Part shown: positions 1 through 51,243 of the stretch, piece after piece
How positions within the stretch are numbered: the first letter of the stretch is position 1
Layout: each line of letters starts with the position of its first letter
Source of the DNA: Roseiflexus sp.
Lineage (GTDB): Bacteria > Chloroflexota > Chloroflexia > Chloroflexales > Roseiflexaceae
Assembly (NCBI GenBank): GCA_017743475.1
Contig: JAGHYV010000031.1
Span: 1 to 51,243 of the forward strand
Reading direction: 5' to 3'
DNA: 51,243 nucleotides
Made by a program: the position numbers and the translations under genes
Notes under the pieces: generated by a model
The model's database searches: none
Seen by the model: the letters and a program-made list of their open reading frames with translations, nothing else
Told to the model about the DNA's origin: nothing

Positions 1-117
1 AGGGAATTGCCGCATTTGGCATTGCAAGTTGCGGCTTGGCAGCAATTGATGGCGAGCCAGTATAGCGAACAAAGAAGGGCCGCGATTTATTATAGCATAT
101 CGATTCTGTTCTTCCAG

Positions 118-146
118 TTGACGACCATGCCCGGCGACGGTACAAT
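118..146 (+). promoter_or_regulatory. Sigma-70-type promoter of the GNAT gene
   Basis: TTGACG (118-123) and TACAAT (141-146) are separated by exactly 17 bases, a near-consensus housekeeping promoter. Transcription would start near 153. That excludes the GTG at 147 as a start codon and favours the ATG at 231. A TATAAT on the opposite strand (89-94) suggests a divergent transcript running off the left edge, but its -35 is weak. No gene is visible in bases 1-146. Confidence 0.65.
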
Positions 147-230
147 GTGATACCGCTGCGTGTGGATTGTGTGACAGCGTTTCTCCGCAGCATTGTATAT
201 CTCATCATTCGCACTTCTGATGTCAATAAT

Positions 231-878
231 ATGCTGACAATCTCGCGCGCTTCGATGCCGATCCCCATCCCGTTGCAGATCCGAGCAGCGCGCATGGATG
301 ATATTTATCCCATCCTGCGGTTGCACTGCGAAGCGTTCGCCGATAAGTTCGGCGCCGCCTTCGGCGTTCGTGGTACAGCACGCGGTATCGAGGCAATGGC
401 AGAAGCCTGGCGTCGCCAGGGACGCAGCGCCCTACGCGGCATGTTCGTCGCAGACTCTGACGGGCTTGTTGTTGGCACTATCTCGCTGCGCACCTGGGAT
501 ATGGCCAGCGATACTAGTGGCGCTGCAGAAATTGCGTTTCATCAGGTGTTGGGCGTATGGGGCGCAGTACGTTCGATCTTCGCGCTGTCGCTGCTCGATC
601 ATACCATTGAGCGGAGCGAGGGGTATATCACCGATGTGGCTGTGCTCGCCCGTTACCGGCGCAACGGCATTGCGCGCGCATTGCTCGATCACGTGGAACA
701 GGAAGCCCGCCAGCGCGGCAAAAAGTTTCTGGGGTTGTACGTCAGTGCTTCGAACACACCTGCTCGTCGCCTCTACACCAGCGCTGGCTTCGTCGATTAT
801 CGAACGCGCCGCTCCTGGCTCGCCGGTCTCATTCTTCATCAGCGAAGCTGGATTTACATGCGCAAGGACCTCGCCTGA
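231..878 (+). CDS. GNAT family N-acetyltransferase
   Basis: Predicted 215-residue acetyltransferase that would transfer acetyl from acetyl-CoA to an amine; the substrate is unknown. The acetyl-CoA loop is visible as RYRRNGIARALL (R-x-x-G-x-A type), followed by the C-terminal NTPARRLYTSAGF strand-helix typical of GNAT motif B. One domain fills the protein. The frame is open from a GTG at 147, but that codon overlaps the -10 box, so ATG 231 is chosen; neither start has a convincing Shine-Dalgarno. The stop codon lies in the loop of an intrinsic terminator, so the gene is monocistronic. Confidence 0.8.
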   Translation: MLTISRASMPIPIPLQIRAARMDDIYPILRLHCEAFADKFGAAFGVRGTARGIEAMAEAWRRQGRSALRGMFVADSDGLVVGTISLRTWDMASDTSGAAEIAFHQVLGVWGAVRSIFALSLLDHTIERSEGYITDVAVLARYRRNGIARALLDHVEQEARQRGKKFLGLYVSASNTPARRLYTSAGFVDYRTRRSWLAGLILHQRSWIYMRKDLA

Positions 879-893
879 GGTCCTTTTCTTTCT
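864..893 (+). terminator. Rho-independent terminator overlapping the GNAT stop codon
   Basis: A perfect 9-bp stem AAGGACCTC/GAGGTCCTT (864-872 and 877-885) with a GCCT loop is followed by a T-rich run (TTCTTTCT). The TGA stop of the acetyltransferase (876-878) starts in the loop, so the last codons form the stem. Confidence 0.85.
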
Positions 894-928
894 GGTTGTG
901 CAAACCCTTTGAACATAAGGAGCAGACA

Positions 929-2194
929 ATGAGGTCTGATCGTGACAATCCGTTCCGGATCGCCCAGGAACAGTTCGACCGCGCCGCAGCCCTGCTCGAT
1001 CTGCCCGACAATGTGCGGGAGGTACTGCGTGTTCCACAGCGCGAATTGACCGTCCGTTTTCCGGTATTGATGGACGATGGTTCGACCCGCATCTTTACCG
1101 GTTATCGGGTACAACACAACCTAGGGCGCGGGCCAACTAAAGGCGGCATCCGGTATCATCCAAGCGTTGATATCGACGAAGTGCGCGCGCTGGCAATGTG
1201 GATGACCTGGAAATGCGCGCTGGTCAACATTCCCTATGGTGGTGCAAAAGGAGGGGTGGTCTGCGATCCGGCGACGCTGTCGTTGGGTGAACTCGAACGT
1301 CTGACACGCCGCTTCGCGACCGAAGTCGCCATCGTGGTTGGCAGCGAACGCGACATCCCCGCGCCCGATGTCAATACCAATTCGCAGATCATGGCGTGGT
1401 TTATGGATACTCTCTCAATGCAGCAGGGACATACAATCAACGCCGTCGTCACCGGCAAACCTGTGCAGGTCGGCGGTTCGCTGGGGCGCAACGAAGCGAC
1501 TGGTCGCGGTGTCAGCCTGATGGTGCGTGAATGGGCGCGGCGCCAGCAGCGGCGCCTGGAAGATCTGCGTGTGGTAGTCCAGGGTTTCGGAAACGTCGGC
1601 AGTGTGGCGGCGGCGCTCATCGCGGCATTGGGATGCAAAGTGATCGCAGTCGGCGACGCCAGCGGCGGATATCTGTGCCGTGATGGGCTGAATATCACCG
1701 GGATGCGTCGGTACGTTGATCGACATCCACGCCGCCTGCTGGAAGGATACAGTGCTCCTGGCGTTGAACGCATCGATAACAAAACGCTGCTTGAAACGCC
1801 GTGTGATGTCCTGGTTCCAGCGGCGCTGGAGAATCAGATCACTGATCAGAACGCAGATCGCATCCGCGCCACGCTCATTGTCGAAGGCGCGAACGGACCA
1901 ACAACGCCGCAGGCAGATGCAATTCTCGAAGAGCGCGGGATTACGGTCATACCTGATATTCTCGCAAATGCAGGCGGCGTCACTGTCAGTTATTTCGAGT
2001 GGGTCCAGGGGTTGCAATCGTTCTTCTGGAACGAACAGGACGTGAACCAGCGCCTGGAGCAGATCATGGTCAACGCCTTCGAGCAGGTATGCGATCTTGC
2101 AGATCGGCGTGGCATTTCCCTCCGTTTAGCGGCATACCTCCTGGCAGTGCGTCGAGTTGCCGATGCCAATCTCATTCGCGGTTTGTACCCCTAG
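929..2194 (+). CDS. gdhA: Glutamate dehydrogenase (Glu/Leu/Phe/Val dehydrogenase family)
   Basis: 421-residue NAD(P)-dependent glutamate dehydrogenase, interconverting glutamate with 2-oxoglutarate and ammonia in the cytoplasm. The substrate-binding GPTKGGIRYHP is near residue 68, the catalytic lysine lies in PYGGAKGG (about 107), and the PAPDVNT aspartate follows near 147. The Rossmann motif GFGNVGS starts the second domain. Length is normal for a hexameric bacterial enzyme. ATG 929 is chosen because AAGGAG sits 6 bases upstream (917-922); an in-frame start at 896 lies just behind the GNAT terminator. The gene stands alone on its strand. Coenzyme choice cannot be read with confidence. Confidence 0.95.
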   Translation: MRSDRDNPFRIAQEQFDRAAALLDLPDNVREVLRVPQRELTVRFPVLMDDGSTRIFTGYRVQHNLGRGPTKGGIRYHPSVDIDEVRALAMWMTWKCALVNIPYGGAKGGVVCDPATLSLGELERLTRRFATEVAIVVGSERDIPAPDVNTNSQIMAWFMDTLSMQQGHTINAVVTGKPVQVGGSLGRNEATGRGVSLMVREWARRQQRRLEDLRVVVQGFGNVGSVAAALIAALGCKVIAVGDASGGYLCRDGLNITGMRRYVDRHPRRLLEGYSAPGVERIDNKTLLETPCDVLVPAALENQITDQNADRIRATLIVEGANGPTTPQADAILEERGITVIPDILANAGGVTVSYFEWVQGLQSFFWNEQDVNQRLEQIMVNAFEQVCDLADRRGISLRLAAYLLAVRRVADANLIRGLYP

Positions 2195-2324
2195 ATTCCT
2201 TTCCTCTCTACGTATCCTTCTCACGCTCCGCAGCGTTTTCTTTATGTAGCGCCCGGTAGCCTGCCATACCCGTCTTCCCTGCACCGCACGACTTCTTGCA
2301 TCGTCCTGATCGGGCGGCTGGGCG

Positions 2325-2345
2325 CGACACTATTTGTTAGTGTCG
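2325..2345. promoter_or_regulatory. 8-bp inverted repeat before the receiver gene
   Basis: CGACACTA and TAGTGTCG (2325-2332, 2338-2345) are perfect complements around a 5-base loop (TTTGT), 20 bases upstream of the receiver-protein ATG. It could be an operator or a 5'-UTR hairpin. The rest of 2195-2364 shows nothing recognisable. Confidence 0.45.
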
Positions 2346-2364
2346 GATGCATGGGAGGAGCGCA

Positions 2365-2766
2365 ATGAAGGATTTGTGCCGTGGGTACATTCTAGTGGTC
2401 GAAGAAGATCACGACCTTGGACGATTGTTCGAAGCGGTGCTGGCGATCGATGGATACCACGTCACCGTGACACCCCACATCTACGAAGCGCACCGCATAC
2501 TCAGTCAGCGAGAACCCGACCTGATCATCTTCGACTGGTCGCTGCACAATGCTGCCGGATATGTGTGGGTCGATGAACTGCGCACAACCGCACATACCGC
2601 ACACATTCCGATCCTGTTGGTCTGCGGTATGCAACCACCGCGCAGCATCTACGAAATGCTGGCAAGCGCAGGTGTGCCGATCATCGAAAAACCGTTCGAT
2701 CTGATCGCCTTTAACCGCTGCGTTGCAGCGCTGATACAACCGCACGCACGTGCGATTGGCGCCTGA
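2365..2766 (+). CDS. Stand-alone response-regulator receiver protein
   Basis: 133-residue single receiver domain with no output domain. The phospho-acceptor aspartate lies in LIIFDWSL and the conserved lysine in IIEKPFD. The position that normally holds Ser/Thr at the end of strand 4 reads LLVCG, so it appears to be Cys, which may alter phosphorylation-dependent switching. GGAGGAG (2354-2360) precedes ATG 2365, preferred over the in-frame ATG at 2347. No histidine kinase is adjacent; the nearest is at 4848-7235 on the other strand. Probably a CheY/DivK-like adaptor; the partner is unknown. Confidence 0.85.
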   Translation: MKDLCRGYILVVEEDHDLGRLFEAVLAIDGYHVTVTPHIYEAHRILSQREPDLIIFDWSLHNAAGYVWVDELRTTAHTAHIPILLVCGMQPPRSIYEMLASAGVPIIEKPFDLIAFNRCVAALIQPHARAIGA

Positions 2767-2769
2767 CGT

Positions 2770-3348
2770 TTACGTTGCGCCGCCAAAGAAGGCCACGATG
2801 CCAAAACGCACGAGCCGCGCCAGAAAGACAGCGCTGAGGAAGATCCAGTACGGCAACCCCATCGCGCCTGCCGTAAGACCGGCAACATCGAACGCCGGAT
2901 TGGGCGGCGCCGAGAGTACAAACAATACCACAAACGCGCGCCAGGGATGTTCGAGCTGGCGCTGCACCCAGCGATAGAACCGCGTCTGTTCAACGACCCC
3001 GCGCCCCGACCGCCCCACAAAGAAACTGACCGACTCGCCAATCACCGAACCAAGCGCGCCAGCAATGCCAACCCCGACCATGCTCAGTCCGGGCGAAAGC
3101 GCTGCTACCAGCCCAAAGTAGGGAATGGGCACCACAATCGTTGCGTTGGAAATAAGGGTGATCAGAAACACCCCGATATACCCCAGCGATCCAAGACGAT
3201 AGGCAAGGTCCGGCGGTATCATCAGGTACGCGATAATATTCAGGGCAATCGCAATGGCAGCAACCAGCACCGGGCGTATCCAGGGACGCTTTTGCGGAGC
3301 GATCGCGATCTCCTGGGTGCGCGTCACGCGGCTTTCAGCTTCTGACAC
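2770..3348 (-). CDS. VTT (DedA/SNARE-associated) family membrane protein
   Basis: 192-residue polytopic membrane protein of the VTT/DedA-like group; the best-studied members scramble or flip lipids. Hydrophobic segments lie near residues 25-45, 55-80, 85-110, 135-160 and 165-188. The family-type stretch PNPAFDVAGLTAG and the Gly-rich GALGSVIGESVSFFVG re-entrant-like region are visible. The start is GTG 3348, with GAGG six bases upstream. It ends three bases from the convergent receiver gene. It follows the anti-sigma gene by 22 bases on the same strand and could be part of that regulon. Confidence 0.75.
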   Translation of the reverse strand: MSEAESRVTRTQEIAIAPQKRPWIRPVLVAAIAIALNIIAYLMIPPDLAYRLGSLGYIGVFLITLISNATIVVPIPYFGLVAALSPGLSMVGVGIAGALGSVIGESVSFFVGRSGRGVVEQTRFYRWVQRQLEHPWRAFVVLFVLSAPPNPAFDVAGLTAGAMGLPYWIFLSAVFLARLVRFGIVAFFGGAT

Positions 3349-3370
3349 GTTGTACCTCTACGATATGAGC

Positions 3371-4111
3371 CTATCCTTTACGACGGCGCCAGAGCAGCAC
3401 GCCGCCAGCTGCCAGCGCCACAACAGCCAGCGTGAGCAGAAGGGTCAGATCAGGAGGAGTGACAGGCGGCGTCGATTCGGCAGCTGGCTTTGGTTGCGCA
3501 AGATCAACCGTTCCCGGCGACGAAATCGCTGGCGTAGTCACGATGGTTGGTTGCGGAGCAACTTCGGGAAGCGCGGCGACTTCCGGAGTTGTGATAACTG
3601 TCGCATATGCCTGGGGTGCAACCGGTCCCGATCCATCATCGAGCGCCGCTGGCGCTGCTGCTGTGTCGCTGCGCTCTGGAGTCGGTGCACTTTCGCGCAG
3701 TTCTAAAGGAGGCGCTGGCGCATTTGTGGGGGCGACAACCATTGGCGCCGATGCCGGGGCGCCGCTCCCCAGCGAACCGATCACGCTCAACGTTCCGATT
3801 GCAGCGACCAGCACAGCAGCAAACACGCCAGCAACCTGAAGCAACCGCCCCCAACCCAGTCGTGTCGCAGGCGGTCGTTGCAGCGCAACTTTTGCCGGAT
3901 CGAGCGTAAATGAGCGTGGCGGGCGCACTGGCTCAAGGTCGCGCAGCGCCTGCACCGTTGCACGCAACTCCTCATACGCCAGCCGCAGATTCGCCTCATT
4001 ATCGAGGCGGCGCTCGATTTCACGACGCTCTTCGGCGCTCAACTGCCCATCGATGTAAGCAGAGATCAACTCCAGGTCGCGATCGTTCAGCTGTGGCAGT
4101 TGCGTCGTCAT
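3371..4111 (-). CDS. Anti-sigma factor-like membrane protein
   Basis: 246 residues, directly downstream of the ECF sigma gene, so most likely its membrane-bound inhibitor. The N-terminal 55 residues form the acidic helical domain usual in anti-sigma factors (LISAYIDGQLSAEERREIE), but the zinc-binding His-x3-Cys-x2-Cys is absent. A membrane helix lies near 88-110. It is followed by a Pro/Ala/Thr-rich low-complexity extracytoplasmic stretch of about 100 residues and a second hydrophobic segment ending in Arg/Lys (LLWRRRKG), like a C-terminal membrane anchor. That gives two membrane passes with a flexible external loop. Confidence 0.75.
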   Translation of the reverse strand: MTTQLPQLNDRDLELISAYIDGQLSAEERREIERRLDNEANLRLAYEELRATVQALRDLEPVRPPRSFTLDPAKVALQRPPATRLGWGRLLQVAGVFAAVLVAAIGTLSVIGSLGSGAPASAPMVVAPTNAPAPPLELRESAPTPERSDTAAAPAALDDGSGPVAPQAYATVITTPEVAALPEVAPQPTIVTTPAISSPGTVDLAQPKPAAESTPPVTPPDLTLLLTLAVVALAAGGVLLWRRRKG

Positions 4112-4163
4112 CTTACATCTTCATCAAAGCGAGGCATATCCGTATCAATCCCTCGCTCCTGTT

Positions 4164-4769
4164 TTACTCTTCCCCCTTATGACGAAACCGCAGCGGCAGA
4201 AGTTCCCCCTGGCGCAGCACGTCGCGCAGGCGGGCGCGCCCACGGCTAAGCCGCGACTTGATCGTTCCCACATTCGCGCCAGTCACTTCAGCAATCTCTT
4301 CATACGTTAACCCTTGCAGGTCACACAGAACAACAACCAATCGCTGATCGACCGGCAGTTGCGCCAATCCCGCCTCGATAGCGCGCGCGAGTTCACGTCG
4401 CAGCGCAAATTCATCCGGCGACTCGGCGGTATTGGCAAGTTGAAGCGGTGCAGCTTCTTCCGGTGTGGTTTCGACCGCAGCATCGAGCGATACAATCGAG
4501 CGTCGCTGACGGGCGCGCAATGCATCGTAACAGACGTTGGTTGCAATGCGCAGCACCCACGAACGAAACGATCCGCCGCGGAACGCGCGTAGGTGGCGAT
4601 ATGCCGACAGAAACGCATCCTGCGCCGCATCCGCAGCGCTGTCGGCATCACCGAGCAACCGATAGCACAGGTTGTAGACCCGCCCTTCGTACAATCGCAC
4701 CAGCGCGTTGAAACTCTCGATATCGCCGCGCTGCGCAGACTCGACCAAGCGCAACTCTTCGTTTGCCAC
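4164..4769 (-). CDS. ECF-type RNA polymerase sigma factor
   Basis: 201-residue sigma-70 family factor of the ECF group, directing polymerase to stress or envelope promoters. Region 2 reads DAAQDAFLSAYRHL plus SFRSWVLRIATNVCYDALR. Region 4 carries the helix-turn-helix GLTYEEIAEVTGANVGTIKS. The start is taken as GTG 4769, with GGGAG ten bases upstream; an in-frame ATG at 4826 lies upstream of a TATAAT (4806-4811) and inside a repeat, so it would not be transcribed from that promoter. The anti-sigma gene follows after 52 bases. The pair is probably one operon and may autoregulate. Confidence 0.9.
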   Translation of the reverse strand: MANEELRLVESAQRGDIESFNALVRLYEGRVYNLCYRLLGDADSAADAAQDAFLSAYRHLRAFRGGSFRSWVLRIATNVCYDALRARQRRSIVSLDAAVETTPEEAAPLQLANTAESPDEFALRRELARAIEAGLAQLPVDQRLVVVLCDLQGLTYEEIAEVTGANVGTIKSRLSRGRARLRDVLRQGELLPLRFRHKGEE

Positions 4770-4805
4770 CGAATTCGCTCCCGCCGTATGATCCAGGGCA
4801 GGTGT

Positions 4806-4811
4806 ATTATA
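4806..4811 (-). promoter_or_regulatory. -10 box of the sigma-factor operon
   Basis: TATAAT on the minus strand, 37 bases upstream of the GTG start. The matching -35 would fall inside the heptanucleotide hairpin, where TTGAAC lies at a long 20-base spacing. The repeat may therefore supply part of the promoter. Confidence 0.5.
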
Positions 4812-4859
4812 ACCAACGTTGAACATTGAACGTTCAACGTTGAACGTTCAACGTTGGTT
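4811..4859. repeat. Palindromic heptanucleotide repeat between kinase and sigma genes
   Basis: A perfect 14-base inverted repeat (4811-4824 with 4846-4859) encloses 21 bases that contain a further palindrome, TTGAACGTTCAA. The histidine kinase stop codon (TGA, 4848-4850) is inside the element. It could act as an RNA hairpin ending the kinase transcript. Same family as the TTCAACG arrays elsewhere in the window. Confidence 0.85.
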
Positions 4860-7235
4860 AACGCTCACCGGATACCGGCTGACATCCCACGTTTCATCTG
4901 TTTCATCTTCCTTCAACGCCTTCTTCAACCTCAACCGCACCGTCGTTCCGCGCCCTGGTTGCGAGTCGATCGTCAAAGCAGCGCCGATCGTCCGTGCCCG
5001 CTCGTGCATCGAGAACAGTCCAAAATGATTCTTTTGCTCCGATTGATTGGGGTCAAACCCCCTTCCGTCGTCGGATACCTCGCATTCCCAGCCATGTTCA
5101 TCGGCGGCGATGGTCACCCGCAAAAGACGGGGATGGGCATGCTGCAACGCATTGACCACCGCCTGCTGAACGATCCGGTATGCCTGGCGTGCAGTCGTAT
5201 CGTGCAACGGATAGGCGACTCCGGCGCCGTTGATGATACATGGCACATTGTACAGGGCGCAGATTTCTTCGGTAAACGCCTGGATCGCCAGCCCCAAGCG
5301 GGTCGCACCGACAAGCGGCGGTTGCAGGCGGCGCATAATGGCACGCAACTCTTGCGCCGTTTTGATGGCGCGCTGCCGATATGTTTCACAGACACTGATG
5401 GTTTCGTCAACAGGATCGCCCGCCTGCACGCGACGCTGGATTTGCGCCAATCCCAGCGGAATGGCACACAAAAATGGCATGACGCCATCGTGAATTTCTT
5501 GCGCAATGCGCTCACGCTCCTGTTCCTGCGCAGCGATCATCAACGCCGGCACTGCCAGAAGACGCTGAATCTGCGCACGAATATGCATTGCATTCGCCAG
5601 CATGGTTGCGAGCAGTCCGATCAACCGTTCATCTTCCTCGTCGAACGGCTCCTGCGTGCTCCGCGAACCAACGTACAGCGTCCCCAGTTGTTCACCTTCA
5701 CTTATGAGGACACGAGTAATTGCAGGCGATCCAGGAAGGGAGAACGAAACTTCGCGTGCAGCGGATACGCGACGCATGTCTACCCCGGTTCCGGTTGCCA
5801 GCCATACTCGATCCGGCGTCAGCGCGGGATGCACCGCCGCCCAATCGCACATCACTGCCGTGTGCACTAGGGCTGCACCATGCTTTGCTGCATCTTCGAG
5901 GTTCGACACCTCGTTCATGCGGGTGGCAAAGTCGAGCGTTACCTGATAGTGATGGTGATGGCGCAAAAAGAAGCGTCGATACAAACGCCGAAATGGATTG
6001 TCGGTATGCCAGAAGACGGTCGTTGCGAACGTGGCGAACCACAGCGCCATAAACATGAGACCATCCACCGGCATGCGGATGATTCCGATCAGCACCACGA
6101 CCATCACAGCACACGCGACTGTTGCGCTGATATAGATCATCGCCAGGCTGTCCAGCACGCGACTGCGACTGGCAAAATGCTGGTAGCGCAGCATGACATA
6201 TGCGATACCGGAGCAGAGGATGACCAGAAAGAAGAGAAATGGCTGGAACGACGTGCCCAAAGGTGCACGGTACGTCAGCAGATAGTATGCGCTTGCCAGG
6301 GTCAACGGTCCTGCGCCAATCCCCCACGACAGCAGTAACACCCGCATCTGGTCGGCTATTGCCCGGTCACCGCGCCATACCCACCATCCCGCACGCAGCA
6401 GGAATGATCCCAGTCCAATGAGCATGGTTATACCGTTGATCGTCGTCGCAATCCCCGGAGCGTCGCCGCGCCACGGACGCAGCAGCGGCACGAATGCCAG
6501 CATGCTATCCAGGTGCAGGATCATCGCCGTCAGACCGACAGGATGGAGCGCAAAGCGCAGGGGCGCAAACCGGGCCAGGGGACGAGGAGTGAGCAGCGCC
6601 AGATGGTAGAGGAACGGCCCGATCCAGGCCATGCTGATCACGATGGTGAAAGCGGTGTAATATCGGCCCTGTTCATCATTCAAGCCGTGATACAACCCAA
6701 CAATCGCCAGCGCCAGGGTAAGAAATAATGCAGCAGAAGTCTGGTTCACTTCAGCATGAGGTTGCGCCAGCAGCACAATGAGCGCCAGCATCCAGACGAA
6801 CAGGGCGATCGGCAGGATGCCAAACTGAAGCTGCAACACGTGCAGCCACGTTAACCGGAGCGCGGCAACTTGGACAGGAAATCGCTCAGCGCCACGACGC
6901 ACCTCCACATCAACCAGGTTTCTGCCATCCTTCGCATCAGCATAGCGCTCAACTTCGGACAGGGGCCAGTGGTAGGCTGAAATGCCATTAATCGTTTCGA
7001 TACAATCCCCGGTTTGCAGCGAACCATCAGCCATTGCGGGCCAGGAGGGCGGCGTGATTGGCGACACGGCATGGCAGCGAATCGCGTCCTGCCAGATAGG
7101 AAGGACGCCTATCGACGGTTTCCCGATGAGACTAAACGAACTGGAAAAACTGATCGCTCCAGCAATTATCGGCGCCACTGCAAAAATGAGCAGAATCGTC
7201 GCCTGCCAGGGGAGGTGTTGTCGTTGAAGGTGCAT
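4848..7235 (-). CDS. Membrane sensor histidine kinase (PDZ-like, polytopic TM, GAF, HisKA_3, HATPase)
   Basis: 795-residue NarL/DegS-group kinase. After an N-terminal membrane helix comes a PDZ-like domain (about 50-110; LQTGDCIETINGISAYHWP), then about nine hydrophobic segments (110-425) and a GAF domain (about 445-565). The dimerisation/phospho-acceptor helix has ERERIAQEIHDGVMPFL (His near 590), and the C-terminal ATPase domain has the N box VVNALQHAHP and G box DDGRGFDP. ATG 7235 is preferred over 7289 because the membrane helix begins right after it; neither has a good ribosome site. The stop codon is supplied by the heptanucleotide repeat. No LuxR-type regulator is adjacent, so the partner is unknown. 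Confidence 0.88.
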   Translation of the reverse strand: MHLQRQHLPWQATILLIFAVAPIIAGAISFSSSFSLIGKPSIGVLPIWQDAIRCHAVSPITPPSWPAMADGSLQTGDCIETINGISAYHWPLSEVERYADAKDGRNLVDVEVRRGAERFPVQVAALRLTWLHVLQLQFGILPIALFVWMLALIVLLAQPHAEVNQTSAALFLTLALAIVGLYHGLNDEQGRYYTAFTIVISMAWIGPFLYHLALLTPRPLARFAPLRFALHPVGLTAMILHLDSMLAFVPLLRPWRGDAPGIATTINGITMLIGLGSFLLRAGWWVWRGDRAIADQMRVLLLSWGIGAGPLTLASAYYLLTYRAPLGTSFQPFLFFLVILCSGIAYVMLRYQHFASRSRVLDSLAMIYISATVACAVMVVVLIGIIRMPVDGLMFMALWFATFATTVFWHTDNPFRRLYRRFFLRHHHHYQVTLDFATRMNEVSNLEDAAKHGAALVHTAVMCDWAAVHPALTPDRVWLATGTGVDMRRVSAAREVSFSLPGSPAITRVLISEGEQLGTLYVGSRSTQEPFDEEDERLIGLLATMLANAMHIRAQIQRLLAVPALMIAAQEQERERIAQEIHDGVMPFLCAIPLGLAQIQRRVQAGDPVDETISVCETYRQRAIKTAQELRAIMRRLQPPLVGATRLGLAIQAFTEEICALYNVPCIINGAGVAYPLHDTTARQAYRIVQQAVVNALQHAHPRLLRVTIAADEHGWECEVSDDGRGFDPNQSEQKNHFGLFSMHERARTIGAALTIDSQPGRGTTVRLRLKKALKEDETDETWDVSRYPVSVNQR

Positions 7236-7289
7236 AGCAGGTAGGGTGTCTTGCTGATGATACACTGTAACGGAAGATACCAGTTGCAA

Positions 7290-8102
7290 TTGCGCGCATC
7301 ACATCTGTGTTGAACAGGATGCTGTTCAGACCAGGCGCACCGTTCAGGCGAACTACGCCGTAGCGCTTTGTCGCGCAGACTGCGAAACGGGCAATCCTCT
7401 GCCAGGTGCCAACGATGACGCGCTCCTTCCCGAAACGCCTGCGCCTCCTGGCGCGGGCGCCAATTATTGACACTCACATGCCGTTGCGGGAGAGTGAGAG
7501 TATGACTCCCGCACGTCGACATTTGACTGGAGATGGCTATACGCTGTACCTGCACGTTAGCGTGGAAGCGACGTTGTATGCAGGGGCAGATTCGCTGAGA
7601 CTGGTTTGTGACCAGAGCAACAGGTCGTGAGTTGAGTTGTGCGTACATTCCAGTATATGTTGGGCAACGTGCCGGCAAGATAATTACACCGCTACTGGTA
7701 TTGCTGAAAGGAGGTCAAATACGCAGACGCCTTATAATTCCAGTATACTATGCCCACCGAACCAGGTTAGTAACAAGTACTCTACTGACGGGCGCATGAC
7801 CAGCAAGAGGCTGCTTATGACCCGGAAGAAGATCAAACCAGAGACGATTCCTCCTCATGGAGCAAAGAATGCGAAACGCAGGCAACTCCTGGGCGCCACG
7901 CTGCAATCGTTTCGACAGAACATGTAATCATCTTCATGCTGTGGACAATACGATCTGCCATGGTTCGAACACGTCATGGATATGGTGCTATATCGACCAA
8001 TGTACGAAGAAAAGCCTGCCTCGCAGTTGACGCAGCATTTACCATGTTTATGTCACTCAATACGGGAAATGGCACCAGAAGGGTACTTTACCGAATCTGA
8101 CG
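7290..8102. other. Long region without a convincing gene; possible decayed ORF
   Basis: About 0.8 kb. A hairpin TGCGGGAG/CTCCCGCA lies at 7485-7492 and 7506-7513. Two -10-like boxes (TATAAT 7733-7738, TATACT 7744-7749) lack clear -35 boxes. One plus-strand frame reads from ATG 7796, is interrupted by TAA at 7925 and continues through a protein-like stretch (LPWFEHVMDMVLYRP, then REMAPEGYFTESDDER) to a stop near 8111. I recognise no family. This could be the remnant of a small gene or chance. Confidence 0.35.
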
Positions 8103-9644
8103 ATGAACGGTGATCAGGAGATCAGGAATCTGTCATGCATCATCCTGATACACCTTATCAACCTGGTGAATATGCGATTAAGAATACGCTTTTCCTCCTT
8201 CCCGGTTGCCAAAGGTGACCGTACTGCCGCTCTGATCGGACGCAGTCCGCTGATAGCGGCGCTAGCTGCAGTCCTAGTTGGTCTTGCCGGAGGCGCGATA
8301 GTGGCATTCGCGCCGTTCTGGCTTGGATTTGCAGCCCTGGCAGCCCTGGCAGGAGTCTACGCCATTCTGGTCGATACCCGTGTCGGGCTTGCGACCGTCA
8401 TCGGGATCGCAACAATCGTGCCCTTCGCAACGCTGCCGTTCCGGGCGGTGATCACGCCAACCCTGCTGACCCTGGCGCTTGCGGCGTTGATGGGGGTCTG
8501 GATCCTGCGGATGCTGGTGCGCGGTGATGAGCGGGTGACGATCACACCGATTGGGATGGCGCTGATCGGCTTTCTGGGCATCACCCTGTTTGCTTTCGTG
8601 CTTGGCTCAAATGCCAGTCCGGAACCGTCGCTATTGCACAACTACGTCAAATTCGCGATGGCGACTCTGTTCTTCTTCAGCGTCGTCAACTGCGTGCGCG
8701 ACCGGCAAACAGCGCGCTGGGTCTTCCGTTTTCTCATTATCGGTGCGGCGCTTTCGGCAATGATCGCGCTGGTGTTGTATGTCATTCCCGACCAGCTGGC
8801 GCTTCAGATTCTGGTGTCGTTTGGGCGTATTGGCTACCCCACCGAGGGACGCGTTCTGCGCTATGTTGAAGACGATCCGAATGGATTGATGCGCGCGATC
8901 GGTCTGTCGGTCGATCCCAACAGTTTTGGCGGCATGCTGGCGCTGATCGGGGCGCTGGCAGTGACGCAACTGGTCAGTGAACATCCGGCGCTGCCGCGAC
9001 GCATGCTGCTCGTTGCTACAGGCATTATTCTGCTGGCGCTGTTCCTGACGTATTCGCGTGCGGCGCTGGGTGGTATGATCGTCGCCGCTATGTATGTGGC
9101 AACGCTGCGTTACCGACGGCTCTGGTGGGTTATTCTGGCAGCTGGCGCCCTGGCTGCCATTCTATTCATCGGGCTTGGGGTCGGTGAGCGTTTCGTCGAG
9201 CGGATCGTCGAAGGGGTGCAGTTCCGCGACCGAGCGAACCAGATGCGCCTGGCGGAATACCAGAATGCTATCGCCATTATTCAGGCATATCCGGTGTTCG
9301 GCATCGGCTTCGGTCAGGCGCCGGAGATCGACCTAGTTGCAGGAGTATCGAGCATCTATCTGGCAATTGCTCAACGCACTGGTCTCGTTGGTCTGACCAC
9401 ATTTCTGGGAATTATGATCTGGTTTTTCGTGCGAAACTGGCGCGCTTTGCGTACTGCCAGCGTGATTGGCGACGAAGAACGGGTCGCATGGCTAGTGTCG
9501 TTGCAGGCGGCGCTGGCTGCTGCGCTGGCAGTAGGGCTGCTCGATCACTACTTCTTCAATATCGAGTTCAGCCATATGAGTGCGTTGCTTTGGGGAACGG
9601 TAGGGCTGGCAGTGGCAATTGAGGAAATGGAGGGTAAAGGTTGA
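8103..9644 (+). CDS. O-antigen ligase/polymerase-like membrane protein
   Basis: 513 residues (490 if ATG 8172 is used), with about 11-12 hydrophobic segments. It matches the Wzy/WaaL (O-antigen ligase) superfamily, which polymerises or ligates lipid-linked glycans on the outer face of the membrane. Supporting marks are the long periplasmic-type loop around residues 330-420 with READ-like GVQFRDRANQMRLAEYQNA and PVFGIGFGQAPEI, resembling the Wzy_C signature (G-x-G-x-G region), and alternating short loops. Neither start has a strong ribosome site. Its TGA stop (9642-9644) is the GGTTGA of the following repeat. It is isolated from the glycan operons at 29-49 kb but probably serves the same surface polymer. 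Confidence 0.8.
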   Translation: MNGDQEIRNLSCIILIHLINLVNMRLRIRFSSFPVAKGDRTAALIGRSPLIAALAAVLVGLAGGAIVAFAPFWLGFAALAALAGVYAILVDTRVGLATVIGIATIVPFATLPFRAVITPTLLTLALAALMGVWILRMLVRGDERVTITPIGMALIGFLGITLFAFVLGSNASPEPSLLHNYVKFAMATLFFFSVVNCVRDRQTARWVFRFLIIGAALSAMIALVLYVIPDQLALQILVSFGRIGYPTEGRVLRYVEDDPNGLMRAIGLSVDPNSFGGMLALIGALAVTQLVSEHPALPRRMLLVATGIILLALFLTYSRAALGGMIVAAMYVATLRYRRLWWVILAAGALAAILFIGLGVGERFVERIVEGVQFRDRANQMRLAEYQNAIAIIQAYPVFGIGFGQAPEIDLVAGVSSIYLAIAQRTGLVGLTTFLGIMIWFFVRNWRALRTASVIGDEERVAWLVSLQAALAAALAVGLLDHYFFNIEFSHMSALLWGTVGLAVAIEEMEGKG

Positions 9645-9730
9645 AGGTTAGAAGGTGGAAGGTTGCAGGTGGAAGGTGGAAGTTTGGGCGTTGAACATTC
9701 AACGTTTAACCTTCCACTTCAACGTTCAAC
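9636..9730. repeat. Heptanucleotide repeat array
   Basis: Degenerate GGTTGAA/GGTGGAA units on the left invert to TTCAACG/CTTCCAC units on the right, with a GTTGAACATTCAAC palindrome in the middle, so the array can fold. It covers the O-antigen-ligase stop codon and ends just before the folD -10. Confidence 0.8.
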
Positions 9731-9733
9731 TCA

Positions 9734-9739
9734 TATAAT
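9734..9739 (+). promoter_or_regulatory. -10 box of folD
   Basis: TATAAT 36 bases before the folD start, directly after the repeat array. The corresponding -35 position (CTTCCA) is poor. As with the sigma-factor gene, a repeat occupies the -35 side. Confidence 0.5.
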
Positions 9740-9775
9740 ACTCACGTCGCAGCACGACAACAGGGAGGCGTATCT

Positions 9776-10642
9776 ATGACTGCTACCATACTCGACGGAC
9801 GGGCACTTGCAAAAACGCTTCGCGAAGAGCTGCGTGCCGATACTCAGGCATTCATTCAGAACAACGGCATCGCCCCTTCGCTTGCCGTTGTCAAAATTGC
9901 AGGCGATCCCGCCTCTGACCGCTATACACGCACCATCCGCAAAGGATGTGAGGAAATCGGCATAACCTTCACCGAACACACTCTGCCGCCCGAAACGACC
10001 CAGGCGATGCTCGAAGAAACGATCAGCGCACTAAGTTTCGACCGAACAATCCATGGCATCCTGTTGCACCTGCCGCTGCCACCGGGACTGGACTCTGCCC
10101 GCGCTATTGCGCAGATCGATCCGACCAAGGATGTTGATGGCGTGCATCCATACAACGCAGGACTCCTCGCCATGGGGCGACCGGGACTGATTCCCAACAC
10201 TCCGGCTGGTGGTATGGAACTGCTGCTGCGCAATAACATTCCACTCAAAGGGCAGCACGCAACGGTTGTCGGGCGCAGTGTCGTGGTGGGGAAGCCTATG
10301 GCACTGCTGCTGCTGAATGAGCATGCCACCGTCACCATCGCCCATTCGCGCACAAAAGACCTGGCAGCAGTCGTGCGCGGCGCCGACATTGTTGTTGCTG
10401 CCACCGGCAAGCCCGGCCTGATCACCGGCGATATGATCAAACCCGGCGCGGTTGTTGTCGATTTTGGCGTCAATGTGCTCGAAGACGGGCGCGTAGTTGG
10501 GGACGTAGACTTTGACAGTGTTGTCAGGGTTGCTTCTGCTATTACGCCGGTTCCTGGCGGTACGGGACCGGTGACCAACGTGATGTTATTGCGGAATGTT
10601 CTGCGCGCAGCACAACAGCAGATGGCGCGCCATCATCATTGA
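9776..10642 (+). CDS. folD: FolD: methylenetetrahydrofolate dehydrogenase / cyclohydrolase, altered catalytic residues
   Basis: 288-residue one-carbon enzyme, expected to oxidise 5,10-methylene-THF to 10-formyl-THF in two steps. The family frame is clear: KDVDGVHPYN, the Rossmann VVGRSVVVGKPM and C-terminal ITPVPGGTGPVT. The catalytic lysine normally in Y-x3-K-x-K reads YTRTIRK, so it is Ile, and the usual Gln of GILVQLPLP reads GILLHLPLP, so it is His. The triad aspartate in KDVDG remains. By analogy with human MTHFD1 Lys56/Gln100 the cyclohydrolase step should be affected. GGAGG (9764-9768) lies eight bases before ATG 9776. It ends in three His codons. Confidence 0.92.
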   Translation: MTATILDGRALAKTLREELRADTQAFIQNNGIAPSLAVVKIAGDPASDRYTRTIRKGCEEIGITFTEHTLPPETTQAMLEETISALSFDRTIHGILLHLPLPPGLDSARAIAQIDPTKDVDGVHPYNAGLLAMGRPGLIPNTPAGGMELLLRNNIPLKGQHATVVGRSVVVGKPMALLLLNEHATVTIAHSRTKDLAAVVRGADIVVAATGKPGLITGDMIKPGAVVVDFGVNVLEDGRVVGDVDFDSVVRVASAITPVPGGTGPVTNVMLLRNVLRAAQQQMARHHH

Positions 10643-10829
10643 GATGCGCGCCGTCGGTGCTGCTGTAATGCTCGCCGCGACGCCAGGATAGGAAGCAGGC
10701 ATCTGTAGGAACGGGCAGCGCACTACTGCGTTCGCCCTCAGTAATGCAACGCAACCAGCAAGCGCGCTACACTGCTACCCCTCCTGTCAGAACCCGCAGT
10801 CTGTGTGCTATAATGTATGTTGGGAACAG
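10643..10829. other. Intergenic region with -10 box for tRNA-Gln
   Basis: No gene is seen. TATAAT at 10809-10814 precedes the tRNA by 15 bases, with CTGTCA (10784-10789) as a weak -35 at 19-base spacing. A 14-bp palindrome GATGGCGCGCCATC (10621-10634) lies in the last codons of folD. Confidence 0.5.
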
Positions 10830-10903
10830 TGCCGGGTTGTGTAATGGCAGCACGGCGGACTTTGGATCCGTCTGTCCAGGTTCGAATCCTGGCCCGGCAG
10901 CCA
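10830..10903 (+). tRNA. tRNA-Gln (anticodon TTG)
   Basis: The cloverleaf folds cleanly. The acceptor TGCCGGG pairs with CCCGGCA, and the D arm is GTG...CAC. The anticodon stem GCGGA/TCCGT encloses CTTTGGA (anticodon TTG, reading CAA). The T arm CCAGG/CCTGG encloses TTCGAAT. The discriminator is G and CCA is encoded (10901-10903). The first acceptor pair T-A is usual for tRNA-Gln. glmU starts 52 bases downstream and may be co-transcribed. Confidence 0.95.
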
Positions 10904-10954
10904 CGGCGATGGGACAAGCGCGGGGGATCACCTTGTCGCCCCTTCTTCATAACA

Positions 10955-11998
10955 GTGCGATTGGGAGTTGTTGTTCTTGCTGCCGGTGAAGGCACCCGTA
11001 TGCGGTCGGCGCTGCCTAAAGTGCTGCACTCACTCTGCGGTCGGCCGCTGCTTGGTCACATCCTGGCAGCCGTCGATATGCTGCAACCGGCGGTTAGCGC
11101 AATCGTGCTTGCCCCAGATACGCTCGATACAGTGCGCACCCGCTTTGGCGACCGATATTGCTATGTTGTGCAGGCCGAGCGGCTGGGAACAGGGCACGCA
11201 ACGCTCCAGGCGCGCTTGAACCTGCGCCATCAGTGTGATGATGTACTGGTACTGGTCGGAGATGCGCCGCTAATCCGTAGCGCCACCCTGCAACGCCTCG
11301 TAGCGCTGCGCCGTGAATGCGGTGCTTTGGTCGCCTTCCTGAGTTTCATTGCAGAACCGCCAACCGGATATGGTCGGGTGGTGCGGAATGCGGAAGGCAA
11401 TGTGATCGCCATTGTCGAAGAACGCGACGCCACCGATGCCCAACGCGCTATCACCGAAGTCAACAGCGGAATCCTCTGCTTCGACGCGGAATGGATGTGG
11501 CCCGCGCTTGACCGTGTGCAACGCAGCCCGGTGAAAGGTGAGTATTACCTGACTGACCTGATTGCGCTAGCAATTGCCGATGGCGGCGTCGGTGCAGTGC
11601 AGGCGCTCATCGCAACCGACCCGACCGAAGCGTTCGGGGTGAATGACCGCGTGCAACTGGCGCAGGCGGAGCGCATTCTACGCACCCGGCTGCTCGACAC
11701 GCTGATGCGCAGCGGCGTGACCGTCATTGATCCTGCGGCAACGTATGTGGATGTTGATGTGGTCGTCGGGCAGGATACGACGCTTCTGCCGGGAACGATG
11801 CTGCGCGGGGCTACCCGAGTGGGAGCAGGCTGTATTATTGGTCCCCATACATCGCTGATTGATACGATCGTTGCTGATGGTGCACATGTGCGCTACACGC
11901 TTGCCGAAGGAGTTGTGATACCGGCGCATGCTCTCATTGGTCCGTTTGTCCATCTGCGTGGCGCGCAGGATGGCACCGGCACATTCTATCAGGCATAA
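10955..11998 (+). CDS. glmU: GlmU-like UDP-GlcNAc pyrophosphorylase lacking the acetyltransferase end
   Basis: 347 residues against about 450 in normal GlmU. The uridyltransferase domain (residues 1 to about 230) is complete: LAAGEGTRMRSALPKVL, the QAERLGTGHA uridine loop and EVNSGI. It would join GlcNAc-1-P and UTP. About 90 residues of left-handed beta-helix follow, then the protein stops at IGPFVHLRGAQDGTG, just where the acetyltransferase active-site region (Lys351, His363, Tyr366 and Asn386 in E. coli) would begin. So it probably lacks GlcN-1-P acetyltransferase activity. GTG 10955 is chosen because earlier in-frame starts lie inside the tRNA. prs follows after five bases. Confidence 0.82.
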   Translation: MRLGVVVLAAGEGTRMRSALPKVLHSLCGRPLLGHILAAVDMLQPAVSAIVLAPDTLDTVRTRFGDRYCYVVQAERLGTGHATLQARLNLRHQCDDVLVLVGDAPLIRSATLQRLVALRRECGALVAFLSFIAEPPTGYGRVVRNAEGNVIAIVEERDATDAQRAITEVNSGILCFDAEWMWPALDRVQRSPVKGEYYLTDLIALAIADGGVGAVQALIATDPTEAFGVNDRVQLAQAERILRTRLLDTLMRSGVTVIDPAATYVDVDVVVGQDTTLLPGTMLRGATRVGAGCIIGPHTSLIDTIVADGAHVRYTLAEGVVIPAHALIGPFVHLRGAQDGTGTFYQA

Positions 11999-12003
11999 CA
12001 CAT

Positions 12004-12942
12004 ATGGAAGGGCGTCTTCAGATCTTTAGCGGCAATGCGAACCGGCCTCTGGCGCAAGAGATCGCGTCATACCTGAACATCAACCTCGGTCGCGCCACGG
12101 TCGGCACATTCAAAAACGGCGAAACGCGCGTCAAGGTCGAGGAGAATGTGCGCGGCTCCGATGTGTTCGTCGTCCAGCCAACCTGCACTCCAGTCAACCA
12201 CAACCTGATGGAGTTGTTAATCCTGATCGATGCGTTGCGGCGTGCATCGGCAGCACGGGTGACGGCGGTCATTCCCTACTACGGGTATGCCAAGCAGGAA
12301 AAGAAAACTACGGGTCGTGAGCCGATCTCGGCAAAACTGGTCGCCAACCTGATCCGCACCGCTGGCGCTGATCGAGTGCTGACGATGGATCTGCATGCGC
12401 CAGCGATCGAGGGGTTTTTCGATATTCCGGTCGATCATCTGCAAGCCGGTCCTATTCTCGCCGAGCATATTCGGAGCATGAACCTGCCACGCCTGGTGGT
12501 AGTCTCTCCTGATGCTGGCGGCGTAGGGCGAGCGAATAGTTTTCGTGAGCGGATCGGCGCCGGGCTGGCGATCATTGCTAAGCAACGCCCGCAACCCGAC
12601 GTAGCTGAGATGCTTGATATGGTCGGCGATGTGGAAGGGAAGACAGCAGTAATTGTAGATGACATGATCTCAACCGGGGGAACGCTGGCAGAAGCAGCGC
12701 GCGTTTTGCGTGAACGTGGCGCGAAGGCGGTGTACGCCTGCGCTACTCATGGCATTTTTGCTGGCGATGCCACTGAGATTATTGCCCGATCAACGCTGGT
12801 TGAAACTATCGTCACAAACACTATTCCACTCCCCGAAGGATGCCGTGAAGCGCGCATTCGCGCGATCAGCGTTGCACCCCTGTTTGCCGAAGCCATTATG
12901 CGCATTCATAAGGATCTGTCGTTGAGCGCACTGTTCTCGTGA
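12004..12942 (+). CDS. prs: Ribose-phosphate pyrophosphokinase (PRPP synthetase)
   Basis: 312-residue class I PRPP synthetase, making PRPP from ribose-5-phosphate and ATP for nucleotide, His and Trp synthesis. Seen are the flexible loop IPYYGYAKQEKKTTGREPI, the metal-binding MDLHAPAIEGFFDIP and the PRPP-binding VIVDDMISTGGTL near residue 215. The length is normal. It begins five bases after the truncated glmU, so the two are probably one transcript, as in many bacteria where glmU and prs are neighbours. Confidence 0.96.
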   Translation: MEGRLQIFSGNANRPLAQEIASYLNINLGRATVGTFKNGETRVKVEENVRGSDVFVVQPTCTPVNHNLMELLILIDALRRASAARVTAVIPYYGYAKQEKKTTGREPISAKLVANLIRTAGADRVLTMDLHAPAIEGFFDIPVDHLQAGPILAEHIRSMNLPRLVVVSPDAGGVGRANSFRERIGAGLAIIAKQRPQPDVAEMLDMVGDVEGKTAVIVDDMISTGGTLAEAARVLRERGAKAVYACATHGIFAGDATEIIARSTLVETIVTNTIPLPEGCREARIRAISVAPLFAEAIMRIHKDLSLSALFS

Positions 12943-12985
12943 GAAAACCCGACATCGCACGACCGCACGGTTGAGGATTAGCACG

Positions 12986-14305
12986 TTGGACGTTGAAACT
13001 GGCCTGGTTCTGGCAGGTATTATCGGCTGTCTCCTGCTCCTGGCATTCACGTCAGCGGTCGATACTGCAATGACCGCGATTGGACGCCATCGCCTCGGGT
13101 TGCTTCACGAGAGCGACAGGCAGCGTGCACAATTGATCGACCGCCTGCTTACCGAACCGTACCGCTTCAAAGCGACCATTCTGCTTCTCAACAGTGCTGC
13201 GACCATTGCTGCGACTGCACTGATGTTGCGCTTATGCGCTGGTCAACCGCTTCAGTGGCAGATCGGTGCACTTGGCGGATTATTGTTCCTTATTCTGATC
13301 TTCGCCACAGCATTGCCCAAGGCGCTGGCAATCAGCAATCCCACCCATGCTGCGCAGGCGCTTGCCGGTCCGATGGCGCTCAGCGCCCGCGTGCTGGCGC
13401 CGTTGATCTGGGTGGTCGAACTGCTTACCCGCCCGTTCATCCGCGTCGCCAGCGGTCAGGCGGCGCCACAGATGCCGCTGGTGACCGAAGAAGAACTGCG
13501 TCTGCTGGTGAATGTCGGCGAAGAAGAAGGGTTGATCGAGCCGGATGAGCGGGAAATGATCGAGGGCATCTTTTCCTTCGGCGATACAACCGTGCGCGAA
13601 GTTATGATCCCACGGGTCGATATTGTCGCACTCGAGGAAACGGCGTCCATCGATGAGGCGCTGAATGTGATCATCGCCAAAGGACATTCGCGTATTCCGG
13701 TATACCGCGAGACCATCGATCATATTGTGGGGATTCTGTACGCCAAAGATCTGCTGCTCTGGTTGCGCTCCGGGCAGCGAGAGGCGTCAATAGGATCGCT
13801 GCTGCGAACCGCGCATTTCGTCCCCGATACGATGAAAGTCGATGCCCTGCTCAAGGATTTGCAAGCGCGCAAAGTGCACCTGGCGATCGTCGTCGATGAG
13901 TACGGCGGCACTGCCGGGCTGGTTACCATCGAGGATGTGATCGAAGAGATCGTCGGGGAAATTCAGGATGAGTACGACGTCGATGAGCAACCGATCACAG
14001 AACTTGGCGCTGGCGATCTGGAGGTGGATGCACGCGTTCCGATTGATGACATTAATGATCTGACCGGTCTGCACCTGACGTCGGAAGAGTCAGATCGGAT
14101 CGGCGGGATTGTGTTCGAGCGCCTGGGTCGTGTGCCAAAGGTTGGCGACACGGTACACCTGGATGGCGATGTGACCATCACAGTGCTTTCGATGGATGGG
14201 TTACGCCTGCGGCGACTGCGTCTGCAATACCGTTTACCGCAGGAAAACGAAATTCACGCTGTGCGCAGCAATGCGGATCAGGAACATGCACACCCTAACA
14301 CCTGA
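12986..14305 (+). CDS. CNNM/CorC (HlyC/CorC) family transporter with CBS pair
   Basis: 439-residue membrane protein of the CNNM/CorC group, associated with Mg2+/Co2+ homeostasis. The N-terminal DUF21 domain (about 5-185) has four hydrophobic segments. A CBS pair follows (about 205-330; VREVMIPRVDIVAL, GHSRIPVYRETIDHIVGILY and VDEYGGTAGLVTIEDVIEE), then the C-terminal CorC_HlyC domain (about 345-425). The start is read as TTG 12986, eight bases after GAGGA; an in-frame TTG at 12971 would only lengthen it by five residues. The end overlaps cdd by 20 bases. Confidence 0.9.
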   Translation: MDVETGLVLAGIIGCLLLLAFTSAVDTAMTAIGRHRLGLLHESDRQRAQLIDRLLTEPYRFKATILLLNSAATIAATALMLRLCAGQPLQWQIGALGGLLFLILIFATALPKALAISNPTHAAQALAGPMALSARVLAPLIWVVELLTRPFIRVASGQAAPQMPLVTEEELRLLVNVGEEEGLIEPDEREMIEGIFSFGDTTVREVMIPRVDIVALEETASIDEALNVIIAKGHSRIPVYRETIDHIVGILYAKDLLLWLRSGQREASIGSLLRTAHFVPDTMKVDALLKDLQARKVHLAIVVDEYGGTAGLVTIEDVIEEIVGEIQDEYDVDEQPITELGAGDLEVDARVPIDDINDLTGLHLTSEESDRIGGIVFERLGRVPKVGDTVHLDGDVTITVLSMDGLRLRRLRLQYRLPQENEIHAVRSNADQEHAHPNT

Positions 14306-14696
14306 TCTTGCCAACCTCCTCACCGTCGCTGCCACTGCACGCCAACGAGCGTACTGCCCATATTCACGGTTCGCCGTTGGCGCTGCGGCACTGACAGCGT
14401 CGGGAGTGACGTTTCCCGGATGTAACATCGAAAACGCTGCGTACCCATCGACAATCTGCGCCGAACGGGTGGCGTTGTTCAACGCCTACGCTGCTGGCGA
14501 ACGCGAGATCGTTGCGCTGGCAGTAATCGCCGATACGCCTGGACCGGTGAGTCCCTGTGGCGGATGCCGCCAGGTGATCCTCGAACTTGCACCGCGCGCT
14601 ATCGTGGTCATGGCAAACCTGGGTGGTGCGTGGCGCGTGGCATCGATCGGCGAGTTGCTGCCTGATGGATTCTCCTCTACCAGTTTCGACGTATAA
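14286..14696 (+). CDS. cdd: Cytidine deaminase
   Basis: 136-residue tetrameric-type cytidine deaminase, converting cytidine/deoxycytidine to uridine forms for pyrimidine salvage. The zinc site is complete: CAE (in STICAERVALF) and PCGGCRQ. The N-terminal CPYSRFAVGAA binds substrate. ATG 14286 lies inside the end of the CNNM gene (20-base overlap in another frame), so the genes are probably translationally coupled. Seven bases separate its stop from that of the convergent gene. Confidence 0.95.
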   Translation: MHTLTPDLANLLTVAATARQRAYCPYSRFAVGAAALTASGVTFPGCNIENAAYPSTICAERVALFNAYAAGEREIVALAVIADTPGPVSPCGGCRQVILELAPRAIVVMANLGGAWRVASIGELLPDGFSSTSFDV

Positions 14697-14703
14697 CCTG
14701 CCG

Positions 14704-17202
14704 TTACTGTAAGCCGGTTACCAACCCGGCATACTTCTCTGCCAGCACCCGCGCCTGTTCATCACTGCTGCCCTCGGCAATGACGTGAAAGAAGGGACCA
14801 TCGGGATCGGGCAGGATTAAGACCCACTCATCGCCGAGATCGATTTTTACGCCATCAACCTGATCGAGTTTGCGATCCTGGTACTGCTGGTTCAAAATGC
14901 GCATGACCTTACCCTTAAATTCCCAGCGGCAGGGAACGCGCGCCTGGCTCATGAAATAGTGCGGCAGATCGCGCACGATCTCCGACAGACGCACCTGTTG
15001 CAGCGCCAGCAACTCTACGATCTTGACAATGGCGAACATACCGTCGGCGATGGGATAGAAGGAGGGGAAGATCAGGTTGCCAGCGCCATCGCCGAGCAAT
15101 AACATGTCGCGATGAGCAGCCGCCGTTCTCATCAGCGCACCAAGCGTGGCGCGTGTGCGCACAATCTGACCGCCGTAGCGGGCTGCTATTACTTCAAATG
15201 CGCGTGGCGCCGTCACTGGCACTGCAACCGCGCCGCCGCCGTTGACCGCCATTGCCAGCGCGGTGACCGCCGCCAGCGCCTGCATCCCCGGCAAGCGTCG
15301 TCCGGTGTCGTCCACCAGGAAGAGTTTCTCGCCGCTTGCATCGAGCCGGGCGCCCAGCGACGCTTCGAGTACTGGCGTAATGCGCGCCAGCCGTTCCATG
15401 CCAGCCTCGAACTGTTGCGGCGTCTGGAAGAGCAGTTGCGCATCGAGGTTGGCATTCAGTTCAACCGCTTCGATATGCAGGCGACGAAGAATCGCTGGCA
15501 GGAAGTTCGAGGTGTTCGCATTGGCGTAATCGATCACCACTTGAAAATTGCGCGCAATACTGGCAAGCGCATCAGGGCGCAACGCTCCAAGGAACATGTC
15601 GGTGTAGATCTGATTGATATGCTCAACCTCGTTGATGCGACCAATTTCGTCGAGATAGACCCGCCGGTAATCCTCACGGAAAAAGACCCCTTCGATCTTG
15701 CGCTCGGTAGCGGTGTCAATATCGAGTCCATCGGCATCGAAGAACTTGATATCCACCACGCGATTATCGAGCGGCGACAGGCGAACGTGAACACCACCGG
15801 CAGCATTGATCGCCCGGGTGATGACACGTGCGACCGGTAGCGGCACATCGTGCAATTCGGCAACGTGCACCCCGGCAGACGGCAGGCCAGCGACCAGGCC
15901 ACGCTTAATCATGCGCGGCGTGTAGTGCGTATCGCGACTAGTTGTCACCACTGCGCCACGCGGCAGCGTCGCGCCAAAGGCAGCGCCAAGCCGGGCACCG
16001 AACTCCGGCGTCAGATCGATATTGACCAGTCCCGATATTCCCGACCGACCGAACAGTACGCGACGTCCCTGCGACCCCCAGATAATGCTGGAACTGATCG
16101 TTGCGCCTTCCTCAACCTCTTTGCTGGGCCAGATTTTGACGTTTGCACCAATAACCGCACCGGCATTAATGATCGTCTGGTCGCCAACCACTGATCCCTC
16201 AAACAACACCGCGCGGCTTTTGATGTTGCACTGCCGCATGACAATGGCGCCACGTAGTTCGGCGCGCTCGCCGATGTACGAGTTGCGCCAGATGATCGAC
16301 CGATCAATCGTTGCGCGTGTGTCGATAATGGTATAGTCACGAATAGCTGAAGGACCGTGGATGATGACGCCACTCTTGATCTTGACACCATGCCCCAGGA
16401 AAACAGGGCCATGGAACTGTGCGTCGGGCGCTATCTCCACATCTCCCTCAACCCACACCTCATCGAAGATGCGCTCGCCAGCGCGTGGCAGATTGACCTT
16501 GCCCTGCATATAGTCGCGGCTGGCACGCATGTATTCTTCGATAGTGCCAATGTCCGTCCAGTATCCCTCAGCGACGTATCCGATCGGGATGTTGCCGCTA
16601 CGCAGCATCCTGGGAAAGACATCCTTCGACCAGTCGGTGAAGGCGCCTTTTTCGATATAGCGGAAAATTTCTGGAGTGACAACATAAATGCCAGTATTGA
16701 CCGTATCGGAGAAGACTTCACCCCAACTCGGCTTTTCGAGGAACTGACGCACATACCCGCGTTCATCCACTACCACGACACCATAATCGAGCGGGTTGGG
16801 CACGCGGGTCAGGGTAATAGTCGCAGTAGCGCCATGGCTGCGATGAAATTCGATGATTTTGCTCAGATCGAAATCGGTTAGCGCATCCCCAGATATGATG
16901 AGAAAAGGCTCGCGGAGAAGACGTTCGGCATTCTTGACGCTGCCAGCTGTGCCAAGCGGCTGTTCTTCGAGCGAATACTCGATATGTACCCCATATGCCG
17001 CTCCATCGCCAAAATGATCCTGAATAACATTTGCCAGATATTGAACGGTCATCACAATTTCGGTGATGCCGTGCCGTTTCAACAACTCGATGATATGAGC
17101 CAGAACGTGGCGATCTACAATGGGTACCATGGGTTTTGGGCGGTTAATTGTGAGCGGACGCAGGCGCGATCCCTCACCGCCAGCCATAACCACAGCCTTC
17201 AT
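14704..17202 (-). CDS. Mannose-1-phosphate guanylyltransferase fused to a phosphomannomutase-like domain
   Basis: 832 residues. The nucleotidyltransferase domain (1 to about 235) has [13 protein letters not shown] and PKPMVPI. A left-handed beta-helix with hexapeptide repeats follows (about 250-370). The rest is an alpha-D-phosphohexomutase fold. Its catalytic loops look worn: the phosphoserine loop (normally TASHNP) reads TTSRDT, the metal loop (DPDADR) reads DASGEK, and the phosphate loop (RPSGTEP) is replaced by LPDPDGP. The GDP-mannose synthetic half therefore looks active and the mutase half is doubtful. ATG 17202 has GAGG six bases upstream; TATACT at 17246-17251 is a likely -10. The product would feed the mannosyl donors used by the 29-38 kb operon. 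Confidence 0.88.
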
Positions 17203-17245
17203 TGACGACCTCGCCTTTGATGTGTCAGTTTTTATGCATGGCATC

Positions 17246-17251
17246 AGTATA
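17246..17251 (-). promoter_or_regulatory. -10 box upstream of the guanylyltransferase gene
   Basis: TATACT on the minus strand, 43 bases before the start codon. The -35 region (TGGTTT at 17-base spacing) is weak and lies next to the GAGAACT array. Confidence 0.4.
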
Positions 17252-17280
17252 GCATGGGGAAGTGCTGCAAACCAGAAGCA

Positions 17281-17384
17281 GAGACTAAGAACTGAGAAGC
17301 GGGAACGGAGAATTGAGAACGGAGAATTGAGAACCGAGAACTGAGGATTGGGGACTGAGAATTGAGAACTGACAGAGAAACCGA
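17281..17384. repeat. GAGAACT-type heptanucleotide array
   Basis: Tandem 7-base units, variants of GAGAACT/GAGAATT/GAGAACC, between the guanylyltransferase start and the phasin end. The same family recurs at 43006-43132, before asnB. Confidence 0.85.
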
Positions 17385-17443
17385 GAGTGCGACAGCGCCT
17401 CCCGGTTTCCGGTTATCCGTACTGATTTGGCGTAAGACTTCGG

Positions 17444-17833
17444 TTATCCCTGGCTCTTCCGCAGTTCCTCGACGCGCGCAGCCAGTTGCGCGATCTTCTC
17501 GCTCAGTTCATCAATATCGCGCTTGGACGGAATGTTCAACCGGTTGAGAAACTCTTCCATCCCCTGCTCGACTCGGTCACTCACCCTCTCCATGTGCGGG
17601 CGATTGGCAGTCAGCCGCTGCTGCATTTCGTGCAGCAACTTCTCAGCGTCTTTCTGTGCGAGTTCGCCGCGCTCCACAAGCTTCTTAACGAATGCCTCAA
17701 CTTCGTCAAAGGTCATAGCGACAGCGCCAAAGCTGGCGAGCAACAATCGGCGCATACCATCGATGATCCACTTGTTAGCGCTAGGGGCGCTCTCCTCGAC
17801 TTCGGTGACCTTGACTTCGACTTCCTCGGTCAT
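17444..17833 (-). CDS. Phasin-family / PHA-granule-associated-like protein
   Basis: 129-residue acidic, largely helical protein resembling PhaI/PhaF-type phasins, which coat polyhydroxyalkanoate granules. An amphipathic helix (WIIDGMRRLLLASFGAVAM, about 22-40) is followed by a long helix and a C-terminal coiled-coil-like segment with the recurrent NIPSKRDIDELSEKIAQL pattern (about 100-125). GGAGG lies six bases before ATG 17833, whose first bases overlap the stop of a short upstream ORF. No PHA synthase is in the window, so the granule link is by family only; a general coiled-coil role is possible. Confidence 0.7.
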   Translation of the reverse strand: MTEEVEVKVTEVEESAPSANKWIIDGMRRLLLASFGAVAMTFDEVEAFVKKLVERGELAQKDAEKLLHEMQQRLTANRPHMERVSDRVEQGMEEFLNRLNIPSKRDIDELSEKIAQLAARVEELRKSQG

Positions 17834-17874
17834 GGGTGACCTCCTGCTGCTACAGTATGTTTACGAAGGATCAT
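17830..17874 (-). CDS. 14-codon upstream ORF overlapping the phasin start
   Basis: MILRKHTVAAGGHP, read from ATG 17874 with AAGGAGGG seven bases upstream. Its TGA overlaps the phasin start as ATGA. A second in-frame ATG six codons upstream would use the same stop. The strong ribosome site and exact stop-start overlap suggest translational coupling or a leader peptide. No protein family is implied. Confidence 0.5.
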   Translation of the reverse strand: MILRKHTVAAGGHP

Positions 17875-17889
17875 GTCGCGTCCCTCCTT

Positions 17890-17908
17890 CATAACGCACT
17901 GCGTTATG
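17890..17908. promoter_or_regulatory. Perfect 19-base palindrome at the phasin transcription start
   Basis: CATAACGCA-C-TGCGTTATG, 9-base arms around one central base. It lies just downstream of the phasin -10, covering the expected start site and first transcribed bases. The position suits a repressor operator; an RNA hairpin is less likely because the loop would be one base. Confidence 0.65.
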
Positions 17909-17913
17909 ACTGC

Positions 17914-17942
17914 AGTATAGCACTATTATGGAAGGAAGTCAA
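17914..17942 (-). promoter_or_regulatory. Sigma-70-type promoter of the phasin gene
   Basis: On the minus strand TTGACT (17937-17942) and TATACT (17914-17919) are 17 bases apart. The expected start is near 17907, inside the palindrome. Confidence 0.75.
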
Positions 17943-18020
17943 GCGATATGCTCCTTACTGTCATTGTAGCAGAAATATTGCGCTGGTACCGGCGCAGCAT
18001 TCAAAAGGAATATCAGTATT

Positions 18021-18905
18021 ATGCAACCCCGGCCCCATACTGGTTATACGCTCAGTGCACTCGCAGCGGTCGTCTGGGCATCGACAGCACCCGGTCTGGC
18101 GTATCTCATGATACAGTATGCAACTCCTGGTTTGACGCTGGCGCTCTGGCGCGATCTGCTATTGGGCTGGTCTGCAGTAGCGGGCTTCTGGCGTTCCGCC
18201 CTTCGCTCTTGCGTATTGGCAGGCGCGCCATCGGACATCTTGCGTTGACCGGGATGGTCTCCATCGGCATCTACCACGCTCTTTGGCTCTGGTCGGTGAC
18301 TCTGAACGGTGCGGCAATTGCCGTTGTGTTGATCTACACTTATCCCGCTCAAGTAAGGTGCATCTGGCGGTGCTGGCACTGGTGCTGGTGGGGTGTGCGC
18401 TCGTCGTCCGTGCGTACGATCCTGCAATCCTGCGGATCAGCTGGCTGGGCGCGATAGTTGGCTTGCTGATTGCGCTGACCCATACTGTCTATGTGCTGGC
18501 TGGTCAGCGTAATGCACTGTCCATCAGTCCGTGGGCGACGTTGGCGTACACAATGACCTTTGGCTCGCTCACGCTCCTAGCGCTGGCGCTGGCAGCCGAT
18601 CAATTCGCTCAAATGACGCGATCGTATATCTGGGCAATCGAGACCCCGGCAGCCTGGGCAATCCTGGCAATCATTGCTATCGGTCCAACCCTTGGCGGGT
18701 ATGCGCTGTTCACCCTTTCGTTGCGTCACGTTCCAGGGAGGTCGCCGGATTGATCTTAATGATCGAAGCGCCAGTCGCCACACTCATCGCCGTCACATTG
18801 CTCGGTGAACGCCTCGAAGCCCTGCAAATTGCAGGGATGGGCATGATCCTGGTTGGCGTTGTTCTGCTGCAACTGGTGGCACGGATTGAAGGCGCGCCAC
18901 AATAA
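18021..18905 (+). pseudogene. Decayed EamA/DMT-family transporter
   Basis: Pieces of one drug/metabolite-transporter-like protein appear in order but in changing frames. Residues MQPRPHTGYTLSALAAVVWAS onward run in one frame to about 18175. The next frame carries LTGMVSIGIYHALWLWSVTLN up to about 18345. A third begins at LALVLVGCALVVRAYDPAILR and runs to about 18745, and a fourth frame holds VAGLILMIEAPVATLIAVTLL to the stop at 18905. At the second junction 20-40 residues also seem missing. Three disruptions make it non-functional. AAGGAA precedes ATG 18021, so it was once a normal gene. Confidence 0.88.
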
Positions 18906-18970
18906 ACCGGAGGGCATTTCGGATGGAAGGTGGAAGCGAGCGGACGGCGAGCAGCGTCTGGTTCTCTGTT

Positions 18971-19002
18971 CCTGGTTCTTCGGCATGTGGCGAAGAATCA
19001 GG
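18971..19002. terminator. Hairpin between convergent EamA remnant and GGDEF gene
   Basis: CCTGGTTCTTCG (18971-18982) pairs with CGAAGAATCAGG (18991-19002) with one G-U-type mismatch and an 8-base loop. It may terminate both convergent transcripts, though neither side has a proper T run. Confidence 0.45.
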
Positions 19003-19010
19003 AAGATAGC

Positions 19011-21056
19011 TTATCTGTCAGTCACCGTCGTCGCCGGGTATGACCAGACACGAACACTATTGCGACCGCTGCGCTTGGCGATATACAATGCCCGATCAGC
19101 GCGATCAATGACGGCATCGAGCGTGACATGATCATCAGGATGATAGACTGCTGCACCGACACTGATCGTGAGCGAAATCGATCCGTAATCGGTCACAAAT
19201 GGAGCACGCTCAACGGCGATACGCAGGCGCTCAGCAATCTGCCTGGCGGCGTGGATGTTGGTTTCAGGAAGCGCCACCGCAAATTCTTCGCCGCCATAGC
19301 GACCGATAATGTCAATAACGCGCAACTGGTTGCGGCAGCGTTCTGCCACGCCGCGCAACACCTGATCACCGGCTGCGTGTCCGTAGGTGTCGTTGACCGA
19401 CTTGAAATGATCAATATCGATCATGAGGATTGCCAGCGGATGCAACGTGCGTTGACTGCGTTGAAACTCGCGTCTGACATTCTCGAAGAAGGTACGTCGA
19501 TTCCAGATACCGGTTAGTTCATCAATGGTTGCGTGGCGACGCGCTTCGGCGAACAGATGGGCATTGTCGATGGCAATCGCCGCCGTTGCTCCAAGCAGTT
19601 CAAGTGCGCTGCGATCAGCGTCAGTATACGCATATGATCGAGATGCAAGAACAAGAATCGCACCAATGACCCGCCCGCCACGACGCATGACGGCAACGAG
19701 CACGCTGCTTCCGCATGCATTATGGTCACAGCGCAGTGATTCCCGGTTCGTGATCGCGTGGTTCGCCAGATCGGCGCACGCTTTGCTGTATGCGCGCCCA
19801 ACACAGTAGATAACCCCTGCCGGATCCTGCTCACTCATTTTGAGCGCTATCAGAAAGCCATCGCATGGAACCAGTGATGTAGTGGCGCGATAGATCTCGT
19901 TGTAGATCTGGTCCAGATCGAACAGGGCACCTAGACGTTGACTCGCTTCGTACAGACGGGTACGCACTTCCGCTTCGCGCCGTGCGGCTTCAAAAAGCCG
20001 CGCATTCTCAATTGCAATAGCAGCTGTCGTTGCCAGTTGATCCAGCATCTCAAGGTCACCAGCTGAATACACATACGTGGCGCGCACGTGCACCGACATC
20101 ACTCCCAATGTCCGGGCGCCGCGCCGCATAATAATCAGCAGGCGCGTGTCTCGACCGCTACCCGTGATGTACAATGATTGTCCACCGGCTATTGCCTGCG
20201 CCACTGCATCATCCAGTGTGTGGTTATCCTGATCGGGCAGATCACTGCTGGAGTAGACAGTGTTCAACCGCTCACTGCCGGGATCGACCAGCAATAGCGC
20301 GAAGGAATCGCATGGAATGAGCGATGCCACCGCCTGATGAATAGCCTGGTAGAGATGCGGCAGATCGAGGATCGCACCGATCTGTTGACTGGCATTGAAC
20401 AGCGCCACCCGACGCTGCGCTTCCTGAATGGCTTCCTGATAGTGCCGGATGCGTTCAATGGTCAGTCCTATTTGCCTGCCAATAACCGTCAGAATGTTCA
20501 GGTCGTGAACCATGAATGGTTCATCGCGTCCGATACGATAGACTGCAAGGACGCCAATTGGTCGCTCATCGGCAACGACCGGCACACCAACAACGGCGCG
20601 TACATCGTGCTCAACAAGTTCGCGCAGCGCGCGCTCGCTGCGATGATAGCCGTTCACCAGTGCCGGCAAACGTTCGTCAATGATCTTCCAGGCAAGCGAG
20701 GAACCGCGGGGAAGGCGCAGCCCTTGCAACGACGCTGGTACCCCGAAGGTGTAGCGAAACTCCAGTTTCTCACCGTCCTGTGTGATCAGAGGGAGCGCGC
20801 CAGCGTCCGCTTCGACCAGATCAATAACCAGACGCATCACCTCAGGCATGACGATCTCGATGTTGCGCGCACTGTGCAACAGTTGCGTCAGGAGATTGAG
20901 CTGTCGTTCGCGTCTGAGCGTCTGCGCAACCGATTCGTGCTCGACACCATCGCCGGTATCAGAAATAACCCGGATAGGGGCTGCGCTGTTCACAGCACGC
21001 ACCTGAAGCAAAGCATCGGCGGATTGCCGTGTTTCGCTGTGACCTGCCTGGGTCAT
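19011..21056 (-). CDS. Diguanylate cyclase with three GAF domains
   Basis: 681-residue cytoplasmic protein making cyclic di-GMP from GTP. Three GAF sensor domains lie at about 60-200, 215-365 and 375-510; the last two are alike (both carry a LVPCDGF/LIPCDSF-type strand). The GGDEF domain (about 520-675) has the active-site GRYGGEEF and the product-inhibition I-site RVID five residues before it, so feedback control is expected. No transmembrane segment is seen. ATG 21056 is preferred to an upstream in-frame start because the protein-like sequence begins there; the ribosome site is weak. Confidence 0.93.
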   Translation of the reverse strand: MTQAGHSETRQSADALLQVRAVNSAAPIRVISDTGDGVEHESVAQTLRRERQLNLLTQLLHSARNIEIVMPEVMRLVIDLVEADAGALPLITQDGEKLEFRYTFGVPASLQGLRLPRGSSLAWKIIDERLPALVNGYHRSERALRELVEHDVRAVVGVPVVADERPIGVLAVYRIGRDEPFMVHDLNILTVIGRQIGLTIERIRHYQEAIQEAQRRVALFNASQQIGAILDLPHLYQAIHQAVASLIPCDSFALLLVDPGSERLNTVYSSSDLPDQDNHTLDDAVAQAIAGGQSLYITGSGRDTRLLIIMRRGARTLGVMSVHVRATYVYSAGDLEMLDQLATTAAIAIENARLFEAARREAEVRTRLYEASQRLGALFDLDQIYNEIYRATTSLVPCDGFLIALKMSEQDPAGVIYCVGRAYSKACADLANHAITNRESLRCDHNACGSSVLVAVMRRGGRVIGAILVLASRSYAYTDADRSALELLGATAAIAIDNAHLFAEARRHATIDELTGIWNRRTFFENVRREFQRSQRTLHPLAILMIDIDHFKSVNDTYGHAAGDQVLRGVAERCRNQLRVIDIIGRYGGEEFAVALPETNIHAARQIAERLRIAVERAPFVTDYGSISLTISVGAAVYHPDDHVTLDAVIDRADRALYIAKRSGRNSVRVWSYPATTVTDR

Positions 21057-21103
21057 AGATACAAACTTTCTATGCCTTTGTTGATACCGAGTACAGTGGA
21101 CTC

Positions 21104-21132
21104 TTGAACGCGCTCGCCGCCTGTGGTATTGC
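21104..21132 (+). promoter_or_regulatory. Possible promoter of the MFS gene
   Basis: TTGAAC (21104-21109) and TATTGC (21127-21132), 17 bases apart, between the divergent GGDEF and MFS genes. The expected start is near 21139, which favours the MFS start at 21193 over 21133. Confidence 0.4.
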
Positions 21133-21192
21133 ATGCTACTATGCCCGACGGTATTCGTCTATAGCCATTCGTATATTCAGGATGACGAGTTG

Positions 21193-22422
21193 ATGACAGA
21201 AGCACAGACATCTGCGCAGCGGCGGCGCGGTGCAGTGGTGATGCTTGTGATTACCTTCCTCATGTGGAGCGGATTCTTCATGGTCATCCCCCTTATTTCG
21301 ATACGCTATGTCGATAATCTGGGATGGTCAGCAGGAGCGATAGGACTGGTGCTGGCGATCCGTCAGTTGACGCAGCAGGGATTGACCGTTTTCGGCGGTG
21401 CGCTGGCAGACCGGTTCGGCGCGAAGGGATTAATTGTCGTCGGAATGTTCATTCGTGCAGTCAGTTTCGGCATGCTGGCGCTTGCGTCAACCTATCCGCT
21501 CCTCGTAGTCAGCACTCTTCTGGCGGCGATCGGCGGCGCGTTGTTCGATTCGCCATCATCGGCAGCTATGGTTGCGCTCACGCGACCGGATGAGCGCAAC
21601 CGATACTTTGCGGTGCTGGGAGTCGTGCGCAACCTGGGGATGTCCCTCGGTCCGCTTGCGGGCGCGGTGTTGCTGCGGATCGATTTTGCTTTTGTTGCGC
21701 TCGCCGCAGCTGGCTGTTTCTTCATCGCTGCAGCTGTGACGTTGCTGCTCCTACCGCCGGTGCAGGTTGCAACCGAACGCAGTGAACTGCTGGCGGGCAT
21801 TCTGCTTGCGCTGCGCGACCGGCGCTTCATGGCGTTCAACGTGCTGCTGATGGGGTACTGGTTCATGTGGGTACAGTTGACCATATCACTTCCCCTGGTG
21901 GCACGCACGCTTGCTGGAACTGCTGATGCCGTGAGCTGGATCTACGCCCTGAATGCAGGAATGGGCATTGTATTGCAGTATCCGGTGGTGCGCATTGCCG
22001 AACGCTGGTTGCGCCCACTCCCCGTGTTGCTGATCGGTGTTGCGCTAATGGGATTGGGGTTGGGCAGCGTGGCGCTTGCCAGCACGACCGGGTTGCTGCT
22101 AGCGAGTGTGGCGATCTTTTCATTTGGCGCCTTGCTGGCAGCGCCGGGACAACAGACGGTCGCTGCCGAACTGGCGAATCCGACGGCGCTTGGCTCGTAC
22201 TTCGGCGTCAGCGCGCTGGCGCTGGCGCTGGGCGGCGGGATCGGAAATTATGCCGGGGGGGCGTTGTATAGCCTGGGATACCACATTGGCGCACCAGCAC
22301 TCCCCTGGCTGGTCTGTCTGGCGGTCGGCATCGGCTCGGCAATCGGTCTGGCGCTGCTCGATCGCCACCTTACCCGTCGTCCGGCGAATGTTGCCGATGC
22401 AGCCGTGTCCTGGCGCGATTAG
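21193..22422 (+). CDS. MFS transporter, MdtH-like
   Basis: 409-residue, about 12-helix major-facilitator permease in the inner membrane, probably an exporter. The N-terminal half closely resembles E. coli MdtH in layout: PLISIRYVDNLGWSAG, IRQLTQQGLTVFGGALADRFG (motif A) and GGALFDSPSSAAMVAL. The charge-rich loop between the halves is short. Substrate specificity cannot be read. ATG 21193 is chosen over 21133, which would add 20 unlike residues and sits at the predicted transcription start. Confidence 0.88.
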   Translation: MTEAQTSAQRRRGAVVMLVITFLMWSGFFMVIPLISIRYVDNLGWSAGAIGLVLAIRQLTQQGLTVFGGALADRFGAKGLIVVGMFIRAVSFGMLALASTYPLLVVSTLLAAIGGALFDSPSSAAMVALTRPDERNRYFAVLGVVRNLGMSLGPLAGAVLLRIDFAFVALAAAGCFFIAAAVTLLLLPPVQVATERSELLAGILLALRDRRFMAFNVLLMGYWFMWVQLTISLPLVARTLAGTADAVSWIYALNAGMGIVLQYPVVRIAERWLRPLPVLLIGVALMGLGLGSVALASTTGLLLASVAIFSFGALLAAPGQQTVAAELANPTALGSYFGVSALALALGGGIGNYAGGALYSLGYHIGAPALPWLVCLAVGIGSAIGLALLDRHLTRRPANVADAAVSWRD

Positions 22423-22519
22423 TCAGACATCTGGTCGTCACAACATTGAAGCGCGGCGTTGGTCTGGGGGAAACCGCAGGCAGCGGCGAAGATACGTGGG
22501 TGCGTGTACGGGCGGGGAA

Positions 22520-22551
22520 GCAGGAAGGCCGAGTCTTCCGCGCCTTCCTGC
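22520..22551. terminator. Hairpin between convergent MFS and isomerase genes
   Basis: Perfect 10-bp stem GCAGGAAGGC/GCCTTCCTGC (22520-22529, 22542-22551) with a 12-base loop, located between two convergent stops. It has no T run on either side. A bidirectional terminator is likely from its position. Confidence 0.55.
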
Positions 22552-22559
22552 AGTAGAAC

Positions 22560-23312
22560 CTACCTGCCCATCGCCTTGAGCGCCTGCAGGCAACGTCGCA
22601 CACACTCAAGCGGCGGGTAGGCATAACTTTCCTGCTCCACGATATACCACTCAGTTCCGCCAATCGTCTCGCACAACTCGAACACCTCTGCCCACGACAC
22701 ATCGCCTTCGCCAATCAGTGCAGCATCGCTCGTTGCCGAGTACTCCTTCAGATGGACGGTTCTGGCGCGATCTGGATACCGGCGCAGGAATGGCGCTGCC
22801 TGCGCGCCGCCATACAGCGCATTTCCGGTATCAAACTGCATGATGACATCATCGGTAGTGTTGCTGAAGAGCGTATCCCACGGAAGTTCACCCTCCATCG
22901 GGACGAACTCAATATGATGATTATGGTAACCAGTGCGCATCCTATACGGCTTGAGCGCTGCCGCAATCTCGTTGAGCGTTGCGGCCGTCTTCAACCAGGC
23001 AGCGCGCGAGCTGCGCCACTGTTCCGCCAGACCAGGCACAACCAGCGTGGTATTGCCCAGGACCTGATGAAACTCAACAGTACGCTCACGTTCGTCGCCG
23101 ATCAGCGTGTCGATGCCGACATGCGCTCCAGCAACCCTTAAGCCATACGCATCGAGCCATCTGCGGATCGTGTGAGCATCGTGACCGTAGTACCCGGCAA
23201 ATTCGACCACCTCATACCCCATATCCGCGACTGCGGCAAGCACCCCTTGCAAATCGCGCGCAGCATCCTCGCGCACAGAGTACAATTGCAGAGCGATCGG
23301 AATCCGCGCCAT
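22560..23312 (-). CDS. Sugar phosphate isomerase/epimerase family (xylose-isomerase-like TIM barrel)
   Basis: 250 residues spanning one AP-endonuclease-2/xylose-isomerase-like TIM barrel. The usual order is visible: IALQLYSVREDA at strand 1, GYHNHHIEF with the metal-site His/Glu near 135, MQFDTGNALYGG (Asp/Asn near 165), TVHLKEYS (His), and VEQESY with the closing Glu near 225. Such proteins isomerise or epimerise sugars or inositol derivatives; substrate unknown. No sugar transporter or dehydrogenase is next to it. ATG 23312 has AGGG nearby. Confidence 0.85.
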   Translation of the reverse strand: MARIPIALQLYSVREDAARDLQGVLAAVADMGYEVVEFAGYYGHDAHTIRRWLDAYGLRVAGAHVGIDTLIGDERERTVEFHQVLGNTTLVVPGLAEQWRSSRAAWLKTAATLNEIAAALKPYRMRTGYHNHHIEFVPMEGELPWDTLFSNTTDDVIMQFDTGNALYGGAQAAPFLRRYPDRARTVHLKEYSATSDAALIGEGDVSWAEVFELCETIGGTEWYIVEQESYAYPPLECVRRCLQALKAMGR

Positions 23313-23381
23313 CGGCGACCCTATCCTTTCTATCGTAGCATGTTGCCCGCTCTGGCAACCTGGCGCCTTGTACCGTACCTG

Positions 23382-24347
23382 TCAAACGCTCATGTCGATC
23401 ACGGTTCGCAACGTTGCCAGGCTCACATTGCCACCGCAGATAACGATCGCTGCCGTCTTGCCGCGCATCTCATCTTTGAGTCGCAGATACCCTGCGACCG
23501 CAACACCCGCCGACCCTTCAACCAGGGTGTGCTGGGTTTCGATCATCAGACGCATCGCAGCGGCAATCTCGTCTTCGGACACCAGCACCCACTCGTCAAC
23601 CAGTCTCCGGCAGAGATCGAGCGTTATTGCGTCTGGTTCCACCCCGCCTGCTGTACCATCTGACAGGGTCGGTAGAATGGGCGGAGACACAACTTCGCCA
23701 GCCAGCACCGACTCGTACATCGCTGGCGAATTGATCGGCGAACACCCGATAATCCGCACATCAGGCTGCACTGCCTTCATATAGGTCGCAATGCCGCTGA
23801 CTAACCCCCCGCCGCCAACCGCGACCAGGATAGCATCAAGCCGATCAATCTGACGCGCCAGTTCCACACCGATCGTTCCCTGCCCGCCGATGATCAGCGG
23901 GTCGTTGTAGGGCGAAACATAGGTCAGCCCATGTTCGGCAGCATACGCCCGCGCGTACCTTTCAGCGACGACGCAATCATCGCCATACATCCGCACATCG
24001 GCGCCAAAGTCGCGCATGGCATCTACCTTGACTGGCGAGGTGTCTTCAGGGACAAAGATTAGTGCTGGCGCACCAAGCATCAGCGCACTATAGGCGACCG
24101 CCGCCCCATGATTCCCTGATGACGCTGCTACAATGCCACGTTCACGGACATGATGCGGCAGCGCCAGTAGCATATTCAGCGCGCCGCGCACTTTAAACGA
24201 TCCGGTCGGTTGAGTGTTTTCCAGTTTTAGCAAAGCCCGGCCACCTGTCAACGCGCCAAGCCGGATCGACTCATCAAGCGGGGTTGGACGAAGCGCGCGC
24301 CGCAGCCGCCGGGCAGCGCGCAACACCTCGTGCAGCAGGTCAGTCAT
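23382..24347 (-). CDS. Threonine/serine dehydratase (PLP-dependent)
   Basis: 321-residue fold-type II PLP enzyme, deaminating threonine (or serine) to 2-oxobutyrate (or pyruvate). The Schiff-base lysine lies in TGSFKVRGA, the substrate loop is ASSGNHGAA, and the phosphate-binding Gly loop is VGGGGLVSG. No regulatory ACT domain is present, so it is the short catabolic-type form. ATG 24347 with AAGG seven bases upstream is preferred, as the ATG at 24380 is only about seven bases from the predicted transcription start. It is divergent from dnaN. Confidence 0.9.
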   Translation of the reverse strand: MTDLLHEVLRAARRLRRALRPTPLDESIRLGALTGGRALLKLENTQPTGSFKVRGALNMLLALPHHVRERGIVAASSGNHGAAVAYSALMLGAPALIFVPEDTSPVKVDAMRDFGADVRMYGDDCVVAERYARAYAAEHGLTYVSPYNDPLIIGGQGTIGVELARQIDRLDAILVAVGGGGLVSGIATYMKAVQPDVRIIGCSPINSPAMYESVLAGEVVSPPILPTLSDGTAGGVEPDAITLDLCRRLVDEWVLVSEDEIAAAMRLMIETQHTLVEGSAGVAVAGYLRLKDEMRGKTAAIVICGGNVSLATLRTVIDMSV

Positions 24348-24393
24348 GTGCGTACCTTCATTGTTGCGTGCGGGAGCCATTATTCAATGGTGC

Positions 24394-24422
24394 ATTGTAT
24401 CGGTGAGTGGGCGTTGCGTCAA
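24394..24422 (-). promoter_or_regulatory. Promoter of the threonine dehydratase gene
   Basis: TTGACG (24417-24422) and TACAAT (24394-24399) on the minus strand, 17 bases apart. The expected start is near 24387. The -35 overlaps the region where the dnaN -35 should lie, so the two divergent promoters may compete. Confidence 0.7.
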
Positions 24423-24437
24423 TGCACCCGTGAAAGG

Positions 24438-24450
24438 TGGTATAATACCA
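24438..24450 (+). promoter_or_regulatory. dnaN -10 inside a 13-base palindrome
   Basis: TATAAT (24441-24446) sits in TGGTAT-A-ATACCA (24438-24450). A repressor or the opened promoter could use the symmetry. The -35 is weak (GTCAAT at 17-base spacing, or TTGCGT at 21). The dnaN leader of about 105 bases shows nothing else clear. Confidence 0.5.
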
Positions 24451-24555
24451 TCCCCAGGTTTTTGCACGCCGCTAGCGGTTCGCTCCCCTTGCGGGCGCCT
24501 GGAGGTTGTGTCCTGCTCGTCATGATTTTCTTGCGAGCATCTCAAGGAGGCGCTC

Positions 24556-25689
24556 ATGAAGCTTTCGTGCCTTCAGGAAAATCTGAAACGCGGTCTGGCA
24601 ATCGTCAGCCACGCCGTCGCCGGGAAAAGCACCCTACCGATTCTCAGCAACATCCTGCTTGCCAGCGACGATGGGCGCCTTAAGCTAGCAGCGACCAATC
24701 TCGAGATCGGGATCACTTGCTGGATCGGCGCCAAGATCGAGGACGAGGGCGCTGTAACTGTTCCAGCAAAATTGTTGAGCGATGTCGTCGGCAGCCTTCC
24801 AAACGACCGGATCGATCTAGCGCTTGACGTGCGCACCCAGACGCTGAACCTGAAGTGCGCCCGCTTCGAGACCAACATCAAGGGCACGGAAGCCGGTGAG
24901 TTTCCAACTATCCCTACCATCGACGACCGCATACCGGCTGCTGTCTTCCCTCCAGTGCTACTCCGTGAGACAATTGAACAAGTAGCATTTGCGGCAGCGA
25001 CGGAAGAAACCCGCCCTGTTCTCCAGGGCGTGCAACTCCGCCTGCGCGACAACCGCGCCATCTTCGCTGCTGCCGATGGCTTCCGTCTGGCGCAGCGCAT
25101 TATCGAACTACCAGAACCGATTGCCCAACAGCAGGAACTGATCATTCCGGCGCGCGCGCTGACCGAACTGGCACGGATCGTCGATGACGATGAAAGCCTA
25201 GTTGAAATGATGATCACGCCCGGCGGTGGGCAGGTTCTCTTCCATACTAGCACGGTCGATCTGGTGTCGCGTCTGATCGATGGCAGATTCCCCGACGTTG
25301 ATCGGGTTATCCCGCAGCAATATAAGACACGCGCTGTGCTCGACCGCCAGGAGTTGACCAAAGCTGTCAGGCTGGCATCCTTCTTCGCTGTCGCTTCGTC
25401 GAATATCGTACGACTGCATATGGAGCCGGGCGGCGAGATGGGACCAGGACGGATCACCATTAGTGCCAACGCGGTCGAGATTGGTGACAACAAAGGTCAG
25501 ATCGATGCAACGATCCAGGGCGACGGGGGGCAGATTGCGCTGAACGTTAAATTCCTGTCCGATGCGATCGCTGCCATTTCCACGCCGCAAATTGCACTGG
25601 AAACGCAATCGCCGCAGCATCCGGCAGTCTTCAAGCCTGTCGGTGCTGATGGCTACATCCACATCGTCATGCCAATGACGGTGCGCTAA
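24556..25689 (+). CDS. dnaN: DNA polymerase III beta subunit (sliding clamp)
   Basis: 377-residue clamp; the ring tethers the replicative polymerase to DNA. Three DnaN domains follow one another (about 1-120, 130-250, 255-375), with an N terminus MKLSCLQENLKRGLAIVSHAV and C terminus GYIHIVMPMTVR. That C-terminal end (MPM) is the usual protein-binding cleft edge. AAGGAGG (24544-24550) lies before ATG 24556. No dnaA, recF or gyrB lies nearby, so this is not the classical origin cluster. It is divergent from threonine dehydratase. Confidence 0.97.
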   Translation: MKLSCLQENLKRGLAIVSHAVAGKSTLPILSNILLASDDGRLKLAATNLEIGITCWIGAKIEDEGAVTVPAKLLSDVVGSLPNDRIDLALDVRTQTLNLKCARFETNIKGTEAGEFPTIPTIDDRIPAAVFPPVLLRETIEQVAFAAATEETRPVLQGVQLRLRDNRAIFAAADGFRLAQRIIELPEPIAQQQELIIPARALTELARIVDDDESLVEMMITPGGGQVLFHTSTVDLVSRLIDGRFPDVDRVIPQQYKTRAVLDRQELTKAVRLASFFAVASSNIVRLHMEPGGEMGPGRITISANAVEIGDNKGQIDATIQGDGGQIALNVKFLSDAIAAISTPQIALETQSPQHPAVFKPVGADGYIHIVMPMTVR

Positions 25690-25697
25690 CGTTCGTG

Positions 25698-26042
25698 ATG
25701 GACCTGCTGCGCACATACTGGCGCTGGCTTGCGTTGATTGCCGTGGTTGCGGTGCTGACGAACAGCCGTAACCTTCCCTGGCCCCTCGTCGCACTGGTTC
25801 TGGGAGGTACAGCAGGGTATCTGCTCCGCGAAGGATGGCGTGTCTGGCGGCGCGCAGGAGGACCTCCGACCCGCAGCAAAGTGACCTACTGGCGCGGTCA
25901 GCGGATCGAAGTCGGCGCGCCGCGCGCCGGTCCTGCATTGCCTGACGTGCGCAGCATTGGTCCTGCGCTGATCTACCTCGTTCCGGGTCTTCTTTGCGCT
26001 CTAATTGCTGTAGCAATTGTGCTACGTAGTGTGGGGTTGTAA
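25698..26042 (+). CDS. Small membrane protein of unknown function
   Basis: 114 residues with hydrophobic segments near 8-26, 29-45 and 87-110. A basic middle has WRVWRRAGGPPTRSKVTYWRGQRIEV. I recognise no family; the WRGQRIEV stretch resembles short membrane proteins linked with Ser/Thr-kinase or protease genes, but this is weak. It starts nine bases after dnaN and probably shares its transcript. A GTG directly before the ATG could serve instead. Confidence 0.65.
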   Translation: MDLLRTYWRWLALIAVVAVLTNSRNLPWPLVALVLGGTAGYLLREGWRVWRRAGGPPTRSKVTYWRGQRIEVGAPRAGPALPDVRSIGPALIYLVPGLLCALIAVAIVLRSVGL

Positions 26043-26087
26043 ATCGCATCCCCGGATACACATACGCGGCTTCGGAATGCAGCATCC

Positions 26088-27224
26088 GTGATCGAGCAAC
26101 ATTCTGTCGCAACCGCCAGAGCGCAGCAAGCCATGCAGACGAACGACTATCACAGGGAACCACCAGTGCAGACGACGCTCCGTTTGATAGTAGGGTGCCT
26201 TATGCTGGCGTGTGGCGTTCTCCTGGTGCAGCGTCTGCCGAACCCGGATTTGTTCGGTGATTATGTTGCCGTCTGTCGCTGGTGGCAACGCTTTCCGGCG
26301 CAATCCTGGACGGCAGCAATCAGCGGCTGTGATCCGCTTGTGGACTATAGCGCTTTCGCTCCCAATCCCCATCCTCCCTTTTCAACTCTTCTGCTGCTGC
26401 TCCTTGGTCTGTTTGCCTGGCCCGATGCGCGCTGGGTATGGTTCGGAATCAGCGGCTGCTGTCTGCTCGGCGCGTGGCACTTCCACCGTGTGCCAGTCGT
26501 CGTATGCACTGCCACGGCTCTCTTTGGCATTTTCGGATTGTACCGCGGAACGCTGGAACCGTTTTTGTTCACACTGATGCTTGTGGCGCTGACGGTAGGG
26601 AAAACGCGCCCGATCCATGCCGCAATTCTTATTGGTCTGGCAGCGGCAATCAAAATCTATCCCGGACTGCTTCTGGCTTCCTTTCTGCTAGAGCGCCGCC
26701 ACAAAGCGTTGCTGATGGGCGTTGCCGCTGCTGGCGCCGCGACAGTGATAAGCACGATGGCAGTCGGACTGGATGTGCTGGGCGAGTGGATGGCGCACAC
26801 AGCGCCGAACGCCCATTTCTGGCGTTCAAATCCGGATAACCTTTCCCTGGCGCGAATTGTGGGAAACATCGCACCGCAGTTTTCTCCGTTGCTGGCAGCG
26901 ATATTTTTCTTTGCGCTCACCCTGCTTCTTCTTGCTCGGAAAAAAAAGGGCCATCCAATCTCAATGCAGACGTTGTTGCCAGCAACACTCCTCGTTACAC
27001 CACTGGTGTGGAGCCACTATATCATCCACGTTGGACTGCTCAGATTGACGCGACTTAAACAGGTCCTGTTCCTGGCAGGAGGCGGACTGATCTTTCTGAG
27101 CAGTCTAAACCTGCTTCCAACTCAGAGCGCCGCAGCGGCATACGGTCCTGTCCTGGCAGCGCTGGTGTTGCTGTGGTATCGCGCCTGGCGAGACGGTCTT
27201 AGTCTTTCTACTGAACCCGTGTAG
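26088..27224 (+). CDS. GT87-like (DUF2029) integral membrane glycosyltransferase
   Basis: 378 residues (363 from ATG 26133), about ten hydrophobic segments. Family marks are the acidic first loop with DLFGDYVAV, FAPNPHPPFSTLLLLLLG and AAIKIYPGLLLASFLL. GT87 enzymes are GT-C glycosyltransferases that use polyprenyl-phosphate sugars, typically mannose, outside the membrane. The same AAIKIYPG signature occurs in the 31-32 kb gene, so the two are paralogues. The start is uncertain: GTG 26088 or ATG 26133, both without a clear ribosome site. Acceptor unknown. Confidence 0.75.
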   Translation: MIEQHSVATARAQQAMQTNDYHREPPVQTTLRLIVGCLMLACGVLLVQRLPNPDLFGDYVAVCRWWQRFPAQSWTAAISGCDPLVDYSAFAPNPHPPFSTLLLLLLGLFAWPDARWVWFGISGCCLLGAWHFHRVPVVVCTATALFGIFGLYRGTLEPFLFTLMLVALTVGKTRPIHAAILIGLAAAIKIYPGLLLASFLLERRHKALLMGVAAAGAATVISTMAVGLDVLGEWMAHTAPNAHFWRSNPDNLSLARIVGNIAPQFSPLLAAIFFFALTLLLLARKKKGHPISMQTLLPATLLVTPLVWSHYIIHVGLLRLTRLKQVLFLAGGGLIFLSSLNLLPTQSAAAAYGPVLAALVLLWYRAWRDGLSLSTEPV

Positions 27225-27376
27225 TCCTGTCCTGCTCCCTCCTGGTACACTGTATCTCCTGGTTCTATGTCACATCAGTACTACCTTCTCTCTTGCTGCT
27301 GCGCCTGAAGTGTCGTATGCTGGCAGAGGCGGGAAGCAGAGATTCACTTGCATGATGCGATGAGAGCAGGCAAGGT

Positions 27377-29032
27377 ATGACGACATCGCACGACACTCTC
27401 CAGCAAGGTATTGCGGCAGCGCGCTCCGGGCAGCGTGCCCTGGCGCGGCAACTCTTTGTGCGTGCAATTGAGGCAAATCAGCATAACGATGAAGCGTGGG
27501 TCTGGCTTGCGGGTGTCGTGGATGATCCTGCTGATATGCGGCGCTGCCTGCAACAGGCGCTGCGGATCAATCCGTTGAACCCACAGGCGCGTCAGGGAAT
27601 TGCTTGGCTTGACCAGCAAGCCAGGCAGGCGCAGAAGACCTCATCATCCACAGGCGCACCACCTGGCGGTCAGGTATCATCGGCATCTCTGTCGGCGACG
27701 ATGCACCCACTGCCGTCCCAGGCAGCGAATCTGTCGTCATCGGCGCCGTCTGCACCCAAAGGCGGGCTTTTCCAGCTGCCCTCCGCGACGAACAGTTCTT
27801 CGTCTGCGTCTCAATCAGATGCGTCAGTCTCATTGGCGGCGACGCATCCACTGCCGTCCCAGGCAGCGAATCCGCCATCACCAGCGCCGTCTGCAACTAA
27901 AGGCGGGCTTTTCCAACTCCCCCCAGCAACAAACAGTGCAGCAAGTGCATCGGCAGCGCCAGCATCTAATCGCCCCTCCAGCCTCCCGCGTCCAGCCGAC
28001 CAACCTGCCCGTCGGTTCGCCCTCTTCGGTAAGCCCAAACCGACCGCTGCTGCAATAGTCGCCACGGCGGCTGGCGCAGCCAGTGCGACAATGACTGCAC
28101 CGGTGTCGAAACCACATTGGAAAGCGAAAGAGCTACCGCCGGAGGATGGCGACCCCACGCGCGATCGCTGCCCATATTGTGGTGAGTTGAACAACCCAGA
28201 TCGGAAACGATGCCGTCGCTGCGACCGCAGCCTCATGATTCGCGGTCCGGTGCGTGAACAACGCTCTCTGTGGCTCTCCATCCTGGGCATTGTCTGGATC
28301 ATTGGCGGCGTGCTGGGCATTCTGGGAGCGGTTCTGATACTGATTGGTCTCCTGGTGCTATACAACTCATTCTTCGGCAGTCTGTCCGGGTTCCCGCTGA
28401 TCGTTGTGCTTATCGCAGTGATCATTGCCCTGATCTATGGCGGGCAGATTGCTCTTGCGCGCGCAATGCTGAATCGCGCCCGTTGGGCATACTGGATCAT
28501 TGCCGTACTGACGGCGCTGCAACTTGGCGGTTCTTTGGTCGGCGCGCTTGGCGCCTCCGCAGCAATCGGCGACGCTATTGCTCAGGCACGGGAGTTTCTT
28601 CCTTCGCCAGACGCTGCTGCCGCTGTCGCTGCAGTCGGCGGCATCTTCGGGGCAGCCGGACTGATTGATGTTGCCATCAAGGCATTCTTCATGCTGCTGG
28701 TCGGGTTGAGCTGGCGCGATTTCTATGGACCCAAAGAGCGCTTCGTTTCTGAGGTGCGCGGCAATACCGACTACGAACTGTTCAACACCGGTCTGGCGCT
28801 GCAACGCAAAGGCATGTGGTGGATGGCGATGAAACAGTGGGAAGCGGCAGTCGCCAATTCACCGCGTGATACCGATTACCTCCACGCTTTGGCGGTCGCC
28901 TACGCGAAACTCGGCGAGTGGGAAAAGGCACGCGAAACCATCGCAAAGGCGATCACAATTTCCCCGAATAACCCGATCTTGAGACAGATTCAGGAACGGA
29001 TTGAACGCATGACGCTTGCAGCGCAGGGGTAA
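27377..29032 (+). CDS. TPR / zinc-ribbon membrane protein
   Basis: 551 residues. An N-terminal TPR-like pair (1-75) is followed by a Ser/Ala/Pro-rich linker (about 80-250) holding a duplicated segment around KGGLFQLP. A zinc ribbon, CPYCGELNNPDRKRCRRC (about 262-279), comes next, then several membrane segments (about 295-330, 338-365, 372-390 and 420-440). The C-terminal TPR (about 460-540; AMKQWEAAVANSPRDTDYLH) closes the protein. This looks like a cytoplasmic-facing scaffold anchored in the membrane; function unknown. ATG 27377 is the first residue of the TPR-like helix. Confidence 0.75.
   Translation: MTTSHDTLQQGIAAARSGQRALARQLFVRAIEANQHNDEAWVWLAGVVDDPADMRRCLQQALRINPLNPQARQGIAWLDQQARQAQKTSSSTGAPPGGQVSSASLSATMHPLPSQAANLSSSAPSAPKGGLFQLPSATNSSSSASQSDASVSLAATHPLPSQAANPPSPAPSATKGGLFQLPPATNSAASASAAPASNRPSSLPRPADQPARRFALFGKPKPTAAAIVATAAGAASATMTAPVSKPHWKAKELPPEDGDPTRDRCPYCGELNNPDRKRCRRCDRSLMIRGPVREQRSLWLSILGIVWIIGGVLGILGAVLILIGLLVLYNSFFGSLSGFPLIVVLIAVIIALIYGGQIALARAMLNRARWAYWIIAVLTALQLGGSLVGALGASAAIGDAIAQAREFLPSPDAAAAVAAVGGIFGAAGLIDVAIKAFFMLLVGLSWRDFYGPKERFVSEVRGNTDYELFNTGLALQRKGMWWMAMKQWEAAVANSPRDTDYLHALAVAYAKLGEWEKARETIAKAITISPNNPILRQIQERIERMTLAAQG
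27695..27936 (+). repeat. Imperfect direct repeat inside the TPR/zinc-ribbon gene
   Basis: Units of about 100 bases (27695-27795 and 27839-27936) share GCGACG...CACTGCCGTCCCAGG...GGCGGGCTTTTCCA. Each encodes HPLPSQAAN...KGGLFQLP. A recent internal duplication of the linker. Confidence 0.8.
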
Positions 29033-29079
29033 TAACGTTTGCTGTGCAGTCTGAAAGCGCGATGAATATCAACGCCGAG

Positions 29080-29109
29080 CAACGCTGCGGCTAGGGCGCA
29101 GCAGCGTTG
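29080..29109. terminator. Hairpin between convergent TPR and DUF2079 genes
   Basis: CAACGCTGC (29080-29088) pairs perfectly with GCAGCGTTG (29101-29109) around a 12-base loop. It lies between convergent stops and has no T run. Confidence 0.45.
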
Positions 29110-29127
29110 TGCCCTGCCAGAGTGCGA

Positions 29128-31125
29128 TCACTGCTCTACTTCGACCATCGCGACAGGGTGCTCGTCTGTGCCTGCCATCCGACTGCGCTCGTCGGTCAGC
29201 GCCGCATTGGGGTGGCGCACATCGTACCAGCCGACGCGCCAGGTGTAGCGACCGGGCAGTGCATCAGACGGCACAACCACATCGAAGGTCTCTTTGACGA
29301 CATCACCCTCCCGCCATTCCCACGCCGGTCGCAGCGCGTAGCCAGGCACATGGACGAACCGCGCGCCTGCGACTCCCTCCAGCCGACTCACCGCAACATA
29401 CTGTGCGCCTGGCGGCAACGCCTCGCGCACCCGCCACACAAACGTCGCCCGCAACCGGCGCGGCGCGATTGTATCAACCTGCGCACGTACCAGGTCGAAC
29501 GGTCCGAACCGTTGCAACGCTGGTGCGCCATTGTCAGGAACGAGCGACAGGCTATTGATCAGTACTCGGTCAGGAGGCGCGTCACGCGCGAACAGCAACA
29601 ATCCATCCTCCATATCGACTAGCGCAAATGCTGGATCGTTCAGAAGGGTTGCGATCGCGTCGCGGTCATAATCAAGACCGCCGCCATACCCGTCATCTAG
29701 GTGAAGGTACCAGTCGAAGAGCGCATCAGGCAGCACATACTGCACCTGCGGCAACAGCGATGGCAGGCGTTCGGCGCGCGCCTCGAACGGGTAGCGCACC
29801 AGATACACGGTTTCGCGGTTTACGAGATGGGTAGCAACGAAGGTTGAAGCGGCAAGCGGCGCATCGGGCGGTACACGGGTTGCCAGAAATGATGCCAGGC
29901 GCGCGTCACGTGGAGTAACACCGTAGATTGACCGGTCGAAGCCATACCCCGGCACACCAGACCAGAACAACGGATTAAGCGGCGTATTGACCAGCAATGC
30001 GCTGCAGATTGCCGTAACTGCGACGGTAAAGCCGAGATCGCCGCGCCACGAACGTCGTGGGCGCCGGGTCGCATCCGGCGGTCGAGCCATTGCGGCGCTC
30101 TTCATCCGCGCCGCGCCGTCGATGATCGCCATCACGATGAACGGCACGACCAGGGCATAATGGTGATACCGGTAGTCAAACGCACCGCCGGGACCGGTTG
30201 AGATGAGCATTGCCGCTGCCAGTGGCAAGCCCGGCAGCAACCAGCGCCAGCCGCGCCACGCTACCAGCAACGCTGGACCAAAGACCACAATTGCATTCAG
30301 AAATCGGTCGGGCAGGGTTGCTGCAATCTCGTGCAGTGCGCCGAAATAGTACGCCAGATATTCGCCGGTGATCTCCGCTGCACGACCAGCGGAGGCAGGG
30401 GTAAACAGCGGTCGCACAACGAAAAATGCCAGTGCACCGTAGACCCCGCCTGCCAGCGCGGTTCGTGCACCAATGCGCCGCTGCCCTTCCCACAGCCACA
30501 GTACCGCACCGATACCCACCACCAGCGCAGCAACATAGAACTTCATACTGAGCGCCAGTGCGATCCACAGCGCGAACCGGCGCCAGGCGTGCACGTCGAG
30601 CGCATCAAGCGCAAACAGCAGCAACGGCGCCGCGACCGTATCGGCATGAAAATCAAAAAGCACACTGGTCTGCGCAGTTGGATAGAGCAGGTAGATGAGC
30701 GCCAGGCAGCGTGCCGCATATGGGCGCACAGCCTGCCCATCGCTGCCGGTTGCATCGATCCGCCGCCACGCTATGCGATACACAGGGATAGCCCCCAGTG
30801 CAAAGAGGGCTGCCTGCACTGCCAGCAAAGCGCGTGGATCAGGCCAGGTTGCGTAGATCGGCCCAAGAAGGAAATACCCGATCTCGACATGCCCGGCGAG
30901 ACGCGAGGCACGCATCCCTTCGGGGCGCGAGTAGAGCAGCGGTTCGCCGCGTGAGCCGCTCCAGATCGCCTGCGCCATATTCCCCAGATCGTACATGCCA
31001 GCGTTGAACCCATCGTAGCGCGCAATGCTTAACCAGCTCAGCATGGCGCTGATCAGCAGAACGGCAGTCCAGAGAAAAGGATCGCGGAGAGAGGGACGTA
31101 GAGAAGCAGGGGGAGTCGTAATCAT
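29128..31125 (-). CDS. DUF2079 membrane protein (GT-C glycosyltransferase-like)
   Basis: 665 residues. About ten hydrophobic segments occupy residues 15-370, and a soluble outer domain of about 280 residues follows. The first loop carries DGFNAGMYDLGNMAQAIW, the acidic signature of DUF2079, a family placed near GT-C glycosyltransferases. The soluble end holds a beta-rich part (PRRLRATFVWRVREALPPG) that may bind glycan. Last gene of the tightly packed minus-strand run; it begins nine bases after the stop of the frameshifted GT87 gene. Donor and acceptor are unknown. Confidence 0.8.
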   Translation of the reverse strand: MITTPPASLRPSLRDPFLWTAVLLISAMLSWLSIARYDGFNAGMYDLGNMAQAIWSGSRGEPLLYSRPEGMRASRLAGHVEIGYFLLGPIYATWPDPRALLAVQAALFALGAIPVYRIAWRRIDATGSDGQAVRPYAARCLALIYLLYPTAQTSVLFDFHADTVAAPLLLFALDALDVHAWRRFALWIALALSMKFYVAALVVGIGAVLWLWEGQRRIGARTALAGGVYGALAFFVVRPLFTPASAGRAAEITGEYLAYYFGALHEIAATLPDRFLNAIVVFGPALLVAWRGWRWLLPGLPLAAAMLISTGPGGAFDYRYHHYALVVPFIVMAIIDGAARMKSAAMARPPDATRRPRRSWRGDLGFTVAVTAICSALLVNTPLNPLFWSGVPGYGFDRSIYGVTPRDARLASFLATRVPPDAPLAASTFVATHLVNRETVYLVRYPFEARAERLPSLLPQVQYVLPDALFDWYLHLDDGYGGGLDYDRDAIATLLNDPAFALVDMEDGLLLFARDAPPDRVLINSLSLVPDNGAPALQRFGPFDLVRAQVDTIAPRRLRATFVWRVREALPPGAQYVAVSRLEGVAGARFVHVPGYALRPAWEWREGDVVKETFDVVVPSDALPGRYTWRVGWYDVRHPNAALTDERSRMAGTDEHPVAMVEVEQ

Positions 31126-31134
31126 GAGAGCTTG

Positions 31135-32264
31135 TCAGGTTCTTAGGAGTCGAGAATCTGAAGAATTGTTACCTAACGAACGGTTATACTTCAATCCCCA
31201 ACGAAGAGTATCGAGCCACATGATAAGCAACCCGCCGATCAACGGTGCAATTATCACTATTTCTGTGCTGTGCGACAGCGAAAGCAGACCAACACGACTG
31301 AGGAGTGCAGCAATACCTCCAATGCCAAAACAGAGCGCTACTCCATAATGTGGACGTCCCAATCCTAAAAGCGCGACATAGTGAGGACCGACAAGAGGAC
31401 TTCCGGCGATCATGATCGGCAGCAAAGAGCGCCAGTCACTGCTACGAAACAGATACGGCGCCATTGGCAGAATAAGCAGAACGATAACTATCACTGACAC
31501 GAGAGAAATGGACAATCCCGGAAAAACCAGATGCACTAGACGCACAACTGAAGCATTTCCTGCAGTATTGAGGTATCGCTCCACGTTCCAGGGAATATAT
31601 GCAAGCCAGGCAGCAAATGCCCATTTTCCCAGTATCATATCGGCGACAAATGTCACACCAACTGCTGTTATGAGTCCGTACAAGCCCTCTCGCCAGCGAA
31701 GAGCAATAAAAAATGCGATAAGAAGAACCCCCGGATATATCTTGATAGCTGCTGCAAGTCCAATAAGAACAGCGGCTAGACCGGGGTGGTACGGACTGAC
31801 ACGGAGCGCAAGAGCAAGCATAAGCATCAGGATCGGCTCAAAAACGCCTAATGACAGACCAACCACCCACATTGCTGCAGTAGATAGCGCCATTCCTCGA
31901 TTGACCCCAATACATAGCCATGCCAGCGGTATCGCAAGACATCCGATCATCAACCAGATAGCACGCGCCACCTTGAAGGGAAGCAATCCAAGCGGCAGAA
32001 CAAGGAATGTAGCAAATGGTGGATGTGCAGTCTGGTATGCACCGCTCACGTTATCTTCCGGGCAGCAAGCCTGATATATGAGAAATGTCGGTGCACTGGG
32101 ATCCATTCCATGCCACCATGCCATGCAGCCGCATAGTCTTGAGCAAAATCTGCTCCGCTTTCCCGGCTGATCGCAATGAGCGCTGCCACCAGAAAACTTC
32201 CAGCAACCATTGCAACCCATTGCTGTCGATTCTGTGATCGACTCGCGGCATTAGACGCCCACAT
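31135..32264 (-). pseudogene. GT87-like glycosyltransferase gene with an apparent frameshift
   Basis: The 5' end (ATG 32264, with AAAGGA upstream) encodes a membrane helix and ADFAQDYAAAWHGG, the family's first outer loop. The conserved continuation DPSAPTFLIYQACCP and the remaining 330 residues, including HPPFATFLVLPLGLLP and AAIKIYPGVLLIAFF, lie in another frame. One missing base in the GCATGG-rich stretch near 32104-32116 explains it; no slippery heptamer is seen. The downstream frame is open to 31135. It may be a recent pseudogene, a sequencing error, or re-initiated. Visibly more A/T-rich than its neighbours. It overlaps the upstream gene by 14 bases, as in an operon. Confidence 0.75.
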
Positions 32265-33222
32265 CGCTCTGAATTCCTTTCCTGTCCGAAGAAGATGCCT
32301 TCGCGTTTACTATTGTCGTTATCAGGGTTGGCAATCCTGCGAGACTGCAAAGCAAGAGCAGTATGCGTCCGATAATCGCCGCTGCCACAGCCTGATCGGG
32401 TGACATGTCAACACGCATCAACAGCACCGTGATTATACCCTCACGGACACCCAAACCACCAGGGGTCAACGGAAGCAGGCCGATCAAGCCCACAATGGGC
32501 CAGAGGAATGCTATCGCAATCGATGCATCGGAAGTGATGGACAGCGCAAGCAACCAGAGACTCAGGCCGTTGAAGAGGTGAAAAAGAACCGATAATGCCA
32601 GACATGCGACAACAATGCCAGCACTGCTCCGATAGCGCACCACGACATCCCTGACTTGCCGAAAGACAAGTGCTCCTCGATGCGACGAGCGCATCAAACG
32701 GGCAGGCGGCGCACCAAGCGCTGCGGCGATCCCAATCGTTGCCAATAGTGCGACAAAACTCGCGCTTACCGGCAACCACACCGGCACATCCAGCATACTG
32801 GGCATCAGCATCAGCGCGGGTGAGGCAAGCGCTACCAGTGTGATCAACCCGGTGAGACGTTCCATAACCACGCTTGACCACACAGCCGTACCTTCGCCCA
32901 ACGCGCGAGCGGCGGCATAGCCGCGCCCCACATCCCCACCGACATCCGAAGGCAACAGGGCGCCCACTAGCGATCCCATGAGATACCACAGCACCAGGTG
33001 GGACAGCGATACATGTATGTCCTGGGCGCGGAGCAGCAATTGCCACTTGATGCAACTCAACGCCACACCAATAAAATAAATCACTACGCATCCGATGAGT
33101 GGAAGCGGATGCGCTCTTAATACTGTCGTCCAGACCGACCGGATTTCGGCGAATTGCACGATAAGGAGCGCGATCAGCGCCACACCCACGCCAACTCTGA
33201 CCCAATGGCGCCAGTGTTTCAT
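32251..33222 (-). CDS. LPG-synthase TM / AglD-type (UPF0104) membrane protein
   Basis: 323 residues with eight or so hydrophobic segments, matching the lysylphosphatidylglycerol-synthase transmembrane family (UPF0104) but without the soluble aminoacyl domain. Characteristic are LVLWYLMGSLVGALLPSDVGG and the later PLTPGGLGVREGIITVLLMR. Family members sit in glycan and lipid operons and are proposed flippases, or glycosyltransferase partners such as archaeal AglD. ATG 33222 overlaps the methyltransferase stop as ATGA. Here it may move lipid-linked sugar donors across the membrane. Confidence 0.85.
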   Translation of the reverse strand: MKHWRHWVRVGVGVALIALLIVQFAEIRSVWTTVLRAHPLPLIGCVVIYFIGVALSCIKWQLLLRAQDIHVSLSHLVLWYLMGSLVGALLPSDVGGDVGRGYAAARALGEGTAVWSSVVMERLTGLITLVALASPALMLMPSMLDVPVWLPVSASFVALLATIGIAAALGAPPARLMRSSHRGALVFRQVRDVVVRYRSSAGIVVACLALSVLFHLFNGLSLWLLALSITSDASIAIAFLWPIVGLIGLLPLTPGGLGVREGIITVLLMRVDMSPDQAVAAAIIGRILLLLCSLAGLPTLITTIVNAKASSSDRKGIQSDVGV

Positions 33223-33929
33223 TGCGGTACTCGACCGATCATCAGAATTGCTCGCGCAAAGGTTAGCCGCATCTTATACAGTTTTTCCCCCAATGTCCCC
33301 GGAATCATTCGTGCAATAGCGCCCATCGTTCCACCACCGAGCGTATATCCTCCCAGCCATCCAGCAGTTCCGGTAAACGGACCGTAGAGACTGCGCTGCT
33401 CGATCACGGTCAACCCTGCATCGTGATACATCTGCAGCAAACGACGTCTGGTTGTTACAAAACTATGGCTGTAATCACAATTCCAGAAATCTTCACGCAG
33501 CGCAAGATAGTCAGGTACGATAAGGGCGACGATTCCACCGGGAATGACCACGCGACGCATCTCGCTGAGAAGCGACAGCGCCTCCACGTAGCCAGGACTG
33601 TGTTCTACGACGTGGGACGCAAATGCTATATCGAACGCTCGACTCACAAACGGAAGACGCTCCGCGTATGATTGGACGCTGCAAACTCCCTGATCACCAA
33701 GCCGCATGAGCAATCGATGGTTGATATCCAGGGCATAGTAGCGAAGATGTGCCTGAAGGCAAACACTGGCGAATACTCCACGCCCCGGTCCAATTTCAAG
33801 GAGAGAACGTGAGTGCGGAGAGACGCATAACAGTCGTCCAAGGACATAGCGCGCCTGTGTTCTCACCCATGCGATCCCTGCTGCTGTCGCCGACCGATCG
33901 CCGTAATAATCATAAAATGGCATGGTCAC
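33219..33929 (-). CDS. Class I SAM-dependent methyltransferase
   Basis: 236 residues with one methyltransferase-11-type fold. The SAM loop is LLEIGPGRGVFAS (about 43-55), then the acidic residue of YALDINHRLL. Motif II is FDIAFASHVVEHSPG (about 103-117) and the post-motif is GGIVALIVPDYLALRED. The GTG start overlaps the stop of the upstream GT2 gene (GTGA), which supports it over an ATG two codons later. Probably methylates a sugar or lipid-linked glycan made by the same operon. Confidence 0.85.
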   Translation of the reverse strand: MTMPFYDYYGDRSATAAGIAWVRTQARYVLGRLLCVSPHSRSLLEIGPGRGVFASVCLQAHLRYYALDINHRLLMRLGDQGVCSVQSYAERLPFVSRAFDIAFASHVVEHSPGYVEALSLLSEMRRVVIPGGIVALIVPDYLALREDFWNCDYSHSFVTTRRRLLQMYHDAGLTVIEQRSLYGPFTGTAGWLGGYTLGGGTMGAIARMIPGTLGEKLYKMRLTFARAILMIGRVPQ

Positions 33930-35008
33930 CCCGCAAATGGAGCAGCGAGACGCCAGTACAGAGCAAACGCCCGTTCCAGCACACTCTGCGCCAGACGTTC
34001 TGCTGGACTCTGGATCAATCCAGGCACGTACGAAAGATGATGTGCCGAAAGCAACTCACGATCAGAAATGCAGCGCGATGACTGAATGCGCTTCCGGTGA
34101 AACCAGATCGCGCGCCGGTATCGCACAACATCCCGCAAAGCGCGCCAGTATGCTCGCATCCAGCCCTTGTGCAGGGCAGTGATCACTAACAGGGCTTCAT
34201 AGAGCGCCAATGCAGGCAGACAGACCAGCAGCGTATTCCAGGCATATATTTTGGCAATTAACATCCAGCGATTACGATAGATGAGATACGCGCGTTGCGA
34301 CGGATACCGCCCCTGACCGCGCCAACTCGTCTCCGGATTACCCTGCCAGTGATAGACGACTGAGCGTGGTGCAACGTAACATCGCCAACCACGCAATCGC
34401 ATCCGCAGTGAGAGATCGAAATCGTTCAGATAAATGAAAAAACGAGGATCGAAGCCTCCTACTGCAAGCGCTCGCTGACGATGGATCAGAAGCGACGTGC
34501 TCGCCTGCGCTCCGACTTCTACAGATTCCAGATCACCAGACGCCTCCTCCAGTTTGACGAATCCGTTGCGCAAGGTCATATGACCCACATAGTGCGCATA
34601 CCCGCCATCGTGGTGAATGCGGTTCTGCGCTGCGAGCACTGCACGCGAGCCGACCATGCCAGTTGAGGGCCACATCGCTTCTGCCGTTGCGAGCAGCGGT
34701 GCAAGCCAGCTATCTGAAACAGTAGTGTCGTGGTCAAGCAGTAACACCCAGGTGGTCTCTGCATAATGCAGCGCAAGATTGCACGCAGCGCTATGCCCGA
34801 TATTTTGCGGTAAGGCAATAAGACTGCACTCTGGAAAATCGCGCCGCACAATATCGATCGTTCCATCCTGCGAAGCATTATCCACGACAAGAATTCGCGC
34901 ATGGGAAGCGGCTGTACGCACGGATTGCAGACATGCGTGGATATACTCCGCAGAATTGTATGTAATCAGTACGATGGTGACCCCTGAGTCAAATGATTCC
35001 ACTTTCAC
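33926..35008 (-). CDS. GT2 glycosyltransferase (rhamnosyltransferase-like)
   Basis: 360 residues. The GT-A nucleotide-sugar domain (1 to about 220) has TIVLITYNSAEYIHACL, ILVVDNASQDGT, LLLDHDTTVSDSW as the DxD-like metal site, and FIYLNDFDLSLRMRLRGW as the acceptor/ED region. It resembles WbbL-type rhamnosyltransferases. The C-terminal 100 residues contain hydrophobic, basic helices that probably contact the membrane. GTG 35008 overlaps the preceding TGA (GTGA), giving a 4-base overlap in the operon. Confidence 0.88.
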   Translation of the reverse strand: MKVESFDSGVTIVLITYNSAEYIHACLQSVRTAASHARILVVDNASQDGTIDIVRRDFPECSLIALPQNIGHSAACNLALHYAETTWVLLLDHDTTVSDSWLAPLLATAEAMWPSTGMVGSRAVLAAQNRIHHDGGYAHYVGHMTLRNGFVKLEEASGDLESVEVGAQASTSLLIHRQRALAVGGFDPRFFIYLNDFDLSLRMRLRGWRCYVAPRSVVYHWQGNPETSWRGQGRYPSQRAYLIYRNRWMLIAKIYAWNTLLVCLPALALYEALLVITALHKGWMRAYWRALRDVVRYRRAIWFHRKRIQSSRCISDRELLSAHHLSYVPGLIQSPAERLAQSVLERAFALYWRLAAPFAG

Positions 35009-36108
35009 TCCATTATCCGTCGATACACATCCTCATACCGCCGTGTCACCTCTTCCCAGGCAAAGGCAGCGATCCGCGCGCGCGCCCGGACGCTCAGTTC
35101 GGCACGCAGGTCGGCATTCTGCATCAGACGCTCCAGGGCTTCACGGAGCGCCGGTACATCCTGCGGCGGAACCAGGATGCCAGCATCACCGACAACTTCG
35201 GGCATACCGCTGACATTGGCGGTGATGATGGCGCATCCGCCCGCCAGCGCTTCGAGCAGCACAACCGGGAAGTTATCGTTGATCGAGGGGAAAACAAAGA
35301 TCGCGCTGGTGGCGTACAGTTCTTCCAGCGGGGCGCCTTTGATAAAACCGCGCCAGTCGATCGGCACACCCAGGCGTTGCGCCAGCGCCTGCAATTCCTC
35401 GCGCATCGGTCCGTCTCCGGCGATGGTCACCTCCCATCCGTTGAGTGGCAGTCCTGCCAGCGCCTCGATAAGATACTGCGCTCCTTTGCGCGGAAACAGG
35501 CGACTGACGAACAGGATGCGCTGTTTTCGTTCTCCAGTTGGTGGCGGAGGCGGATCGAAGCCGTAGGGGATGATCTCGACCGACACTGTACACGTCTGTT
35601 GTATGAGTCCACGTAGATAGTGTGATGGTGAAACGATCATATCAGCGCTGCGCGCAACCAGGCGCCACGCTGGAGCGATCACCCGATGAGCGCGGATGAA
35701 GCGATCCGGATTGTACCCTGGCACATCCGATCCGTGGGCGGTGATCACCAGTGGTAAACCGCTTACCTGACGCACAACTGCTGCCAGAATACCGGTCGGC
35801 ACAATGAAATGTGCATGCACCACATCGTAGCGTCGGTGTCGCAGCAACGCCAGCGCTGGCGGCAACGCAGCTGCGACATAACTCAAAAGTTCGACCGCTT
35901 CGGCGCGCACTGCTGATCGTCGCAACGCCGGCACGCGGATCACCCGCACGTTATCGAACGTTTCGACCGGTGGCAGACGACGGAACCCCATCGTGACCAC
36001 ATCGATCTCATGCCCGGCGTTTGCGAGATGCAGACACAGATCGCGCGTCACCGGGCTGGCGCCCCCGCCAAGCGGCGGATACTCGTAATTGAGCATCAGG
36101 ATGCGCAT
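35005..36108 (-). CDS. GT4 glycosyltransferase
   Basis: 367-residue GT-B enzyme. The N-terminal acceptor domain opens MRILMLNYEYPPLGGG, and the donor domain begins near 185 with RILFVSRLFPRKGAQYLIEAL. The E-x7-E motif region reads DNFPVVLLEALAGG, so the first Glu appears to be Asp. ATG 36108, with AGGA nearby, overlaps the end of the upstream GT87 gene by 13 bases. The donor is probably a GDP- or UDP-sugar, used on the cytoplasmic side to extend a lipid-linked or surface glycan. Confidence 0.9.
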   Translation of the reverse strand: MRILMLNYEYPPLGGGASPVTRDLCLHLANAGHEIDVVTMGFRRLPPVETFDNVRVIRVPALRRSAVRAEAVELLSYVAAALPPALALLRHRRYDVVHAHFIVPTGILAAVVRQVSGLPLVITAHGSDVPGYNPDRFIRAHRVIAPAWRLVARSADMIVSPSHYLRGLIQQTCTVSVEIIPYGFDPPPPPTGERKQRILFVSRLFPRKGAQYLIEALAGLPLNGWEVTIAGDGPMREELQALAQRLGVPIDWRGFIKGAPLEELYATSAIFVFPSINDNFPVVLLEALAGGCAIITANVSGMPEVVGDAGILVPPQDVPALREALERLMQNADLRAELSVRARARIAAFAWEEVTRRYEDVYRRIME

Positions 36109-37184
36109 GATACGTTCCTGTTCTCTGGAACATGTCGCCCGATAACTGCCAGACCAGCGACCAGTGGTAGATAGAAGCCGAGAGAACGGGCAAGAACGAT
36201 GTCCGCATCTGCACTGATAAGCGGAAGTGCCAGCACGCTCCAACTTGCTGCAATCGTCAGCGCAGCCAACCGCAGAGCACGCATCGTCAACACTGTAAGA
36301 GGCAGCAGCAGCACTGCGTGATTGTAGAAACTGCGAGTCGGCAACACGATCAAGAGAACTACGACGACAGCAGCAAGCAGCAGTGGTGCATCACGCCGTC
36401 TCCAGGCAAGCGCCGCAACAATCATCACCAGTATGGCTGATAGCATACCAACAAACGAAAGTGCGTCGATCTGGTTCTGATCCTCGGCGTCATAGGCGCG
36501 TATCTGCTCCATCCATGCCAGCACCCATCCGGGCGCTAGCATCTGTGTTCCTACCCAGAAGATGAACAATCCACCCGCTAGTCCCAACCACCAGCGAGCA
36601 GGAACATTCAGCTGCCATGCGTAGGCAAGTAAGCCTGCCAGAAGCGCGATACCCACATGTGGCTTGAGCAACGTGAGTGATGCCACAGCACCAGAGAGCA
36701 GCCAGCGTGATCGATGCAACCAGCGCAAACTGAGCAGGGTCCAGAGCAGGAGCAACGGACCCCATTGCCCCTCCTCCAGCGACGCCCAGAGCGGGAAGTA
36801 GGCGAGCATCACTCCCGCAAACCGTGGTTCGGGCGTATCCCGAAATGCGAACGGGAGAGCAAACACGACTGATAGACTCATAAGCGCCCACACGGTTGAC
36901 GCCCCAGCGAGCGGCAGCAACGCAAGAGGAACACAGATGAGTATGGCAGGAAAGGGGTACGCAAAACCGGAACCGGTTCCCAGCAGACGATCACCCGTTG
37001 CACCGTAGGGGTCTACTCCGGATAGCCAGAGACGTGCTGCCAGCCACCAGACCTGGAGGTCGGGCGTGGTATAGACGGTGGCATAAGCATGGTACATAAG
37101 TGCAATAAGGCATACGCCTGAGACAAACATCGCCAATGCCTGCCAGCGTCTTCCGGCGTGCCAGGGTCGCCATGTGCTATCCAT
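36096..37184 (-). CDS. GT87-like (DUF2029) membrane glycosyltransferase
   Basis: 362 residues, about ten hydrophobic segments. First-loop signature TTPDLQVWWLAARLWLSGVDPYG, then FAYPFPAILICVPLALLP and the TLLKPHVGIALLAGLLAY segment, matching the GT87 pattern. It would use a polyprenyl-phosphate sugar on the outer membrane face. ATG 37184 overlaps the GT2 stop by 8 bases, with GAGG upstream. It is placed directly behind the gene for the likely donor synthase. Confidence 0.82.
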   Translation of the reverse strand: MDSTWRPWHAGRRWQALAMFVSGVCLIALMYHAYATVYTTPDLQVWWLAARLWLSGVDPYGATGDRLLGTGSGFAYPFPAILICVPLALLPLAGASTVWALMSLSVVFALPFAFRDTPEPRFAGVMLAYFPLWASLEEGQWGPLLLLWTLLSLRWLHRSRWLLSGAVASLTLLKPHVGIALLAGLLAYAWQLNVPARWWLGLAGGLFIFWVGTQMLAPGWVLAWMEQIRAYDAEDQNQIDALSFVGMLSAILVMIVAALAWRRRDAPLLLAAVVVVLLIVLPTRSFYNHAVLLLPLTVLTMRALRLAALTIAASWSVLALPLISADADIVLARSLGFYLPLVAGLAVIGRHVPENRNVSCAS

Positions 37185-38193
37185 CGCCGTTCACCTCTTC
37201 GCGCACGACGTAGATTGGCTTGGCTTGCGTTTCGTAGTAGGTGCGCACCACCAGTTCGCCGATCAGCCCCAGACTGATGAACTGTACCCCCAGCACGATC
37301 AGCAGCACCGCCAGAAGCAGCAGTGGTCGGTCAGCAATAGCGGTACCATACGCCAGTTTGATCCACGTCAGATACGCGCCGATTGCAAGACCTGCGCCGC
37401 CAGCAAGTATGCCAAGCAAGCCGAAGATCTGCATTGGTCGGGTGCCGTAACTGAGCAAAAATCGCACGGTCACCAGGTCGAGCAGGACGCGCAGGGTACG
37501 GTTGATGCCATACTTCGATTTGCCAAAACGACGCGGCACGTGACGCACCGGTAGTTCGGTCACCGACACTCCCTGCCAGCTAGCGATTGCCGGGATGAAG
37601 CGGTGCAACTCGCCATAGAGACGGATGCTGCGCACCACGTCGCGGCGGTACGCTTTGAGTGAACAACCGTAATCGTGCAGATGGACGCCAGTTGCCCACG
37701 AGATCAGGCGATTGGCGATCATCGACGGCAGTCGCCGGTTGAGGAACGGATCGCGGCGACGCTCGCGCCATCCGCTCACAACATCGTATCCTTCCTCGAT
37801 CTTTGCGAGCAACGCGGCAATATCTGCCGGATCGTTCTGCAGATCCGCATCAATCGTCACCACCACATCGCCGCGCGCCCGGTCGAAACCTGCGGAGAAT
37901 GCCGCCGTTTGCCCGAAGTTGCGCCGGAAACGCACCACCCGCAACCGCCGGTCGCGCTGCGCCAGATCGCGTAACAGATCAAAACTCCGGTCACGGCTGC
38001 CATCATCGACGGCAATGATTTCGTAGGGGAGTCCGAGGTTCTCCAGTTCGACCGTCAACCGCCGGTAGAGATGCGGGATACTCTCTTCCTCGTTGTACAC
38101 TGGCACTACTACCGAGAGATGCGGAACAGGCGCATCGTCCGGTTCCTGCACCGCTCTGGCGTATGGTTCGTGGGTTGTGACCGTTTCTGTCAT
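37177..38193 (-). CDS. Polyprenyl-phosphate sugar synthase (GT2, DPM1/ArnC-like) with C-terminal TM pair
   Basis: 338 residues. The GT2 domain (about 20-245) has LSVVVPVYNEEESIPHLY, IIAVDDGSRDRSF, VVTIDADLQNDPADI (DxD) and SGWRERRRDPFLNR. Two hydrophobic hairpins (about 250-275, 285-315) anchor it. Such enzymes transfer mannose, glucose or aminosugars from NDP-sugar to polyprenyl phosphate, making the lipid donor for GT-C enzymes. It therefore probably supplies the GT87, DUF2079 and PIG-V-like proteins beside it. ATG 38193 is preferred; an in-frame TTG at 38238 lies in the repeat array. Confidence 0.9.
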   Translation of the reverse strand: MTETVTTHEPYARAVQEPDDAPVPHLSVVVPVYNEEESIPHLYRRLTVELENLGLPYEIIAVDDGSRDRSFDLLRDLAQRDRRLRVVRFRRNFGQTAAFSAGFDRARGDVVVTIDADLQNDPADIAALLAKIEEGYDVVSGWRERRRDPFLNRRLPSMIANRLISWATGVHLHDYGCSLKAYRRDVVRSIRLYGELHRFIPAIASWQGVSVTELPVRHVPRRFGKSKYGINRTLRVLLDLVTVRFLLSYGTRPMQIFGLLGILAGGAGLAIGAYLTWIKLAYGTAIADRPLLLLAVLLIVLGVQFISLGLIGELVVRTYYETQAKPIYVVREEVNGDG

Positions 38194-38220
38194 AGATTCT
38201 GGCGACCCGTCTGCGCTTAC

Positions 38221-38304
38221 TGAACGTTCAACCTTCAACCTTCAACTTTCAACCTTCAACTTTCAACCTTCAACCCTCAACCTTCAACCTTCGACCTTCA
38301 ACCC
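38221..38304. repeat. TTCAACC-type heptanucleotide array
   Basis: About twelve 7-base units (TTCAACC, TTCAACT, TTCGACC) fill the gap between the PIG-V-like stop and the GT2 start. The array occupies the 5' side of the donor-synthase gene. Confidence 0.9.
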
Positions 38305-39553
38305 TTATGGCACAAACGCATTGCGCACATACATCGACGCGATCAGCGCCCACAGCAACGCATTGCAACCCAGCGTGAGCCACAGAACGACCGGCGACCG
38401 CGCCCATCGTGCCAGTTGAAAGAAGAGCGGAAAAATGATCGTGAACCGGCGAATAATCCCCATATAGGGCCACAATGGATAGACGATCGACAGGTTCAGC
38501 GCCGCCAGGGTCAGACTGTAGATCGCATAACTGCGTCGCACGCGCACGGCGGCTGCCAGGGTCAGCGCCAGCATGATCAGCATGACCAGGACGTTGAGAA
38601 GCAGGTAGAAATACGGTCGCTGACGCAACTGGTCAAGCGCATAGCCAAAATTGACCCAGGGCCAGCTAAACGTTTCTCCCCACACATTAGCATACGATGG
38701 CGTCACTAGGAGAGCACTGATGAGTGTGTCGGGCCTGTACCACAAAAATGCAACATCGCCGAGAGTTGCACGGTATACGATCCATCCCAGGAGCGCCAGC
38801 GGCGTTAGCGCCAGCCCAGCCAGTGGACCAGACAGCACGCGCAACCCATGGCTGCGCGCGGCATCTCTGTGCTGTTGCCATAGTTCCCACAGCAACGGCA
38901 GCAGCACCACCACTCCGGGTTGTTTGGTCAACGCCGCAGCGCCTCCAGCGGCGCCAGCAAGCCACCAGCGCCCGCGTCGCGCCGCGTACAACGCTGCAAC
39001 GATGCTCAACAACAGGAGGGATTCGGTGTACGGCAGCAGGAATGAAAAACCGAGCGGACTGCCGATCAGGAACAGCGTTGTGCGCTGCGCCGTGGCTTCA
39101 TCGTCATCAAGAGCGACGAGACGGTAGAGCAGCGCAAGCATCGTCACACAGCACACGTGCGCGATCAACCAGGCTGCCAGCAGGTATTCACCCCCGAACA
39201 TTCGCCCCAGGAGACCGGTCAGCAACGGTATAGAGAGGGTGAAATGCAGCGTCGCCCGGACGATGCCCATAACCGTGCTGTGCAATACCAATATACCAGA
39301 TGACGTCATAGCGCAAAAGCGGAAGCAGCACCACACGTTCCAGCCACGTCCACAGCGGCGCCGACGGGGGCCAGACCGCGACCGAGGCTTCTTCCAACCA
39401 CTTCGGGTAGACCGATGAAACCCAGGCATTCCAGATCACGAAGAGTGCACAATAGCCAGCATATAGCCGCAGCGCCCAGCGCCACGCCATTGCGGGCGTC
39501 TGCGCAGTCTGCGCAACAGATCGATCAATCCCGATGTCGGTCGTGACCCCCAT
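38305..39553 (-). pseudogene. PIG-V-like GT-C mannosyltransferase gene with an apparent frameshift
   Basis: The 5' frame (ATG 39553; an in-frame start at 39640 is possible) encodes RYDVIWYIGIAQHGYG...DAAFHPLY. The conserved continuation PLLTGLLGRMFGGEYLL and 300 further residues with about eight membrane segments lie in a second frame, to 38305. Removing one base from TATACCG near 39229-39232 restores LYPLLTGL, the sequence expected for the family. PIG-V/GT76-type enzymes use polyprenyl-phosphate mannose outside the membrane. A recent one-base insertion or a sequence error is likely; no slippery site is seen. Confidence 0.78.
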
Positions 39554-39931
39554 CAGAGCATGCTCACTCCTGAGGTTGACTGTGATCAGGAATCGTACAT
39601 CGGGGCGCAGAGGCGTAGGGATGTCGTGGTTTCGCACCAACCACCAGACTATTCACCATGTGAAGGCACGTCCCAGCGCTCCACCTGCAAGCGCTACACT
39701 GACGTCTTCTCTGCCGCCCCCATTCCTTCTACCGCTCGTTGCAGTTTCTACCTTCAGTATACCGTTGTTGCATCTGGAGAAGAGTCGCAGAATTGCATCA
39801 ATCCGTATGCAAAACCGCCATCATTGAAGGCGCTGCGGCAGCGTCTGCGCGGGAGTCACACGCTGCACTCCGTCGCGGTGGAGGTTCCGGCAGCGAGTCT
39901 GCGAGGGAATGTCGTTCTGCAACCGGATCGA
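39554..39931. other. Intergenic region between PIG-V-like gene and HepT remnant
   Basis: No gene is supported. A minus-strand TATACT (39756-39761) may be the -10 of the glycan operon, with no good -35. Short GC-rich self-complementary bits occur near 39836. Confidence 0.35.
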
Positions 39932-40337
39932 TCACAGGAACCGTACGAATATACGCTGGAATGTTTCAAGATCGTCAATATTTTCCTGCAAGACCCGAAA
40001 AACAATGCTTCTATCGATCTTTAGATTGTCGTGGACGAGAATATTGCGAAAACCGATCATCTTCAGGTTTCCTTCTGGGAGGCGTCTATCAATCCACCTT
40101 CACGTAATCGATGAGGGATATCGCTATACCAATATTTCCCAGCCCCGATTCGGCCACAACGTGATTGCCCAGATCGTTGATCGGTTCGATAGCCAGTTGA
40201 AGAAAGCGCTCTACACTCCCGTATCGCTCCGGGTTACTGACAAACTCATCATACGAGTACTTTTGCAACTGTCGGAGAATAGCCAGATACTCATTCAGCT
40301 TCTCTATCCTCTTGCGGATGACTTCGGGTCTGACCAT
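39932..40337 (-). pseudogene. HepT (HEPN, DUF86) toxin gene with two frameshifts
   Basis: The 5' part from ATG 40337 reads VRPEVIRKRIEKLNEYL...AIEPINDLGNHVVAE, a typical HepT N-terminal half. A frame change near 40128-40135 gives YSDIPHRLREGGLIDASQKET. A second near 40063-40068 gives MIGFRNILVHDNLKID and runs to the TGA at 39932. The RNase motif R-N-x3-H is preserved as RNILVH. The following position, normally Tyr (the residue AMPylated by MntA), is Asn. Two frameshifts make a functional toxin very unlikely. It overlaps the antitoxin gene by 47 bases. Confidence 0.85.
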
Positions 40338-40737
40338 GCAAGATCCTCTGTTTATACGCCTGTCGCTGGACATCCAGGTATGGCCGGAAATCCAGGAACT
40401 GACGCACGACTCTGGAAAAATACGATCCCCGATCAAAGTCTTCCGTCTGATAGATCAACCGGTTATGGCGCACCACCTCGTGCTTCAACACGATATTATC
40501 AGTGTCGAGGATGACCAGATCAACCCGACAGAACCCTGCGCGCGCCAGATCGGTCAGAATATCGAGGCGCGGCAACTTGCCCGCACCCGGTCGCGGCACT
40601 ATTGCCAGATCGAGGTCGCTCTCTGCGTGAAGCCTGCCAGTGACTGCTGAACCAAACAGGTAGACTGCCTGAATATCCGGGTATGTTCTGAAGATGTCAG
40701 ACAATCGTTCTAGTTCGGGAAACATATCTGGTTTCAT
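40291..40737 (-). CDS. MntA-like nucleotidyltransferase antitoxin
   Basis: 148-residue minimal nucleotidyltransferase with the signature GSAVTGRLHAESDLD (G-S-x10-D-x-D) near residues 29-43. In HepT/MntA systems it AMPylates the HEPN toxin on a tyrosine and so neutralises it. This gene is intact, while its partner downstream is frameshifted. The C-terminal 30 residues extend across the toxin start. No clear ribosome site is seen before ATG 40737; the 40-base leader, including the start codon, is duplicated 101 bases upstream. Confidence 0.85.
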   Translation of the reverse strand: MKPDMFPELERLSDIFRTYPDIQAVYLFGSAVTGRLHAESDLDLAIVPRPGAGKLPRLDILTDLARAGFCRVDLVILDTDNIVLKHEVVRHNRLIYQTEDFDRGSYFSRVVRQFLDFRPYLDVQRQAYKQRILHGQTRSHPQEDREAE

Positions 40738-40878
40738 ACGCGCACGGGAGAGAACACACAGTCACCAAAACGTTCAAGGTTCGACGTTCCAACGTTCCAA
40801 CGTTCAACGTTCAAACGTTCATCATTAACTGGTTTCATACGCACACGGGAGAGAACACACCGACATCAAAACGTTCAA
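40728..40878. repeat. Direct duplication of the mntA start region
   Basis: Two 50-base copies, 40728-40777 and 40829-40878, 101 bases apart with 4 mismatches. Each contains CTGGTTTCATACG (the antitoxin start on the minus strand) and GGGAGAGAACACAC. Heptanucleotide units fill the gap. Confidence 0.85.
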
Positions 40879-41015
40879 CGCCCAACCTTCAACGTTCAAC
40901 ATTCCAACATTCAACGGTCCAACGTTCAACGCCCAGCGCCCAACCTTCAACATTCCAACGTTCAACCTTCAACGTTCCAACGTTCAACCTTCAACCCTTC
41001 AACCCTTCAACCTTC
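40770..41015. repeat. Large TTCAACG-type heptanucleotide array
   Basis: The longest array of the window: about 245 bases of TTCAACG/TTCCAAC/TTCAACC variants. Its right end supplies the asnB stop codon (41007-41009). No gene is seen in 40738-41006. Confidence 0.9.
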
Positions 41016-43004
41016 ATCCCCCCACACCCGCAGCCACACCTCCAGGCTGATCCAGCGCCACACCTGGCGCGTGTCGCCGCCACACGCGCACCACTCTTCC
41101 ACAGCGTGACGCACCGCAGGCAGATCAAGGTACGCGCTGCAGGCAGCCCCATCGGCGAACAGATCGGGACGTGCCGCTAGCAGGTCGCGCTGCCAAGCGT
41201 CTTCCGGCGTCTCGAAGCCAACTTTATCACTGCGCCAGGCGATAGCGTCCGGCAACAACCCCTCCATCGCCTGCCGATGCACCCATTTTGTCCATCCCCG
41301 ACGAATGCGCAGATGCGGTGCGCACTGGAACACGAACTCGACCAGACGATGATCGAGGAACGGGACCCGCGCTTCGATGCTGAATGCCATCGAGTTTCGA
41401 TCTTCATACCGTAAGAGATGCGGCAGGCTGCTCGCCATCACTGCATCGCGCAAATGATGGTCGAGCGTTTCCTGTTCGCGCCAGGAAGGAATATCCAACA
41501 GATCGACGCGACGGTATGCATCGGCGAAATCGTGGCGCAGAACAGTTGATCGCGTGCGCAGGAATTGTCTCCCGACATACGCCAGTTCGACAGCGGGCGC
41601 TGGCAGGGCGAAGATCAGCGCATTGCGCAGCAGCGGCAATGCTGGCTGACCGCTGCGCGCACTCAGGGCAACGATTTCGGCAAGCAACGTGGCGCCACGT
41701 CCTCCGCGCAGCAGATCGCCAAGATAGCGCGCATAGGGACGGTAGCCCGCCAGCAACTCATCGGCGCCCTGCCCATCGAGCAGCACGGTAACACCGCATT
41801 CACGCGCCAACCCCATGACGCACCACTGCGCGAAAATGCTGGTTGATTGAAACGGTTCGTCCTGGTGCCATGTCAACCGCTCAAGATCCGCCAGCAAACG
41901 CTCAACCGTGGGAACCACAAAGTGACCGTCGGCAGTCGTGGCGCGCAACACGCGCTCGATGTGGCGTCGCTCGTTATAGCGCCCCTCACTCTCATACACC
42001 GCGCTGAACGTCTTCTGCCGCTCCCCGATCTGCGCTGCCGAGAGTCCGTCCTGGGTCATGAGGCGGTTGACAGCGCAAACGATAGATGACGAGTCGATGC
42101 CGCCGCTTAAGCAGGTGCCGACTGCGACATCGGAGCGCAGTTCGAGCCGCACAGCATCGATGAAGAGGTCGCGGTACGCTGCAGTGATCGTTTCCGGCGC
42201 CTGGGCGCGATGGTGACTGTCCGGCAGGGCGACGTCGTAGTAGCGACGCGGCGCGGCAGGCGATCCATCTGCAATCCGCATGCAATGCCCTGGCGGGAGC
42301 GAACGCACCCCGGCAAAAAAGGTCGCACCGTGCTGTGGATCGGGCAGGCGTCCATCGACAAGGAACTGATAGATGGCAAGCGGCTCCGGGGTGAAGGGCA
42401 GCGCATGCCGTCCCACTAGCGCCTTGATCTCGGAGGCGAAGGCGAAGGTCTGACCGGTTGCCACATAGTAGAGCGGCTTGACCCCAAAGCGGTCGCGCGC
42501 CAGGAAGAGTTCGCGCCGCTCACGATCCCAGATCGCAAACGCCCACATCCCGTTTAGGCGATCCAGGCATGCCTCGTCCCACTGCGCATATGCCGCCAGA
42601 ATGACCTCCGTATCGCTGCCGCTGCGAAAGCGATGCCCAAGGCGCTGCAACTCTTCGCGCAGTTCGATGTAGTTGTAAATCTCGCCGTTGAACACGATCC
42701 AGAAGCGCCCATCGGCGCTGACCATTGGTTGATGACCGGCGGGCGACAGGTCGAGGATCGCAAGGCGGCGAAACCCGAACGCCAGACTACACACTATGCC
42801 ATGCGCCTGATCGAGCGGCGGCAGTGCCAGACGCGGATCGGTCTCCGCACCAGCATACGGCGCACACCACCCTTCCTCTGGCGACACCAGCAGATACCCC
42901 TCATCGTCCGGTCCACGATGACGCAACCGGCTCGTCGCGGTTTGCACCGCCGCCAGATCGACCGGTCGCCCGTCACGATGCCAGATGCCGTAGATACCGC
43001 ACAT
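41007..43004 (-). CDS. asnB: Asparagine synthase (glutamine-hydrolysing)
   Basis: 665 residues. The N-terminal class II glutaminase domain begins MCGIYGIW; Cys2 must be exposed after Met removal, which fixes the start at ATG 43004 although the frame is open further upstream. FNGEIYNYIELREEL and DTEVILAAYAQW follow. The synthetase domain has the PP-loop LSGGIDSSSIVCA near residue 260. Members in glycan clusters may amidate sugars rather than aspartate. There is no Shine-Dalgarno; the 5' side is wholly a GAGAACT array. The stop comes from the TTCAACC array, so the gene is framed by repeats on both sides. Confidence 0.93.
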   Translation of the reverse strand: MCGIYGIWHRDGRPVDLAAVQTATSRLRHRGPDDEGYLLVSPEEGWCAPYAGAETDPRLALPPLDQAHGIVCSLAFGFRRLAILDLSPAGHQPMVSADGRFWIVFNGEIYNYIELREELQRLGHRFRSGSDTEVILAAYAQWDEACLDRLNGMWAFAIWDRERRELFLARDRFGVKPLYYVATGQTFAFASEIKALVGRHALPFTPEPLAIYQFLVDGRLPDPQHGATFFAGVRSLPPGHCMRIADGSPAAPRRYYDVALPDSHHRAQAPETITAAYRDLFIDAVRLELRSDVAVGTCLSGGIDSSSIVCAVNRLMTQDGLSAAQIGERQKTFSAVYESEGRYNERRHIERVLRATTADGHFVVPTVERLLADLERLTWHQDEPFQSTSIFAQWCVMGLARECGVTVLLDGQGADELLAGYRPYARYLGDLLRGGRGATLLAEIVALSARSGQPALPLLRNALIFALPAPAVELAYVGRQFLRTRSTVLRHDFADAYRRVDLLDIPSWREQETLDHHLRDAVMASSLPHLLRYEDRNSMAFSIEARVPFLDHRLVEFVFQCAPHLRIRRGWTKWVHRQAMEGLLPDAIAWRSDKVGFETPEDAWQRDLLAARPDLFADGAACSAYLDLPAVRHAVEEWCACGGDTRQVWRWISLEVWLRVWGDEG

Positions 43005-43005
43005 A

Positions 43006-43132
43006 AGAACCAAGAACCAAGAACCAGAGACTGAGAACCGAGAACTGAGAACTGAGAACCGAGAACTGAGAACTGAGAACCAGGAACCGAGAACCAGGAA
43101 CTGAGAACTGAGAACCAGGAACTGAGAACTGA
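43006..43132. repeat. GAGAACT-type heptanucleotide array before asnB
   Basis: About eighteen 7-base units (GAGAACT, GAGAACC, CAGGAAC). Because 7 is prime to 3, the minus-strand frame repeats every 21 bases and stays open, reading Ser-Gln-Phe-Leu-Val-Leu-type heptads fused in frame to asnB. A small hairpin TCAGGC/GCCTGA follows at 43160-43180. Confidence 0.9.
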
Positions 43133-43180
43133 ATCGTATCATCCAAACCTGCCGACCGATCAGGCTTCCCACCTGCCTGA

Positions 43181-43268
43181 CGTTCAACGTTCAACGTTCA
43201 ATCCTCAACCCTTGACTTCTACTCGCAACCTTCAGCCTTCAACCTTCAACCCTCAACCTCAACCTTCG
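43181..43268. repeat. TTCAACC-type array, left copy of a 52-bp direct repeat
   Basis: Heptanucleotide array. Bases 43199-43250 match 44156-44207 at 49 of 52 positions without gaps; all three differences are transitions. The two copies flank the HEPN/MNT pair. Confidence 0.9.
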
Positions 43269-43291
43269 CACTTTGCCTCGGTGGTAAACAT

Positions 43292-43648
43292 CTATGCCAG
43301 GGCTATGCCTTCTTGGGTAGCCTGTCTGATAAAAAGGTTGCCTTCAGCCAGCATACGATCAACCTCCTCGCGGGTATAAGGAAACACGTCCACGCCTACC
43401 GGCAATCCCACTGGTAGATAACGCGGGATGCGTTCCAGAAACGGTTGGGTGGACGACGACAGAATCACTAGCAGGTCGGCATCGCTGCCAGGCGCTGCTT
43501 CGCCGCGCGCCAGAGAACCAAACAAGAGCACCTGTTCAATCTCCGGATGGCTCGCCCTCATCTGACGCGCGACGGCTTTGAGTTTCTCCATCACGCGCTG
43601 CGAGTCCAGCCAGTATATTTTCACAGAACTGGAGGATCGCCCCGGCAT
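43292..43648 (-). CDS. MNT-type nucleotidyltransferase (antitoxin-like)
   Basis: 118 residues from ATG 43648, which has AGGAG nine bases upstream; an internal ATG at 43591 would give 99. The nucleotidyltransferase signature is GSLARGEAAPGSDAD (G-S-x10-D-x-D), followed by VDVFPYTREEVDRML, usual for minimal nucleotidyltransferases. It pairs with the HEPN gene directly upstream in reading direction, overlapping it by 113 bases. Such pairs act as toxin-antitoxin or related defence modules; this one looks intact. Not closely similar to the MntA at 40.5 kb. Confidence 0.82.
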   Translation of the reverse strand: MPGRSSSSVKIYWLDSQRVMEKLKAVARQMRASHPEIEQVLLFGSLARGEAAPGSDADLLVILSSSTQPFLERIPRYLPVGLPVGVDVFPYTREEVDRMLAEGNLFIRQATQEGIALA

Positions 43649-43994
43649 CTTGAATACTCCTCTCCGCTTCAGGACGGGTATAGTAATCCATTGGCGCGCC
43701 CTGATCAAACCCATTAGGATAACGGGCAGGAATGTAATGTTTATCCAATGCCTTGGCGCGCTCAACCAGGTCCTCCGATGGCTGATAAGGCTCAGGCAGG
43801 TTCGTCAGTAAATTCGTCACAGAATGCCCCCAGGCAACAGCGCCAAGCCGCTGATAGACGGACTTGAGCGCTTTTTCTGCGCTCTGTTGTGCGGCGAAGC
43901 AACTCCACTCATAATCCCCGTCCTCAGCAGCGTGACGGGCGTGAGCTAAATCGCGCCTGGACTGCCGTAACCAGTCGGCGTGTCGTTCCGGCAT
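43536..43994 (-). CDS. HEPN-domain protein (toxin-like partner of MNT)
   Basis: 152 residues, one HEPN four-helix domain. The family order is visible: WLRQSRRDLAHARHAAEDGDY, WSCFAAQQSAEKALKSVYQ, GHSVTNLLTNL, ALDKHYIPARYPNGF and the closing helix ERSIQDAGAILQFCENIL. The strict R-x4-6-H RNase motif of HepT is not seen, so RNase activity is uncertain. ATG 43994 has AGGAGG seven bases upstream. A minus-strand TATACT at 44071-44076 could be its -10. With the MNT gene it forms the only intact HEPN/MNT pair of the window. Confidence 0.85.
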   Translation of the reverse strand: MPERHADWLRQSRRDLAHARHAAEDGDYEWSCFAAQQSAEKALKSVYQRLGAVAWGHSVTNLLTNLPEPYQPSEDLVERAKALDKHYIPARYPNGFDQGAPMDYYTRPEAERSIQDAGAILQFCENILAGLAARDGETQSRRASDEGEPSGD

Positions 43995-44155
43995 ATACAG
44001 CCCTCCTGTCATCTCTCAAACGCTCTTGTGTACCCAATGAGATGCCTGACGATGCAAAGCCACAACCAATAGTATACTGCTCAACCCGGCACACGTCCCG
44101 GCAGGAAGATTCTGAGATTAGATCGCTTGATAGAACCGGTCACCTGCCCCCTGCA

Positions 44156-44246
44156 CAATCCTCAACCCTCGACTTCCACTCGCAACCTTCAGCTTTCAAC
44201 CTTCAACTTTCAACTTCAACCTTCAACCTTCAACCTTCAACCCTCA
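44156..44246. repeat. TTCAACC-type array, right copy of the 52-bp direct repeat
   Basis: See the left copy at 43199-43250. This copy continues into TTCAACC/TTCAACT units up to the end of the downstream GT4 gene. The rest of 43995-44260 contains only the TATACT noted for the HEPN gene. Confidence 0.9.
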
Positions 44247-44260
44247 CGCCTCCCGCCACA

Positions 44261-45460
44261 TTACGCATCCGACGCCCGTCGAAGCAGACGGTCGCACAGA
44301 TCAACAACCTTTGCCATCTCAGTTGCCGCATTGATCTGCGCTGCAGCCGCGCGTGCAGCGCGCCGCATGGTCGTCATCTCCTCGGCGCTGAGTCGGTTGA
44401 GCGTCGCCGCGACCGCGGCCGGATCGAACGACGGCGCAACCACGCCGCACTGCCATTCGTGAACGAACGCCGCCATACCGGGGGAAGGACCGACACAGAC
44501 TGCCAGACCTGCGTGAACAAAATCGAACAGTTTATTCGGCAGCGCGACGCTGTTGTTATAGTTCGTTGGTTTGAGTAAATAGAACCCCATATCAAATGGG
44601 GCGATGCGGCTGACAACCTGATCCGGCGTCACCGGCTCCAGAAACGCGACTCGCCCCGGCGCCACCCGGCTGGCATACGCCTGCAAATGTCGGATGTACC
44701 CCTCATCGCCGACGAGCATGAACGAGAGATGGTAGCGCTGATCGCAAAGGCGAACGGTGTCGATCATCAACTCCAGCTGTCGCGCCCGGATGGCGCCGCC
44801 ATGATGGATAAGGCGCACGCTTTGAGGGTCGATGGTGTGATCCTCTAACGCAACATAATCCGGCGCGTTCAGTACGGTTGCAGGGAAGAACCCAAACTCT
44901 TCGTGGTAGCGACGTGCAATCTCCGGGGCAACAGTCATGGTTGCGGTTGCCTGAGTCGCATACTGTTGCAGAAAGAAGCGGATCATCGGCGCAACGAACA
45001 ACCGCCATTGCCATTGTTCTTCCCACTCAAGCGGTGCATATTCGTGCAGATCAAGAACCAGCGGTGCATTCCAGCGCATCGCCAGGCGCCATGCCAGCGG
45101 CAGTGCATGCCATTCGTTCGCAAGGATCAGATCGGCGCGCAGGGAGCGTACCTGATCATATGCCTGGCGATGCAGGCGCTGCAACCAGTACCAGAACTCG
45201 TAGCATGCGGTTGAACGCAGCGCTCTCCCTGCCAGCAGGAAACCTTTGAGATGCTGCCTCTCATACCAGCGCGGCGGTTCGACGGCGAACCAGCGGACGC
45301 TCGCAGCATCGCGCCAGCGCGGCGGCGGACCGTATCCCAGCACCAGCAGGTTGTACTGCGGCGCAAGCGCGGCGATCTGGCGCAGCACCCGCGCATCACG
45401 GGCAATCGGCGAGAAGGAGATGATGCAGGCGGTGGCGCGTGTAACTGGCGGTTGTTTCAT
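44261..45460 (-). CDS. GT4-like glycosyltransferase
   Basis: 399 residues, GT-B fold. The N-terminal domain starts ATACIISFSPIARDARVLRQI and carries LILANEWHALPLAW; the C-terminal donor domain has RLIHHGGAIRARQLELMID and ALPNKLFDFVHAGLAVCVG. The classical E-x7-E is not evident, as in several capsule-type GT4 members. ATG 45460 overlaps the previous TGA (ATGA), with GAGG just upstream. Last gene of the 48786-44261 overlapping run. Donor and acceptor unknown. Confidence 0.82.
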   Translation of the reverse strand: MKQPPVTRATACIISFSPIARDARVLRQIAALAPQYNLLVLGYGPPPRWRDAASVRWFAVEPPRWYERQHLKGFLLAGRALRSTACYEFWYWLQRLHRQAYDQVRSLRADLILANEWHALPLAWRLAMRWNAPLVLDLHEYAPLEWEEQWQWRLFVAPMIRFFLQQYATQATATMTVAPEIARRYHEEFGFFPATVLNAPDYVALEDHTIDPQSVRLIHHGGAIRARQLELMIDTVRLCDQRYHLSFMLVGDEGYIRHLQAYASRVAPGRVAFLEPVTPDQVVSRIAPFDMGFYLLKPTNYNNSVALPNKLFDFVHAGLAVCVGPSPGMAAFVHEWQCGVVAPSFDPAAVAATLNRLSAEEMTTMRRAARAAAAQINAATEMAKVVDLCDRLLRRASDA

Positions 45461-46614
45461 TTCCTCGACCAGATCTCGTTGTAGATCGTTTCAATATTCC
45501 GTAGAAATGCATCTTCTCCAAAACGAACACATACGCTCTCGCGGATTCGAACAGGATCGTACTGAACTTGTCCGAGCAAGAACTGTTCCATCGCATCAGC
45601 AAGCGCCTGAGCATCGGCTATTGGTACAAGTATGCCGCACCCATCCCCAACAACAAACTCCGGTCCACCGCAACGAGTAGCGATCACCGGCTTGCCGCAC
45701 GCCATCGCCTCTCCCACAACTACGCCAAATGTTTCGTGGATGCTCGGGAGAACGAACACATCACACCAACGCATCCAATCTCGCACCTGAGTCCGATCCA
45801 GGAGACCGACAAAGCGACAGATATTCGTCAACCCCAACTGTCGCGCCAGATGTTCCAATCGTTGACGCTCTGCTCCGTCACCACCGATCACCAACTCGAA
45901 AGGGCAATCAACCTTTGCGCGCAAGAGCGCCGCTGCATTCAAGAGATGGTTCATTCCTTTCTGATCGGTCAAGAGTGCGATAGTCAAAAACCTTTTTTTT
46001 GTCCTCGGTTCATCAAGAACTGCGTCTTTGGGCGTAAAAAAGCGAGTGCTGATCACATTGCCCAGCACCCGTACATGAGCGGTTGGCACAAATTCAAGAA
46101 TACGCTGCCTGAGCGCCGGACTTACTGCCAGCACAGGGATGCTCTTCATTGTCTCGCGTACCAACCACCGCTGGAGAGACGTGTACAGGTGGGCAGTAAA
46201 AGGACTGGTGTGTTCAGTCAGCAGTGCTGGAATGTCCCATGCCCGCGACGCTCGCGCTGCTATCCAACCACACGGCAGAACGACATGTGCATGAATGAGA
46301 TCAGGACAACCATGGCGACGAATGTACTTGTGTAGCTCCCGCCATGCAACATACGCGCTGCTCAAGAAATGCAGGTGTGGAATGTACGGCGGGGTCGGCG
46401 CATACACGCGATAAACCACAACTTTTCCGTCGTGTTCAATACTATTGTGACGACGATCACGAAAAGCGGCGCGCAATCCTATAGACTGTACTGCCAGAAC
46501 GTTGACTGCAAAGCGTTCTGCCAGCAACCGCGCCTGATCTCGAATAAATGTGCCGCTTACAGGCGACATTACGTTTGGATACCAGTTGACAAGGAAGAGA
46601 ATTCTACGTCGCAC
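45457..46614 (-). CDS. GT4 glycosyltransferase
   Basis: 385 residues, GT-B. The opening RRILFLVNWYPNVMSPVSGTF is typical of exopolysaccharide GT4 enzymes. The donor half has HETFGVVVGEAMACGKPVI with an intact E-x7-E motif, then GGPEFVVGDGCGILV. GTG 46614 has GGGAG upstream inside the flippase gene, which it overlaps by 11 bases. It probably adds a sugar to the lipid-linked repeat unit exported by the neighbouring flippase. Confidence 0.9.
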   Translation of the reverse strand: MRRRILFLVNWYPNVMSPVSGTFIRDQARLLAERFAVNVLAVQSIGLRAAFRDRRHNSIEHDGKVVVYRVYAPTPPYIPHLHFLSSAYVAWRELHKYIRRHGCPDLIHAHVVLPCGWIAARASRAWDIPALLTEHTSPFTAHLYTSLQRWLVRETMKSIPVLAVSPALRQRILEFVPTAHVRVLGNVISTRFFTPKDAVLDEPRTKKRFLTIALLTDQKGMNHLLNAAALLRAKVDCPFELVIGGDGAERQRLEHLARQLGLTNICRFVGLLDRTQVRDWMRWCDVFVLPSIHETFGVVVGEAMACGKPVIATRCGGPEFVVGDGCGILVPIADAQALADAMEQFLLGQVQYDPVRIRESVCVRFGEDAFLRNIETIYNEIWSRK

Positions 46615-47995
46615 GCCGCGCTCCCAGTACTCGTCGTATCATTTCAGAGATCAGATTCAAATCTTCTCCAGTTATCAGCAGCACACGTCCTGCGGGCATC
46701 CTGGTTTCGTGCACGAATATTGCAATAATCGCCAGGGTTGTTGCCAGATAGGACAAGGTACTGGCAATCGCTGCTCCGATTATTCCGAGCCATGGAATGA
46801 GCACGAAGTCGAGCGCTACGGTAACAACCAGACCAACCAGAGCGACAGCAAGGTTCAGATGTGGCTTGCCAATGCCAGCAAGGTACGAGCCGATGACATT
46901 GGCGATACTAAAGATCGTAACACCCGGTAACAGCCACATCAGCGCCGGGACGCTCTCTCGAAACGCGGCTCCAAACACCAGCGGCAACAGCATGTCGCCT
47001 CCTATCACCAATCCTCCTGCCAGCACGATGCTCAACCACAATGAGAGGCGCGCTACACGCGCTGTTCGCTGTTGAGCGCTCACCTGATCGGTAGAAGCAG
47101 CGACATCAGGCAACAACACCTGTGATGTAGTACCAGAAACCAGCCATAATAACTGTGCAATTCCCACTGCCAGCGAGTACAAACCAACGCCTTTAACCCC
47201 TACAAAGTAACTGACAAAGAAGATATCGAGGCGATAGTTCAGGAACTGTGCCATATTCGCCAGATACGATGGGAGCGAATATGTTATGACTTCGGATAAG
47301 CCGCTTTCCTGTCGGATTGAACCGGTCAGCCACGGTCTGAGCGTCCACAGAAAAAGAAACACAATTGCCATGCTACCGCCGACCTGCACCCAGACCAGTG
47401 CTTCTGCCGTGAGTTGTTGACTCCGGAACCACGCAGCGTATATGAAGACCAGAATCGCAATCAATGTCACAATTTGACCATACAGATTGATGAGATTAAC
47501 ACGCGGAATTTCCTGTAAACCGATCAGCACATTACGGTAATGTCCCGACAGCAGAATTCCGAGCACAAGGAGCGCAATGGCAATCACTCCCCAGCGTTCA
47601 CTTTCTGGCGGCACGAGGGCTGGCGCCAGCGTCGTTCGCACCAGCCCAACCAATGCAATCGTTGCCAGCAACGTCTGGAACAATGCAATGAGCGCCAGAC
47701 GTATCAGTAATCCGTTAATAACCGCACGTCCGCGTGCCACGACATACACGATCCCGGACTGAAGCGATAATCCAAAAACCATCGCCAGTAATGTGCCAGT
47801 CGCCACGATCAGGTCGGCGCTCCCCTTCGCTGTTGGACCGAACCCACGGGCAATCACAATACTACTCACCAGACCGATCACAATGGAAAGAATGCTGGTA
47901 GCGAATGAATGAACGCTGCTGTACAGCAGTGATGACGGACTGCGCGACATTTCATGCAGGGCCGCGATACGCATAAAACCGAGGAGACTCTTCAC
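46604..47995 (-). CDS. Polysaccharide flippase (Wzx/MATE-like, MVF family)
   Basis: 463 residues with 12-14 hydrophobic segments. The opening SFATSILSIVIGLVSSIVIARGFGPTAKG is the usual first helix and loop of oligosaccharide flippases. It would carry lipid-linked oligosaccharide to the outer face. The GTG start overlaps the methyltransferase stop as GTGA. The natural polymerase partner could be the O-antigen-ligase-like protein at 8.1-9.6 kb, far away; this link is speculative. Visibly lower in G+C than the housekeeping genes. Confidence 0.9.
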   Translation of the reverse strand: MKSLLGFMRIAALHEMSRSPSSLLYSSVHSFATSILSIVIGLVSSIVIARGFGPTAKGSADLIVATGTLLAMVFGLSLQSGIVYVVARGRAVINGLLIRLALIALFQTLLATIALVGLVRTTLAPALVPPESERWGVIAIALLVLGILLSGHYRNVLIGLQEIPRVNLINLYGQIVTLIAILVFIYAAWFRSQQLTAEALVWVQVGGSMAIVFLFLWTLRPWLTGSIRQESGLSEVITYSLPSYLANMAQFLNYRLDIFFVSYFVGVKGVGLYSLAVGIAQLLWLVSGTTSQVLLPDVAASTDQVSAQQRTARVARLSLWLSIVLAGGLVIGGDMLLPLVFGAAFRESVPALMWLLPGVTIFSIANVIGSYLAGIGKPHLNLAVALVGLVVTVALDFVLIPWLGIIGAAIASTLSYLATTLAIIAIFVHETRMPAGRVLLITGEDLNLISEMIRRVLGARRAT

Positions 47996-48786
47996 TTTAT
48001 CCCCACAGCTGTCAGGTTTCCGCCAAACAGCACGTTGTACAAAAGCGAGCGTTTTACGATGCTTAGTCGACCGGCAGGAGCAGGGCTATCGAACCAGACG
48101 CGGACCTGGCGAAAGCCTGCACGCCAGAGTGCAACATAGAGAGACAGGTAACTCTGTTCATTAAGGTGAAGTTTAGAGTAGTCCGGATGGAGTGTATCTT
48201 CAGGACGCGCACCAATGTCGATTCCTGTCCTCCAACGCACGTACCATCGCATGAGAGGGTGTGTGTGTCTTGACCAACGATTAGGAGATGTGTAAATAAG
48301 CAGCTTTCCGCCAGGTTTTAGCCATCTTTTGACGTTTTTGAGGATAATTTTACTTTCATCGGGCGAAACATGTTCAATAAACTCAGACATCAGAACCTTG
48401 TCAAACATATTGGATCGGAAAACATCATCCGTGGCAAAAGCACATAGAAAAGATGTCTGGATTTCTCTGTCACTGTTTCGCGCGATAGTCCCTAACTTTT
48501 GCTGTGCCAGCACAATAGCATCGCGGGAAAAATCACATCCAACCGCAATCGCACCAAGAAAGCCAGCAGCGATTGTAACCTCACCACGGCCACACCCCAA
48601 ATCCAGAAAGTAGTCTCCCGGATGAATGTCGAGAAGTTCGAGATTGCGTCGTGCACGGTCAAACAATGTCTGCGGCGTTCCATCAAACTGGACGAACTGA
48701 TCATACCCATCGACTCGCTGAAGAAAATACTCTTGCTGGTAGGCATCTCGCACGTCGATAGAGCGCAGTGTGTGTTTATGGCTCAT
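47992..48786 (-). CDS. Class I SAM-dependent methyltransferase
   Basis: 264 residues. The SAM loop is DYFLDLGCGRGEVTIAAGF (about 57-75), then VGCDFSRDAIVLAQ. Motif FDKVLMSEFIEHVSPDE (about 124-140) and the post-motif KPGGKLLIYTSPNRWSRHTH complete the fold. AGGAGG lies six bases before ATG 48786. First gene of the second overlapping run. A/T-rich for this window, suggesting acquisition with the flippase gene. Target unknown, probably a sugar. Confidence 0.87.
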   Translation of the reverse strand: MSHKHTLRSIDVRDAYQQEYFLQRVDGYDQFVQFDGTPQTLFDRARRNLELLDIHPGDYFLDLGCGRGEVTIAAGFLGAIAVGCDFSRDAIVLAQQKLGTIARNSDREIQTSFLCAFATDDVFRSNMFDKVLMSEFIEHVSPDESKIILKNVKRWLKPGGKLLIYTSPNRWSRHTHPLMRWYVRWRTGIDIGARPEDTLHPDYSKLHLNEQSYLSLYVALWRAGFRQVRVWFDSPAPAGRLSIVKRSLLYNVLFGGNLTAVGIK

Positions 48787-48830
48787 GCGTTTCCTCCTAA
48801 TCCGGGATTTGTGTCACGGTCTATGCCACC

Positions 48831-48836
48831 AGTATA
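48831..48836 (-). promoter_or_regulatory. -10 box of the flippase operon
   Basis: TATACT on the minus strand, 45 bases before the methyltransferase start. No convincing -35. The remainder of 48787-49050 holds only a faint heptanucleotide trace (AAAACGTTGAGG, CCACCTTCAAATT near 48945-48970). Confidence 0.4.
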
Positions 48837-49050
48837 GCCTTCTTATGCCAGAGCTCACCTCACAAAATCGTGTCGATTCGCATACAAAATCGCTACAAAG
48901 CGGACGCAGGGGAAGAGGACCAGGGAGAGAACATTGCAGACCCAAAACGTTGAGGTCCCACCTTCAAATTGCACGCTGCTCCGGATTTCTTCATTGAATT
49001 AGCTCATTGCCGGTGATAACGTGGAATAGCATCCTGATACACATAACTGG

Positions 49051-49177
49051 CTTCTCGTACCCCGCCGCCATTGCCTCGACTGCTGCCAACAGCATAGCGT
49101 CGGTCAGGTCCGGGTAGAGCAGTGCTTTCGTTTGCCAGCAGGTGACCGGGACGCCACCCAAGACAGGCGAAGCATTC
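49051..49177 (-). pseudogene. Fragment duplicating the 3' end of the DegT aminotransferase gene
   Basis: Aligns with 49998-50151, the last 50 codons of the intact degT gene, with many substitutions, one deleted C and one gap of about 30 bases. In protein terms ECFACLGWRPGHLLANES corresponds to [18 protein letters not shown]. It adjoins the small antitoxin-like gene and provides the end of its frame. Clearly non-functional. Confidence 0.88.
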
Positions 49178-49337
49178 CTTCTCCCTCAAACAACTGATCG
49201 CGCAGTGACAGATGATCTCCATCGCCCATTTGCCAGGTGGCCCACAATCGAACCGCCCTGGCTGGACCCAGATGTTTCCACAGCACTTCCATAGCTTCGC
49301 GCAGAACCTCTTGCTCACGAATCACCGTCACCGTCAT
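49104..49337 (-). pseudogene. Truncated small antitoxin-like protein gene
   Basis: 77 codons. The first 50 encode a small helical protein (TVIREQEVLREAMEVLWKHL, WQMGDGDHLSLRDQLFEGE) of the type often found beside PIN toxins. From codon 51 the frame runs into the degT fragment (MLRLSWVASRSPAGKRK), so the native C terminus is lost. Its ATG overlaps the PIN stop (ATGA), with GGAGG nine bases upstream in the PIN coding end. The family assignment rests on context and is tentative. Confidence 0.6.
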
Positions 49338-49789
49338 TTTTCTCCTCCAATGCGCACGACGAATGCTGCCGGGTTCAACACCCGTAGATTCTCACCCTGA
49401 TAACATCGCACCAATCGATCATCACAAGTCAAGAAATACTCGCTGCCAGCCGCTTCAGCACAGGCTATGTGCAACCCATCAATAGCCTTGAGCCCCTACT
49501 GTTCCAACTCCTCGGCTCGCCTTTTGATATCCTCATCGACCTTACGGTGAACGCCTGCCAGGCTTGAACAGCGGGTTACCCGGTTCCTGCGTAACTGAAA
49601 CGGACTTCGATTGTTTTCGTACTCTAACACTGATGAGGTCACCAGCGTCACGCTTCCCGCTTCGATCATCTGGAGAATCACAGCAAAAGCAAGTGTTTCC
49701 AGCCAGATCCTGGGCTGCGTCTGGTCATCAAATGGCCTGTTATATACGCTGGTATCCAGATAGACTTTCACCTCTCTCCTCTGCTTCAC
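49334..49789 (-). pseudogene. PIN-domain toxin gene with an in-frame stop
   Basis: Reads KVYLDTSVYNRPFDDQTQPRI (first acidic motif), VTSSVLEYENNRSPF and EDIKRRAEELEQ. TAG at 49496-49498 follows, then the same frame continues with GLKAIDGLHIACAEAAGSEY and FLTCDDRLVRCYQGENLRVL to a TGA overlapping the next start. The conserved DxLH and TCDD acidic sites lie after the stop, so the translated 97-residue piece lacks half of the nuclease centre. A single base change (for example TTG to TAG) explains it. PIN toxins are VapC-type RNases. Confidence 0.85.
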
Positions 49790-49941
49790 TGATCCCCCGC
49801 CTGTCCAAACGTAATCTTAGGTGGGGATGGTCTGGCAGTGGTTTGCGTCACAACGGCGCCTCCCTGACGCATTGGTTGACCGGGCGGATTATCGCCGCCG
49901 GATGCACCAGTGTTGTGTCATTGTAGCACAACGCAGGCATG
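49790..49941. other. Short intergenic stretch
   Basis: No gene or clear signal between the PIN start and the hairpin downstream of degT. A minus-strand TACAAT-like box occurs near 49922-49927 (GTGCTACAATGAC) but lacks a clear -35. Confidence 0.3.
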
Positions 49942-49987
49942 CGCCGCGCCGGGCGATGACTGCGCACGGTCGCGGAACGGCGCGGCG
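49942..49987 (-). terminator. GC-rich hairpin after degT
   Basis: CGCCGCGCCG (49942-49951) pairs perfectly with CGGCGCGGCG (49978-49987) around a 26-base loop, starting four bases after the degT stop. It has no T run, so it may end transcription weakly or protect the 3' end. Confidence 0.5.
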
Positions 49988-49991
49988 ACGG

Positions 49992-51173
<1,182 letters not shown>

Positions 51174-51177
51174 GGAA

Positions 51178-51243
51178 GGTTGAAGGTGGGAAGGTTGAAG
51201 GTGGGAAGGTTGAAGGTGGGAAGGTTGAAGGTGGGAAGGTTGA
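51178..51243. repeat. GGTTGAA-type heptanucleotide array at the window end
   Basis: Regular units GGAAGGTTGAAGGTG of 15 bases, repeated about four times and running off the window. It abuts the degT start codon. Confidence 0.9.

Follow-up and report, generated by a model that had tools for sequence, protein, structure and literature searches.

In this work, we analyse a locus of Roseiflexus sp. which we read, with a probability of about 0.68, as a polyprenyl-phosphate-sugar-dependent glycosylation system similar to the three-component (Gtr/Arn-type) ones, possessing extra cytoplasmic enzymes and a swappable interior that alters the surface glycan. The window, i.e. the whole analysed DNA stretch of 51,243 nucleotides, carries here eight tightly packed minus-strand genes running from 38193 to 29128 (Table 1), bounded by genes of a polyprenyl-phosphate glycosyltransferase (the synthase) and of a DUF2079 protein. 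The gene set is not fixed: these two ends are conserved, while the interior is exchanged between strains.

As computed from the gene coordinates, the synthase and GT87a genes overlap by 8 nt and GT87a and GT4 by 13 nt, followed by overlaps of 4 nt each (GT4/GT2, GT2/methyltransferase, methyltransferase/LPG_TM), of 14 nt (LPG_TM/GT87b) and a 9-nt gap between GT87b and DUF2079, which agrees with the original prediction of eight close-packed adjacent genes separated by small overlaps or a 9-nt gap. Its family labels were reproduced by Pfam for DUF2079, LPG_synthase_TM, GT4, GT2, the methyltransferase and GT87b, with GT87a falling below the cut-off. The heptamer array beside the synthase gene is an ordinary, genus-wide dispersed repeat.

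Table 1. Features of the glycosylation locus and its surroundings (window coordinates)
Feature	Coordinates	Strand	Evidence
GT-C-like membrane protein, frameshift-split; conserved cassette flank	38305..39550	-	homologue comparison
Heptamer tandem repeat, between GT-C-like gene and synthase	38223..38303	.	repeat analysis
ArnC/GtrB-type polyprenyl-phosphate glycosyltransferase, bookend 1; GT2 + C-terminal membrane part, 338 aa	37177..38193	-	PF00535 2.7e-35
GT87a, weak GT87-like GT-C protein, 362 aa	36096..37184	-	PF09594 E 4.5e-4, below cut-off
GT4 glycosyltransferase, 367 aa	35005..36108	-	PF00534 (Glycos_transf_1) 2.5e-33
GT2 glycosyltransferase, 360 aa	33926..35008	-	PF00535 7e-22
SAM-dependent methyltransferase, 236 aa	33219..33929	-	PF08241 5e-14
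LPG_synthase_TM / flippase-like membrane protein (LPG_TM), stand-alone, 323 aa	32251..33222	-	PF03706 6e-39; TIGR00374
GT87b, frameshift-split in present assembly	31135..32264	-	PF09594 6e-21 on C-part
DUF2079, bookend 2; predicted GT-C glycosyltransferase + C-terminal beta-rich domain, 665 aa	29128..31125	-	PF09852 1.5e-49
Conserved right-hand cassette flank: TPR membrane protein	27377..29032	+	gene comparison with relatives
GT87c, GT87b paralogue	26088..27224	+	PF09594 2.5e-19

Judged by sequence, the synthase is a member of the ArnC family, though not ArnC itself: it matches ArnC of known structure (PDB 9hwj) with E 1.3e-72 and scores 257 bits against the NCBIfam profile PRK10714 (ArnC), below the equivalog cut-off of 529. 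Through this family membership, and with its activity predicted, it would supply the polyprenyl-phosphate sugar synthase which three-component systems require. ArnC-like proteins are widespread (112 of 301 genomes drawn from the phylum), and 7 of the 27 relatives having an orthologue of the synthase lack DUF2079 (regions read for six of these seven), so this family serves other pathways too.

The DUF2079 protein scores 169.8 bits against PF09852 (cut-off 28.2), a family for which no characterised function was found in the literature searched, and by sequence search it resembles neither ArnT nor any other protein of solved structure. Its AlphaFold model (pLDDT 91.8) superimposes on ArnT 5f15 with Z 18.7 and 5.5 Å over 424 aligned residues, as well as on OST and PglB with Z 17-19, and all six Foldseek matches at E<=0.001 are GT-C enzymes (ALG9, EmbC, ArnT). 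Weak matches of NPC2 type (E 0.01 or more) presumably concern the C-terminal beta domain. D46, H79, D158, H160, D162, K195 and H321 are invariant in 31/31 sequences and H322 is kept in 30 of them; K195 coincides with the GT87 lysine in a profile alignment. For PimE, PMC12041525 assigns the role of base to D58 and the binding of the phosphate to K195/H322. The proposed structure check of DUF2079 thus returned a GT-C fold with the acidic catalytic residue (D46, 31/31) in place, and this predicted fold, together with invariant D46, K195 and H321, would provide the GT-C enzyme needed for transfer outside the cell. Fold, invariant residues and regular pairing suggest that DUF2079 is a GT-C enzyme fed by the ArnC-type synthase.

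The expected aspartate and lysine were found in the GT87 members as well. D51 and K187 (P0001 numbering) are invariant in 6/6 sequences, GT87a keeps D42 and K174, and the catalytic aspartate of the window GT87b lies upstream of its frameshift. GT87b and GT87c score 75.7 and 70.4 bits, over the PF09594 cut-off of 25, and GT87a reaches 20.5 bits alone and 26.8 bits when scored together with its neighbours in the frame. The intact homologue of GT87b in G003 matches PimE 9dm5 (E 2e-5), phmmer pairing the GT87 lysine with PimE K195. For GT87a a sequence search of structures found no solved relative, and its structure model was set aside (pLDDT 41.6, from a two-sequence alignment); true orthologues were seen only in two other Roseiflexus genomes. 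GT87 is missing from most relatives' cassettes, and GT87c of G002 is a C-terminal fragment only.

The arrangement of the end genes is kept in Chloroflexales. Both are present in 20 of 60 relatives' genomes, and in 19 of these 20 the synthase gene immediately precedes DUF2079 at its 5' side and shares its strand (G003 is counted by a contig-end fragment); in the remaining one, G029, they are on different contigs. DUF2079 occurs without a synthase orthologue in G032 and G041. Counting DUF2079 loci with at least 6 kb of upstream sequence, the synthase was found upstream in 22/29 and missing there in 7/29, and in the phylum draw of 301 genomes it was linked in 12/12 genomes with a close DUF2079. 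Loci L065 and L066 show the minimal form, a synthase followed directly by DUF2079. The gene-set conservation which the original prediction asked for therefore applies to the ends, whereas the exact set of eight was seen only in Roseiflexus. Neither absence of conservation nor loss of GT-C catalytic residues was encountered in full, because the residues are kept and the order of end genes is conserved. No comparable Chloroflexota system was found in the literature searched, as far as the available text of these sources goes.

Exchange of the interior is seen in a near congener, G002, whose flanks are about 92% identical to the window. Its interior differs from that of the window and is common to other families, its synthase is chimeric (N-part 98% and C-part 55% identical to the window synthase), and the C-half of a DUF2079 of the window type is left over in it; for these reasons the cassette must have been replaced in G002. 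This one congener pair shows that the interior is exchanged as a cassette by recombination, with breakpoints in the end genes. Different surface glycans on different strains are a probable consequence. The synthase C-part, and not the N-part, sets type-2 cassettes, the kind whose interior G002 carries, apart from all others (identity 70-88% within, 51-67% between; 17 of 19 loci, near-copies L094 and L108 left out; label test on the first 2500 possible sets, not a random draw). Matching of the synthase membrane half to DUF2079 was rejected as a general rule, since in 19 loci the C-part gave a rho of 0.23 versus 0.52 for the N-part; the partial correlations of synthase and DUF2079 identity were 0.20 and 0.50, respectively, the C-part value being reached by 19/2000 permutations. 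A plasmid search found nothing. We tentatively propose, at somewhat less than even odds, that synthase and DUF2079 are fixed ends of a swappable Chloroflexales cassette, in which recombination inside the synthase gene would leave the sugar-charging domain in place and bring a new membrane half, interior and DUF2079 together. The surface glycan of these filamentous phototrophs would then change in a serotype-like way, with phage pressure as a possible driver, and DUF2079 would be a new GT-C family using the synthase product.

In the mechanism we favour, the ArnC-type synthase would charge polyprenyl phosphate with one sugar at the inner face, and GT4, GT2 and the methyltransferase, whose order of action we infer, would work inside the cell on an acceptor, either lipid-linked or a glycolipid, by building or capping it. 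The LPG_TM protein, or one encoded elsewhere in the genome, may move the lipid intermediate outward, where DUF2079, helped by GT87 in the window strain, would transfer the sugar from polyprenyl phosphate to the outside acceptor; the predicted GT-C fold, invariant key residues and genetic link to the synthase are consistent with this last step. The sugar, acceptor, flippase and product are likewise presumed. Flippase candidates are LPG_TM inside the cassette (77.4 bits against TIGR00374, over the cut-off of 43.2, with the LPG_synthase_TM domain only and no solved relative in a sequence search of structures) and a nearby MurJ-like protein. LPG_TM and the methyltransferase are not obligatory, being missing from 6/24 and 8/24 bookended loci by blastp. 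A profile search of the whole genome, in which 7 of 14 controls were positive, gave 0 matches to GtrA (PF04138). The idea of a lipid-linked glycosylation module with its own synthase and a GT-C battery is upheld by the ArnC-family synthase standing beside GT-C proteins with their catalytic constellation, but the fuller picture of a "self-contained mannan machine" finds support only in part: self-containment is not supported, given the lack of a GtrA match in the genome, a guessed flippase, two genes frameshifted in this assembly and the occurrence of the synthase without DUF2079, and a mannan-like product is conjecture.

These frameshifts also correct two genes formerly described as whole. GT87b is not one reading frame: frame -2 encodes the N-part, where the acidic motif is found, and frame -1 the remainder, the break lying between 32154 and 32115, and the G003 homologue is a single frame. 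The upstream gene formerly called PIG-V-like has a one-base frameshift at about 39229, and its orthologues are unbroken in 4/4 relatives examined (G002, G003, G005, G009). The PIG-V label was rejected, as intact orthologues from G002 and G009 gave no match at E up to 10 to PIG-V of Pfam (PF04188); the G009 orthologue has weak PMT_2 and GT87 matches, below cut-off, and a sequence search of structures found no solved relative of this gene. The machine may be partly broken in the window strain, or the assembly may be wrong. Decay of the locus, leaving the strain unable to make the complete glycan, would agree with two frameshifts within about 8 kb, each of them hitting a GT-C gene that is unbroken in relatives, and with the shortened GT87c of G002. 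We find it rather unlikely, given that sequencing error is possible in a draft assembly of 206 contigs, that identity is alike on both sides of each break (92 and 97% against G002 for the GT-C-like gene, 60 and 59% against G003 for GT87b), and that the reading frames of the other seven genes in the set are uninterrupted.

Two other readings concern the product. A PIM-like membrane glycolipid instead of a polymer, where GT4 and GT2 glycosylate a lipid inside, LPG_TM flips it and GT87/DUF2079 extend it like PimE, is suggested by the PimE match of GT87b (via the G003 homologue), and the LPG_TM/MprF families handle lipids. PimE itself uses a lipid acceptor (PMC12041525, available part). This reading is also doubtful, for a Pfam search of the eight genes revealed no inositol or other lipid-head enzyme, and most relatives' cassettes have no GT87. 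More improbable still is an unremarkable cluster for the synthesis of heteropolysaccharide or S-layer glycan, forming the end of a larger one at 41007-51173, in which DUF2079 would be one glycosyltransferase among others and its pairing with the synthase a matter of neighbourhood, not function. That region does encode AsnB, two GT4, a MurJ/Wzx-like flippase, a methyltransferase and a DegT aminotransferase, and AsnB and GT4 adjoin the cassette in L064 too; however, the regular ends are synthase and DUF2079 alone, and both are kept in L066, with no AsnB, MurJ or other cluster member matched nearby, and in L065, with only unrelated polysaccharide genes upstream.

Under the preferred reading, that of a polyprenyl-phosphate-sugar-dependent system with an exchangeable interior, DUF2079 gains a direct, testable assignment as a GT-C enzyme fed by an ArnC-type synthase. 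The congener swap points to an exchange of surface-glycan cassettes among the filamentous phototrophs of hot-spring mats, much like the O-serotype change of enteric bacteria, and type 1, type 2 and the chimeric synthase are markers for following this exchange in mats.

Among known systems, AglD of haloarchaea is a GT2 fused to LPG_TM; the locus likewise combines a GT2 enzyme and a member of the LPG_TM family within a single pathway, but its LPG_TM is a stand-alone protein of 323 aa with no GT domain, so the AglD-type fusion is lacking. With PimE and other PPM-dependent mannosyltransferases (GT87) it shares GT87b, which aligns with PimE and keeps lysine K195 and the aspartate, yet the similarity is weak (E 2e-5) and the operon has no PIM pathway genes. 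ArnC-ArnT lipid A modification (9hwj, 5f15) is alike in the ArnC-family synthase and the predicted ArnT-like GT-C fold of DUF2079, which differs in having no sequence match to ArnT; no Arn sugar-modifying enzyme was detected by Pfam among the eight genes. In three-component extracytoplasmic glycosylation systems, such as GtrA/GtrB/Gtr of Shigella and Salmonella and the GT136 system of C. youngae O1/O2 (PMC11127046), a polyprenyl-phosphate sugar synthase adjoins a GT-C enzyme with an extra extracytoplasmic domain, as here, and the surface glycan changes from strain to strain, as it probably does in our locus. The locus is distinct in that DUF2079 replaces the known GT-C families and no GtrA was matched in the genome, in the extra GT4, GT2, methyltransferase and LPG_TM between synthase and GT-C, and in the exchange of the whole interior.

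The window is one entire contig, C184, from a draft genome totalling 4.97 Mb in 206 contigs. Its glycosylation cassette consists of eight genes read from 38193 to 29128 on the minus strand, with overlaps of 4-14 nt and a single 9-nt gap. Among named relatives, Roseiflexus sp. SKYB12 (L079 among the DUF2079 loci from genome records, G003 among the relatives' genomes) is nearest at this locus; G002, of the same genus, is a one-contig genome of 5,801,598 bases. The original prediction of a self-contained lipid-linked glycosylation module described a real arrangement, albeit with two errors; its interpretation was right in outline, but overconfident in detail, and it missed the exchange of interior genes reported below. 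The synthase matched solved ArnC at E 1.3e-72 and scored 257 bits against the ArnC equivalog, the cut-off of which is 529; judged from these matches, it is ArnC-like.

Features of the window
Feature	Position	Strand	Basis
Cassette, 5'->3': ArnC-type synthase, GT87a, GT4, GT2, methyltransferase, LPG_synthase_TM, GT87b, DUF2079	38193-29128	-	family matches
846-aa fusion: NTP-transferase, hexapeptide and phosphoglucomutase/phosphomannomutase domains	14704-17244	-	
Polysaccharide cluster adjoining the cassette: AsnB, two GT4, MurJ/Wzx-like flippase, methyltransferase, DegT aminotransferase	41007-51173		
Polbeta-type nucleotidyltransferase and HEPN protein, flanking asnB	40291-40737 and 43536-44012	-	
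Short-unit (mostly heptamer) tandem repeats	4815-4856, 9637-9686, 38223-38303, 40769-41016, 43006-43267, 44183-44246, 51174-51243		

One of the repeat arrays lies at the contig end, and dozens of similar arrays occur throughout Roseiflexus genomes. The Polbeta-type and HEPN genes resemble parts of HEPN/MNT toxin-antitoxin systems but, unlike such a pair, are separated here.

Comparison of gene neighbourhoods indicates that the two ends of the cassette, synthase and DUF2079, belong together. Among 60 relatives (own genome counted), a synthase orthologue at >=68% identity was present in 27, DUF2079 above 300 bits in 22 and both in 20, leaving seven genomes with the synthase alone and two with DUF2079 alone. 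Coordinates compared by eye placed the synthase on the same strand and <=6.1 kb 5' of DUF2079 in 18 of the 20 genomes with both; G003, whose DUF2079 contig begins with the 3' end of the synthase, raises this to 19/20, and in G029 the two genes are on separate contigs. As a rough control, about 30 distant DUF2079 paralogues were inspected by eye in the tables, and none lay <20 kb from an ArnC-like match. The genome-record sample held 40 DUF2079 loci. A same-strand synthase was found <=7.5 kb upstream in 21 of the 29 loci with >=6 kb upstream sequence (22/29 with L079, where a fragment of the synthase lies at the contig end) and in two of the 11 with less (L088, L105); no upstream synthase was seen in seven of the 29 (L084, L091, L098, L101, L106, L117, L118). 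Of 301 Chloroflexota genomes drawn, 12, all of them also counted in the 60 relatives and all from the window's order, carried a close DUF2079, each with an adjacent synthase (12/12), and the synthase family occurred in 112/301, which suggests that DUF2079 relies on the synthase and not the converse. A conserved gene precedes the synthase in two genomes lacking DUF2079 of this clade (L119 8150-8917, L120 1701-2519).

The interior between these ends varies. DUF2079 directly follows the synthase in L065 and L066; the interior is GT4 alone in L077 (same place as L111), one GT87 in L083, GT4-GT2-MTase-LPG_TM in L085 and L100, and GT4-GT4-MTase-LPG_TM in L064/L080 and L095. A type 2 set (GT4'-LPG_TM'-MTase') occupies it in L088, L090, L092, L093, L094, L107, L108 and G002. 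By blastp, LPG_TM lay between the ends in 18 of the 24 bookended loci, and a methyltransferase in 16; across the 60 relatives, G001 and G003 alone had true orthologues of GT87a.

Both types occur within Roseiflexus: among six genomes searched, the window-like type 1 was found in the window, G003 and G001 (on a small contig that lacks both end genes); G002 and G005 (L093) have type 2, and G004 has neither. G002 has the same site with matching flanks: identity is 91.8% across window 37454-41020 and 92.3% across 23113-26045. Its DNA match ends within the synthase at window 37454 and restarts within DUF2079 at 30077. Its synthase is 98% identical to that of the window over residues 20-235 and 55% over 245-336, the latter part being 88% identical to G005. 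A full type 2 DUF2079 in G002 is adjoined by a type 1 DUF2079 remnant (residues 319-665, 87%). Across 17 synthases, the C-terminal part sets type 2 apart without overlap (within 70-88%, between 51-67%), and the N-terminal part gives no such separation. The DUF2079 tree groups the window with L079 and L080 (100/100), and G002 and G005 with type 2 loci from other lineages (97/96); it puts all type 2 down to one change, but their unity is poorly supported (57/12). The simplest account of these sequence comparisons is that a type 2 cassette replaced type 1 in the G002 lineage through recombination at two points, one a crossover inside the synthase gene and the other a join within DUF2079.

Frameshifts interrupt two genes of the window. 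GT87b opens in frame -2, where the motif DFAQDYAAAW lies, and its remainder is in frame -1; the change of frame falls in the interval 32154-32115. In G003 the homologue forms a single frame of 386 residues. The GT-C-like gene upstream of the synthase has a one-base split near 39229 and is unbroken in four relatives (G002, G003, G005, G009); its earlier label, PIG-V, finds no Pfam support. Because identity is similar on both sides of each break, these frameshifts may be either recent or assembly errors.

Judging by its predicted structure and conserved residues, DUF2079 very probably belongs to the GT-C glycosyltransferases. A sequence-only search found no solved relative. The AlphaFold2 model, built from an alignment of 31 sequences (the window and related loci), had pLDDT 91.8, and its six Foldseek matches at E<=0.001 were ALG9, EmbC and ArnT. 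VIA-align gave Z 19.0 for human OST, 18.7 for ArnT (5.5 A, 424 residues), 17.4 for PglB and 14.0 for AftB, values exceeding the range flagged by the tool's warning on helical proteins. Residues D46, H79, D158, H160, D162, K195 and H321 are invariant (31/31), and H322 is conserved in 30/31. In the model, D46 begins the helix after the first transmembrane helix, a placement like that of the catalytic aspartate in PimE, ArnT, ALG6 and PglB as described in PMC12041525. By hhalign (E 3.1e-5, probability 73%) K195 pairs with a GT87 lysine, which phmmer in turn pairs with PimE K195; PimE K195 and H322 hold the donor phosphate, according to the same source. The C-terminal domain (residues about 540-640; window 29128-29600) is also matched in other, larger Chloroflexota open frames, such as a 765-codon one (G000:C56:214876-215124), and by sequence it is a shared module.

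The cassette most likely works as follows. The synthase would charge polyprenyl phosphate on the inside, where GT4, GT2 and the methyltransferase would act on the acceptor; the intermediate would then be carried outward, and DUF2079, joined in type 1 by the GT87 proteins, would add sugar outside. The proposal of a mannan as the product found no direct support, although the 846-aa fusion encoded at 14704-17244 has a phosphomannomutase-like part. GtrA, the classical proposed flippase of three-component systems according to PMC11127046, is absent from the window's genome, which was searched entire. That genome encodes six LPG_TM proteins, and the one in the cassette is a candidate flippase. The proposed scheme follows the logic of three-component systems, as presented in PMC11127046.
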